This document shows, in pieces, positions 1-64,000 of a stretch of DNA of 64,000 nucleotides. The position numbers were made by a program, and so were the translations under genes. The notes under the pieces are model-generated. The model was given only the letters and a program-made list of their open reading frames with translations. It was not told the DNA's origin and did not search any database. The stretch lies in NCBI GenBank assembly GCA_037447655.1, contig JBBHKE010000387.1, positions 1-64,000 of the forward strand. The letters are read 5' to 3'. Each line of letters opens with the position of its first letter. Positions within the stretch are counted from its first letter, which is position 1. The stretch is from Zygnema cylindricum (lineage: Eukaryota > Streptophyta > Zygnematophyceae > Zygnematales > Zygnemataceae).

Positions 1-88
1 TCTCCGTACGCTAGAGTCCGTACAAAGTGGAATGAGGCCCCGTAACTCCTAGGAGTGCAAATGTGCCGAAGATGCACACGAGCTTGAC
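1..88 (-). repeat. Terminal fragment of element E (copy E1)
   Basis: Read on the minus strand this begins TGTCAAGCTCGT at position 88. It resembles the sequence starting at 13868 (TGTCAAGCTCGTTGG, with a shared CGGCAC block about 20 bases in). Both copies abut copia coding DNA abruptly, so I read this as the outer end of an LTR-like element inserted into A0. The rest lies outside the window. The family is not recognised. Confidence 0.5.
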
Positions 89-890
89 AGACCAGATCTA
101 GTACTTTCAAACCCCTATATGTGACGACTTTGGGAAAAGGAAGTTTGTGAGCCTTACCTTAGGAAAAGCCAATACAATCATCCACCGATATATTATCCCC
201 AAACTGAATGCCTTCTACTACACCAAGCTTCTTCATTTCCTTCAACTTATCAAAATGCACATTCCACAACCGCTTATGCCAAATCATCAACTTTGGAACA
301 CTAACATAGGAAGCATTCTTCTTTTCATTACTCAGTTTAAGCATAAACATTCCTTGGCTACCCTTATCAACCGTAAAGTAGACTTCATCCCCATACTTAG
401 CTCTAAAGACTCCCTTTTTAGTGAAGGTATCAAACTCTTTGTCATTTAACATAGACGTAGAGACAAGATTTTTATTCAGCTGACGAATGTCTAGTACATC
501 TAAGACGGTGAGTATAAGTTTTACCCTCAACTAAGACTTTCAGATCTACCGACCCCACTAGATTTGTGGTAACCACTCTCCCATCCCTATACTCTATCTC
601 CACAGTAGAGATCTTTCTCAGGTTAGTAAAGAGGTGCTTTTCACGACACATATGCATGGATGCACTTGAGTCGATGATCCATCCTTCCCGTGGAGCTTCC
701 CAAATTGCTCCGAGAGCACACTGTTGTTTTCGAGGGATCTCCTTCTCCTCTAGACTCTTGTAAAGAAGAAGCTCCCCATCCTCCTCGTCAGAAGACTCGT
801 CCTTGGTTTCTCCTTTCACTTTTGTGACCACAAGTGCATTTTTCTTCCCTCTGGAACAACCTCCTCCACAGTTCTCTTGAAGCCTCAGCT
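89..890 (-). pseudogene. Copia A0 protease and integrase N-terminal remnant
   Basis: Part of a copia Pol polyprotein, the cytoplasmic particle protein that is cut into protease, integrase and RT. The protease core is visible near 640-690 as DSSASMHMC, where the family has DSGAS, so the active-site Gly is replaced. The integrase zinc-binding region follows at 160-300 (WHKRLWNVHFDK). Its second His and second Cys of the HHCC set are lost. A frameshift near 480-530 splits protease from integrase. The copy ends at 89 against element E1, before the catalytic core. Gag lies directly upstream (higher coordinates). Non-functional relic. Confidence 0.85.
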
Positions 891-1799
891 CTGACAGCTT
901 GACAAAATCTGCTATGAAGTGTCACGGCTTTTTGCAAAAATGAGAATGACCATTTGGGGGCCTCGGTCCTCTTGACCGATCTCTCTCTCCTTTGAATGGT
1001 TTTTTTGGATCCTTCCCCTATCGGTTTGCTCTTGTAGCTAGGGCTTGGATGTTTTTCCCCCCCCTCCTAATCTCAATTGTGTTCTTTTAGACAAGTATCA
1101 TCCAGACAACTGTGTTTATCTTCCATGAACTGTTAGTCATTTCCTCTACTTGGTACACTATGTTTTTATACTCATCGGGTAACTTCATGATGAGAGTGTT
1201 AACTTTCATCTTCATTGTATTTGTCCACCCGGAATTCTTCGTCTCTATATACAAACAAGAGAGATCATTATAATAGTCTAACATCTCCCCCCCTTTGTAA
1301 GTATTATTCCCTAACTATTGTCCAGCCAACAAGAGCCATGAATAGTACCACCTCTATAGATTTCCACCAAACTCACCCACAACTCCTCGGCCTTGGAAAT
1401 GTGAAGGTGGGGGGTTGCCAAAGCCTGAGTGAGCTGTCTTGGAATGAAGTTTTTAGCAGCCATGTTGATGTCTTCCCACGTTTAGGAGTCGTTCTCCGTG
1501 GTCTTCACAGTCGCCACTTCAGGTGCCGTGGTAATACGAGCAATAGAAGTAAGAAGAGTCTCCTTCTCTTTTCCCTTTTTGGACAGATTGCTGTCCCCAT
1601 CATCTGCATCCTCTGCTGGTGCAAAGGTTGCTGCAGAAAACTTTATTCCACTAAACCCTGGTGGCGTTCCTTGAGGTGGACGTTTCACTTGTCCACTAAC
1701 AATACCCCAATATCGTTTTTTGCACAAAACCCCCATCATCATGGCTTCCCAATAGATGAACCCAAATCCATTGAAGTACCCTAGTGGGTGTGCCCATAA
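891..1799 (-). pseudogene. Copia A0 gag remnant
   Basis: Gag is the capsid/nucleocapsid part of the element. The N-terminal block FNGFGFIYWEAMMMG is readable just downstream of the PBS remnant, shifted in frame by a lost base near 1775. The middle capsid block (MLDYYNDLSCLYIE) is at 1087-1284. The CCHC knuckle near 905-945 is wrecked: first Cys to Ser, a stop at the Gly before His, last Cys to Phe. The N-terminal stretch is rich in Lys/Glu/Ser and probably a linker. Its start codon would lie in the adjacent LTR. Confidence 0.8.
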
Positions 1800-1801
1800 T
1801 G

Positions 1802-2596
1802 TGCAATTGAGTGTCTTCTATTGGATTACACAATTCAGGAAGCCTCTAGATACCTTTAATTAAGCCCACTTTCAGCAACAACCACTACTGCCCAAGAGGA
1901 CAAATTGACAGTTTCACTGCACCCTTGTGCACCGTGGACTCCCTTGAGTCTGTAGCAAAAAGAGTCACTGAAAACGGCCAACTAGCTCATTAGTTATGAG
2001 ATGGCAAAGATGCCAATTTAGTCAAAGCTCTCAAAGGGAGAGGTGAGTGTCTAAAAAATATGCTAAGTCCTACTTCCCTCTCTTAACCCCTATCTACTAC
2101 AGTACGACCCAATCACATAACTGTAAAGTACAGAAAGGTACTACGACAGATGTTTTTTTCGTACGGCCTGTGTACAACAAGGCTACTGAGTTGACGTGTG
2201 TCAGCCTTTCACTCGTCCGTATGCTCCCTGAAATTTCTACGACCAAATGTTATCCCTCCACGTGGCGCTAGGTCATGCCACGTCCATAAACGCCAAAGTG
2301 ATCATTCCGGGATCTTGACAGCGATATATGCCGTAGGATTAAATGCGACATCGAATATTAGCCGTTGAAACAAATGTCCGATTCATTTGTTTCATGCAAA
2401 ACGACGTTCGCACTAATTATTAACTTGTTCTATGTTCATTCGTTCATTATTTAGTTAATTGGTTTCAAGATTATATCACAGTTTAAATAGTTATCAAACT
2501 CTATGTATCTTAACTGACTTCTACGATAGACTGGTAAGAGCTGACGGCTACGCCGCACTTTGCCGGTCGGAGGTTTGAGTCCTGCCAGACACAACC
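1802..2596 (-). repeat. 5' LTR of A0, lacking the first ~210 bp
   Basis: Homologous to the complete A-family LTRs at 9217-10257 and 60624-61662. The inner end (CA in element sense) is at 1802, next to a degraded PBS. U3 holds an inverted ACGT pair: CCACGTGGC at 2258 and GCCACGTC at 2277. R/U5 holds two hairpins (GACTC/GAGTC at 1937-1950 and TGCAC/GTGCA at 1918-1931). The LTR stops at 2596 just after its tRNA-like module, where another LTR begins mid-sequence. Confidence 0.8.
2519..2592 (+). other. tRNA-like module T1 in LTR
   Basis: A-box-like TAGACTGGTAAGAG at 2527 and B box GGTTTGAGTCC at 2572-2582, spaced as in a tRNA gene. It is antisense to the element. The downstream T-run is lost at the LTR junction. 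Not a functional tRNA: acceptor and anticodon stems do not form. Confidence 0.55.
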
Positions 2597-3344
2597 TCTC
2601 TAAAACTCTATCTAGTGAAGCACGGAACCAATCATAATACTGTATCGTACAAAAAGGTACAGGTGCCGTTGTACTTTATGAACGACCATTGTACGACATC
2701 GCCAATAAGTCGACACATGTCATTTTTGGATTCGATCCTAAAATCCATGGAGATGCCGTATTCCAATATGGTTGTGCCACTTGTCATTCGATGTGACGTT
2801 GACCGCAAACCCCCAAAAAAGTATTCCACGATCTTGGCATGCTTCGCGGCCATCCTATTAAAGAGGATTTCAATCGTAGTCATCATAAATACTTGCGCGA
2901 TATTTGTTTTGCCTTTGAAACAAATTGCGCGATATTCGTTTTGCATATTCCGTACGCCGTACATTACAAACTGTTTCTATGTGCAAATATCGGGTTAAAT
3001 GAAATAACCTACGTGTACATATTAATGTATTTATCAAACCCTATATCGTATAACTTTGATTCTAGTCTAATTAGTTAAGGCTACCGGTTACAAGCAGCTT
3101 TGACGGACGGTAGGTACCAGGTTAAAATCCTGGGTCTGTCAAGTTCTATTTTGGTAAATCTACCAATCTAAAGGTTGTCCCTGTCTGGATAGCATAGGCG
3201 GCCATGGCTCTATCTCCCTCTCCAACTTTTAGTGACTGCGATAAGTGTGGGAGCTGGAGAGAGAAGTTAGAGGTAGACTGCGTGTGCTTCTTTTCTACAT
3301 TTTACACAACCTAAAGAATACTAAAATATCATTTAATTTCTACA
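2597..3344 (-). repeat. 3' LTR of A4, truncated
   Basis: Starts TGTAGAAATTAAATG at 3344 directly after the PPT and matches 7645-8675 along its length. It lacks U5. At 2596/2597 it joins the A0 LTR mid-sequence, which suggests a deletion or ectopic recombination between LTRs. Confidence 0.85.
3058..3152 (+). other. tRNA-like module T2 in LTR
   Basis: A box TAGTCTAATTAG (3063-3074), T-arm CCAGG-TTAAAAT-CCTGG (3117-3133) with B box GGTTAAAATCC, then TTTT at 3149-3152. Antisense to the element. Confidence 0.6.
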
Positions 3345-4030
3345 CTCCTCTTATTTTCTGGTCACTCTTTATTTTAAGACCACACTTCTCTCGACAGAAA
3401 ATTAGTTTAGGAGAAGGCACAGGTTTGGTCATCATATCTGCTACTATTTCACTATCTCGTTTATACAACAAACTGATTATTTTGTTTTCTACTTTCTCTC
3501 TAACAAAGCTAACTCTACTGTCTATGTGTTTGGCGTTAAAGTGATGTTTAGGATTGGCAGAAATGGCAATGGCAGCCTGATTATCACAACACACTTTTTG
3601 GACACTACTCTTAAGATGACCAAGCTCACTAAGCAAAGACTTGACCCACATTAGTTCTTTTAAAGCAGAGCAAGAAGCCATGTATTCAGCCTCCATGGTG
3701 GACTGGGCAATGACCTTTTGCTGCTTACTGATCCTGCAGCAAGCTCCATCACCCACACACAATACAAATCCAGATACATAGGAGCATTCCCATAGCTGGC
3801 ATCACTCCAAGTGGTGAAGTCAGTATTGTTCCCACCCAAATGTAACCATAGATCCCTAGTTCCTATGAGATATCTAAAGACTCTCTTAGCTGCCTCCCAA
3901 TCTTTCTTAGTGGGAGCATTCAGACTTCTACTTAGTACTCCTACAGCTGCGGCTATGTCCGGACGGGTACAATTTATGAAATATATTAGGCTGCCCACTA
4001 CTTGTCTATAAAGGATGGTCTCCATAAATT
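3345..4030 (-). pseudogene. A4 RNase H domain remnant
   Basis: RNase H removes genomic RNA during cDNA synthesis. Visible in order: TRPDIAAAVGVLSRS, TTWSDASYG (catalytic Asp), STMEAEYMA (catalytic Glu), CDNQAAIA (catalytic Asp), and the C-terminal VADMMTK plus a Cys-containing tail. A frameshift near 3660-3760 separates the first and second halves. The reading frame ends a few codons before the PPT. Catalytic residues are kept, but the domain is split. Confidence 0.85.
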
Positions 4031-4069
4031 TTCTATTCCAGGCCTACCTCATCATCTAGGATTATATCT

Positions 4070-5130
4070 CCATCTTTCACACTCCCCTCACTTCCCTTCT
4101 TTAATTCCATAGGAGTGGTACAACTATTAGCCTTGTTTATTTTGAATTATTCTAACATATTTCCAACGGCCTCCTTTGGAGTTAATCTTATTATTTTCCT
4201 ATCTCTATCTCTCTCTACCTGAATTCCCAAAATATACCTTTTTTCTCCCATATCTTTCATCTCAAATCTTCCTTTTAGATCATTTTTCAACTTATTTATT
4301 TTATCCATAAATTTATTTAAATCAAACAAATCATCAACATGAATTGCAATAAATATAATTCCTTCCTCATACTCAAACAAATAAATTGAGTCACCTGAGC
4401 TGATCCGAATATATCCCAAACCTGTAAGAAACTCATCGAGCTGCGCCTGTTTCAGCCCATAAAAAGATATGATCAATTGACATACCTTGATTTCCTCCCC
4501 TTGCTTCACAAATCCTTCGGGCTATCGCATAAAAATTTACTCTTCCAACTCTCTATGTAGGAAGGCCGTCTTGATGTCTATCTAATTCACTTCCATGTCT
4601 TTTGCTGCCGCCATACTGAGAAGTTTCCGAACCGCAGGAAACCTGAAGACCGGAGCAAAAGTCTCCTCGTAGTCAATTCCCTCTTTCTGGGTAAATCCCT
4701 TCCCCACTAACCGAGCCTTTTAGCGCTCAATGGTGTTATCCGGGTTTGAGTTTCAGCTTAAATACCCACTTACGCCCAATTGGCTTCCTATCAAGAGGAC
4801 AATCCATAAATTCCCATGTATCGGCAGCCCTAATTGAGGCCATCTATTCATTAATGGCTGTCTTCCACCGGTTTCTCTCAAGACAAGTCATTACCTCATT
4901 GTAAGTTTGAGGTTCATCAGGGTGAGACAGTTTGGTTACCTTATTGTTGACTTGCCTCTCTTGAAGTCTTTTGCTGCTTCTTCTTCCTCCCTCAAACTCA
5001 GTTGTCCGAATAGATGGCTCTTTTGAATTCTTGCGAACAGTTTCTACTTCTCCCCTATCTCTTGCTTTCGGGTTGATTTCCACCACGTCTTCCGCTTCGG
5101 TTGGAGTTAATACTACGGGTTTCACATTTG
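4070..5130 (-). pseudogene. A4 reverse transcriptase remnant
   Basis: Copies genomic RNA into cDNA in the particle. The palm motif is HVDDL near 4340 where the family has YVDDL. Upstream there is a small deletion after GLKQA that removes the usual PRQWNKK block. The N-terminal finger region (4560-4830) is broken by stops. The hinge (4844-5125) contains the conserved GRRSSKRLQE motif and SHPDEPQTY. At least three reading-frame breaks. Same subgroup as A7. Confidence 0.85.
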
Positions 5131-5199
5131 GGTCCTTCTCGATTTGATTTGTGCCTGCAAAAATATCATCTTCTTGAAATTTTGGATAGTTAGGACGCT

Positions 5200-6612
5200 A
5201 AAAGTCATCAGAATTTTTTGACTTAAATCTGATTCTGACTCTCTTTGTATGCTTTAAGGGATCAATAGATTTTCCTTCATCCATAACCACTAGATGCTTC
5301 ACTAGGATAATATCCTCTCTTTTGAGATCATAGACTCTATATCTTTTTACATCTTCATCATATCATAATAGATATCTTGGTTTTCCTTTTGCATCTAACT
5401 TCGAGTTTGACCGATTTGTGTCGAAACTGAACACTTGCTTACCGAAAACCTTTAAGTGTGAAATATCTGGTTTTCGGCCTGTCCATCTCTCATAGGGTGT
5501 TTGGCCTTTTACTGCTGAAGTAAGAACTCTATTCTTGAGATAATTTGCATAGTTCATTGCTTCGGCAAAAAACTTCTTTCCTATCTTCTTATCTGACAGC
5601 ATACTCCTAGCACTATCACTTAGTGTTCTATTTAATCTTTAAGCTACACCATTCTGCTCAAGATTTTCAGGAACTGTCTTTTGGTGTTGCACTCCATCTT
5701 CTCTCAAAAAATCTTCAAATTGGTTAGAGGTATACCCTCCACCATTTCACTCCTTACTCTCTTGATTGAGGTTTCATGAAGTTTTTCACTCCATGCTTTA
5801 TATTGTTTAAAACATTCATGAGCCTTTGACATATTTTTCAAAAAATACACTCTAGAATACGGAGACAAATCATCGGTGATAGTCATCATAAATCTCTTCC
5901 CCCCGGGTGATGGCACTTTGGCTGGTTCCCAAATATTTGTGTGTACTAAATCTAGAATCTTTTCTCCTTTATAGGTGGCAGTTTTTGGGAAGGGTAACAT
6001 GTGTGCTTTACCTTGAGCACATTCACAACAATCACTTAGATTCTCACTCTCACCGAACTGAATTCCTTCCACTACTCCCATCTTTTTCATCTCTCTTAAC
6101 TTATCTAGATTCACATGCTGAAGCCTCTTATGCCACAACATTATATCATGAACACCATCATAATATAGTTTCTTTTTTTCATTGCTTAAAATCAGCCTAA
6201 ACATCCCTTGGCTACCATTTTCAGCAGTGAAATAAGCTTCCTCCTCAAAACTAGCAGTAAAGACTCCTTTCCTAGTGCTAGTATAAAAACCCTTATCATC
6301 AAATATATACGTAGAGATGAGGTTTTTGTTCAGCTCCGGAATAAACAATACATTAGCGAATGTAACTATGAATATCTTTCCTTCTACTAACACTTTTAGA
6401 TCTACCAATCCTACAAGAGTAGTAGTGACTATCCTCCCATCCCCGTACTTTTTCTCTACGGTGGGAATCTTTCTTATCTTAGTGAACAAGAGTTTATCTT
6501 TACACATGTGCATGGATGCACCTGAGTCTACAATCCAGCCTGCCTCACCTTTCAATCCACCGGAAGCACATTTCTGCTTTCGTGAAATTTTGACCTCGTT
6601 TTTCGCTTCCAA
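5200..6612 (-). pseudogene. A4 protease-integrase remnant
   Basis: Protease has an intact core WIVDSGASMHMC near 6510-6545. The integrase zinc module reads WHKRLQHVNLDK followed by CCECAQGK. The catalytic core is damaged: the first Asp is Asn (HTNIW near 5925-5940), and the second-Asp block is missing because the frame diverges after RSEM. The downstream part (5363-5602, MLSDKKIGKKFF to KPRYLL) is in another frame. A7 has the same Asp-to-Asn change. Confidence 0.85.
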
Positions 6613-6621
6613 CTCCTCATC

Positions 6622-7664
6622 TTATAGGAGTTCATCGTCCTCGTCCTCGGATTCCGCCTCAAGTACTTGTGTGACAAGGGCCTTTTTCTTTCCTCTCGGG
6701 GGTCCACTAGTCTGCCCCTCCTTTAAACGCAACTCGTTTAACTTAGTGCATTCAGCCATATAGTGCCTGGGTTTCTTACAAAAATGGCACAAACCCTTAG
6801 GAGTCCTTGGTTCGAACTCCTCGGTTTGATTTTTCTGACCCTCTCCTTGATAATTTCCAGCCTGTTTCTTGGAATCATTGTTCTTCCAATCGGTCCCAGC
6901 TGCCAAAGCTTGCCCACTCTTTCCTCCCCTTCGGATCTTAATCGTATTCTCCCGAACAAGAATCATCCCTACCACTGAATTCCAAATCCACCTTGAATCC
7001 GGCATGTCCTGCACACGGTTGACTTTGTTCTCGAACTCATCGGGGAACTTCATCAGTAAACAGTTAACCTTTTCCTTTTCACTAAATACTTTTCCAACAC
7101 TCTCTAGTTCCATGAAAAGTGTAGCAAGCTCATTGCAAAAGTCGAACATCTTCCCCCCTTTGTATACATACTCCTTAATATTTTGATCAGCCAACTGTTG
7201 TTGCACAATCGTACAACTTCGGTACATCTCTATGAGAGCCACCCAAAGATCGGATGCCCTCTCTACGTGCAATTGGGGAGATGAAAGCCCTTGAGTAAGC
7301 TGGTAGAGGATGAAGTGCTTAGCCTCCATATTGTTATATTCCGAGGTATCGATATCATTCTCCTCGTTCCTCGGAATGTGTGATATGAATGCCGAACCGA
7401 TTGCTATTGGTGTGAGAGTCCCCTTCTCCCTTCCTTTGTCTCCTCCGTTGAAGATGGATCTGCATCTCTAGTGAATCTGCCTTATGTAAACCCTGGAGAT
7501 ATCCCAAGACTTGATGGACGCCTCACCCGTCCACTCACTATTCCCCAAAAACGTTTCTCACATAGAGCTCCGGTCATCATACTTTCCCAGTATATGAAGC
7601 CAACTCCATTTATTATGGGCACCCTAGATGGTGGGCCCATAACCTGTAACTCTGAGACCTCCAT
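6622..7664 (-). pseudogene. A4 gag, starting inside the LTR
   Basis: The frame opens at 7664, 20 bp inside the 5' LTR, with MEVSELQ encoded by the LTR. It continues with VMGPP encoded by the PBS, then SRVPIINGVGFIYWES, the usual gag N-terminal block. The first part closes near 7482. The main part (7329-6622) has the capsid region and an intact knuckle CHFCKKPRHYMAEC (CX2CX4HX4C) near 6755-6798, then an acidic tail. Broken between 7330 and 7480. The LTR start codon is conserved in other copies, so I prefer it to the ATG inside the PBS. Confidence 0.8.
7630..7644 (-). other. Primer-binding site, half-tRNA(iMet) type
   Basis: In sense GGTTATGGGCCCACC, directly after the LTR end. It is the exact complement of the anticodon-arm segment of plant initiator tRNA-Met (about nt 25-39), not of the tRNA 3' CCA end. 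The same 15-mer is at 28518 and 60609. It also codes for VMGPP of gag. Confidence 0.85.
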
Positions 7665-7768
7665 AGGTCCTCAAAGTAGGCAGCTTACACGAAACATCAA
7701 GGATAACCCTGACCCCTTTGTATTTCAGCACGATTAACTACCACCTTGGCAGTTAAAAACTTTGACCA

Positions 7769-7803
7769 CCTTCATTCATGTGAAGGCAAGACTCACTTGA
7801 GTC
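7769..7803 (-). other. Paired R/U5 hairpins in A4 LTR
   Basis: Hairpin 1: GACTC/GAGTC (7790-7803, 4-nt loop). Hairpin 2: CCTTCA/TGAAGG (7769-7786, 6-nt loop). Other LTRs have the same layout with different hairpin-2 arms. Confidence 0.6.
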
Positions 7804-8391
7804 GATAGCAAAAAGAATTTCTGAATTTGCTCCTCTAAGGAGTAAGTTATGAAGGGTCAAAGTTGACCTTTTGTAGTGAAGCTCTCTTGGAGAGAGGGTC
7901 CTATCTATGATATTTTTCTAAGTCCTATCTCTCTCTAAAACTCTATCTACTGAAACACGACACCAATCATAATAATGTATTGTATAGAAAGGTAGAGGTG
8001 CCGGTCTACTTTCTGTACGACCATTGTACGACATTGCCAATAAGTCGACACATGTCATTTTTGGATTCGATCTTGAAATCCTTGGAGATGCCGTATTCCA
8101 ATATGGTTATGCCACATGTCATTCGATGTGACGCTAATGGCAAACCGTTGAAATACTATTCCACAATCACGGCATGGTTCGCGGCCGTCCGATTTAAACA
8201 GATTTTAATCGTAGCCGTCATAAATACTTGCGCAATATTTTTTTCGCCTTCGAAACAAATTGCGTGGTATCTGTTTTGCATATTTCATATGCCGTACATT
8301 ACAAACTGCTTCAATGTCCAAATATCGCGTTAAATGAAATAACCTACGTGTACAGATTATTGTATTTATCAAACCCTATATCGTATAACTT

Positions 8392-8483
8392 TGATTCTAG
8401 TCTAATTGGTTAAGGCTAGCGATTACAGGCAACTTTGACGGTAGGTACCAGGTTCAAATCCTGGTTCTGTCATGTTCTATTTT
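8392..8483 (+). other. tRNA-like module T4, best preserved
   Basis: A box TAGTCTAATTGG (8398-8409) fits the tRNA consensus completely and forms a 4-bp D-stem (GTCT/AGGC). The T-arm is perfect: CCAGG-TTCAAAT-CCTGG (8448-8464), with B box GGTTCAAATCC (8451-8461). TTTT follows at 8480-8483. The anticodon and acceptor stems do not form, so a Pol III promoter relic or signal is more likely than a tRNA. Confidence 0.7.
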
Positions 8484-8675
8484 GGTAAATCTACCAATCT
8501 AAAGTTTGTCCCTGTCTAGATAACATAGGCCGCCATGGCTCTATCTCCCTCTCCAACTTTCAGTGACTACCACAAGTGTAAGAGCTGGAGAGAGGAGTTA
8601 GAGGTAGACTGCGTGTGCTTCTTTTTTGCATTTTACACAACCTAGAAAATACTAAATTAGCCTTTAATTTCTACA

Positions 8676-8765
8676 TTTTTCGATTCGGGTTGAGTTGTCA
8701 TTGGAGTTTCCGCGGTTGAGTCCTTCTTGGTCTGATTTCTACCAAAAAGAATGTCATCTTCTCTG
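8676..8765 (-). pseudogene. Copia hinge fragment (integrase-RT linker)
   Basis: About 90 bp resembling the integrase-RT hinge of A4 near 5100-5170. It is the flank into which A4 (right end 8675) and the A6 LTR (left end 8766) abut. Too short for more detail. Confidence 0.5.
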
Positions 8766-9416
8766 TGAAATTTTGTGACCTCTATTGGTACACAGAATGT
8801 CCAACTTATATGAAGCCTCTAGGATAATATTAGCACTTTTGACTTTGGCAATTAATAAGTGCCACCCTGGCATGCAAAAACTCTGACTGACTACGCCTTT
8901 GTGTATTGTGGACTCCCCTGAGCCCGCTGCAAAAAGAATCACTAAATTTGCTCATTTGAACATTAAGTTATGCCTGTTCAAAGACAACATATTTATACTG
9001 ATGGCCTTTAAGAGAGAGGACTTTCAAAAATTAGTCTAAGTCCTGAAAACCATCTAGTAGCTACTCTAAACCAATCAAAAATAAATTACTCTAATTATTG
9101 TACATACAAAGAACACTAGTCGCCGTACTTTATGTACGGATATATTCTCCAACACTTCCGGTCTGCCACGTGGCTAATAGGTCAACGTCATTCTGTCCCT
9201 TTTCTCTTCTGTCATCTGTTGAAATAAGTAGTTTTTAGTATATTTTCTAGGTCTTAATTTGTTAGAAAAGAAAATGTAGGCAGCCTGCCTCTATCTCTTC
9301 TCTCTCTCGCCCCCATACTTGTTGTAGTCACTGAAGGAGAGAGAGAGAGACCAATAGAGCCATGGCTGCCTCAACTCCATAGGAAGGACTAAATAGTGGC
9401 TTAAGCCACTCTCAAC

Positions 9417-9501
9417 AAAAGGTTGAGTCCGGCAGGACTCGAACCCCCGACCGGCAGAGCCCGGCGTAGCTGTTAGCTCTAACCAGTCTATCGTAGAAGT
9501 C
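9417..9501 (-). other. tRNA-like module T5 in solo LTR
   Basis: Minus strand: A-box-like TAGACTGGTTAGAG (9490-9477), B box GGTTCGAGTCC (9445-9435) matching the plant consensus exactly, then TTTT (9420-9417). Confidence 0.65.
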
Positions 9502-10036
9502 CGTTAGGAGATATAGGGTTTCATTAGTATATAAACTATTGTAATGTACTAGATTCATTTAACTGAAACCCTTAACGCCACACATAGATACAGTTCTACA
9601 AAATACGAAGTACTGTACTTGTTTGAAATGGATATCGCGCATTTTGTTTCGACAGCGAAACAAATATCGCGCAAGTATTTATTACGGCCGAGTTTGAATT
9701 TCGCGTCAAATCTAACGGCGCACATCATCGCCGAAATCCCGGAATGGTCATTTTGGCATTTAGTGACGTGGCATGACCTGGCGCCACGTGGGAAGACATC
9801 ATTCGGTCGCGGGAATTCCGAGGAACGTACGGACGAGTGGAAAGTGGACACGTGTCCACTTAATGGCCTTGTCGTACAGAGGCCGTACAGAAAGTACATC
9901 GGCAGTAGTACTTTCTAGTACTATACAGTTTTGTGATTGGTTCGTACAGGCAGTAGATAGGAGCTGTGAGAGGGAATTAGGAAAAACTAGGACTTAGGAA
10001 AATTTAGGTAGATAGTCCTCTCTCTCTGAGAGTTTG

Positions 10037-10043
10037 TATAAAT
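10037..10043 (+). promoter_or_regulatory. TATA box of L5 LTR
   Basis: TATAAAT about 820 bp into the LTR, preceded by a CT/GA stretch. It sits about 70 bp upstream of the hairpin pair and about 200 bp upstream of the LTR gag ATG, which fits a Pol II start near 10070. Confidence 0.6.
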
Positions 10044-10659
10044 TGGCATCTTTGCCACCCTATAACTTATCGGCTGGTTGGTCGTTTTCAGTGATTCTTT
10101 TTGCTATGGACTCAAGGGAGTCTAAGCTGCACAGGGGAGCAATCAAATTGTCAGTTTGCCTTCTTGGGCAGAAGTGGTCGTGGCTTAAAGTAGGTTAGTT
10201 AAACACTATCTAGAGGCTCCCTGTATTCTGTAGTCCAATGGAGGACACAGAATTGCATCATCCTATAGGATGATGCCACGTGTCATTTCCTTCCATTTCG
10301 CCGAGCTGCTCCTAGATAATCATTCCGGCATACCAACACTCACGCGTGCTGTCTTTTTTCTTTTTCCGGCGATCAATTTCAGCCGATCGATCTGATAGCG
10401 CGCCGAATAAATGTTGACCGTTGAAATTCACCGGTCACTGTTCCTTGTTGACCGTTTGAATTTCCTTTGTCCTTTGCGAGCAGTCGATCGCGACATTTAA
10501 TTTTGTCCGTCGAAATCAAATGTTGTTTCATTTATTTCGTGCGGTACTGCATTTCGTACGGTACCACACGTTTTATGTTTCGTTTCATTATGAAAGTTGT
10601 TAAAAAGATTATGTCGCTGTGTCATATATAAATACTTATCAAATGGGATAAATGCATTG

Positions 10660-10755
10660 ATTGATCAAGCCCTAATGGATAAGGCGGACGTCTAGTCGTA
10701 CATCTTTCGTCTGAAGGTCACAAGATCAAATCCTTTTCGTTGTAACCTAACTTTT
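10660..10755 (+). other. tRNA-Arg-like module T10 in A6 LTR
   Basis: AAGCCCTAATGGATAAGGCG (10667-10686) closely resembles the D-arm of plant tRNA-Arg genes. B box AGATCAAATCC at 10723-10733, then TTTT at 10734 and 10752. Confidence 0.6.
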
Positions 10756-10892
10756 ACAAGAGCCTTGTCTTCTACCTATCTTCTCATCTGTCTGAGGCAG
10801 CCATGGCTGCCTGTCAATTCTTAGTGACTACGACAAGTATGAGAACTGCAGGATCCCAAAAAAGATAGAATATAAAATATCACTTTTCAACA

Positions 10893-11559
10893 CTCCCCTT
10901 ATTTTCTAGTCTATCTTTTCTTTCAGTCCACACTTCTCCCTACAAAATGTTAATTTGGGAGAAGGAACTGGCTTAGTCATCATATGTGCTACCATCTCTC
11001 CATCGGGTCTATATTCCAAACTAATTATTTTAATCTCAACTTTCTCTCTAACAACGCTCAAACGAATATCCATATGCTTTGCTTTAAAGTGATGCTTAAG
11101 ATTTGCTGCAATTGCAATCGCAGCGTGATTGTCACAAAAAATCTTTTGCACTCCACTTTTCATATATCCCAGTTCTTGAAGCAAAGATTTCACCCACATC
11201 AATTCTTTCACATCGAAACAAGAGGCCATATACTTAGCCTCCATGGTGGACTGAGCAATCACCTTTTGTTGCTTGCTGCTCCAACAGCAAGCCCCATTCC
11301 CAACATACAACACATACCCAGAAGTACACCTTCTCATCGGAGCATCCCCATAATTGGCATCACTCCAAGTGGTGATGTCAGTATTATCCCCTCCCAAATG
11401 CAACCATAGATCTCTTATTCCTATCAAGTACCACATGACCCTTTTGGTTGCTTCCTAATCTTTCTTCCTAGGATCATTCAGACTCCTACTTAATACTCCC
11501 ACAGCTGCTGCAATATCAGGACGAGTACAGTTCATAAAATAGATCAAACTACCGACAAA
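10893..11559 (-). pseudogene. A6 RNase H domain remnant
   Basis: Long readable stretch (10906-11436) with catalytic TTWSDANYG, STMEAKYMA and CDNHAAIA. The C-terminal VADMMTK is changed to VAHMMTK. It ends CREKCGLKEKID just before the PPT. Upstream, 11437-11559 continues the RT-RNase H connection with stops. The catalytic triad is present, so the domain decayed mainly by frame breaks. Confidence 0.85.
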
Positions 11560-12480
11560 CTATCTGTACGCAATAGTTTGCATGAACTTGCTTTCCTCGG
11601 GCCCAAACTCATTATCCAAGATCAAGACTCCCTCTTCTGAGCTCTCCTCAATTCCCTTCTTTAAGTCCATGGGAGTTGTACAACTATTTGTTTTATCCAT
11701 TTGAATTTTTTCAAGCATATTCCCTATTGCTTCCTTTTGAGTTAGTCTAATTGTTTTCTTCTCTTTCTCTCTTTCCAAGTGAATTCTCAAAATGTACTTT
11801 GCCTCTCCCAAGTCTTTCATTTCAAATCTACTATTTAGATCCTTTTTCAGCCTATTAATTTTCACCATTGACTTACTCAAAACAAGCAAATCATCCACAT
11901 AGATAGCAATGAAAATTATACATTCCTCATCCTCAAATAGTTAGATGGAATGATCCGAACTGATTTGGATATTTTCCAAACTCGTCAAAAACTCGTCCTG
12001 CTTTTTATTCCATTGACGTGGAGCTTGTCCATAAAGAGAATTTATCAATCTGCACCTCTTACTTTCTTCTCCCTTCTCAACAAACCCTTTCGGCTGTAAG
12101 AAAGCGGTTTTGATGTCCATTTGGTGCCCTTCCATGTCTTCCGCTGCCGCTAGACTAAGTAGAATCCGGAAGGAGGGAAATCTAACAACCGGAGCGAAGG
12201 TCTCCTCATAATCGATTCCTTCTTTCTGTGTGAACCCCTTTGCCACTAATCTGGCCTTGTATTGCTCAATGGTGTTATCCGGGTTGAGTTTCAACTTAAA
12301 TACCCACTTACATCATATCGGCTTTTTGTCCGGAGGACAATCCACCAACTCCCATGTGTTTGCTTTCATAATGGAAGCCATCTCATCATTAATGGCTGTC
12401 ACCCATCTTTTACTTTCCGGACTATTAATTGCCTCTGAGTAAGTCTGGGGTTCGCTAAAATGTTACATCTTAGTTACCTT
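11560..12480 (-). pseudogene. A6 reverse transcriptase remnant
   Basis: Two readable blocks: 11941-12294 (NPDNTIEQYKARLVAKGF, MDIKTAFLQPKGFVEKG) and 11560-11898 (MDDLLVLSKS to RQTIAYR). The first Tyr-Val of YVDD is lost from frame at the break near 11900-11940. A small deletion removes the N-G-E-L-E region after MDIKTAFL. Otherwise ordinary family A RT. Confidence 0.85.
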
Positions 12481-13867
12481 GTTGTTCACTTGCCTCTCTT
12501 GAAGTCTCTTGCTACTTCTCCTTCCTCCTTCAAACTTTGATGCTAGAATGGAGGGTAATCTCGGATTTCTCCGAACGACTTCATCTTCTCCCCTATCCGT
12601 GGAGTCCATTTCCGGACGTTCATCATCCATTTCTTGTCTTTCTTCGGTTTGAATTGGAAGTAGTGTCTCTAAGAGAGGATCACTCTCGGTAAGATTTTTC
12701 TCTTCTTCTGCAAGGTCAGGCTGAACAGTAGTTCGGTTAGAAGAATCATAATCTAACTAGTTTTTTATGATTCAATTCTAATTTTGACCGGCTTAGTGTA
12801 CTTAAAAGGATCTATGGACTTTCCTTCGTCCAAGACTACCAAGTGTTTTACTAGAATTATGTCTTCTCTTCCGAGATCATAAATTCTATACCCCTTTACA
12901 TTTTCATCATACCTAAGTAAGTATCTCGGCTTTCCTCTAGCATCTAACTTCCAATCATATTTTTTTTGTGTTTAGACTAAATACTTGACTTCCAAAACCT
13001 TTAAGTGTGAAATATTAGGTTTTCTCCCGGTCCATCTTTCATAAGGTGTTTGGCCTTTTATGGCAGAGGTAAGGACTCTATTTTTGAGATAGTTAGCACA
13101 ATTCATAGCCTCTGCCCAAAAACTTTTCCTTATCTTTTTATTTGTCAACATACTACGGGCATTATCACTTAATGTCCGATTTAGTCTTTCGGCTACACCA
13201 TTTTGTTCTGAGTTCTTTAGGACAGTCTTTTGGTGATTAAAAAACTTCCTCTTTCATGTAATCCTCAAATTCATTAGAAGTGAATTCTCCCCCATTATCA
13301 CTCTTCACTCTCTTTATAGGTGTCTCATGAAGCTTTTCACTCCTTGCTTTATACTCCTTAAAATAAGCCAAAGCCTCAGATTTGTTTTTCAAGAAATAGA
13401 CTCTACAGTATCTAGACCAATCATCAGTGATAGTAAGCATAAATCTTTTCACTCCAACTGATGGCACTTTGGCCGGTCCCCATATGTCAGTATGAACTAA
13501 ATCTAAGACCTTTTCACCCTTATATGTTGCGGCTTTCGGAAAAGGCAATCTGTGGGCCTTTCCTTGAGCACACCCACCATAGTCATCCAAAGTCTCATTA
13601 TCACCAAAATGTATTCCCTCAACTACACACATCTTCTTTATTTCTTTTAATCTATCTAGATGCACATGTCCCAATATTTTATGCCACATCATCAAATCAC
13701 TTACACCAGCATAGTAAACTCGTGACTTTCCATTACTCAAATTCAACCTAAACATTCCTTGGCTACCCTTTTTGGCTGTGAAGAACATTTCATTCTAATA
13801 GCTAGCAATAAATACTCCTTTCTTGGTACTAGTCTCTAAACCCTTATCATCTAAGACCGACGTAGAG
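12481..13867 (-). pseudogene. A6 integrase and hinge remnant
   Basis: Integrase block 13788-13237: zinc module WHKILGHVHLDR, then DDYGGCAQGK (first Cys of the CxxC is Tyr), catalytic HTDIWG and SDNGGEF intact. The C-terminal half and hinge (12481-13236) are readable only in pieces. The copy is cut at 13867 just after the protease, where element E begins, so gag is missing. Confidence 0.85.
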
Positions 13868-15181
13868 TGTCAAGCTCGTTGGCTTTACCGGCACTTCTCT
13901 AGATCACCATGGATTTCCGGGCCTCTTCTCCCCTGTACGATCATCGGAGTACGAAGGAAGGAGTGCACCCAGCTGGAGCAGATCTTCTATTTTCCAAACT
14001 GAGAGGAACGCAAAGGCCGGAAGACAAAGTTATTACGTTTCCAAATAACCTTTTTGTTACGTGCGACCAATTTCCACTTGTCACTTTGGGGGCTACATTG
14101 TGGAACGCTGCGTAACTTTTGGGATGATCTCATAGATTTTGCTGTTGGCTGTCTGTAGAAGGTTAGTTCTAGTCCACCAGACAGGCAGAGCATTTATTAC
14201 ATTAAGTCAAAGCTAAGCGTTTCACGTCCATTTCAGAACTTTATGCTCAAGAGTGTATCATAGAATGACATTTGGCTTGCAATCTAGCCGAAACTAGTCG
14301 CATGACTTTTTGCCCTGATTGTAGTACAACCCGTTTTGTCTCATGTCCGTACGACAACAATTCCTTGCCTCTGATTGGATCCTGGTATTGCTTTGACTTC
14401 GGCACTTTCGATAGGAAAAACTTTGCTTGTATAAGGCACTTGAGGCCGAAGGAGACAAGTGGCAGTTTTAGTACTGTCTCTTCAGAAAAACTATTGAAAT
14501 TCTAGCAAACTTTCTTGTGGAGAACTTTTGTTTTGTATGTGATTGTGACACTTTTGCCATCTTGGTTTTGCATCTGTCATTTGTGGAAATTGTAGTCCGG
14601 TTCGGTGGTTGGCACAGTCTTTCCTGTTTGGGCGATTTTGGGACTGGTGTTTGTTGAAAACCAAGAAGGGTCTTGCTGGTTGCGGGTTGCGGAAACCGAG
14701 GAGTTAAGGAGGCCTTACCTGTTCCGGTGTCTGCTAGAGAGATTTCGTCTCCCCTTGTTGTCAGCTTTACATTTTGGGGGTAGGTTGAGCTCGCTTGCTA
14801 TCATTCTACATTCTGCCTTTATTCCCTATTTTTCTAGGGCAAGGTGATATTGTTAATTATGAGACACCATATGTATATTTTATCTTTTAATTATTCTCAG
14901 TGAAAGTATCTTGTTGTCTCTTTGGTAATCCTTTTCGGGGCTTCGGTCGGTTTTCTTTAGGGGTCGATTACCAAAATCTTTTGGACCAAAATAGTGGATT
15001 TTGAGGGAATCTTTGTTAGACTTTCATCAGCCTGCCACAGTACTGAATCAGCCACCTGTCTCTTTAGGTTAAAGAGGATAGGTGCTCAGGACGAAGTACT
15101 TTTATAACAGGATTTAGCTCTTCCTTTCCCCGTCAGCTATAAGAGGAGGAGAAGTTCAGGATAAGGATCTTCCGGGTGTCC
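13868..15181 (+). repeat. Element E copy E2: LTR-like and leader region
   Basis: Begins TGTCAAGCTCGTTGG at 13868, matching E1. A TATA-like TGTATAAGG lies at 14429-14437. The stretch has no coding frame of note. I could not fix the inner LTR end or a PBS, and there is no second LTR. Likely 5' LTR plus leader of an unclassified LTR element, but this rests on the repeated terminus and the TATA box only. Confidence 0.4.
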
Positions 15182-16110
15182 ACTCGGAAGAGCAGGAGAG
15201 GCAAGAAGAAATGGCCCAGGAAGAAGAGTCATAGATGCCAGAGGCATCAACCCCATTTGGCTCACCATCACACATTGAGCAGTTTCTTAAGGGAATGATT
15301 CCTCCGGCTGGTGCAGCTGAGACTTTTCCGGAACACCCAGAGAAGAGATCCTCTCCTCCACCTCCACCTGTCTTTTCCCCCGAGAATTTCCCAACTTTGT
15401 CCGAGGCAGCCAGGGCAAGGGCCGCTGAGAGGGCGGAGAGACCTCCATGGTCTCCTAAATCACGTAGAAAGGGATTGACCCACAAGGAAGTGGTCCCTGG
15501 TCACCTCCCCAAAATCGGTCGCTATACCAGATCTAAGGCACCGAAAGCAGAGATGTACATGGATTTTGAGATCCTGGCCGATCCTAACCGGCCAGGTTGC
15601 AAAAAGATCTTAGCCCTTCACAATCTCCATTTGTTGAAGGTTAAGAAGGAGTTGGTGCAGCGGGTAGCCAAGACAGATCGAGCCTGAATAGTGCGCCCAG
15701 TGAGAGGTGTGGTGGAGATAGTGAGCAGCTCGTCCGAGAGTGGCCCCCCCACCTCAGAACAAAAGCAACCGGGGGGACCATCAACTTCCTACCAACACCC
15801 CACCCAATCTCCGGACACCGCAACTAGAAGGCAGTCTGAGGGTGGGGCGATCCCTCGGGCACGGGCAGGGGAAAGAACCAGCAAGCGAGGGTTACCCAAG
15901 CTTAAGAAGGGGTACAGGTTTGACCATCGAGACCGCTAGGGCCGGTTTGCTCCCCGACCTAAAGCGGAGCCATGCTTCCCTTCCGCCTCCGTCTCTCCGA
16001 GCTCAAAGTCTCCCTCTACACCTGTGGCTCGACCTTCCGAGGGGTTGAGGAGTTCTAGACTCACAGATCTTGATGTACCGGTTTGGGGATTGCGGATCTC
16101 TCGGGTGTGG
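15182..16110 (+). pseudogene. GC-rich broken ORF of element E, function unknown
   Basis: One frame runs about 310 codons with stops at 15232, 15685 and 15937. It starts acidic (EEQERQEEMAQEEES) and turns Pro/Ser/Ala-rich (PPPPPVFSPENFPTLSEAARA). A short block follows that looks folded (KAEMYMDFEILADPNRPGC, then HNLHLLKVKKELVQRV). It ends in a basic, Ser/Pro-rich tail. No zinc knuckle, protease or RT motif is visible. Position after an LTR-like region suggests a gag-like protein. GC content is clearly above the surroundings, hinting at a different origin or age. I do not recognise the family. Confidence 0.4.
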
Positions 16111-16164
16111 TGAGCAGCACACAAAAACTGGTGGATATCCTGCGATCACAGAGTCAAGCTACGG

Positions 16165-17218
16165 CGGGGGCGGGACCCGTTTCAAACAGTACGGATTGCT
16201 CCACAATAAACAAAATCCTCTCAAACTAATCCAATATGCATTAGGCTATAGAAAATGTAAACTCCCACAGTTACAACCAAATCTACCAAGGAACGTGGAA
16301 GATATAAGCTTCAGAGTTTCCCAAAAACAGCTGACAACTTTACAAACTAACCACTTTGACTTCTCATAGAATCTTACAAAGATAACAGAATAGACTGAAA
16401 CTTCTCACACATTCAGATTATACATGATAGAATAACTTCGCAAAGTATCACATGAAAAAAACAAATAGAGTGATCACACCAACAGGTCAAAGATGCAGAA
16501 AACAGTTTGCCATAGCTTTGATAAATATGACTGTGATACTCAAAATATTCTAAGTCCTACAAGTTATACTCAGAGTGTTCACTACTGAATGTACGGAGGT
16601 ATACCAGCCGTACGGTATCTACCATCTACCTAAACTATTGTAAGTATACCCGAATAGTTCAAGGAATGTTAGACTGAACAGATCTACACTAATAAACAAA
16701 CTAGCAAAAAGACAAACCTATGTTGTACATAATATTTACATCGACATCTCCACAATCTTTGTACGTATAAAACCAAGCTACCACTAAGTAACCACTAAAC
16801 AAATATCATTACTCACGATCTATACGAGTTATATTATCTGCAGCTGCGTGAACTGCTTTGTTCGTACGGATCATATCAAGGTAACCGCAGCTGCATTGAC
16901 TTGTCTGCGTCGCACCTCCTCTGTACCGGCGGCGCATATTCATCCAAAATAACCGTAGCTGCGTTGTCCTGTCTGCATCGCAACTGCGTCGTATCGGCGG
17001 GGCCTGGTTCAACATTTCGTTTATTCCACATCGGATCGCTTCGCGATCCGCCGTTCATTTGTCAATGCTTGTACACGCCACTCAATGAGTCTGTTTTATC
17101 ACTTAAATTATATCCGTTTGTTTGCTCCCCCAATCCATAAATCCATTCGAACCTCCACATTAAATTCCATAGCGCACGAACTATCGCGTATGCATGAAAC
17201 AAACTTTTCAAAACAACA
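16165..17218 (-). repeat. C-family LTR C2
   Basis: Matches 26930-27830 (C3) over long stretches. Starts TGTTGTTTTGAAAAG at 17218 after a PPT-like run. The inner end near 16165 is cut by element E. Contains CGCAGCTGCG-type motifs near 16840-17000. Confidence 0.65.
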
Positions 17219-17520
17219 CTCCCCCGAAAATTTAGTTTCGTGCACCTAAAAAAAATATGCATCGTGTAATGCTGTGTTGCTATGTTGCGCTAGTTTGACA
17301 TTGCAGCGCAGTATGAATACATTGTGGAGCGTGTATTGCTATGCTGCTACGCTGCGCTAGTTCGATATCGCAGCCCAATACTAATACAATATGCAGCGTG
17401 TACTGCTATGCTGCCATGCTGCACTATTTTTACATCGCAGCCCTAGCAGCTGCTCCTTTCGCCCTTAACTTTCTCCTCATAGCCTCATCTTTTGAGAACT
17501 AAAGCTTTCAAATTCAAAAC
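17219..17520 (-). repeat. C-family 3' UTR with ~67-bp minisatellite
   Basis: About three diverged copies of a ~67-bp unit (17245-17445), each with a CTATGCTGC/GCTGCGCTAG core and GCAGC start. In C1 the same place, between pol and PPT, also holds GCAGC-rich repeats. At 17520 a second PPT-LTR border (AAGGGAG then TTTTGAATTTG) is visible on the minus strand, so two C-family pieces are joined here. Confidence 0.5.
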
Positions 17521-18112
17521 TCCCTTAAAGCTTTAGACTCAGTAGTCCATGCGGATATTTCTACTCTAATGGAGATACATACAAAATGAAGAATGTAAAA
17601 TATTTAGAGATTAAAAATTCTCTATCAACCTCCACTACTAATGAATCATAAATATTAGCCAACCAATACATCACCACAATGTTGCTAACGTCGCCATTTC
17701 CCATTTGCCTTGCTAAAAACCACCACCTTGCAAAATTTGTCCTGTAACAGCTCTTTGTAAGTCATAAATGCGAAAATGTCACTTTCATTAACGCTATAAC
17801 ACCACTGCTTCCGCTGCGTTGCTGTACTTCGTTGCTATGTTGCGTTGCTACGTTGCGACGCGAACTGCTTCCGCTAAGTCACCACTGCTTCTGCTGTGTT
17901 TCTGCCATGTCTTCCAAACTTCCCCTTCTTGACAACTGCCTCTTTGCCGAGTTAATCATTTAATATTCAAACACTCTTTATCTTCCCTGAAAAACTTTAT
18001 CAACCATTTCCTTAATTTGTGTGAATTTTATATACTAACAAATTTGAATATGGTCCCGTAACAGCTCTCCCTATGACATAAACGCCAAATTGTCCTTTCA
18101 CTAATGATATAA
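17521..18112. other. No gene; diverged direct repeat and GCTGC-rich DNA
   Basis: No supported coding region. A ~60-bp block with GTAACAGCTC occurs twice (17740-17800 and 18055-18112, diverged). Between them is a run of GCTGC/GTTGC words (17808-17912). Probably old C-family-derived DNA. Confidence 0.4.
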
Positions 18113-18166
18113 TGTAGAAATTAATGATCCATTTAAAGTATTTTCTAGGTCTAAATAGAAATATAG
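18113..18166 (+). repeat. A-family LTR start fragment
   Basis: TGTAGAAATTAATG onward matches the first ~55 bp of the solo LTR at 34894. Confidence 0.7.
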
Positions 18167-18256
18167 AGGTAACAACCACTTTCAATTGTTAACGCTCACA
18201 AAAAAAGTTAAAATAAACTCTAAACCATGTTTAGAACACAAATTCGAGTTTGCGCT
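18167..18256 (-). repeat. Orphan satellite half-unit
   Basis: The reverse complement (AGCGCAAACTCGAATTTGTG start, then AAACATGGTTTAGAG and GTGAGCGTTAAC) matches one ~100-bp half of the satellite at 22278-26847. It lies 4 kb away, inverted, between two LTR scraps. Confidence 0.75.
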
Positions 18257-18257
18257 A

Positions 18258-18640
18258 TGAATTTCTATGGTCTCTATTGACCCACAGAATAAGCAGCCTA
18301 TGTAAAGCCTCTAGGATAATATTTGCCCCTTCTACTTTCCCGCTGAATAAGCGCCACCCAGGCACACAAATATTTTGACCAATCTCACCCTTGTGAGGAC
18401 AAGACTCCCCTAAATCAAACGCAAAAAGAATCACTGAATTGGCTCCACTGAGCAGTAAGTTATGGCTGGTCAAAGATGACCTTTATAGTTACAAGCTCTC
18501 TTAGAGAGAGAGGTACCTAAATATTTCTAAGTCTCGGTATGCCTACTCACGACTACCTACTACTAAACCCTAGTCCAATAGGAACACTATATAGTACAAG
18601 AAGGTACAATGGGTGATATACTTATTATACGACATACCTT
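18258..18640 (-). repeat. A-family LTR end fragment
   Basis: Matches the U5/R end of A-family LTRs (LTR end at 18258). Hairpin 2 is kept (CTCAC/GTGAG, 18384-18397) and hairpin 1 is degraded. The other end abuts the F gag frame. Confidence 0.7.
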
Positions 18641-20340
18641 AAGATGAAAAATGCAGCTGAACTATAGAAATGTCTAGAATGTAGGTATTCAGAAACTTCT
18701 TTGTATCATTGGTTTAGTAGCGCTACTAAACTTTTTGGATATAAGTATGTAGGCGGAAGCATGGTGGGTTATTGTACTGGTATAGAAAGATTATTTGCAG
18801 ATGCTTTGGCAGGAGGAAGCTTTACAGATGCACAACAGGTTGTCTTATTAATGAGAGGCTTACCTAGTGACTACAGAAATGCATCAAATAGACTCACTCA
18901 AATTGATAAAAAGGATTGGAACCTAAGCATGGGAATCCGCGTAGTGTTAGATGACGATGATAGTAAAAAGGTCTTTGAAAGGATTATGGAGGTTTCTAAG
19001 TCACAGTTTCGGAAAATTAGAGGTAACAATATGTCCGGAAATGGACCTAAAAATTGTTTTTATTGTAATGATTTAGGACATACCTTCAAGGTATGTCCAT
19101 CATATAAAAGTGCATGTGTTACAGGAAAATTCAGAGATTGGTGGGACAACAACCAAGTTCGTCCCTCAACAAGGAGAGAAACAAGTGCATTTATGAGTGA
19201 GGAATAAGACTTGACCGATGACAGAAGACTTACACCTTCTGTTGACGAATTTGCGTACTTAGCGACAGTCTATGTTTGTCGGAATATGGTGAAAGAGAAA
19301 GGAAAGGGAAAGTTTGCTGCCACAGAAAATGGAGTGGAGGAAGAGGTGACAGAAAAAGATTTGTCTCTTGTCAATACTTTTGATGGCAGATTGGTAAGTG
19401 ACACAATTTTACGAAAAGAAAGGGTTACAGAAATAGGAGGAGTTGATGGGAGTGAAGGGCACCTGAAATTAGAAGTGGAAGGTACTGAAAATAGTGTGGT
19501 TATCAAAAATAGTGTGGAGAAAGAAGGAAGTGAAAAAGACTTGGTGTGTGTGAATGTTTTTTGTGATAAATTAGTGTGTGAAAATGACTTACAATGAGAT
19601 GAGATTCTTGAAGAAAGGGGAGTAAAAGATAGTGAAGTACACTTAAAATTGGATGCAGAATATTCTTTAGATATAGAGAATACTGAACTGAAAACAAAAC
19701 TTAGAGAAGGGCAAAGAGAAGAGGAGGAGAAAAGTAGAGTAAAAGAGGAAGATGATGAGAGAGAAAATGGTGAATTAACACAAGATGGGGAATTAACACC
19801 AAAAGTGGAAAATATTGTGGATTTAAAAATTAATGAACTTAGCGAAGATCCGGTAGAAATTGTTAGGAAAATGAGGCTAAGAAAGGAAGTTTATGAGAGC
19901 GGAAAAAGTCATAAAATTGGAGGAATATGGAAAATAAGAAAAAATATTAGGAAGAGGAGAGAGCAACTAAATGAATAGGGGATCAAAATGAAAATTTTTA
20001 AAATATATACACATAAGGGGAGTGGCAAATCTACGGAAAAAGACCAAAAATTTGTGAGGAAATCTACACGATATAGGGGTAATGGGAAGACAAACCATGG
20101 CAGAAATTTAAACTCAATGAGGAGACCAGAGTGTAGTAAGAGATCAAGAAGAAGATATAGATTAACAAAGAACAGCTGGAGAAGAAACCAACTCTATAGG
20201 CGACCACACAAAGAACCGGAAAAAGGCATTTTTGAAGTGGAAAACCGACACCTTCAAGGGGAAAATTCATTGTTTAAACGGGAGATATATTGGAGTGACT
20301 GGTATGGTGACTAAAAATCTGACAAAATCTTAGAGTTACC
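18641..20340 (+). pseudogene. F: gag-only copia-like frame with charged tails
   Basis: One frame holds all recognisable content, with stops at 19205, 19595, 19976 and 20312. It opens inside a gag capsid domain (LMRGLPSDYRNASNRL), 5'-truncated by an LTR scrap. An intact knuckle CFYCNDLGHTFKVC (CX2CX4HX4C) lies near 19054-19096. No protease or pol follows. Instead there is an acidic Glu/Asp/Val-rich region (19211-19700) containing two related ~65-residue units, both starting with EKDL and followed by a HLKL block. Next is a Glu-rich segment, then a Lys/Arg-rich segment (19988-20200). A PPT-like run follows at 20371. I infer a non-autonomous gag-only element; the tails match nothing I know. Confidence 0.6.
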
Positions 20341-20370
20341 AGTGTATGATTGCTTAAAACTAAAACATCC

Positions 20371-20580
20371 AAAACTTAGGAGGAGTGTTGTTTTTGAAAA
20401 GTTTTGGATGTTTAGTAGTGAAGGTTGTGAGAGAGAATTTCCGAACTTAGAATATTTTTCTTATCCTTGTTTTAGAATATACCTGTATTACAATGGACAG
20501 TTTTGTAAATTGAGTGAAGTACTAAGTCTAAAGTTTTAGGCGAGTGTTGTGATTTGAAAAATTTAGTACACAGTAGATGG
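20371..20580 (+). repeat. Two successive PPT/LTR-start borders
   Basis: AAAACTTAGGAGGAG followed by TGTTGTTTTTGAAAAG (LTR start 20386), then AAAGTTTTAGGCGAG followed by TGTTGTGATTTG (LTR start 20545). Both look like PPT plus LTR start of the C/F group on the plus strand. The second is cut after ~36 bp by the C1 LTR. Confidence 0.5.
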
Positions 20581-21296
20581 TGTTGTTCTACGACCCCGGT
20601 GCAGGTGGAGGAGCAGCAGTAGTTGTAGAAGTAGACATGATACACTCTCAGAAGCTATCAAGAATTCTATCAAACAATTGTTTTCAAGTGCTCACAAAAT
20701 CTTATAAAAGCATCCAAACCTCACAAAACTCTATCATAATATAGAGTAGCATAAACACTGACAACCCAGAACTTTCAGTACAATTGACTCGACAACACTC
20801 AAGATATAATACTCAGAAATTTCCCAAAAACTGTCTGCAATTTACTACTTAGAAGTCTTGATACATTAAGTGTTATGAGTCCTAAGTCTTATACTTGTGT
20901 TCTACCGGCGATACCTGTGTACCTGAGAGGTACGTCAAGATACCAAGCTAATACTAATTTGTCGAGCTTTTACTGAGCTACCACTAAGCTACCATTGAGC
21001 TACCCACTAAGTTGAGTCTCGTTGACTTGATTCATATCAATCGCAGCTGGGTTGTCTCGTACCGAATCATATCCAAGATAATAGCCGCTGCGTTGTCAGT
21101 ATGGATCATATCCAAAGTAACCGCAGCTGCGTTGTCCTGTCTGTGTCGCAGCTTCGCTGCTGCGCTGCTCTGTCTGCATAGCAGTTGCGTTGACTTGTAC
21201 TGTACTCAAGTGATGACGCATATCCTTAAACTACAAAATACTACCTTTCTACCGTTCTACTAATATACCGAGACTTAAAGCTTTCCAAAATCAACA
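20581..21296 (-). repeat. 3' LTR of C1 (716 bp)
   Basis: Starts TGTTGATTTTGGAAAGC at 21296 after PPT AAAGCTTTAGGAGAG and ends ...AACA at 20581. Near its end it carries a start codon and MSTSTTTAAPPPAPGS, as in family B LTRs. Contains GCAGCTGCG motifs around 21118-21190. Confidence 0.8.
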
Positions 21297-21490
21297 CTCT
21301 CCTAAAGCTTTAGACTCAGTGTATCAGCGCAGCTGCGATGTCGCACTTAGTGCATCATGGCAGGATAACAGCGCAGCCATAGCAGCGCAACCATAGCAGT
21401 GCAACATAGCAACATAGCTGTGCGAAACCGTGATCACCGGGTCCTACATCCTGTTTTGGGCTATCGCGTGGTAGTATCGCAGTGGAGCTG
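21297..21490 (-). repeat. C1 3' UTR with GCAGC repeats
   Basis: Between the pol stop and the PPT. Around 21330-21420 a ~15-bp word (AGCGCAACCATAGC-like) is repeated about four times. Confidence 0.5.
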
Positions 21491-22277
21491 CTCACCTATT
21501 CACCCAATCCTACTGCATTCCTACAATTGTTCTTCTTGGGAGCAAGAAGAGCTTTAGTAAGCATATCGGCAACCATTCTTGTATTTTGCAGATAGCATAA
21601 TTTGATCACCCTAGAGAACATTTTTTCTCTTACAAAGAGTAATCGTACATCCATGTGCTTACTCTTAAAGTGGTGACTCGGGTTAGAGGCTATGGCAATG
21701 GCAGCCTGGTTATCACACCAGATCACCTGTGGCCCAACCTGCATGTATTTTAGTTCTTTTAACATGGATTTTACCTATATGAGTTCTTTGAGGGCCGAGC
21801 TTGCTACCATATATTCTGACTCCATTGTCGATTGCGCTGTAACCTTTTGAAGTTTGTTGCTCCAGCAGCACGTTTTGTTCCCAATCTGCAAAACCAATCC
21901 CGTGGTGAATTTCCGGCTTGGCATGTCGCCATAGCTTGCATCACTCTACGTTTGGAGCCTCATTTCTCCTCCGCCTAGAATGAGTTTGAGGTCTTTTGTT
22001 CCTGCCAAATATCTTAAGACTCTCCATGTTGCATCAAAATCAGATTTTCTCGGATCCTCTAGACTCTTGCTCAGTATCCAGACTGCTCCAGCAATGTCAG
22101 GACGGGTACAGTTCATGAAATATATTAAGCTTCCTACTATTTGTCTGTAAGGTATTTGTGTCATAGAATCATTCTCCCCTGAATCTGAATACTCGCTAAC
22201 AATGACACATGGTTCTGTCTCTTCTCCCTCTATCTTCTGCCAAAATTCCATTGGAGTTAGACATCCTTTTGCCCCTA
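21491..22277 (-). pseudogene. C1 RNase H and RT C-terminus
   Basis: Copia RNase H close to family B. Readable: CLTPMEFWQKIEGEE, RPDIAGAVWILSKSLEDPRKSD, WCDNQAAIAIASNPSHHF (catalytic Asp) and MVADMLTKALLAPKK. Stops and frameshifts occur near 21770-21945. Upstream RT is missing: homology stops at ~22278 where the satellite begins, in the middle of what should be continuous pol. The 3' LTR is adjacent in the correct order. Confidence 0.85.
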
Positions 22278-25200
22278 TTGTTGTTAGCGCATTCTCAAAC
22301 ATGTGTTATAAACATGGTTCATTCTTTATTTTACCTCTTTTGTGACTGCGAACAATAAATGTTGTTTGTTACAAATATCTTTGTTAGGGCAAACTCAAAT
22401 TTGTATTAGAAACAAGGTTTAGGGTTTTTTTTTACTATTTTTGTGAGCGTTAACAATAAAAAGAGTTTGTTACAACTTTTGTTGTTAGCTCAAACACAAA
22501 ATTTTGTTATTAATATGGTTCGGAGTTTATTTTATCTCTTTTTGTGACCGCAAACAATTAACGTTGTTTGTTACAAATATCTTTGTTTGCGCACACTCAA
22601 ATTTTTGTTAAAAATATGGTTTATGACATTTTTTAACTATTTTTATGAGCGTTATCATTATAAAGAGTTTGTTACTACTATTGTTGTTAGCGCAAACATA
22701 AACTTGTGTTATAAACATGACTTAGAGTTTATTTTGTGAACGCGAACAACAAACGTTGTTTGCTACAAATATCTTATTTAGCGCAAACTCAAATTTGTGT
22801 TAGAAACATTGTTTATGATTTTTTTTAACTATTTTGATGAGCGTTAACATTATAAAGAGTTTTTACCACTATTGTTGTTAGTGCAATCTCAAACTTGTGT
22901 TGTTAACATGGTTTGGAGTGTAATTTACGTCTTTTTCTGACCGCGAACAATAAACGTTGTTTGTTAAAAATATCATTGTTAGCGCAAACTCAAATTTGTG
23001 TTAGAAACAAGGTTTAAGGCTTTTTATACTATTTTTGTGAGCGTTAACAATAAAAAGAGTTTGTTACCACTATTGTTTTTAGCGCGAAAACAAACTTGTG
23101 TTATAAACATGGTTCAGTGTTTAATTTACCTTTTTTGTGACTGCGAACAATAAACGTTGTTTGTTACAAATATCTTTGTTAACACAAACTCAAATTTTTG
23201 TTAGAAACAAGGTTTAGGGTTTTTTTTTACTATTTTTGTGAGCGTTAACAATAAAAAGTGTTTGTAACCACTATTGTTGTTAGCACAAACACAAACTTGT
23301 GCTATTAACATGGTTCGGAGTTTATTTTACCTCTTTTTGTGACCGCAAACAATAAACGTTGTTTGTTACAAATACCTTTGTTAGCGCAAACTCAAATTTG
23401 TGTTAGAAACATGGTTTAGGGTTTTTTTTTACTATTTTGTGAGGGTTAACAATATAAAGTGATTGTTACCACTATTGTTGTTAGCGCAATTACAAACCTG
23501 TGTTATAAACATGGTTTGGAGTTTTTCTTTCCTCTTTTTGTTACCGCGAACAATAAACGTTGTTTGTTAAAAATATCATTGTTAGCTCAAACTCAAATTT
23601 GTGTTGGAAACATTGTTTAGAATTTTTTTTTAATATTTTTGTGAGCGTTAACAATATAAAAATTTTGTTACCACTATTTTTGTTAGTGGAAACACAAACT
23701 TGTGTTATAAAACATGGTTCAAAGTTTACTTTGTGAACACGAACAATAAACGTTGTTTGCTACAAATATCTTTGTTAGCGCAAACTCAAATTTGTGTTTG
23801 AAACATGGTTTAGGGTTTTTTTTAACTATTTTGTGAGGGTTAACAATATAAAGTGTTTGTTACCACTATTGTTGTTAGCGCAAACACAAACATGTGTTAT
23901 GCGCATGGTTCCTAGTTTTTTTTCATATTTTTGTGACCGCGAACAATAAACGTTGTTTGTTATAAATATCTTTGTTAGCTCAAACTCGAATTTGTGTTGG
24001 AAACATAGTTTAGGTTTTTTTTTTTTAATATTTTTGTGAGGGTTAATAGTATAAAGAGTTTGTTACCACTACTGTTGTTAGCGCAAACACAAACTTGTGT
24101 TATAAACATGGTTCAGACTTTATTTAACCTCTTTTTGTGACCGCGAACAATAAACATTGTTTGTTACAAGTATCTTTGTTAGCGCAAACTCAAATTTGTG
24201 TTAGAAACAAGGTTTAGGGTTCTTTTTACTATCTTTATGAGCGTTAACAATATAAAGAGATTGTTACCACTATTGCTGTTAGCGCAAACACAAACTTTTG
24301 TTATAAACATGGTTCGGAGAATATTTTTCCTCTTTTTGTGACCGGAAACAATAAACGTTGTTTGTTACAATTATCTTTGTTACCGCAAACTCAAATTTGT
24401 GTTAGAATCAAGGTTTATGGTTTTTTTTAACTATTTTATGAGCGTTAACAATATAAAGTGTTTGTTACCACTATTGTTGTTAGCGCAAACACAAACTTGT
24501 GTTATAAACATGGTTCGAACTTTATTTTACCTCTTTTTCTGACCGCAAACAATAAACGTTGTTTGTTACAAATATCATTGTTAGCGCAAACTCAAATTTG
24601 TGTTACAAACAAAGTTTAGGGTTTTTTTTACTATTTTTGTGAGTGTTAACAATTGAAAGAGTTTGTTACCACTATTGTTGTTAGCGCAATCTCAAACTTG
24701 TGTTACAAACATGGTTCAAACTTTATTTTTCCTCTTTTTCTGACCGCAAGCAATAAACGTTGTTTGTTACAAATATCATTGTTAGCGCAAACTCAAATTT
24801 ATGTTAGAAACAAGGTTTAGTGTTTTTTTTTCTATTTTGTGAGCGTTAACAATATAAAGAGTGTGTTACCACTATTGTTGTTAGTGCAAACACAAACTTG
24901 TGTTATAATCATGGTTCGAAGATTATTTTTTCTCTTTTTGTGACCGCAAACAATAAACGTTGTTTGTTACAAATATCTTTGTTAGCGCAAACTCAAATTT
25001 GTGTTAGAAACATGGTTTATGATTTTTTTTAACTATTTTGATGAGCGTTAACATTATAAAGAGTTTGTTACCACCCACCTGTTATTTAGACCCCGCACTG
25101 CCACCTAAGTGCACCCATAGCTATAACTTTTGAAATATAACTCCAAATCGCGTGATTCTTTCGCGAACGTCTACCAAATTTAGTAATCTATAATCATAAA

Positions 25201-26847
25201 TCCTAAATACCCTTTTATAAACAAGTTCGATCCGCTATTACTGTTATACATGGTTTAGGGTTTTTTTTAACTATATTGTGAGGTTTAACAATATAAAGAG
25301 TTTGTTACCACTATTGTTATTAGCGCAAACACAAACATGTGTTATGAACATTGTTCCGAGTATATATTTCCTCTTTTTGTGACCGCGAACAATAAACGTT
25401 GTTTGTTACAAATTTTTTTTAGCTCATCTCAAATTTGTGTTGGAAACATGGTTTAGGTTTTTTATTTTAATATTTTTGTGAGGGTTAACTCTATAAAGAG
25501 TTTGTTACCACTACCGTTGTTAGCGCAAACACAAACTTGCGTTATAAACATGGTTCAGACTTTATTTTACTTCTTTTTAAGACCAAAAACAATAAACATT
25601 GTTTGTTACAAATATCTTTGTTAACGCAAACTCAAATTTGTGTTAGAAACAAGGTTTATGGTTTTTTTTTACTATTTTTATGAGGGTTAACAATATAAAG
25701 AGATTGTTACCACTATTTCTTTTAGCGCAAACACAAACTTCTGTTATAAACATGGTTCGGAGTATATTTTACCTCTTTTTGTGACCGCGAACAATAAACG
25801 TTGTTTGTTACAAATATCTTTGTTAGCGCAAACTCAAATTTGTGTTAAAAACATGGTTTATGGCTTTTTTTAATTATTTTTATCAGAGTTAACAGTATAA
25901 AGAGTTTGTTTCCACTATTTTTGTTAGTTTTAACACAAACTTGTGTTATAAACATGGTTCAGAGTTTATTTTACCTCTTTGTGAACGCGAACAATAAACG
26001 TTGTTTATTACAAGTATCTTTGTTAGCGCAAACTCAAATTTGTGTTAGAAACAATGTTTATTTTTTTTTTAACTATTTTTGTGAGCGTTAACAATATAAA
26101 AAGTTTGTTACCACTATTGTTGTTAGCGCAAACACAAACTTGTGTTATAAATATGGTTCAGAGTTTACTTTGTGAACGCGAACAATAAACGTTGTTTGTT
26201 ACAAATATCTTTATTAGTGCAAACTCAAATTTGTGTTAGAAACATGGTTTAGGGTTTTTTTTAACTATTTTGTGAGCGTTAACAATATAAAGAGTTTGTT
26301 ACCACTATTGTTATTAGTGCAAACTCAAACCTGTGTTATAAACATGGTTCGGATAATATTTTTCCTCTCTTTGTGACCGCGAACAATAATCGTTGTTTGT
26401 TACAAATATCTTTGTAAGCGCAAACTCAAATTTGTGTTGGAAATATGGTTCAGGTTTATTTTTTAATATTTTTGTGAGGGTTAACAATATAAAGAGTTTG
26501 TTACCACTACTGTTGTTAGCGCAAACACAAACTTGTGTTATAAACATGGTTCAGACTTTATTTTACCTCTTTTTGTGACCGCGAATAATAAACGTTGTTT
26601 ATTACAAGTATCTTTGTTAGCGCAAACTCAAATCTGTGTTAGAAACAAGGTTTAGGGTTTTTATTACTATTTTTATGAGCGTTAACAATATAAAGAGATT
26701 GTTACCACTATTGCTGATAGCGCAAACACAAACTTCTGTTATAAACATGGTTCGGAGTATATTTTACCTCTTTTTGTGACCGCGAACAATAAACGTTGTT
26801 TGTTACAAGTATCTTTGTTAGCGAAAACTCAAATTTGTGTTAGAAAC
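22278..26847 (+). repeat. Satellite array, ~200-bp dimeric unit, ~22 copies
   Basis: Two related ~100-bp halves alternate. Half 1 has CAAACTCAAATTTGTGTTAG, GGTTTAGGG, a T-run and GTGAGCGTTAAC. Half 2 has CAAACACAAACTTGTG, ACATGGTTCGG and CGAACAATAAACGTTGTTTG. Half 2 carries the dyad AACACAAACTTGTGTT. AT-rich, head-to-tail, no coding potential. One 166-bp interruption at 25075-25240. Compatible with centromeric or heterochromatic satellite DNA, but nothing here proves function. Confidence 0.9.
25075..25240. other. Non-satellite interruption in the array
   Basis: 166 bp without satellite words, between two satellite segments. No ORF or LTR end recognised, and no clear TSD. Confidence 0.6.
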
Positions 26848-27511
26848 TGTTGTCCATAGCCTTTTTAAGCCATGGGTTACTCACGGAAACACCCACAGAC
26901 TACCTCAAAAACAGCTGTGTTTCAGACGACACAGATTACTCCACAATATACAAAATGATCTCAAACTGCACCAATATGCAGTATACCATATACACTGCAA
27001 ACTCCCAAAGTTACAGCCAAATCCACCAAGGCATCTAGAAGATATAAGCTTCAGAGTTTCCCAAATGTAGCTGACAGCTTCACAAACTAACCACTTAGAC
27101 TGTTCACAGAATCTTACAGAGATATTGGAATACAATGAAACTTCACAAACATATATATTCTATATCATAGAATAACTCCACAAAGTTTCATATGAAAGCA
27201 CCAATCAGAGTGATCATACCAACAGGTCAAAGATGCAGAAAACAGTCCGCCATTACTTTGATTAACTTGACTGCGATACATAAAATAATCTAAGTCCTGC
27301 AAGTTATACTCAGAGTACGGAGGCATACCAGCCGTACTGTATCTACTCTAATAAACCATTTAGTCAAAAGGACAAACCTCTGTTGTACATAATATTTACA
27401 CCGTACTCTTCGTATGTCAGAAACCAAGCTACCACTAAGCAACTACTAAGCTACCACTACCGTACAATCATCATTACTCGAGATCTATCCTAGTCATATT
27501 ATCCGCAGTTG

Positions 27512-27561
27512 CGCTAGCTGCGCTGGTTGCGCTGGTTGCGCTGGTTGCGCTGGCTGCGCTT
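27512..27561 (+). repeat. 9-bp tandem repeat in C3
   Basis: About five copies of CGCTGGTTG (variants CGCTAGCTG and CGCTGGCTG). Confidence 0.8.
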
Positions 27562-27837
27562 GTCCGTACGGATCATACAAATAGCCGCAGCTATGTTGAC
27601 TTAACTGCGTCGCAGCTCCGCAGTATTGGCGGCGCCTATTCCAACATTCCGTTTATTTTACATAGGATCGCTTCGCGATCCGCCGTCCATTTGTCACAGC
27701 TTGTTCACACCACTCAATGAGTATTTTACATCACTTTAATAATATCAATCCGTTTGCTCCCCCAATCCGTGAATCTATTCAAACCTCCATATTAAATCCA
27801 ATTAGCAGTTACGGGCAAACTGTCTCGTACGCACGAA

Positions 27838-27847
27838 NNNNNNNNNN
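27838..27847. other. Assembly gap (10 N)
   Basis: Run of ten N. True length unknown. It lies in GCAGC-rich repeat DNA, which likely broke the assembly. Confidence 0.95.
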
Positions 27848-28051
27848 CTGTAGCGTACTGCTATGACTGCTATGATCTGTCAGCGCAGCTGTGATATTAG
27901 AGCAGCGCAGCTGCGATGTCAGATCAGAGCACCATAGCAGCACAGCAACAAGTGTAGAGTGCTCAAGGTTTCTAGCTGCGATGTCAGACTTAGCGCAGCA
28001 TGGCAACATAGCAGCAAGATATAGAGAGAACTTAAGGTTTCCAAAACAACA

Positions 28052-28517
28052 GAAATTACATTGGATCGTGGTATCTTCAAAGATTACGGCACCAAATCCG
28101 GAAATAACATGTGTCTACATTTAGGCCATGTCGTACAATGTCCGTACAGAAATTACACCGACAACTGTACTTTTTGTGTACGGAGGAGTAATGTGATTGG
28201 CTCCGTACATCAGTAGATAGAGTCTGTGAGAGAGATAAGACTTAGAAAAATTAGGAGATAGGACCCTCTCTCCCAAAGAGCTTCTGTACAAAAGGTCAAC
28301 TTTGACCCTCCATAACTAACTGCTTAGGGGAGAAAATTCAGAGATTATTTTTGCCATCGACTCAAGGGAGTCTTACCTTCACAGAGGTGAAGTTGGTTAG
28401 AGTTTTTGTTTGCCAAGGTGGCAGTTGTTTTTGCTGAAACACAAAGGGGTCAGGGTTATCCTAGAGGCTTCTTGGAAGGTGTCCACTCTGAGGACTTATG
28501 GAGGTCTCAGAGTTTTA
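28052..28517 (+). repeat. 5' LTR of A7, 3' part only
   Basis: Matches 35465-35928 of the solo LTR closely. The first ~570 bp, including the tRNA-like module, are missing; C3 lies there instead. Ends GAGTTTTA where CA is usual. Confidence 0.85.
28359..28392 (+). other. Paired R/U5 hairpins in A7 LTR
   Basis: GACTC-AAGG-GAGTC (28359-28372) and CTTCAC-AGAG-GTGAAG (28377-28392), 4 nt apart. Confidence 0.65.
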
Positions 28518-28532
28518 GGTTATGGGCCCACC
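28518..28532 (+). other. Primer-binding site of A7
   Basis: GGTTATGGGCCCACC, 15 of 15 complementary to the plant initiator tRNA-Met anticodon arm. The ATG at 28522 lies within it. Confidence 0.85.
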
Positions 28533-29600
28533 CTCTAGGGTACCAATCTTTAATGGAACTGGCTTCATATACTGGGAAAGTATGATGATAGGAGCCCTAT
28601 GCGAAAAAAGGTTTTGGGGCATAGTGAGTGGACGATTCGGGCGTCTAACAAGTCTTGGAATTCCTCTAGGGTTTGAAGGAAGCAAATTCACAAAGAAAAC
28701 AGGTCCATCTTCAACGGAGGAGACAAAGGAAAGAGAGGTGATGGACAAAGAAGCGGAGAAGGAGTTGACCACACCAATAGCAACTGGTTCACCATTTATG
28801 TCACCTATTCCAAGGAACGAGGAGAATGATACTCAAACTTGGGATTTCAACAATATGGCGGCAAAGCACTTCATCCTACGCCATCTTACTGAAGGACTTG
28901 CATGTCCTCATTTGCAAGTAGAAAGGGCATCCGATCTGTGGATGGCTCTCATAGAAATGTACACAAGTGGTACGATTCAGCAACAACAGTTGGATGATCA
29001 AAGAGTTAAGGAATATGTATACAAAGGGGGAAAGATGTTGGATTTTTGCAATGAGCTTGTTACACTATTCATGGAGCTAGAGAGTGCGGGAAAAGATTTT
29101 AGTAAAAAAAAAGGTTAACTGTTTACTGATGAAGTAACTTGATGAGTTCGAAAACATAGTCTACCGTGTGTAGGACTTGCCGGACTCCAGGTGGATATTA
29201 AACTCAGTGGTAGGGATGATTCTCGTTCGGGAGAATATGATTGAGATCCTAAGGGGAGGAAAGAGTGGCCAAGCCTTGGCAAATTCGACCGATTAGAGTA
29301 ACAAGGATTCTCGGAAACCGGTCAGAAACTATGGGGGAAGGAAGCAGAAAAATCAGGCCGATGAGTTCCGGCCAAGGGCTCCCAAAGGTTTATGTCATTT
29401 TTGTAAGAAACCAGGGCACTATATGGCGGAGTGCACTAACCTAACCGAGCTTCGGTTAAAGGAGGGGCAGATGGATGGAACCCCGAGAGGAAAGAAAAAG
29501 GCCGTTGTGACACAGGTACATGAGGCGGAATCCAAGGACGAGGACGGTGAGCTCCTTTTGGATGAGGAGTTGGAGGCGAAAAACGAGGTCGAAATTCCAT
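28522..29600 (+). pseudogene. A7 gag
   Basis: Starts MGPPSRVPIFNGTGFIYWES. Here the LTR-borne ATG (28498) is cut off by a TAG at the LTR end, so only the ATG in the PBS remains usable. The capsid region is intact to 29118 (KGGKMLDFCNELVTLFMELE). It then shifts frame at a 9-A run near 29104-29112. The rest, with stops, contains knuckle CHFCKKPGHYMAEC (CX2CX4HX4C, near 29394-29436) and an acidic tail. Same subgroup as A4. Confidence 0.85.
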
Positions 29601-30990
29601 GAAGGCAGAAATGTGCTTACGGTGGATTGAAAGGTGAAGCAGGATGGATTATAGATTCACGTGCCTCCATGCACATGTGTAAGGATAGGCACCTGTTCAC
29701 TAAGATAAGAAAGATTCCCAATGTAGAGATAGAGTACGCGGATGGGAGGATAATCACCACTACTCTTGTAGGATCGGTAGATCTGAAAGTGTTAGTAGAA
29801 GGAAAGACATCCATAGTAACATTCTCCGATGTATTGTTTATTCCAGAGCTGAACAAAAACCTCATCTCTACATCTGTATTAGATGATAAGGGTTTTTTAC
29901 TAGCACTAGGGAAGGAGTCTTTACTGCTAGTTTTGAGGAGGATGTCTATTTCATTGCTGAGAAAGGTAGCCATGGGATGTTTAGGCTGATTTTAAGTAAT
30001 GTAACGAAGAAACTTTATTATGCTGGTGTTCATGATATTATGATGTGGCAAAAAAGGCTTGGGCATGGTTATCTAGATAAGTTATGAGAGATGAAAAAAA
30101 TGGGAGTGGTGGAAGGGATTTAGTTCAACGAGAGTGATAATATAAGTGATGTAGTGGATGTGCTCAAGGTAAAGCACACAGATAACCCTTTCCTAAAACA
30201 GCCACCTATAAGGGAGAAAAAATTCTAGATCTAGTACACACAAATATTTGGGGACCAGCTAAAGTGCCCTCACCTGGGGGGAAGAGATTTATGATGACTA
30301 TCACTGATGATAGGTCTCGGTATTCCCGAGTGTATTTTTTGAAAAACAAGTCCAAAGCTCAAGATTGTTTTAGACAATATAAAGCATGGAGCAAAAAACT
30401 CCGTGAAACTCCAATCAAGAGAATAATGAGTGACAATGGTGGAGAGTATACTTCTAACTAGTTTGAGGATTTTTTGAGGGAAGATGGGGTCCAACACCAA
30501 AAGACAGTTCCAGAAAACCCGGAACAGAATGGGGTAGCTGAAAGGTTAAATATAACACTAAGTGATAGTGCTAGAAGTATGTTGTCAGATAAGAAGATAG
30601 GAAAAAGGTTTTGGGAAGAAGCAATGAACTGTGCTAATTACCACAAAAATAGACTTCTTACTTCAGCTATAAAAGATCAAACACCTTATGAGAGATGGAC
30701 AGGCCGAAAACCATATATATCTCACTTAAAGGTTTTCAGAAGTCAAGTATTCAGTCTAGATACAGATCGGTCTAATTGGAAGCTAGATCCTAAAGGAAAA
30801 CCGAGATACTTATTAGGATATGATGAGGATGTTAAAGGATATACAGTTTTTGATCTAAAAAGGGAAGATATAATCTTAGTAAAGCATCTAGTAGTTATGG
30901 ATGAAGGAAAGTCTGTGGATCCCTTCAAATATACAAAGTAAGTAAAAATCAGATTTGAGTCAGAAAATTCCGATGACTTTGAGCTTCCTA
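29601..30990 (+). pseudogene. A7 protease-integrase
   Basis: Protease block WIIDSRASMHMC (29645-29680) has Arg in place of the active-site Gly. The zinc module is disrupted near 30040-30180. In the integrase core the first Asp is Asn (HTNIW near 30240), as in A4. The second Asp (SDNGGEY) and the Glu (NGVAERLN) are present. A stop interrupts at 30459. The C-terminal block is open from 30474 to 30941 (MLSDKKIGKRFWEEA to DEGKSVDPFKY). Confidence 0.87.
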
Positions 30991-31055
30991 ACTATCTAGG
31001 TTTTAGAGAAGATGACATTCTTACAGGTACAAATCAGACCGAAAAAGACTCGGCA

Positions 31056-32596
31056 TTGGAAACTCCTGTGACAACTCTACCCGAAGCGGAAGACGTGGTG
31101 GAAATTGATTCGGAATCAACGGATAGGGGAGAAGTCGAGATAGTTCGAAAGAATCCACGAGAACCATCTATTCTGGCCGCAGATTTTGAGGGGGGGAGGA
31201 GAAGTAGCAAAAGATTGCAAGAAAAACAGGTTAATAACAAGGTAACAAAACTATCTCATCAAGATGAACCTCAAACTTATAGAGAGGCGATGACTTGTCC
31301 AGAAAGAAACCGGTGGAAGACACCCATCAATGAGGAGATGGCCTCAATTATGGCAGCCGATACTTGGGAGCTGGTGGATTTTCCACCTAACCCAAAACCA
31401 ATCGGCTGTAAGTGGGTTTTCAAATTAAAACTGAACCCAGATAACACAATCGAGCGCTACAAGGCTCGACTAGTGGCAAATGGATTTATAGAAAAGGAGG
31501 GAATTGACTACGAGGAAACCTTTGCCCCGGTGGTCAGATTTCCCTCCGTCCGCATACTTCTCAGCCTGGCAGCAGCGGAAGACATGGAAGTGCACCAGAT
31601 GGACATCAAGACAACCTTTTTGCATAGAGAATTGGAAGAGGAGATCTTCATGCGACAACCCGAAGGGTTTGTGGAAGAAGGAGAGGAGAGTAAGGTATGC
31701 CGGCTGATTAAATCTCTTTATGGTTTGAAACAGGCGCCTCGACAGTGGAATAAGAAGCTTGGTGAGTTTTTTACCGGTCTGCGATATATTCGGATCAGCT
31801 CAGATCACTCAATCTATGTTTTCGAAGATGAGGAAGGTTTTATATTTATTGCAATTTATGTTGATGATTTGCTTGTTTTAAGTAAATCAATGGAAAAAAT
31901 TAATAAACTGGAAACCGATCTTAAGGGGAGATTTGAAATGAAGGATATAGGGGAAGCAAAATATATTTGTGGAATTCAAGTAGAGAGAGACCGAAAAAGA
32001 AAAATTATAAGATTGACTAAAAAGAAAGCAATAGGGAACATGCTTGAAAAATTTCAAATGGATAAACCTAATAGTTGTATAACTCCAATGGAGTTGAACA
32101 AGGGAAGTGAGGGGAGTGAGGAAAAAGGAGTCATGGTCTTAGACAAGGAATTATCTCCTGAAAAACAGAAGTTCCTGCAGACTATTCCTTACAGGCAAGT
32201 AGTGGGAAGTCTAATCTATTTTATGAATTGTTCGCGGCCGGATTTAGCTGCAGCTGTAGGAGTGCTGAGTAGAAGTCTAAATGCTCCCAAAAAGAGGGAT
32301 TGGGAGGCAGCTAAGAGAGTCCTTAGATATTTGATAGGAACTAGGGATCTATGGTTGCATTTGGGTGGGGAGAATACTGACATCACTACTTGGAGTGATG
32401 CCAGTTATGGTGATGCTCCGATGAGGAGATGTACTTCTAGATATGTATTATATGTGGGTGATGGGGCTTGCAGTTCGAGTAGCAAACAACAAAAAGTTAT
32501 TGCTCTGTCCACCATGGAGGGTGAATATATGGCCTTTTGTTGTGCTGTAAAAGAATTGATGTGGGTCAAGTCTTTGCTTGGTGAGCTTGGTCTTCT
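31056..32596 (+). pseudogene. A7 reverse transcriptase-RNase H, open frame
   Basis: A long open frame, the best preserved A-family RT here. In order: hinge with GGRRSSKRLQE (~45-60), KWVFKLKLNPDNTIERYKAR, MDIKTTFLHRELEEE (first catalytic Asp; usual Asn-Gly is His-Arg), SLYGLKQAPRQWNKK, YVDDLLVLSKS (catalytic pair, ~270), CTRPD-like NCSRPDLAAAV, then RNase H TTWSDASYG and STMEGEYMA. It stops at the junction with A8 near 32596, so the final RNase H Asp and C-terminus are missing. Inactive as a whole. Confidence 0.9.
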
Positions 32597-33372
32597 TTCT
32601 GAGTAAGTCTGATAATCTTCTTCCCCCTATCTCTCTCCATTTGAATCCCCAAAATATATTTTGCCTCCCCTAAATCCTTCATATCAAATCTGCTTCTAAG
32701 ATCTGTTTTTAACTTATTCATCTTTTCTAAGGATTTACTCAACACTAGCAGATCATCCACATAAATTGCAATAAAAATGACACCATTCTCATCTTCAAAC
32801 ATATAGATTGAATGGTCAGAGCTGATACGGATATATCCCAGACTGGTAAGAAACTCATCTAGTTTCTTATTCCAATGTCGAGGAGCCTGCTTCAGTCCAT
32901 ATAAGGACTTTATGAGCCTGCAGACTTTGCTCTCTTCTTCTTCTTCCACGAACCCCTCAGGTTGTCTCATGAATATTTCTTTCTCTAACTCACCATTAAG
33001 AAACACAGTCTTAATGTCCATCTGGTGGATTTCCATGTCTTTTGCTGCTGCCAGGCTGAGGAGAATCCTTACTGATGGGAACGAAACAACTGGAGCAAAG
33101 GTCTCCTCATAGTCAATCCCCTCCTTTGGGGTGAACCCTTTCGCTACCAATCGAGCCTTATATCTTTCAATGGTATTATCAGGGTTCAGTTTTAGTTTAA
33201 ATACCCATTTACACCCAATAGGTTTTCTGTCTGGGGGACAATCTGCTAGTTCCCAAGTATTTGTTTCCATGATAAAAGCCATCTCATCATTAATAGCTCT
33301 AATCCATCTCTCTTTCTCTGGACTATTCACTGCCTCTGAGTAAGACTGAGGCTCATCAGGGTGAGATAGCTG
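32597..33372 (-). pseudogene. A8: inverted RT fragment
   Basis: Readable from SHPDEPQSYSEAV through KWVFKLKLNPDNTIERYKAR, MDIKTVFLNGELEKE, SLYGLKQAPRHWNKK and YVDDLLVLSKS to RLTQKE. All RT motifs in this piece are intact. It is inverted relative to the A7 RT, roughly 80% alike by eye, and the arms are ~600 bp apart. Both ends are abrupt: A7 at 32596 and family D RNase H at 33373. Confidence 0.87.
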
Positions 33373-34888
33373 CCTTGGTGAGGAAATCAGCCAGCCGCCG
33401 GGTGGTGGAACAATAAGTGAAGGTAACCTGGCCAACGACAATAACATCAGGAGTAAAGTGATATTGAATGTCGATATTTTTTGTTCGTCGCTGTTGCACC
33501 GGGTTACTCATGAGGGCAAAGGCGCCCTATGAGTCGTAGAAAATGACAGTGACAGATGGTCAAGGAAAGTGGAGATTGGAGAAAAGACCGTGAAGCCACA
33601 TAGCCTCTTTTGTGACTTGAGTGGCGGCCATGAACTCCACTTCGGTGGAGGATAGAGCAACCGTGGGTTGATTTTTCGACGCCCAAGAGATGAGATCTCC
33701 ATTAAGACAGAAACAAACATCGGTGGTGGAGCGACGAGAGTCCAAATTGCCTTCCCTATCATCATCACAGAAGCGAACTAGATCAGGGGAAGAGGAGCCA
33801 AATAACATGAGCTTGAGGGATTTAGTACCCTGGAGGTACCGGAGAACCTTGTGCGTAGCAATGAGATGGATAACTGTGGGGTTTGAGACAAATTATCTTA
33901 GCTGTCCTACAGCTACAGCTAAATCTGGGCGAGTGCCTGTCATTGCATACATAAGCCTGCCCACAATGGATCAATATAAATCATAAGTAGCTCGTAGATA
34001 GGCCCACCAGAGTTTTTAATGGGTTTCACATTGAGATCTAAAGGAGTGGATATAGGATTGTTGTCTGACATGGAAAAACGGGTGAGAATTTCAATGATAT
34101 ACTTTTCCTGAGATAGGTAGAGAGTTTTGGGAGGGCAGTCTCCACCAACAAAAATACCAAGACTGTATTTTACCTCTCCCAAATAAATTATAGAAAAGAG
34201 AAAATTAAGCATAGTTTTCACCAAGTGAATGAGGGGAAAAGAGGGACGAGCTAGTTCAAGGTCATTGACATAAATGACTAAGATAATAAAAGAGTCAGAT
34301 TGACCTCGACGGAAGAGACCAGAATCTGCATCAAGCTTGAGGAATCCCTCCTTGAGGAGAACAAATACTAAGCGCTTATTACATACCCCAAGGACTTGTT
34401 TCAGACTCTACAAAGATTTGAGGAGCTGGCAGATGAGGGGAGCTGGCAAATAAGGTGTTCTGTACCAAACGAGATGAAGCCTTCTGTTTGGCGGATAAAG
34501 ATATCCTCGTCCAATTTGCCATAAAAAAAGGCAGTCTGAACATCCATATGATGGATGTTCTAGTCAGGAGCAACAACAAGCGAAAGAAATATACGAATTA
34601 GGGTGAATTCTGCGACAGGTGCGTAGGGTTTATTGGAGTCTACTTTTTCAGTTTGTAGAAAACGATTTGCGAAGAAACAAGCTTTGTACTGATCCAGTGT
34701 GCCATCTGCGTTTGTCTTGACACGAAAGACGTATTTGGAACTGATGACCTTTCGGCCATGAGAAAAGGAGGTAAATTTCGAAGTCATATTTTTCTGCAAG
34801 GAGGCAAACTTTGCATTTATAGTAGATTTCCAAGAAAGAGCATCTAGACTAGCCATGGCGGCAGAAAATGATTAAGGATCAAGAATGG
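33373..34888 (-). pseudogene. Copia D RT-RNase H remnant
   Basis: A different copia lineage from A/B. RNase H: RRSTTDVCFCLNGDLISWAS, ALSSTEVEFMAATQ and RLADFLTK at the C-terminal end near 33373-33410. RT: KVISSKYVFRVKTNADGTLD in the fingers; the palm motif reads YVNDL (near 34260), Asp lost to Asn. Several stops and shifts. Interrupted at 34888 by the solo LTR and continued at 35934 by integrase, in correct order. Confidence 0.85.
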
Positions 34889-35108
34889 TTACACGTAGAA
34901 ATTAATGGTCTTTTAAAGTATTTTCTAGATCTGAATAGAAATATAGAAAGAAGTCGAAGCAGTCTACCTCTAACTTCTCTCTCTAACTCTCAAACATGTC
35001 GCAGTCATTGAGAAATAGGAGAGGAAGCTAGAGCCATGGCTACCTAGGCTATCCAGAGGTTTACGGGATATAAATATTAGTTTATTTATAATTAAGGATA
35101 TATTTACT

Positions 35109-35200
35109 AAAATATATATGCCAACTCCAGAAATTGAACCTGCAACCTTCCGGCCGGAAATCAGCGGGTAGCCGGTAGCTTTAACCGTTAACTCTAGAGG
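35109..35200 (-). other. tRNA-like module T35 in solo LTR
   Basis: Minus strand: TAGAGTTAACGGTTAAAGC (A-box region, 35197-35179), B box GGTTCAATTTC (35140-35130), TTTT at 35112-35109. Confidence 0.55.
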
Positions 35201-35770
35201 TAGTGGTACGTATTGTAGGGTTTGATAATTACTTAAATATTTATACGTAGGATAGTTCATTTAACTGCAATTGTTTTACGGGGACATAGATCCTGTAATG
35301 TAAAAGTACAGATGACGGTACGGAATAGAAACGAATACCGCGCATGTATTTATTACGGCTACGATTAAATGTGAATTTAATCGGACGGCCAGAATTAACG
35401 CCGAGATCCCGGAAGAGGATTTCGGCGGTTTGTGGTCATCGCCACATCTGATAACACGTGGCAAAATTACATTGGATCGTGGTATCTCCGAAGATTACGG
35501 CACAAAATCCGGAAATAACATGTGTCGACATTTAGGCCATGTCGTACAATGTCCGTACAGAAATTACACCGACAACTGTACTTTTTGTGTACGGAGGAGT
35601 AATGTGATTGGCTCCGTACATCAGTAGATAGAGTTTGTGAGAGAGATAGGACTTAGAAAAATTAGGAGATAGGACCCTCTCTCCCAGAGAGCTTCTGTAC
35701 AAAATGTCAACTTTGACCCTCCCTAACTTACTGCTCAGGGGAGCAAATTCAGAGATTCTTTTTGCTATCA

Positions 35771-35803
35771 ACTCTAGGGAGTCTTTCCTTCACGGGGGTG
35801 AAG
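35771..35803 (+). other. Paired R/U5 hairpins in solo LTR
   Basis: ACTC/GAGT (hairpin 1, first pair lost) and CTTCAC-GGGG-GTGAAG (35788-35803). Confidence 0.6.
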
Positions 35804-35933
35804 TTGGTCATAGTTTTTGTCTGCCAGGGTGGCAGTTGTTCTTGCTGAAACACAAAGGGGTCAGGGTTATCCTAGAGGCTTTTTGGAAGCTGTCCACTCT
35901 GAGGACTTATGGAGGTCTCAGAGTTTCATTGCA

Positions 35934-37215
35934 ATGTTGGCAATGCCGTCTTTTTAGCAAAATTGTTTCTCGTGGATGCGTTTACTTCTGCAAATAGTAA
36001 GAGGAGTTCAATAGAAAGAGCTGTAAGAGAGGCTGGCGGAATGACATGTGAAGCAACGGGATTTATGGGGGAGAGGTACTAAGGGTTAAAGACTGTGGGA
36101 TGGATTGGCAGAAGATTGAACGATAAGAGATTTTCAGATGTGGAATTTGAGTAAAGGTAAAAGAGTGAGTGGTATAAGAGGAGGGATGGTGAGGGGGTAG
36201 AAGAAGGTAACGAAATGACCAACAAAGATAAGGGTGAAGTTTTGGCTTGGGAAATGGAGAGGGGAGGAGTAGGGGAAGAGCTGGTTGAGGAAGTGGTGAG
36301 TTTGAGGAGGAGTGGAGTTTCGTTGAAGATGACGTAACGGCTTAAGATAACTTGGCGTTTTGTGAGAGCCAAATTCGATAAGCCTTAGATCATGTTGAGT
36401 AATTGACTAGAACACAGGATTTCGCCCGACTATGCCATTTTCTAGCTGACGTAAGGTTTTTAACCCAAGCGATGCAGCCGAATTTTTGGAGATGAAAGAC
36501 GTCCGGTTTTATGAATGTTCACGCTTCATAAGGGGTGACACTTGGAAGGGCAAAGGTGGGATAAAGATTTCTTAGGTAATTAGCTGTCGTGACGTATTCT
36601 GCCCAAAATATGGTGGACAATTTTGCAAAGTGCAGCATGGAACGTGCTATGTTGATTACTATACGGTTGTACCTTTTCGAAACTCCATTTTGTTAGGGTG
36701 TTAGGAACAGTTGATTAGTGAATTATTCCGTGAGTGGTTAGAAAAATGTAAAATTCGGAAGAGAAGTATTCCCCGCCGTTTTCAGTTTTGAAACATTTGA
36801 TGCGATAATCAAGGGAGTTTTCAACTAATGATTTGTATCGGTAGAATATTTGAAACGTGTTAGATTATCTACGTAGGGGTAAAAGATGGCAAAATCTGGT
36901 TGCATCGTCTATTAACCTAACAAAGTAGCATGCGCTTTTCTGGCTGGGCACTGTGTGGCTGGGCACTAACATCAAACCACAAAGGTTAGAGTGGATTAAT
37001 TACAAGGGGCGTTTAGATTTGGATTTGCTAGACGAAAAGTATGGTCGAGTCAATATTCCTTCGACGCATCCTGAGCAAAAATCAAGAATTTTGTTGGTAA
37101 ATGAGCCAAGGCCAGTGACAAGGCCTTTGCTCAATAATTGGAGGATGGAAGAGGACAGATGACCGTAACGAAGATACCATTTTGCAAATGTGTGAGAAGA
37201 TGAGGATGTGGCCAT
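35934..37215 (-). pseudogene. Copia D integrase remnant
   Basis: The zinc-binding region reads WYLRYGHLSSSILQLLSKG and CSGCVEG near 37010-37180 (HHCC kept except first context). The core and C-terminal part near 36360-36780 are readable in pieces: PNT-type block before the catalytic Glu region, then an FWAEYV-like helix. Heavy decay elsewhere. Order with RT and protease is normal for copia. Confidence 0.75.
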
Positions 37216-38957
37216 GTTGGCGTATCTAACGGATTGGAAGTTTGATAGGATATAGTTTGATCATGATTTATGCCAAGTCCCATCTAAGACTTGTGTGGGG
37301 AATTATGCCAAGTCCCACCTGAGACTTGTGTGGGAAAAAAAAAGTGACAGTGGTAGTGGAAAAGTCAACTTTGGCGCCTTCATTAAGTGCAGCGTAAATA
37401 GAGAATAAATTCTTTTTGAGACCGAGACGAATAGTACGTGAGAGAGAGTGATTGTTGACTTGGCGGTGGAAAACCGACATTGGAGATTTGACCATAGTGA
37501 GTGGCCGTTAAAGCGACATTGTTGCTCAGCAAGATGATCACAGGAGGTCAAAGTGGCAATATGGATGTGAACCAATCGGAGCGTTAGGAGAGGTGATGTG
37601 AAGCGCCGTAGTCAACGATCCATGAATCGGTCGGCGCAGGGGAATTGATGAAATTTTAATGTGAGACTGCGGATGTGGCAAAAGCAAATCCGTTATCCAG
37701 TGGATGGGAATGGAATTGAACCGGTGGTTGGGAAGGATATTGATCCGATGGTGGAGTAATATGGACAGCTGGATTTGGAGGAGGGATTGCTTAACCGTAT
37801 AACTAATGATGGTACGAGTGGGCGACCGAGGCCATTTGTGGAGTATCACTAAATTGTGACCTTACCTTGAAGAATGGATGAAAGGATTTGTCGGCGCAAA
37901 ATATTATTGGCAATGAGGAAAATAGCTTCGGCTGTTGAGGTGTGACGATGATTAGGACCGCGCTTAATGTTCCGTCAACGTCCCCCCGTACGGTTAGATC
38001 CTCATTGTCGTTCGAGTTTTCGTTCAAGAGCTGGGCAGTCGTCGATGACGTGAGTGATCTCACGACAGTAACGAGAAGAAGATGTATTAGGTGGTTGATT
38101 AGACGGAGTGATGGGTGCCAGAGCGACACCACGAAAAGGGGGAAGATTTTGCTTAGTTTCTTTGTGAACCAGAACGACACTCAGTGACAGAATAATGACA
38201 ACTGTCGAAGAGTTGTCAATAGATGAAATAAATGCAAAATAAGAGGTAGGTAAGCCTCCTAGGATTGCGAAAATTATATCCTTTTCCGAAACTGTAACAC
38301 CGATGCTTTTGAGTCAGCCAATAATAGACTTGACATTAGATTCAGTGGGTTGTTTGTGACAAGTGTTCAATTGCCGACGAAAGAGAAGTTTGTTAGACTA
38401 GGATTTAACTTCGTACGCATTAGACAACAATGTCCAGGCGTCATGAGCTGAGTGGGCATCGCGTATAAGGTCAAGTTGGTTAAATTGAAGAGCTAGAACC
38501 ATTCGAGAGTGAGCCTCCTCATTTTAGAAAAGCCACGCAGGTTTGGTGGCAGCGTCGGAGGGCTCAGCCTCACTACCGTTAATAATGGACCAGAGTTTTT
38601 CGCGACGAAAAAGATGCTCGATTTCATACTTCCATCCGTAGAAATCCGAGCCATTAAATTTAGCAATGGTATTAGCATTGAAAGGCCATGAGCTGAGTGG
38701 GCATCGCGTATGAGGTTAAGTTGGTTAAATTCAAGAGCTAGAACCATTCGAGAGTGAGCCTCCTCATTTTAGAAAAGCCACGCAGGTTTGGTAGCAGCGT
38801 CGGAGGGCTGAGCCTCACTACCGTTAATAATTGACCAGAGTTTTTCGCGACGAAAAAGATGCTCGATTTGATACTTCCATCCGTACAAATCCAAGCCATT
38901 AAATTTAGCAACGGTATTAGCATTCAAAGGCCCATAAACTATTGCAGTCGATGACAT
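37216..38957 (-). pseudogene. Copia D gag-protease remnant
   Basis: Gag starts MSSTAIVYGPLNANTVAKF at 38957, followed by a UBN2-type N-terminal block (GWKYQIEHLFRREKLW). A 245-bp tandem duplication repeats that block. The knuckle near 38035-38080 reads YCREITHVIDDC, its first Cys lost. Protease core DYGASHHLS near 37592-37640 has Tyr where the family has Ser/Thr. A 35-bp duplication lies at 37268-37337. Multiple stops. Confidence 0.78.
38442..38932 (-). repeat. 245-bp tandem duplication in D gag
   Basis: 38442-38686 and 38687-38932 match closely (shared CATGAGCTGAGTGGGCATCG start and GAGCCTCCTCATTTTAG). Few differences, so it is younger than most decay here. Confidence 0.9.
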
Positions 38958-39108
38958 GGCAGCAGATAAAGTAGGAAGGAAAGTGAAAATCAAAAAGACA
39001 AAAGAGAGAGCAAAACAAAGTGTTTTGATTGGAGGTATCTCGGTACAAAATATTTATATGGTTAAGTAGAGCATAGAATGTCACAAAGTGCCTTCTCAAA
39101 GTCTAGAA
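38958..39108 (-). other. Copia D leader remnant
   Basis: Upstream of D gag. AT-rich, with TATTTATATGG near 39045. No LTR end or PBS recognised before it meets another LTR at 39109. Confidence 0.4.
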
Positions 39109-39199
39109 TGTAATTCTGTGACTTCCATTGGTCCACAAAATGTCAAACTTCTATGAAGCCTCTAGGATAATATTTGCACTTTTGACTTTGCCAATTTAT
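39109..39199 (-). repeat. A-family LTR end scrap
   Basis: About 90 bp of U5, LTR end CAGAATTACA at 39109. Includes the conserved LTR gag ATG (ATGGAAGTCACAG in sense). Confidence 0.65.
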
Positions 39200-39323
39200 A
39201 GATCAGATGAGGAATTGGTGGCTTATATGATGACAAAACCAGTGCCTTCTTCCAAGTTAAAATATTACAAAGAAAAGTGTGGACTAAAACTGAAGTCAAA
39301 GTTAAACCACAAAATAAGGGGAG
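39200..39323 (+). pseudogene. RNase H C-terminus plus PPT of an A element
   Basis: Encodes SDEELVAYMMTKPVPSSKLK and the Cys-containing tail, then PPT AAAATAAGGGGAG (39311-39323) directly before an LTR start. The rest of this element is missing. Confidence 0.85.
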
Positions 39324-39529
39324 TGTTGAAATTACTAGATTTATAGGGTATTTTCTAGGTCTAAATAGATCAGTAAAATAAGAAAAAGAAAAGGGCGGAC
39401 AACCTGCCTCCACCTCCTCTCTCTAGCCACCATACTTGTTGTAGTCACTAAACGATAGGGTGTGTGGTTGAGCCATGGCTACCTTAGTTCAACAGGCAAG
39501 ATAAAAGAGTGACTTATGTCACTCTCAAC

Positions 39530-39614
39530 AAAAGGCTGAGTCAAGTAGGACTTAAACCTCCGACTGGTAGAGTACAACGTAGTCGTTAGCTCTAACCAGT
39601 CTGTCGTAGAAGTC
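39530..39614 (-). other. tRNA-like module T39 in shared LTR
   Basis: Minus strand: CAGACTGGTTAGAGC, B box GGTTTAAGTCC (39558-39548), TTTT (39533-39530). Confidence 0.6.
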
Positions 39615-40181
39615 CGTTAAAGTACATGGGGTTAGATACATATTTAAACGTATACATTAAATTGAAACCGATAAACTAAAATGTGAATAAAAGAACATAG
39701 AACTAGTTAAAGTTTCAGTGTGGACGTCATTTCGCACGAAACAAATGAATTGGACATTTGTTTCGACGACCGACATTTAATGTCAGATTTAATCCGACGG
39801 CATATATCACTGCTAGGATCGTAGAATGGTCAATTTGGTGTTTATAGACGTGGCATGACCTGGCGCCATGTGGAGGGATAACATTTGGTCGCAAAAATTC
39901 CGGAGAACATACGGACGAGTGGAATGATGAAATGCGTCCACTTAGTGGCCTTGTCGTACACAAGCTGTACGGAAAGGACGTCGACCGTAGTACCTTTCTG
40001 TACTTTACAGTCGTGTGATTAGTTTGTACTTCAATAGATAGGGGTTGCGAGAGGGATTTAGGACTTAGGAAAATTTGGTAGGTAACCACCTATATCTTAG
40101 AGAGCTTTGTATAAAATTGACATTTTTGAAGGCTCATAACTTATCGGCTAGTTGGTCATTTTTAGTGATTCTATTTACTAC

Positions 40182-40215
40182 GGACTCACGGGAGTCCACA
40201 ATGCACAAATGTGCA
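40182..40215 (+). other. Paired R/U5 hairpins in shared LTR
   Basis: GGACTC-ACGG-GAGTCC (40182-40197) and TGCAC-AAAT-GTGCA (40202-40215). Confidence 0.65.
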
Positions 40216-40331
40216 ATCAGAATGTCAGTTTATCTTCTTGGGTAGCAGTGGTTGTTGCTTGAAATGGGTTAGTTAAAAACTATCTAGAGGCTTCCTGAAT
40301 TCTATAGTCCAATGGAGGACACATAATTCAA

Positions 40332-41270
40332 CGTTATTGGCCCACCCTCTACGATGCCCAACTTCAATGGATCTGGGTTCATCTACCGGGAAGCCATGAA
40401 GATGGGGGCTTTGTGCCAAAAACGATACTGGGGTATCGTCAGTAGACCAGTGAAACATCCACCTCAAGAACTCCACCAGGATTTCGAGGAGTAAGGTTTC
40501 CTGCAGCAGTGACTGCTTTAGCGGAGGAGGCAAATGATAGGGACACCAGTGTGTCCGAAAAGAGTAAAGGGAAAGAGACACCCTCACTCCTATTGCCACG
40601 GTATTGGGAGCGGCGGTTGTGAAGACCGTGGAGAACGATACTCAAATGTGGGAAGACGTAAACATGACTGCCAAAAACTTCATTCTAAGGCACCTCACTC
40701 AAGCTTAGGCCACCCCTCACCTCCACATTAACAAGGCTTAGGAGTTGAGGGTGATTTTGGTGGAGATCTATAGAGTTGGTATTATTCAAGAGCTCCAGTT
40801 GGCTGAGCAAAAGCTAGTGAGTTACACTTACAAAAGAGGAAAGATGTTAGATTATTGTAATGATCTCTCTTGTTTGTATATGGAGATGGAAAGTGTCGCG
40901 TGGACAGGTAGAATGAAGATGAAAGTTAACACTCTCATCATGAAGTTACCAGACAAGTACGAGAACATAGTGTATCGAGTACAAGAAATGACTGATAGTT
41001 CATGGAAATGGAATACAGTGGTCCGGACGATATTTGTGCAAGAAAACACAATGGAGATTCGGAGAGGAGGAAAAAACATTCAAACTCTAGCTGCACGAGG
41101 GCACCGATGGGGGAAGGACCCCAATAAACCATACAAAGGGGAAAGAGATCAGTTTGGAGGACCGAGGCCTCGAAAGGGTTTTTGTTATTTTTGCAAAAAG
41201 TCGGGACACTTCAGAGCAAATTGTGTCAAGCTGTCTGAGCTGAGGCTCTAAGAGAACCGTGGAGGGGGTT
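40332..41270 (+). pseudogene. A2 gag remnant
   Basis: The PBS is degraded (GTTATTGGCCCACC, 40333-40346). The LTR ATG (40312) meets TAA after four codons. Readable parts: NFNGSGFIYREAMKMGALC, the capsid region 40745-41079 (KRGKMLDYCNDLSCLYMEME) and a good knuckle CYFCKKSGHFRANC (near 41185-41226). Several frame breaks between 40490 and 40740. Confidence 0.85.
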
Positions 41271-42817
41271 TTTCTGGAGGGAAGAAGAAGGCACTTGTGG
41301 TCACAAAAGTGAAAGGAGAAACCGAGGATGAGTCATATGATAAGGAGGATGGGGAGTTTTTTCTTGACAAGAGTCTGGTTGAGAAAGAGATCCCTCGGAA
41401 ACAGAAATATGCTCTTGGAGCAATTCGAGAAGCTCCAAAAGAAAGATAGATCATCGACTCAGGTGTATCCATGAATATGTGTCGTGATAATCATCTTTTT
41501 ACTAATCTAAGAAAATTCCCTACTGTACAGATAAAGTATGGGGATGGGAGAGTGGTTACAACAGATCTAGTGGGATCGGTAGATTTCAAAGTCTTAGTGG
41601 AGGGAAAGACTTCAATAGAGTAAAAATCTTGTCTCTACGTCTGTGTTAGATGACAAAGAGTTTGATACCTTCACTAGAAAGGGAGTCTTTACAGCTAAGT
41701 ATGAGGATGAAGTTTACTTCACGGCAGATAAGGGTATCCAAGGAATGTTTTAACTTAACCTGGGTAATGAAAAGAAGAAAACTTCCTATGTTGGTGTTCC
41801 ATAGTTGATGATTTGGCATAAGCGATTAGGGCATGTGCATTTTGATAGGTTGAGGGAAATGAAAAAAGCTTGGGGTAGTAGAAGGCTTTCAGTTTGAGGA
41901 TAATAAAATGATAGATGATTGTAGTGGCTGTGCTCAAGGTAAGGCTCACAGACTTCCCTTTCCCAAACGTGCCAGATATACATGTGATAAGGTACTACAT
42001 CTGGTCAACACAGATATCTGGGGACCTACAAAAGTACTTTCGGTTGGAGGAAAGAGGTTTATGTTGACAATAATTGATGACTAGTCTAGGTACTCCAAAG
42101 TCTACTTCCTAAAAAGAAAGTTTGAAACATCTACTTACTTCACAAAATATAAAGCCTGGAGTGAGAAGTTGCATAGAACCCCCATTAAGAGAATAACGAG
42201 TGATAATGGGGGAGAATATACCTCTAACAACTTTGAGGAATACTTGAGAGATGAGGGAGTTCAGCACCAGAAAACCGTAGCATATAACATGGAACAAAAT
42301 GGGGTAGCTAAGAGGCTGAACTGAACACTAGGAGATAGTGCATGTAGTATGTTGGCTGACAAGAAAATAGGAAAGAGATTTTGGGCATAAACCATGAACT
42401 GTGCCAACTACATTAAGAATAAAGTCCTTACCTCAGTTGTAAATGGAATGACACCTTATGAGAGATGGGTTGGAAGGAAACCAAATATCTCTCACCTTAA
42501 AGTATTTGGTAGCTAAGTTTACAATATTGACACGGATAGAAAATACTGGAAACTAGATGCTAAGGGAAAACCTGGATACTTTGTAGGATATGATGAGGAT
42601 GTTAAGGGATATAGAGACTATGACTTAGCAAAGAGAGATATCATTGTGGTCAAACATCTAGTTGTCATGGATGAAGGGAAGTCATTTGACCCTTTTAAAT
42701 ATATCAAAAAGATAAGAATCTGATTTGAGGCTGAAGGTGAAGAGGACTTTGTCTTTCCCGAAAAGAACATGAGTGAAATTAGGATCGCAGATACAAGGGA
42801 GATCTAAGACATAGAAG
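41271..42817 (+). pseudogene. A2 protease-integrase remnant
   Basis: Protease core near 41452-41482 reads IIDSGVSMNMC, close to DSGAS-HM. The zinc module WHKRLGHVHFDR and CSGCAQGK (near 41812-41945) is complete. Integrase: HTDIWG is nearly kept (NTDIWG, 42005-42022), SDNGGEY kept, EQNGVAKRLN has the catalytic Glu changed to Lys. Many stops. The hinge is interrupted at 42817 by B1 and resumes at 48907. Confidence 0.85.
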
Positions 42818-43783
42818 TGTTGGTTTCAAAGCTTAATCCTCAGTAGATAATGCTGTGAGGGGAGGTTTATAACTTATAATATTTTTGGGTCTTTGAAGTT
42901 GTAAAACTTACCTTTTATAGTGTGACAATGGATGAGTAACTCTGGAGTGTAGTGTACGGTCTGATAGACACGCGTCTGTATGAGGGACAATACAGAAAAG
43001 GGGGATTGAATCTTGACACATGTAACACATCGAACGAAGTCAAACCGGCGCATCGGACGGACGAAAAAGAATAACAGACATCTGGGAAAACAAGTGTGAA
43101 GAATAAATACAGGACGTCGATTTGAACTGAACTAACGGTTACGATTTGAGTGTGGACCACAGGTGATGAAGTACTCCGTAAGCACCCCAAATATTCGTAC
43201 AAGATTAACTACAGCCGGTTGGACTTATTTGAATACTGCTGACTAAGCAGCAACATTGTGTGTACGGCGCCAAATGAAGAAAACCTGAAGAAACGTTTTT
43301 TGGAGTTTAGTGAATTTAAATTTAGTGTGACACTGCTTGATTTAGGTTAGTGGCAAACGAGATTTTTTGGAAGTTCATTAGGTACTCTATCGTACTATAG
43401 TACAGTACGACTATTCATATACTACAATTTGATTGGTAAAAAGGATCAGTATATAAACAATCAGTGTATAAAAGTTTAGGACTAAAAAATATTTTGTTAA
43501 CCAGTTTTGAGATAATGCAAATCTGAATGCAGTTTTTGTGAAACTTGCAAATGTCATATCTTATGGTTTACAGATTCAATTGTGCTGTAATTTTGGGAGT
43601 TGACAGTGTGTATGCAGGTGATATATTATGCTGAATTTGGTGTAAGTTGTATTTATGGATCAGGTTTTATAGTGAGTGAAACATCAGTGTTTGATTGGTT
43701 TCTTGGTTAGCTTCTTTGTAAGTTATGTCTACTTCTACCACTACTGCTGCAGCTCCACCTGTACCGGTATTCATAGAACAACA
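42818..43783 (+). repeat. 5' LTR of B1 (966 bp)
   Basis: TGTTGGTTTCAAAGC to AGAACAACA. TATA candidates TATATAAAC (43450) and GTATAAAAG (43466). A gag start codon lies at 43725, 59 bp inside the LTR end. No tRNA-like module. Confidence 0.92.
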
Positions 43784-44725
43784 TCTTATGGGCCTGTCCC
43801 CGAGAATACCAGTCTTTAATGGGCAGAAGTATGCTTACAAGGCTGATATGGTTGAGTCATATTTTGAAACTGCAGGTTTGCTAGAAGTGATAGATGGATC
43901 TCTTGATGAAGCTGATCCATCATGGTCGAAGAAAATTTGTCAGCTCAGAACGCTCTGAAGCTTTGCCTTTCGGAGAACATGGTTATTTCTCGAATCAAAA
44001 TGAAGAAGGCGATTGATATTTGGACTTCCCTCAAATCGTCTTATGAGAAAAAAATGTTAAGGAGAGCTTTTGTTGGCTAAAAAAATATGGGATTACAAAT
44101 ACTCGGGGGGAACGATGGCGGAATATACTGATAACTTCCGAACTCTTATTGATTCTCATGCGTGTGCTGGTGGCTCATTTCCATAGTTTAAGCAGGCTAC
44201 TTTAATCAATAGAGGTCTTCCTAGCAGTATGAAAGATGCATCTGCTGAATTGAAAAAGCATGATAAGTCTAGCTAGACACTTCAGTTAGCAATCAATATT
44301 ATTTTGGAAGAAGAGTCTACCTGAAAAATGCTAAATGGAGAAAAGCAAGTAGAGGCTTTTAACACAAATTTTGTCATAAGAAGACGGTTTAATCAGTCAA
44401 AGAATCAGTTTAATCAGCTCAGAAATCAAGGTCCTAGGAATCCAGGACAAAATAATCAGCTTAATCAAGGGCAAAATAGGCAGTCTTTTACTACATGCTT
44501 TTACTGTTCAGAGAAAGGTCATGGATATCACTACTGTCATAAGTTCAAAAAGGCAAATGAAACAGGTCTATATAGGCTAGAATGGCAGCAAAGTCAGTTT
44601 AATCAAGGCTTTTCTGGTAATCGTTTACAAAACGCCTCATTGTTTTCTTCATTTGTAAATCAGGAAGATGAGTCATTTGGTCTCGATGAGCAAGATACAT
44701 CGGAGTTATTTGCGATGGCGGCGGC
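43725..44725 (+). pseudogene. B1 gag, starting in the LTR
   Basis: MSTSTTTAAAPPVPVFIEQ is LTR-encoded. The frame then crosses the PBS (LMG) into LSPRIPVFNGQKYAYK, the usual gag N-terminal block. A 1-bp frameshift near 43925 ends this frame at 43956. The capsid continues in other frames with stops near 44185, 44274 and 44322. Knuckle CFYCSEKGHGYHYC (CX2CX4HX4C) near 44497-44538 is intact, preceded by an Asn/Gln-rich stretch (44390-44490). B2 shares the frameshift and these stops. Confidence 0.85.
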
Positions 44726-46050
44726 GATGGAAGGGTCAAAGGACGCCGGGTGGATCATGGACACGGAAGCTTCAGCTCACATGTGTTGGAACAAAGGCCT
44801 TTTTACTACTCTCCAGAATACACCTGCAAAGAATATATACTTAGCCTGTGGCATGAGTGTCCAGACTTCTGCTCAGGGTGATGTTTCATTGCTGGTAGAT
44901 ATAGGAGGCAAGTCGATTAAAAGAACTTTACACAATGTCTTATATGTTCCAGACTTCAAAAAGAATCTGTTTTCTACGTCTCTAGTTGAAACCAAAGGAT
45001 TTGAAGTAACCCTTAAGGGGGGTAGACAGGTTGTAAGCAAGCTAAGAAAAATAGCAGTCACAGGAACTAGAGATAAAAGCAAAATGTATCATATGGATAT
45101 GGCAGATTCTAAGGAAAATGATGTTCTCTACTCAATTGTAATGTCTGAGAATGAGTTATGGCATAAAAGGCTAGGTCATGTTAATTATGACAGCTTGAAC
45201 AAAATAGTGAAATTTGGCAAAATAGAGGGTGTTTTTTTAACACATCAGCCAGTTAAAACATATGATGGCTGCTCTTTGGGGAAGATTCACAAGTTGCCTT
45301 TTCCACAAGAATCGGAGCACACATCAACGAAGGTCTTATAGCTCGTTCATTCTGATGTGTAGGGCTCGACTCAGATACCATCTTCTGGGGGGGCCCGCTT
45401 CATGGTGACTTTTACTGATGATTTTTCTAGATATACTAAAGTGTATTTCATGAAAGAGAAAAGTGAGGTTTTTTCACACTTTAAACACTACAAAGCTTGG
45501 GCGGAAAAACTACATGGTACTTCAATTTTGGAACCCAGATCGGATAATGGAGGCGAGTATATGTCAATTAAATCTAAAAAGTTTCTTTTGGATGAAGGCA
45601 TCAGTCGTCAGCTGACTGTTCCTTACACACCTCAACAAAATGTTGTTTCAGAGAGGTTAAATAGAACAGTTACAAAGTGTGTTAGATCTATGCTTGCTGA
45701 TAAAAATATAGATATAAAATTTTGGGCTGCGGCCCTAAATTGTGCAATGTATATCAAAAATAGACTTGGGTCCAGATCGGTTAGCACAACACCTTTTGAA
45801 CTATGGACATGTAGAAAACCCCAGGTCGGTAATTTTAAAGTGTTTGGGAGTAAATGCTTTATCTTAAATACTTCTCAATCTACGTGGAAAATGAACCCAA
45901 AAGGGTTACCGAGAATCCTCATGGGTTATGATAATTATTCAAAAGGGTATAGGGTATATGTTATAGAAAAGGACAAAATTATGGTGTCCACAAATATTAT
46001 TGTAAAAGATGAAGGAGATTCAGCAGATCTATTTACAATGTATGACAAAC
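44726..46050 (+). pseudogene. B1 protease-integrase
   Basis: Protease core WIMDTEASAHMC (44751-44786): Glu in place of the active-site Gly. Zinc module LWHKRLGHVNYDS, then YDGCSLGK, first Cys changed to Tyr. Two stops at 45339 and 45360 flank HSDV, the first catalytic Asp. The open core from 45402 has SDNGGEY and SERLNRT (Asp and Glu kept), then FWAAALNCAMYIKNRL and the C-terminal FGSKCFIL block. B2 has the same changes. Confidence 0.88.
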
Positions 46051-47918
46051 AGGCTGAAATTAAATCTCAGGAATATGTCGTTTTTGATACTCTCAAAACC
46101 ACTTACTTTCTAGTGGTTCAGCAACCTATTGCAGAGCAAGTTTCTTCTGATCAACAGGATCATGTACAGCCTCAACATGAGCAAGCTAATAGGCTCCAGG
46201 AGCAGCCACGGCAGATAAGAAGACAAACAAGGAACGCACGACAGCCATCGGTCTCCACCTCAGAATTTCCGAGGGGAAGGAGATCTACCAACCGTCTGCA
46301 ATCAAGTTCCCACTTTGCATTTTCTTCAACTTCAACAAAACCTCTGACCATCCGGGAGGCCTTCTCATCAACCGAAAGAACTCACTGGATTGAGGCAGCA
46401 AATGACAAGATCAAATCGATAATGGAGGCTCAAACGTGGGAGTTAGTAGATCTTCCTCCGGACCGAAAAGCTATTGGCAGCAAATGGGTGTTCAAAGTTA
46501 AGTTAAATCCGGATGGAACAATCAAGAGATACAAAGCCAGACTTGTGGCAAAGGGTTATAATCAGAAGGAGGGAATTGGTTTTGAGGAAACCTTCTCTCC
46601 GGTGGTAAGGTTTCCAACTGTCAAAATTCTGTTAGGTCTACCTGCAATTGAAAATATGGAAGTTCATCAAATGGATGTAAAGACAACTGTTTTTCATGGA
46701 AAGCTTGAAGAAACTATCTATATGAAGCAACTAGAAATCTATGAAGAGACAGGAAAGGAAAGACTAGTCTGTAAACTATTGAAATCATTGTATGGGTTGA
46801 CACAAGCCCCTAAACAATGGAACTTGAAGTTGGATGATTTCGTAACTGGACTAGGCTTTAAAAGATAAAATTATGATAATTCTGTGTATGTTCTACAAGG
46901 AAATAATAGGATACTCTATATTGCTGTATATGTAGATGATCTGTTGCTTATCAGCAAATCTATGGATAAAATAAATCGTATTAAGGGAGCCTTAAACTCC
47001 AGATTCGAGATGAAGGATCTTGGTGAAGCCAAATATTTATTAGGGATACAAGTAGAGAGAGATAGAAATAAGAGACAGATAATGATAACTCAAAAAGAAG
47101 TCATAGGTTCTATGCTTGAAAAATTTGAAATGAATGAAGTAAAATGGTGTGTAACTCCTATGGAATTCCGACAGAAATTAGAGGGAAGTGACTCTGATTG
47201 AAGAATTATTCTAGTCAGTGAGAGCCTAGAGTTAGGGGAGGAGGTTTTTATGGCATCAAAACCATACAGACAAGTAGTCGGTAGCCTCATATATTTTATG
47301 AACTGCACGAGGCCTGACATTCCAGCTGTTGTTGGCTCTTTAAGTAGAAGTCTGCAGAATCCGAAATAGGCAGATTCAGATGCTGCAAAGAGAGTTCTGA
47401 GATACCTGGCATGAACTCGAAATCTCAAGCTTGTTCTTGGAGGAGGAGAAGTAAAACTGCAAACTTGGAGCAATGCTACCTATAGTGACATGCCTAGCAG
47501 GAAATCTACTACAGGTTTTGTTTTGCATATTGGAAATAGAACTTGCTGCTAGAGTAGCAAACTTCAAAAGGTCACAGCCCTGTCAACAATGGAATCACAA
47601 TATATGGCAGCAAGCTCTGCCCTCAAGGAACTCCTATGGGTGAAGGCACTTTTGCAAGAATTGGGATACATGCAAACTGGTCCTCAAGTGATCTGGTGTG
47701 ACAACCAGGCACCAATGGCAATCGCATCCAATCCGAGCCACCACTTAAAGAGTAAGCACATGGATGTCAGACTACATTTTGTCAAAGAGAAGGTTCTTGC
47801 TACAGGCATAAAACTGTGTTATTTGCCTGATGAAAACATGGTTGCAGACATGCTTACTAAAGCTCTACATGCACCTAAATTTCACTTTTGTAGACAAGCT
47901 ATTGGTCTGAGTGAATAG
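46051..47918 (+). pseudogene. B1 reverse transcriptase-RNase H
   Basis: Gln-rich hinge, then KWVFKVKLNPDGTIKRYKAR, MDVKTTVFHGKLEE, SLYGLTQAPKQWN, a B1-only stop at 46866, YVDDLLLISKS (catalytic pair kept) and LGEAKYLLGIQVERD. Further stops at 47199 (B1-only), 47367 (shared), 47412 (B1-only) and 47551 (shared). RNase H: the first Asp block reads TWSNATYS (Asp lost, B1-only), STMESQYMA and CDNQAPMAIA kept, MVADMLTKALHAPK at the end. B2 preserves this region better. Confidence 0.9.
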
Positions 47919-47941
47919 CTAAGACTAAACCTTTAGGGGAG

Positions 47942-48906
47942 TGTTTGTTTTAAAGCTCTATGCTCTGTAGATAAGGCTATGATGGGAGGTTTATAACTTA
48001 GAATATTTTTGGATCATTGAAGTTGTAATACTTACCTTGTAAAGTGTGACAATGGATGAGTAACTCTGGAGTGTAGTGTACGGTGTGATAGACACGCGTC
48101 TGTATGAGGGACAATACAAAAAAGGCGGAATGATTCTAGACACATGTAACACATCGAACGAAGTCAAACCGGCGCATCGGACGGAAGAAAAGGAATACCA
48201 AACATCTGGGAAAACAAGTGTGAAGAATAAATACAGGACGTCGATTTGAACTGAACTAACGGTTACGATTTGAGTGTGGACCACAAGTGACGAAGTACTC
48301 CGTAAGCACTCCAAATATTCGTACAAGATTAACCACAGCCGGAACGACTTATTTGACTACTGCTGTCTAAGCAACAACATTGTGTGTACGACGCCAAATG
48401 AAGAAAACCTGAAGAAACGTTTTCTGGAGTTTAGTGAATTAAATTTAGTGTGACACTAGCTTGATTTAGGTTAGTGGCAAACGAGATTTTTTGGAAGTTA
48501 ATAAGGTACTCTGTCGTACTATAGTACAGTACGACTATTCATATACTACAATTTGATTGGTAAAAAGGATCAGTATATAAACAATCAGTGTATAAAAGTT
48601 TAGGACTAAAAAATATTTTGTTAACCAGTTTTGAGATAATGCAAATCTGAATGCAGTTTTTGTGAAACTTACAGATGTCATATCTTATGGTTTACAGATT
48701 CAATTGTGCTATAATTTTGGGAGTTGACAGTGTGTATGCAGGTGATATATTATGTGAATTTGGTGTAAGTTGTATTTGTGGATCAAGTTTTATAGTGAGT
48801 GAAACATCAGTGTTTGATTGGTTTCTTGGTTAGCTTCTGTCTAAGTTATGTCTACTTCTTCCACTAGTGCTGCAGCTCCACCTGAACCGGTATTCATACA
48901 ACAACA
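47942..48906 (+). repeat. 3' LTR of B1 (965 bp)
   Basis: TGTTTGTTTTAAAGC to ATACAACAACA. It differs at many sites from the B1 5' LTR but matches the B2 3' LTR almost perfectly in its first ~500 bp. Confidence 0.92.
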
Positions 48907-49574
48907 AGAAGATCCACCGAAAACCTCACATAGTGGTATGGACTTCGAGGAGACATAAAAGGAGGAACCGAAACCGCTTTCCATAGATAGCGAAGCAGAT
49001 GAGACCGTAAGGGGAAATCTAAGACTTCCCTCCATCGAAGCTTCGGAGTTTGAGGGAGGGAGAAGGAGCAGGAAAAGAATTCATGAAAAACAGGCCGCTC
49101 ACATGGTAACTAAGCTATCTCACCCTGATGAGCTTCAGTCATACTTGGAGGCAGTAAAGAATCCACAAAAAGACAGATGGATTAGAGCCATAAATGATAA
49201 GATGGCCTCTATCATGGAAGCAAATACTTGAGAACTAGTGAACTGTCCTTTGGACAGAAAACCGATTGGCAATAAATGGGTGTTTAAACTAAAAATCAAC
49301 CCATATAATACTATTGAGAGATATAAGGCTTGATTGGTAGCAAAGGGGTTCACCTAAAAGGAGGGGATTGACTATGAGGAGACTTTTGCTCCACTTGTTC
49401 GGTTCCCATCAGTAAGGATTCTCCTCAGTCTGGCAGCAACAGAAAACAAGGAAATACTCTAGATGGATATTAAGACTGCCTTTCTTAATGGTGAATTAGA
49501 GGAAGAAATTTGTATGAGGTAACCATAAGGATTTGTGGAGGAAGGAGAACAGAGCAAAGTCTGCAAGCTCATAG
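48907..49574 (+). pseudogene. A2 hinge and RT, continued after B1
   Basis: Resumes at the TSD with the hinge (GGRRSRKRIHE), then the RT finger region (KWVFKLKINPYNTIERYKA), YEETFAPLVRFPSVRILLSL and DIKTAFLNGELEEE. At least five stops. Ends at a junction near 49575 in the VCKLI block; the palm and RNase H are missing. Confidence 0.85.
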
Positions 49575-49590
49575 AATTCGAAATTCATAG

Positions 49591-50212
49591 CTCAGAATTC
49601 CCGCGACCAAATGTGATCTCTCCACGTGGTACCAGGTCATGCCAGGTCACAAAAAGCCAAAGTGACCACTCCAAGATCTTAGTGATGATGTGCGCTGTTG
49701 GATAAGAACCAAAATGAAATATTAGCCGTTATAAATACTTGCGCGATATTTGTTTCGCTATCGAAACAAAATGCGCGGTATCCGTTTCGAAACCGTATTG
49801 TACTCCGTACTTTCAAAACTGTATCTATGCATGTCGTATACAGTTTCAGTTAAATGAATTAGTTCACTCCTAAATAATTATTTTTTTATCAAACCCTATA
49901 GCATTTAGCATTGGTCCTAGACTAATAGGATAAAGCTGACCGCTACTAGCCAACTTGACGGATGGCAGGCACCAGGATCAAATCCTGGGTCCGTCAAGTA
50001 TATTTTTAGTAACCGACTAAAAAACAACTGCATATTGAGCTAAGGCAACCATGGTTCAACTACTCTCTCTCTCTCTCTATCCTTTAGTGACTCCAACAAA
50101 TATGGTGGCTAGAGAGAGGAGGTGAAGGCAGGGTGTCCACCCTTTTCTTTTCTTTTTTAATACTGATATATTTAGACCAAGAAAATACTCTATAAATCTA
50201 GTAATTTCAACA
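49591..50212 (-). repeat. 3' LTR of A3, missing ~420 bp of its end
   Basis: Starts TGTTGAAATTACTAG at 50212 after the PPT and closely matches 61045-61662. Cut near 49591 next to A2 RT; 49575-49590 cannot be assigned. Conserved U3 core between arms CTCTCTCTA (50071) and TAGAGAGAG (50110). Confidence 0.85.
49912..50007 (+). other. tRNA-like module T49 in A3 3' LTR
   Basis: A box TAGACTAATAGG (49918-49929), T-arm CCAGG-ATCAAAT-CCTGG, B box GGATCAAATCC (49975-49985). An outer 9-bp stem CTTGACGGA/TCCGTCAAG (49954-49962, 49990-49998) encloses the T-arm. TTTTT at 50003-50007. Confidence 0.65.
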
Positions 50213-51804
50213 ATCCCCTTATTTTCTAGTCTAACTTTAACTTCAGTATAAGTCCACATTTTTCTCGGCAATATTTTAATTTGGGAGAAGGCACTAGTTT
50301 TGTCATCATATCAGCCACCATTTCCTCATCGGAGCTATATAGAAGATTCACAATTTTATTCTCAACTTTTCCTCTCACAAAACTCAATCTTATGTCCATA
50401 TGCATAGCCTTGAAATGATGTTTTGGATTAGCTGCGATAGCAATGGCAACTTCATTATCACAAAATACTTCATGCACTCCCTCTTTCATATACCCCAATT
50501 CTTGCAACAAGGATTTGACCCACATTAACTCTTTCACAGCAAAACAAGAGGCCATGTACTCAGCCTCCATAGTAGACTGAGCAACCACCTTTTGTTGCTT
50601 GCTGCTCGTATAAGAAGCACCTTCCCCCACATACAATATATACCGAGAAGTGCATCTTCTCATAGGTGCATTCCAATAATTAGCTTCACTCGAAGTAGTG
50701 ATATTACTATGCTCCCCTCCCAAAGTCAACGAAAACTCTCGGGTTCCTACGAGATATCTCATGACTCTTTTGGCTGCCTCCCAATCTCTCTTCTTAGAAT
50801 TGTTAAGACTCCTACCGAGGACTCATACTGCTTCCGTTATGTCTGTCCTTGTACATTTCATAAAATAGATCAAACTTCCTACGACCTACCTATAAGGGAT
50901 AAACTTCACAAACTTTCTCTCCTCTGGACCCATTTGATCATCTAAGATCATCACTCCTCATTATACAGTCCCATCACTTATTTTTTTCAAGTCCATGGGA
51001 GTGGTACAACTGTTAGCATTTTCCATCTGGAATTTCTCAAGCATATTACCTATTGCTTCTATCTGAATAAGTCTGATAATCCTTTTCCCCCTATCTCTCT
51101 CCATTTGGATCCCCAAAATGTATCATGCCTCGCCTAAATCTTTCATACCAAATCTGCTTCTAAGAGCTTTCTTTAGCCTATTGATCTTTTCCAAAGACTT
51201 ACTAAGTACAAGCAAATCATCCATTTAAATTGCAATAAAAATGACACCATTCTCATCTTTAAACATATAGATAGAATGGTCAGAGTTGATCCGGATATAT
51301 CCTAGACAAGTGAGAAACCCATCTAGTTTCTTCTTCCACTATCAACAAGCCTGTTTTAGTTCATAAAAGGACTTTATGAGCTTGCAGACTTTGCTCTCTT
51401 CTCCTTCCTCCACGAACCCCTCTAGTTGCCTCATGAAAATATTTTCCTCTAACTCACCATTAAGAAAATCGGTCCAATGTCCATCTGGTGTATTTCCATG
51501 TCTTCCGCCGCTGCCTGACTAAGGAGAATTTTTACTGACGAGAACCGAACAACTGGAGCAAAGGTCTTCTCATAGTCAATCCCATCCTTTTGGGTGAACC
51601 CCTTCGCTACAAATCGAGCCTTATATCTCTCAATGGTATTATCAAGGTTTAGTTTTAGTTCAAATACCCATTTATAGCCAATACGTTTTCTGTTTGGAGG
51701 ACAATCTGCTAATTCCAGGTATTTTCTTCCATGATCGAAGCCATCTCATCATTTATGGCTCTAATCCTTCATTCTTTTTCTGGGCGATTCACTTCCTCCT
51801 AGTA
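50213..51804 (-). pseudogene. A3 RT-RNase H remnant
   Basis: RNase H (50226-50762) is open but the first catalytic block is SSEANY (Asp to Glu, Trp to Ser); STMEAEYMA, CDNEVAIA and MVADMMTK are kept. RT (50800-51800) is recognisable by alignment with A8 but has no long open stretch. The PPT in sense is AAAATAAGGGGAT. Confidence 0.82.
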
Positions 51805-52636
51805 TCACTGAGGCTCATCAAGATGAGATAGCTTAGTTACCTTATGAGCAGCCTGTTTCTCTTGTATCCTTTTAGTGCTCTTTCTCCCTCCCTCAAACTT
51901 TAAAGCTGGAATGGAAAGAAGTCTCGGGTTTCTCCATACTGTCTCATCAGCTCCCCTATTCATGGAAGTCGGTTGTAGTTCCATCTCTTCTGTCTCCTCG
52001 AAGTTCATAGGAATATGTGAGGTGTCTAATAGATCTCCTGTTTTTTTAATCTCCCCTGAATTTGCAATCACTGTTTCACTCATGTTCTTTTCAAGAAAGA
52101 CATGACTCTCCTCACTTTCAGACTCAAAAGCAGATTTTTACCTTTTTTGTCATTTTGAAGGGGTCAAATGACTTTGCGTCATCTATGACAACTACGTGTT
52201 TGACCAGAATAACATCTTGCTTTGCTAAGTCATAGACTTTATATCCCTTGATATCCTCATCATATCCTACAAAGTATCCAGGTTTGCCTTTAGCATGTAG
52301 TTTCCAGTTTTTCTTATCCGTATCAAGACTGTAAACTAGGCTACCGAATTCTTTAAGGTGTGAGATATCTAGTTTCTTTCCAACCCATCCCTCATAAGGT
52401 GTTATTCCCTTTACGCTTGAGGTAAAGACTCTATTTTTTATGTAGTTGGCACAGTTCATGGCTTCTACCCAAAATCTCTTTCATATTTTCTTGTCAGCCA
52501 ATATACTACATACACTATCTCCAAGTGTTTGGTTCAATCTTTTAGCTACCCCATTTTGTCTCGGGTTATATCGTACAATTTTTTGGTGCTGAACTCCCTC
52601 ATCTCTCAATTATTCCTCAAACTGGTAAGAGATATA
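51805..52636 (-). pseudogene. A3 hinge and integrase C-terminal part
   Basis: Hinge (51805-52083) with GGRKSTKRIQEKQ and SHLDEPQ. Integrase C-terminal block (52124-52459) with MNCANYIKNRVFTSSVKG and KPGYFVGYDEDIKGYKVYDL. The catalytic-Glu region near 52530-52560 has stops. Interrupted at 52636 by B2; the rest continues at 58725. Confidence 0.85.
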
Positions 52637-53601
52637 TGTTGGTTTCAAAGCTTAATCCTCAGTAGATAATGCTGTGAGGGGAGGTTTATAACTTATAATA
52701 TTTTTGGGTCATTGAAGTTGTAATACTTACCTTTTATAGTGTGACAATGGATGAGTAACTCTGGAGTGTAGTGTACGGTTTGATAGACACGCGTCTGTAG
52801 GAGGGACAATACAGAAAAGGAGGAATGAATCTTGACACATGTAACACATTGAACGAAGTCAAACCGGCGCATCGGACGGACGAAAAAGAATACCAGACAT
52901 CTGGAAAAACAAGTGTGAACAATAAATAGAGGACGTCGATTTGAATTGAACTAACGGTTACGATTTGAGTGTGGACCACAAGTGACGAAGTACTCCGTAA
53001 GCACCCCAAATATTCGTACAAGATTAACTACAGCCGGTTGGACTTATTTGACTACTGCTGACTAAGCAGCAACATTGTGTGTACGGCGCCAAATGAAGAA
53101 AACCTGAAGAAACGTTTTTTGGAGTTTAGTGAATTAAATTTAGTGTGACACTGCTTGATTTAGGTTAGTGGCAAACGAGATTTTTTGGAAGTTCATTAGG
53201 TACTCTATCGTACTATAGTACAGTACGACTATTCATATACTACAATTTGATTGGTAAAAAGGATCAGTATATAAACAATCAGTGTATAAAAGTTTAGGAC
53301 TAAAAAATATTTTGTTAACCAGTTTTGAGATAATGCAAATCTGAATGCAGTTTTTGTGAAACTTGCAAATGTCATATCTTATGGTTTACAGATTCAATTG
53401 TGCTATAATTTTGGGAGTTGACAGTGTGTATGCAGGTGATATATTATGCTGAATTTGGTGTAAGTTGTATTTGTGGATCAGGTTTTATAGTGAGTGAAAC
53501 ATCAATGTTTGATTGGTTTCTTGGTTAGCTTCTTTGTAAGTTATGTCTACTTCTACCACTACTGCTGCAGCTCCACCTGTACCGGTATTCATGGAACAAC
53601 A
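52637..53601 (+). repeat. 5' LTR of B2 (965 bp)
   Basis: TGTTGGTTTCAAAGC to GGAACAACA. Same 5'-specific variants as the B1 5' LTR. TATA candidate TATATAAAC near 53269. Confidence 0.92.
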
Positions 53602-54545
53602 GGTTATGGGCCTGTCCCCGAGAATACCAGTCTTTAATGGGCAGAAGTATGCTTACAAGGCTGATATGGTTGAGTCATATTTTGAAACTGCAGGTTTGCT
53701 GGAAGTGATAGATGGATCTCTTAATGAAGCTGATCCATCATGGTCGAAGAAAATTTGTCAGCTCAGAACGCTGTGAAGCTTTGCCTTTCGGAGAACATGG
53801 TTATTTCTCGAATCAAAATGAAAAAGGCGATTGATATTTGGACTTCTCTCAAATCGTCTTATGAGAAAAAAATGTTAAGGAGGAGCTTTTGTTGGCTAAA
53901 AAAATATGGGATTACAAATACTCGGGGGGAACGATGGCGGAATATACTGATAACTTCCGAACTCTTATTGATTCTCATGCGTGTGCTGGTGGCTCATTTC
54001 CATAGTTTAAGCAGGCTACTTTAATCAATAGAGGTCTTCCTAGCAGTATGAAAGATGCATCTGCTGAATTGAAAAAGCATGATAAGTCTAGCTAGACACT
54101 TCAGTTAGCAATCAATATTATTTTGGAAGAAGAGTCTACCTGAAAAATGCTAAATGGAGAAAAGCAAGTAGAGGCTTTTAACACAAATTTTGTCATAAGA
54201 AGACGGTTTAATCAGTCAAAGAATCAGTTTAATCAGCTCAGAAATCAAGGTCCTAGGAATCCAGGACAAAATAATCAGCTTAATCAAGGGCAAAATAGGC
54301 AGTCTTTTACTACATGCTTTTACTGTTCAGAGAAAGGTCATGGATATCACTACTGTCATAAGTTCAAAAAGGCAAATGAAACAGGTCTATATAGGCTAGA
54401 ATGGCAGCAAAGTCAGTTTAATCAAGGCTTTTCTGGTAATCGTTTACAAAACGCCTCATTGTTTTCTTCATTTGTAAATCAGGAGATGAGTCATTTGGTC
54501 TCGATGAGCAAGATACATCGGAGTTATTTGCGATGGCGGCGGCGA
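53543..54545 (+). pseudogene. B2 gag, starting in the LTR
   Basis: MSTSTTTAAAPPVPVFMEQ is LTR-encoded, then QVMG from LTR end and PBS, then LSPRIPVFNGQKYAYK. It shares with B1 the frameshift before 53774 and stops near 54003, 54093 and 54141. Knuckle CFYCSEKGHGYHYC intact. B2 has lost one base near 54483 (B1 has an extra A), shifting the end of gag against protease. Confidence 0.85.
53602..53612 (+). other. Primer-binding site of B2
   Basis: GGTTATGGGCC directly after the LTR: 11 of 11 complementary to the initiator tRNA-Met anticodon arm, then divergent (TGT). B1 has TCTTATGGGCC at the same place. Confidence 0.75.
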
Positions 54546-55870
54546 TGGAAGGGTCAAAGGACGCCGGGTGGATCATGGACACGGAAGCTTCAGCTCACAT
54601 GTGTTGGAACAAAGGCCTTTTTACTACTCTCCAGAATACACCTGCAAAGAATATATACTTAGCCTGTGGCATGAGTGTCCAGACTTCTGCTCAGGGTGAT
54701 GTTTCATTGCTGGTAGATATAGGAGGCAAGTCGATTAAAAGAACTTTACACAATGTCTTATATGTTCCAGACTTCAAAAAGAATCTGTTTTCTACGTCTC
54801 TAGTTGAAACCAAAGGATTTGAAGTAACCCTTAAGGGGGGTAGACAGGTTGTAAGCAAGCTAAGAAAAATAGCAGTCACAGGAACTAGAGATAAAAGCAA
54901 AATGTATCATATGGATATGGCAGATTCTAAGGAAAATGATGTTCTCTACTCAATTGTAATGTCTGAGAATGAGTTATGGCATAAAAGGCTAGGTCATGTT
55001 AATTATGACAGCTTGAACAAAATAGTGAAATTTGGCAAAATAGAGGGTGTTTTTTTAACACATCAGCCAGTTAAAACATATGATGGCTGCTCTTTGGGGA
55101 AGATTCACAAGTTGCCTTTTCCACAAGAATCGGAGCACACATCAACGAAGGTCTTATAGCTCGTTCATTCTGATGTGTAGGGCTCGACTCAGATACCATC
55201 TTCTGGGGGGGCCCGCTTCATGGTGACTTTTACTGATGATTTTTCTAGATATACTAAAGTGTATTTCATGAAAGAGAAAAGTGAGGTTTTTTCACACTTT
55301 AAACACTACAAAGTTTGGGCGGAAAAACTACATGGTACTTCAATTTTGGAACCCAGATCGGATAATGGAGGCGAGTATATGTCAATTGAATTTAAAAAGT
55401 TTCTTTTGGATGAAGGCATCAGTCGTCAGCTGACTGTTCCTTACACACCTCAACAAAATGTTGTTTCAGAGAGGTTAAATAGAACAGTTACAAAGTGTGT
55501 TAGATCTATGCTTGCTGATAAAAATATAGATATAAAATTTTGGGCTGCGGCCCTAAATTGTGCAATGTATATCAAAAATAGACTTGGGTCCAGATCGGTT
55601 AGCACAACACCTTTTGAACTATGGACATGTAGAAAACCCCAGGTCGGTAATTTTAAAGTGTTTGGGAGTAAATGCTTTATCTTAAATACTTCTCAATCTA
55701 CGTGGAAAATGAACCCAAAAGGGTTACCGAGAATCCTCATGGGTTATGATAATTATTCAAAAGGGTATAGGGTATATGTTATAGAAAAGGACAAAATTAT
55801 GGTGTCCACAAATATTATTGTAAAAGATGAAGGAGATTCAGCAGATCTATTTACAATGTATGACAAACAG
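54546..55870 (+). pseudogene. B2 protease-integrase
   Basis: Same features and lesions as B1: protease core DTEASAHMC, zinc module with YDGCSLGK, stops at 55157 and 55178 around the first catalytic Asp. The core open from 55220 includes SDNGGEY and SERLNRT. Confidence 0.88.
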
Positions 55871-57736
55871 GCTGAAATTAAATCTCAGGAATATGTCATT
55901 TTTGATACTCTCAAAACCACTTACTTTCTAGTGGTTCAGCAACCTATTGCAGAGCAAGTTTCTTCTGATCAACAGGATCATGTACAGCCTCAACATGAGC
56001 AAGCTAATAGGCTCCAGGAGCAGCCACGGCAGATTACAAGACAAACAAGGAACGCACGACAGCCATCGGTCTCCACCTCAGAATTTCCGAGGGGAAGGAG
56101 ATCTACCAACCGTCTGCAATCAAGTTCCCACTTTGCATTTTCTTCAACTTCAAGAGAACCTCTGACCATCCGGGAGGCCTTCTCATCAACCGAAAGAACT
56201 CACTGGATTGAGGCAGCAAATGACAAGATCAAATCGATAATGGAGGCTCAAACGTGGGAGTTAGTAGATCTTCCTCCAGACCGAAAAGCTATTGGCAGCA
56301 AATGGGTGTTCAAAGTTAAGTTAAATCCGGATGGAACAATCAAGAGATACAAAGCCAGACTTGTGGCAAAGGGTTATAATCAGAAGGAGGGAATTGGTTT
56401 TGAGGAAACCTTCTCTCCGGTGGTAAGGTTTCCAACTGTCAAAATTCTGTTAGGTCTACCTGCAATTGAAAATATGGAAGTTCATCAAATGGATGTAAAG
56501 ACAACTGTTTTTCATGGAAAGCTTGAAAAAACTATCTATATGAAGCAACCAGAAATCTATGAAGAGACAGGAAAGGAAAGACTAGTCTGTAAACTATTGA
56601 AATCATTGTATGGGTTGAAACAAGCCCCTAAACAATGGAACTTGAAGTTGGATGATTTCGTAACTGGACTAGGCTTTAAAAGATTAAATTCTGATAATTC
56701 TGTGTATGTTCTACAAGGAAATAATAGGATACTCTATATTGCTGTATATGTAGATGATCTGCTGCTTATCAGCAAATCTATGGATAAAATAAATCGTATT
56801 AAGGGAGCCTTAAACTCCAGATTCGAGATGAAGGATCTTGGTGAAGCCAAATATTTATTAGGGATACAAGTAGAGAGAGATAGAAATAAGAGACAGATAA
56901 TGATAACTCAAAAAGAAGTCATAGGTTCCATGCTTGAAAAATTTGAAATGAATGAAGTAAAAGGGTGTGTAACTCCTATGGAATTCCGACAGAAATTAGA
57001 GGGAAGTGACTCTGATTCAAGAATTATTCTAGTCAATGAGAGCCTAGAGTTAGGGGAGGAGGTTTTTATGGCATCAAAACCATACAGACAAGTAGTCGGT
57101 AGCCTCATATATTTTATGAACTGCACGAGGCCTGACATTCCAGCTGTTGTTGGCTCTTTAAGTAGAAGTCTGCAGAATCCGAAATAGGCAGATTCAGATG
57201 CTGCAAAGAGAGTTCTGAGATACCTGGCAGGAACTCGAAATCTCAAGCTTGTTCTTGGAGAAGGAGAAGTAAAACTGCAAACTTGGAGCGATGCTACCTA
57301 TAGTGACATGCCTAGCAGGAAATCTACTACAGGTTTTGTTTTGCAGATTGGAAATGGAACTTGCTGCTAGAGTAGCAAACTTCAAAAGGTCACAGCCCTG
57401 TCAACAATGGAATCACAATATATGGCAGCAAGCTCTGCCCTCAAGGAACTCCTATGGGTGAAGGCACTTTTGCAAGAATTGGGATACATGCAAACTGGTC
57501 CTCAAGTGATCTGGTGTGACAACCAGGCACCAATGGCAATCGCATCCAATCCGAGCCACCACTTAAAGAGTAAGCACATGGATGTCAGACTACATTTTGT
57601 CAAAGAGAAGGTTCTTGCTACAGGCATAAAACTGTGTTATTTGCCTGATGAAAACATGGTTGCAGACATGCTTACTAAAGCTCTACATGCACCTAAATTT
57701 CACTTTTGTAGACAAGCTATTGGTCTGAGTGAATAG
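55871..57736 (+). pseudogene. B2 reverse transcriptase-RNase H
   Basis: Open from 55220 through to a stop at 57185, so integrase core and all of RT lie in one 655-codon frame. RT motifs: KWVFKVKLNPDGTIKRYKAR, MDVKTTVFHGKLEK, SLYGLKQAPKQWN, YVDDLLLISKS. The connection has TRPDIPAVVGSLSRS. After the stop at 57185 and another near 57369 (both shared with B1), RNase H continues: TWSDATYS (Asp kept), STMESQYMA, CDNQAPMAIA, MVADMLTKAL. The best preserved RT in the window. Confidence 0.9.
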
Positions 57737-57759
57737 CTAAGACTAAACCTTTAGGGGAG

Positions 57760-58724
57760 TGTTTGTTTTAAAGCTCTATGCTCTGTAGATAAGGCTATGA
57801 TGGGAGGTTTATAACTTAGAATATTTTTGGATCATTGAAGTTGTAATACTTACCTTGTAAAGTGTGACAATGGATGAGTAACTCTGGAGTGTAGTGTACG
57901 GTGTGATAGACACGCGTCTGTATGAGGGACAATACAAAAAAGGCGGAATGATTCTAGACACATGTAACACATCGAACGAAGTCAAACCGGCGCATCGGAC
58001 GGAAGAAAAGGAATACCAAACATCTGGGAAAACAAGTGTGAAGAATAAATACAGGACGTCGATTTGAACTGAACTAACGGTTACGATTTGAGTGTGGACC
58101 ACAAGTGACGAAGTACTCCGTAAGCACTCCAAATATTCGTACAAGATTAACCACAGCCGGAACGACTTATTTGACTACTGCTGTCTAAGCAACAACATTG
58201 TGTGTACGACGCCAAATGAAGAAAACCTGAAGAAACGTTTTCTGGAGTTTAGTGAATTAAATTTAGTGTGACACTACTTGATTTAGGTTAGTGGCAAACG
58301 AGATTTTTTGGAAGTTCATTAGGTACTCTATCGTACTATAGTACAGTACGACTATTCATATACTACAATTTGATTGGTAAAAAGGATCAGTATATAAACA
58401 ATCAGTGTATAAAAGTTTAGGACTAAAAAATATTTTGTTAACCAGTTTTGAGATAATGCAAATCTGAATGCAGTTTTTGTGAAACTTACAGATGTCATAT
58501 CTTATGGTTTACAGATTCAATTGTGCTATAATTTTGGGAGTTGACAGTGTGTATGCAGGTGATATATTATGTTGAATTTGGTGTAAGTTGTATTTGTGGA
58601 TCAGGTTTTATAGTGAGTGAAACGTCAGTGTTTGATTGGTTTCTGGGTTAGCTTCTGTGTAAGTTATGTCTACTTCTACCACCACTGCTGCAGCTCCACC
58701 TGTACCGGTAGTTATATAACAACA
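57760..58724 (+). repeat. 3' LTR of B2 (965 bp)
   Basis: TGTTTGTTTTAAAGC to ATAACAACA. The first ~500 bp carry the same 3'-specific variants as the B1 3' LTR. Around 58310-58340 it switches to 5'-type bases (GTTCATTAGGTACTCTATCG), then back at AAACTTACAG. Confidence 0.92.
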
Positions 58725-59640
58725 GTATATTCTCCCCCATTATCATTCCTTATTCTCTTAATGGGGGTTCCATGCAAGTTCTCACTCTAGACTTTATATT
58801 TTTTGAAGTAAGTAGATGTATCAGACTTTGTTTTTAGGAAGTAGACTCCGGAGTACCTAGACTAGTCATCAGTTATTGTTAGCATAAACCTTTTCTCTTT
58901 AAACGAAGGTACTTTTGCAAGTCCCCATATATCTGTGTGGAATAGATCTAGTACCTTTTTCCCGGTATATACGGCGGCTTTTGGAAAACGAAGTCTATCA
59001 GCTTTTCTTTGAGCACATCCACTACAATCATCTACCATTTCATTATCACCAAACTGAATGCCTTCTTCTACACCAAGCTTCTTCATTTCCCTCAACCTAT
59101 CGAAATGCACATGCACCAACCGCTTATGCGAAATCATCATTTTTGGAACACCAACATAGTAAACATTATTCTTTTCATAACTCAAGTTAAGCCTAAACAT
59201 GCATAGGCTACCTTTACCTACCGTGAAGTAGACTTCATCCCCATTCTTAGCTGTAAAGACTCCCTTTCTAGTGAAGGTATCAAACTCTTGTTCATCTAAT
59301 ACAGATGTAGAGACAAGATTTTTGCTCAGCTGAGGAATGTAGTGTACATCTGAGAATGTGAGTATAGAAGTCTTTCCCTTCTCTAAGACTTTCAAATCTA
59401 CTGACCCCACTAGATCTGTAGTAACCACTCTTCTATCCCCATAGTCCATCTCTACTGTAGGGATCTTTCTTAGTTTAATGAAAAGTTGTTTATCACGACA
59501 CATATGCATGGATACACCTAAGTCGATGATCCATCCTTCTTGTGGAGCTTCTCGAATTTCTCCATGGGCACACTTCAGTCTCCAAGGGACCTCCTTCTCC
59601 TCCAGACTCGTGTGAAGAAGAAGCTCCCCATCTTACTCAG
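58725..59640 (-). pseudogene. A3 integrase-protease, continued after B2
   Basis: Open from 59509 to 58862: protease C-terminal part, zinc module (SHKRLVHVHFDR, first aromatic Trp changed; CSGCAQRK) and HTDIWGLAK with the first catalytic Asp. The protease core lies at 59500-59540 with a stop nearby. The second Asp block (SDNG-like) is right at the B2 border. Confidence 0.85.
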
Positions 59641-60623
59641 AGGACTCGTCCTCGATTTCTCCTATCACCTTTGTGACCACAAGTGCCTTTTTCTTCCCTC
59701 CGGAAGAACCCCCTCCACGGTCTTCTTGGAGCCTCAACTTCGACAGCTTGACACAATCCGTGATAAAGTGTCCTGGCTTTTTGCAAAAATGACAAAGGCC
59801 TTTTGCGGACCTCGGTCCTCCAGACTGATCTCTTTCCCCTTTGTACGGTTTCTTCGGATTCTTCTTCCATCGGTCCCCTTCTACAGCCAGAGCTTGAATG
59901 CTCTTTCCTCCTATCCTAATCTCCATGGTGTTTTCCTGCACAAGTATCATCTGGACCACTGTATTCCACTTCCATGAACTGTCAGTCATTTCCTGTACTA
60001 GGTATACTATGTTCTCGTACTCGTCTAGTAACTTCATGATGAGAGTGTTAACTTTCATCTTCATTGTACCTGTCCACCCGGCACTTTCCATCTCCATATA
60101 CAAACAAGAAAGATCATTACAATAATCTAACATCTTTCCTCTTTTGTAAGTGTAACTCACTAGCTTCTGCTGAGCCAATTAGAGCTCTTGAATAGTACCA
60201 TCTCTATAGATATTCACCAAACTCACTCACAACTCCTGGGCTTTGTAAATGTGAAGGTGAGGGGTGGCCAAAGCTTAAGTGAGGTGCCTTAGAATGAAGT
60301 TCTAGGCAAGCATGTTTACGTCTTACCACATTTGAGTATCGTTTTCAACGGTCTTCCCAACCGCCGCTCCCAATGCCGTGGCAATATGAGTGAGGGGTGT
60401 CTCTTTCCCTTTCCCTTTTTTGGACACACTGCTGTCCCAATCATCTGCCTCCTTCGCTAAAGCAGTCGTTGCTGCAAGAAACCTTACACCTACAAATCCT
60501 GGTGGAGTTTCTAAAGGTGGACGTTTTACTTGTCCACTAACGATACCCCAGTATCGTTTATCGCACAAAGCCCCTATCATCATGGCTTCAAGGTGGGCAC
60601 CCTAGAGGGTGGGCCCATAACCT
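59641..60623 (-). pseudogene. A3 gag remnant
   Basis: N-terminal part 60583-60323 (MMIGALCDKRYWGIVSGQVK) and capsid plus nucleocapsid 60178-59641 (KRGKMLDYCNDLSCLYMEME; knuckle CHFCKKPGHFITDC intact near 59750-59795). The frame breaks between 60180 and 60320. The first block is shortened between the PBS and MMIG. Its start would be in the LTR. Confidence 0.85.
60609..60623 (-). other. Primer-binding site of A3
   Basis: In sense GGTTATGGGCCCACC, identical to A4 and A7, right after LTR end TATTGCA. Confidence 0.85.
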
Positions 60624-61662
60624 GCAATAATGTGTCCTCGATTGGACTACATAATTCAGGAAGCCTCTAGATAGTTTTTAACTAACCCACTTTAAGCCAC
60701 AACCACTGCTGCCCCAGAAGGCAAACTGACAGTCTGAAAGCACCTCTTTGCAGGTTGGACTTTCTTGAGTCCGTAGCAAAAAAAATCAATGAAAACTGCC
60801 AACCAGCCGATAAATTATGGGGTGGCAAAGATGCCTATTTTATAGAAACCCTCAAGAGGAGAGGTGACTGTATCTCAAAAACACTAAGTCCTAATTCTCT
60901 CTAATAACTCCTATCTACTAAAGTACGGACCAATCATATTACTGTACCGTACAAGAAAGTACTAATGTTGGTGTACCTTTTGTATGACCAATGTACGACA
61001 AGACTATTACGTGGACGCGTGCCCTCGTTTTACTCGTCCTTAGATTCCTCAAAATTCCCGCGATTAAATGTGATCTCTCCACGTGGCGCCAGGTCATGCC
61101 ATGTCACAAAAAGCCAAAGTGACCACTCTTGGATCTTAGCGATGATGTGCGCCGTTGGATAAGAACCAAAATGAAATCTCAGCCGTTATAAATACTTGCG
61201 CGATATTTGTTTCGATGTCGAAACAAAATGCGCGGTATCCGTTTCGAAACCATACTGTACTCCGTACTTTACAAAATTGTATCTATGTATCTCTTATACA
61301 GTTTCAGTTAAATGAATTAGTTCACTCCTAAATAATTAAATATTTATCAAACCTTATAACATTTAGCATTGGTTCTAGACTAATAGGATAAAGCTGAGCG
61401 CTACTGGCCAACTTGACGAGCGGCAGGCACCAGGATCAAATCCTGGGTCCGTCAAGTATATTTTTAGTAACCTACTAAAAAACAACTGTTTGTTGAGCTA
61501 AGGCAAACATGGTTCAACCACTTTCTTTATCCTTCAGTGACTACAACAAGTATGGTGGCTAGAGAGAGGAGGTGAAGGCAGGTTGTCCGCCCTTTTCTTT
61601 TTCTTTTTTATACTGTTATATTTATACCTAGAAAATACTCTATAAATCTAGTAATTTCAACG
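60624..61662 (-). repeat. 5' LTR of A3 (1039 bp)
   Basis: Complete; outer TG mutated to CG at 61662. Close to the partial 3' LTR at 49591-50212. Contains module T61 and ACGT elements (CCACGTGGC near 61078). The R/U5 hairpins near 60736-60772 are degraded. Confidence 0.88.
61370..61465 (+). other. tRNA-like module T61 in A3 5' LTR
   Basis: A box TAGACTAATAGG (61376-61387), B box GGATCAAATCC (61433-61443), T-arm CCAGG/CCTGG, TTTTT at 61461-61465. Confidence 0.65.
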
Positions 61663-62296
61663 CATAGAACAAGTTAAAGTTTCAATGCAGACGTCATTTT
61701 GCATGAAATAAATTAATCGGACATTTGTTTCGACGGCCGACATTTAATGTCGGATTTAATCCGACGACATATATCACTGCCAAGATCGCGGAATGGTCAA
61801 TTTTGCGTTTATAGACGTGGCATGACTTGGCGCCACGTGGAGGGATAACATTTGGTTGCGGGATTTCCGGAGAACATACGGACAAGTGGAAAGATGACAC
61901 GCGTCCACTCAGTGGCCTTGTAGTACACAAGACGTACAGAAAGACGTCGGCCGTAGTACCTTTCTGTACTTTACTGTCATGTGATTGGTTTGTACTTTAG
62001 TAGATAGGGGTTGCAAGAGGGATTCATGATTTAGGAAAATTTGGTAGGTGCCACCTCTCTCTTAGAGAGCTTTGTATAAAATTGGCAATTTTGCTGGCTC
62101 ATCACTTATCCATTGGTTCGTCGTTTTCAGTGATTCTTTTTGCTACATACTTATAGAAGTCTAAGCTGCACAGGGGTAGAGTCAGACTGTGAGTTTCTCT
62201 TCTTAGGCAGCAGTGGTTGTGGATTGAAGTGGGTTAGTTTAAAATTAAATAGAGGCTTCTTGAATTCTGTAGTCCAATGGAGGACACAGAATTCCA
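61663..62296 (+). repeat. Partial A-family LTR, 3' two thirds
   Basis: Matches 39687-40331. ACGT pair near 61813-61840. Ends ATGGAGGACACAGAATTCCA, the LTR-borne gag start. A3 abuts its left side; right of 62296 is an LTR in the other orientation, not a PBS. Confidence 0.82.
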
Positions 62297-62317
62297 GCTC
62301 GCAAAAACTGTGACGTA

Positions 62318-62351
62318 CTACACCCCTGTGTAGGGTGGACTCTTCTGAGTC
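62318..62351 (-). other. Paired R/U5 hairpins
   Basis: CTACAC/GTGTAG (62318-62333, 4-nt loop) and GACTC/GAGTC (62338-62351). Confidence 0.65.
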
Positions 62352-62862
62352 GCCAGCAAAAAGAATCACTTAAATTGTTCACTTGGGCATTAAGTTATGG
62401 CCGGCCAAAGATGACCTATAATTACCAAAGCACTCTGGGAGAGAGGCGGCTACCTTAAATTTTTCTAAGTCCTAAGCTCCCTCTCTAAACCTACTACTAG
62501 TGTACCCTAAACAATCAAATGATTGTAAGGTATAATAAGGTACAGGTAAAGGTGTTTTTTTTGTACGGCAATAGTACGGCATGGCTGTTTCTATGACGCG
62601 TGTTAGTTCTTGAGCCGTTGTTGCTCCTCCCGTAATATCGGCAGTTCAACCAAATCTCGCCACGTGTTGTCTGCTGACATTGGCTTGCAAACCACCAAAT
62701 GTCTACTCCGAAATTTCGGCTCCGCCGCGAGTCGTCGATCGCGAACGACATTTGATTTTGTCCGTTGAAATTAGATGTCGTTTCGTTTATTTCGTATGGT
62801 ACAATATTTCGTGCATCACTATTTGAATATTTATCACATAATACATATGTAACGCTTCATCA

Positions 62863-62951
62863 AGACGTATTGGATAAAGTGAACGTCTACGCCGTATGGC
62901 AGTTATCCGGAGGTCACAGGTTCAATTCCTTCTCTTGCCAGCCTATCTTTT
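62863..62951 (+). other. tRNA-like module T62
   Basis: A-box region AGACGTATTGGATAAAG (weak), B box GGTTCAATTCC (62919-62929), TTTT at 62948-62951. Confidence 0.5.
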
Positions 62952-63123
62952 GCATGGGTTGTTTCTTCTGTCTGTCTTCTCCTTATCTGCCTTGTGTCTG
63001 TCTTCTCCTTATCTGAGACAGCCATGGCTGCCTGCCAGTTCTCAGTGACTACAACAAGTATGAGAACTGTAGAATAACCATAGATTTAACAAAAGATAGA
63101 ATATAAAATACTTATTTTCAACA

Positions 63124-63400
63124 TAAAGACCGTAGGTGACCTGAAAAATCACCTAACATATAATTCTGAAAGGGCAAGAGGCAAGATCTCTAAGTGGGCG
63201 GTGGACAGTTTAAGATCGGGTCTTTCGCTAGATGCTAAGCTAGGCGTTTTAGGTTAAGCTAAAGGAACAAAAAAGGAAAACTGACTTAATAACGTAAACA
63301 AGAATAAAAAAGCTAACTAAATAACGTAAACTTGAATGCTAGTTTTCGTTATTAAATAAATTATAGAGATAACAGAGATAAAAGAAAAGCTTCTAACAAA
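63124..63400. other. No gene recognised
   Basis: AT-rich. A short duplicated phrase (AATAACGTAAAC) occurs at about 63290 and 63330. No TE end or ORF supported. Confidence 0.4.
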
Positions 63401-63413
63401 TGACTAAGTCTAA

Positions 63414-63665
63414 CACTTTCAATATCTCTCCTTCTGATGTCTCTCTTTCCGAACTCTCTCTTTCCAGTGTCACTACTTCTATTGCCTCTCCTTCCGATAT
63501 CTTTCTTTTCAACGTCTCTTATTTTAACGTGTCTTCTTCTAATGCCTCTCTCTCCTTCCATCTTCTCTCTTTCCGACCTCTCTCCTTCCAGTGTCTCTCC
63601 TTTCATCGTCTCTCCTACATTGCGTTTCCTTCTATTATCCCTCTTTCTGATGTCTCTCATTTCCT
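63414..63665. repeat. Degenerate 15-bp minisatellite
   Basis: About 16-17 units built on TCTCTCCTTCTGATG-like words. The minus strand is open for 99 codons with a five-residue period (KRDIR, RRDIE, GERSE types), a by-product of the 15-bp unit. Confidence 0.8.
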
Positions 63666-63689
63666 TGACATTATGATGCTAAGCACTCC

Positions 63690-64000
63690 ATGATATATCT
63701 ACACAATGAATCCGACCGTCCTCCTTTTATGTCTGTTTATTTAAGCTGTTATAATAGGAAAGTTCTGTCAGTCCACAAATAAGAAGCTTTTATTAAAACA
63801 ATCACCGTTGCCCTAATTGCAAGCATTTATTAAAAAAATCACCGTTACCCTAATTGCATTATCCCCAGTATCTCCACTCTATCTCCGCTGTATCTCCAGT
63901 ATCCCCAGTATCTCCACAGTATCTCCCACAATCTTTATTTTTTTAAGTTGTCTCCAAAAATTGCATGGAATTAAGATTCTTCTCAATCTCCTCCCTCCTA
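63690..64000. other. No gene; short tandem duplications
   Basis: A ~40-bp unit with ATCACCGTTGCCCTAATTGC is duplicated at 63788-63860. A short TATCTCCAC/GTATCTCC word is repeated at 63870-63930. Confidence 0.6.

Follow-up and report, generated by a model that had tools for sequence, protein, structure and literature searches.

Does a copia retrotransposon of Zygnema cylindricum carry the promoter of a tRNA gene, pointing backwards, in the U3 of its LTRs, and if so, what might it do there? To our knowledge, LTR retrotransposons are taken as Pol II elements, and among them only miniature ones are known to have Pol III promoters. Type-2 Pol III promoters consist of an A box and a B box for TFIIIC, an upstream TFIIIB site and a T-run. 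The window analysed here, the whole stretch of 64,000 nucleotides, is a nest of copia elements, in which the module consisting of A box, B box and TTTT was confirmed as real at 10/10 sites. It is a decayed tRNA-like stretch with Pol III signals that is common to one copia lineage. The sites are homologous and occupy one place in U3, approximately 140-310 bp inside the LTR start, in agreement with the original prediction, and the module lies on the strand opposite to the copia coding frames in the ten LTRs or LTR pieces, which bears out its description as antisense to the element. The ten LTR copies that had been counted are ten real sites but only eight insertions, because T2/T4 and T49/T61 are each the LTR pair of one element. 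The features, in coordinates of the window, are as follows.

8392..8483, plus strand: T4 tRNA-like module, with A box at 8398-8409 (TAGTCTAATTGG), B box at 8451-8461 (GGTTCAAATCC) and TTTT at 8480-8483
8365..8380: conserved AT-rich block that contains TATCAAACCCTATA and separates the module from the presumed start of sense transcription
7645..8675, minus strand: T4 LTR (TGTAGA...GTTACA), 5' LTR of the T2/T4 element
7630..7644, minus strand: primer binding site GGTTATGGGCCCACC of the T2/T4 element, following the T4 5' LTR
2597..3344, minus strand: T2 LTR, 3' LTR of the T2/T4 element, end lost; module about 3058-3150, B box 3120-3130
1802..2596, minus strand: T1 LTR, U3 start lost; module 2519-2596, B box 2572-2582
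9217..10257, plus strand: T5 solo LTR inside the T10 LTR; module about 9415-9510 on the minus strand, B box 9435-9445
9212-9216 and 10258-10262: T5 TSD TCATC, 5 bp, perfect
10263..10889, minus strand: T10 LTR, U3 part; module about 10660-10750, B box 10723-10733
8766-9216: remainder of the T10 LTR, split off by T5
34894..35928, plus strand: T35 solo LTR, flanks TTACA / TTGCA (4/5 alike); module about 35109-35205 on the minus strand, B box 35130-35140
39324..40330, plus strand: T39 LTR; module about 39530-39608 on the minus strand, B box 39548-39558
49591..50212, minus strand: T49 LTR, a 3' LTR, end lost; module about 49912-50005, B box 49975-49985
60622..61662, minus strand: T61 LTR, 5' LTR of the T49/T61 element; module about 61370-61463, B box 61433-61443
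62304..63123, minus strand: T62 LTR, U5 end not resolved; module about 62863-62950, B box 62919-62929
8530..8612: U3 hairpin with a 19-nt loop at 8562-8580, where conservation within the LTR is highest
42816..43783, plus strand; also 47940-48906, 52637-53601 and 57760-58724: LTRs of a second copia family, which lack the module

The B box had been described as matching GWTCRANNC or being one or two bases off; the core is exact at 6/10 sites and one base off at 4/10, with none (0/10) two bases off. TTTT starts 14-18 nt past the B box in 9/9 testable copies, the TTTT background being 5% of positions in seven of these U3s. In T1 the LTR is cut at 2596/2597 right after the module, and TTTT is missing. 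This position is the junction of two LTRs. Modules of type II (T1, T5, T39) lack 8 bases before the B box that are present in the others, and the A box is poor in these young modules.

The carrier is a copia element that is very abundant, recently active and of autonomous type. Its LTRs run from TGTTGA or TGTAGA to TTGCA or TTACA, with some ends altered, and measure about 1040 bp when complete. A polypurine tract precedes the 3' LTR, and the 5' LTR is followed by the primer site GGTTATGGGCCCACC or a similar one. This site presumably complements the anticodon arm of the initiator-Met tRNA and not its 3' end, which would mean priming by a tRNA half; such priming is known for Drosophila copia. 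In the T5 subfamily six LTR pairs were 0.9615-0.9921 identical with a perfect 5-bp TSD in 5/6, and the B box was exact in 19/19 sampled T5-type LTRs, all picked by module likeness. T4-type LTR pairs are older (0.88-0.93 identical), and GGTTCAAATCC is kept in 8/13 sampled copies of that subfamily. Between the LTRs of one young pair lies a single uninterrupted frame of 1441 codons that covers gag, integrase and RT, and the other two of the three internal regions listed have two and three long frames. When the 1441-codon frame was searched as three pieces, it gave copia gag, gag-pre-integrase, integrase core and RVT_2; the domain order was PF14223, PF13976, PF00665, PF07727, with the integrase before RVT_2 as in Ty1/copia. 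The frame and the young LTR pairs therefore place the module in a copia that has transposed recently and would be able to code for its own proteins. The claim of a tRNA-type cassette of A box, B box and TTTT lying antisense in the U3 of a coding-capable copia is supported.

Among the best 120 matches listed, the RT of the module family showed 35-46% identity, and the named matches were mostly from seed plants. For the second copia family, identity was 34-55% among the best 120 listed (plants, oomycetes and others). That family is represented in the window by a 6.1-kb element in two copies that are 98.8% identical (42805-48906 and 52626-58724). No RT relatives were confirmed in viral and prokaryote contigs. 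The hairpin loop motif was seen in three viral contigs. The T39 LTR (39324-40330) has a polypurine tract before it and an altered primer site after it, as if it were shared by two internal regions, and positions 22229-26871 form an AT-rich tandem array of approximately 101-bp repeats.

When the best A+B pair was sought on the module strand, its B box fell at the module in 10/10 LTRs. Based on 150 dinucleotide shuffles per LTR, the observed score was reached in 0-2.7% for 7/10 LTRs and in 29-31% for T1, T10 and T35, and such weak single copies therefore prove nothing alone. The T4 module had the maximal A+B score (19/19), and the best-scoring A box was upstream of the aligned one in T1, T5 and T39. 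With the same scoring, all four LTRs of the second copia family were at chance. Across the whole window and both strands, A+B+T scores of at least 17 belonged to modules in 6/6 cases and scores of at least 16 in 7/14.

Likeness to tRNA was scored against 24 plant tRNAs, and was reached by at most 3.5% of mononucleotide shuffles in 9/10 modules, T2 being the exception with 11%. Scores on the reverse strand (25-33) were near the shuffled means (28-30). Assignment to an isotype was rejected, as the ten modules share none when compared with these 24 tRNAs; the suggested resemblance of T10 to tRNA-Arg is seen in the D arm but does not extend to one isotype common to the ten. Likewise, a functional tRNA gene with cloverleaf and anticodon was rejected on the ARAGORN, Rfam and arm-pairing checks. 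ARAGORN gave no tRNA, and Rfam gave none at E 10 in the whole window. When short stretches were submitted to Rfam, T4 yielded a tRNA match of 16.6 bits, under the gathering score of 29, T5 yielded no tRNA and the tRNA-like mascRNA at 18 bits, under its cut-off, and T61 yielded neither.

The genome (352.8 Mb) was searched in part, and a first look gave 298 candidates for the T4 module and 2,404 for the T5 module, 40 of each being scored. All fetched module matches (45/45) were inside copia LTRs: the first 32 in full-length or almost full-length LTRs, and 13 further ones in 11 full-length and 2 partial LTRs. This speaks against separate SINE insertions, the alternative that had been put forward with the original prediction, and on these 45 matches that alternative was rejected. 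As a tag that does not depend on the module we used the hairpin loop, which is nearer to the LTR start. With up to two mismatches it gave 6,533 + 6,278 matches (12,811), compared with 16 + 12 for the reversed pattern. From the exact-loop loci the first 30 by contig order were taken, one of which was masked (n=29). A B score of at least 8 (of 9) was found within 60-164 nt before the loop in 21/29 of these loop-picked loci and in 1.7% of 594 equally long same-strand control windows; a score of 9 was found in 9/29 loci and in none of the controls, and a score of at least 7 in 24/29. In 5/29 loci no B box exceeded the control level, and two of these five represent a single place containing two loops. 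TTTT followed 12-18 nt behind the B box in 23/24 loci with a B score of at least 7. The 8-nt gap by the B box separates the two types among the loop-picked loci as well, with a B box in both. Against 3,054 exact loops, GGTTCRANNCC was matched 997 times at 85-115 nt before the loop and GGATCRANNC 802 times at about the same spacing. Moved 100 nt away, a control made for the first pattern only, GGTTCRANNCC gave 2 matches; the two patterns reversed gave 1 and 2, and approximately 41% of the exact-loop tags fit neither pattern. The contiguous 40 kb beside the window contain four strong R/U5 matches and two hairpins, and both hairpins are accompanied by a B box (scores 8 and 7) and a T-run. Three LTRs of 85-87% identity carry near-perfect modules, which were set aside as evidence because the loci had been picked by module likeness.

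The U3 hairpin (8530-8612) and its homologues have a near-invariant 19-nt loop, AGTGACTACAACAAGTATG, and are better conserved than the tRNA module. Of the 19 pairs, five are changed on both sides, and pairing holds in 91% of cells. The covariation score and the number of both-side-changed cells beat 500/500 shuffles, and the count of both-side-changed pairs was as high in 67/500 and that of pair types in 477/500. Among 35 sequences, 4/12 pairs changed on both sides. Many type II LTRs also have a palindrome, such as AGAGTGACTTAAGTCACTCT, after the T-run, a second possible hairpin.

To determine how well the module is kept, column identities were taken from the ten-LTR alignment, with eight independent LTRs counted, and from a second alignment. 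Most of U3 is poorly conserved in the ten-LTR alignment (0.30-0.49), with the exception of the AT-rich block, the boxes, CCATGG, the loop and the LTR start. The B box had a column identity of 0.77 compared to a U3 mean of 0.52 (26/371 U3 windows as high, second alignment), and the columns beside it 0.35-0.49. Values for the A box were 0.59-0.65 (108/370 or 65/367 windows as high), and the stretch between the boxes was below both (0.51 in the ten-LTR and 0.45 in the second alignment). The T-run reached 0.71 (74/378), the AT-rich block at 8365-8378 reached 0.70 (46/368) and the hairpin loop 0.88, the top of the LTR. The whole module had 0.53, with 64% of same-length LTR windows as high, and 8.8% of windows across the whole LTR equal the conservation of the B box; over this length the module is unremarkable because R/U5 is more conserved. 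Within the T4 subfamily, at loci picked by module likeness, the B box had 0.94 versus an LTR mean of 0.86 (95/1,020 windows as high). In a MAFFT alignment of 28 loop-picked U3s, however, the B-box columns were not conserved (0.43; 249/354 windows as high). By inspection, types I and II are out of register in this alignment; this notwithstanding, the result is negative as it stands. The identities argue modestly for constraint on the B box and the T-run, weakly for constraint on the A box, and not at all for constraint on tRNA folding.

The LTR tree was ((T10,T62),((T35,(T2,T4)),((T49,T61),(T5,(T1,T39))))), with a midpoint root only and with 6/7 inner branches well supported; all LTRs in it had been chosen for having the module. 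One origin or repeated capture had been named as the question for such a phylogeny, and a single origin before the LTR split is simplest because the loop-picked loci agree with the module-chosen LTRs. The T61 LTR (60622-61662) is a mosaic, with R/U5 like T5/T39 and a hairpin like that of T39 (up to 0.98). Its windows starting at 61322-61397, which cover most of the module, are closer to T4/T35 (0.58-0.76, versus 0.46-0.52 for T5), and the window at 61422 has no clear preference. Segment exchange between subfamilies is a known process for LTR elements, and the mosaic suggests that U3 segments were exchanged here.

With its anatomy, homology, position and genome-wide spacing, and its presence in young coding-capable copies, the module is probably a second, backward promoter or a boundary element. 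We lean, slightly beyond even odds, to the reading that this tRNA-derived stretch of U3 acts as a divergent Pol III-type promoter by which the LTR is kept open or insulated; binding by TFIIIC and Pol III, transcription and a benefit to the element are what we infer. A copia ancestor would have gained a tRNA gene or the head of a tRNA-SINE in U3, in reverse orientation. Its descendants would have kept the B box, a weaker A box, the T-run at tRNA-gene distance and the upstream AT-rich block, and the tRNA fold would have been left to decay. TFIIIC would bind the boxes, and the AT-rich block would position TFIIIB and Pol III. The Pol II core promoter of the element itself is expected at the same spot, where TATCAAACCCTATA offers a possible TATA-like site in either direction. 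Upstream AT-rich stretches and TATA and CAA motifs are common in plant tRNA genes according to passages of PMC11700998. The block may also serve Pol II alone, which would be a point against the Pol III reading. The LTR promoter would be divergent, with Pol II running forwards for the genome RNA and Pol III backwards, the backward product being a short antisense RNA of about 90-110 nt that ends at TTTT. The likeliest benefit would be the open or insulated LTR promoter, with the antisense RNA perhaps a by-product; an open promoter or boundary is favoured over the RNA because only the DNA signals are kept. More tentative is the extension that this copia lineage has long run on a divergent Pol II/Pol III promoter, the backward cassette being needed for expression or escape from silencing, swapped as a unit between subfamilies and of ancestor type for Pol III-driven miniature elements.

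It is possible, though we would not bet on it, that the boxes are bound by TFIIIC or a different factor and serve as insulator or enhancer for the sense Pol II promoter, with no productive Pol III transcription. B-box-only TFIIIC sites are known in other organisms, and such a DNA element would fit a B box better kept than the A box and a module directly upstream of the presumed core promoter. It would also fit the loss of the RNA fold: the tRNA arms were rejected as a conserved RNA structure, with 3 conserved T-stem pairs, none compensatory. The T-run kept in 23/24 loci, however, is best explained by transcription running through. The odds of this explanation and of the divergent promoter overlap, the TFIIIC step being common to both.

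We are more doubtful that the module is a relic of a tRNA gene or SINE in an ancestral LTR, with boxes kept by descent and no Pol III role. Decay of the boxes in many copies, a whole module no better conserved than the LTR average and the weak A box of type II would be expected of a relic, as would GGATCAAATCT in 6/29 loop-picked loci, where the last base of the 11-mer is off and the 9-mer core intact. Yet the B box has persisted across deeply split LTR clades better than the bases beside it (0.77 versus 0.35-0.49) and survives an adjacent 8-nt indel, and the T-run is held at tRNA-gene distance though the intervening letters differ.

The module could also recruit Pol III factors as a lure, so that integrase favours LTRs of the same family and nests are formed. 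Integrase guided by Pol III factors has a precedent in Ty1/Ty3, and the window is a dense nest with T5 in the T10 LTR approximately 400 bp from the T10 module, but this is one clear case only and we consider a lure very improbable. A chance motif spread by common LTR descent is least credible of all: a B box is a short motif, the eight insertions are related to one another and T1, T10 and T35 alone fail to beat shuffles, but the tRNA-likeness shuffles, the window-wide scan, the loop-picked sample, the genome counts of B patterns at the expected spacing and the shifted-spacing control (2 matches) all speak against it.

If the divergent-promoter reading is true, a high-copy, recently active, coding-capable family would allow a direct test of whether TFIIIC/Pol III helps an LTR to stay open, and the many natural box variants in one genome are usable for such a test. 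Among known systems, tRNA-derived SINEs (SINE2) resemble the module in A box, B box and T-run; unlike them, it sits at one LTR place in every copy fetched, is moved by copia and shows no boundaries or TSD that can be seen as its own. At Polr3e, an MIR in antisense orientation reportedly makes up a Pol III unit embedded in a Pol II one, but this is a single host locus with a SINE in an intron. In the open-access literature we found no tRNA-type module lying antisense in the LTR of an autonomous copia. To that extent the view that nothing of the kind had been described stands, but tRNA-derived LTR promoters as such are known from Helenus (TRIMp3; Kojima 2024), which passages of PMC10886601 present as small non-autonomous LTR elements, one of them in Selaginella. 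According to the same passages, 'not a few' LTRs in Repbase look like a portion of a tRNA, the screen having kept TRIMs only. Like Helenus as described there, the present element has tRNA-derived A and B boxes inside the LTR, and most of the Helenus ones are no longer predicted to encode a tRNA, again as here. In most fungal Helenus families the primer is the anticodon portion of a tRNA, truncated initiator Met among them, a likeness to GGTTATGGGCCCACC, and 5-bp TSDs are reported in fungi and plants (passages of PMC10886601); PBS, PPT and 5-bp TSD are found here too. In size the two differ, Helenus having a total of 311-1263 bp with an LTR of 120 bp in the one plant family (passages of PMC10886601), whereas here LTRs of about 1040 bp surround gag-pol. 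The element is not a member of Helenus, because that group is non-autonomous, short (311-1263 bp) and non-coding and gag, integrase and RT are present here. The passages and a word search of PMC10886601 gave no orientation for the tRNA part in Helenus. In these passages the author reasons that autonomous partners, because of their dependence on Pol II, are not likely to have long parts of their LTRs in common with such elements. A module in antisense escapes this objection, and, if our reading is true, the copia lineage is a possible source of Helenus-like elements. Cassandra, a non-autonomous TRIM with a 5S rRNA promoter that drives the element itself (passages of PMC10853983 and PMC10886601), is similar in having the promoter of a small-RNA gene in plant LTRs, and differs in the 5S type and in being non-autonomous (PMC10853983, in part). 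If it works, the module would do so as a promoter similar to that of Helenus, reversed in orientation and joined to an element of the Pol II type.
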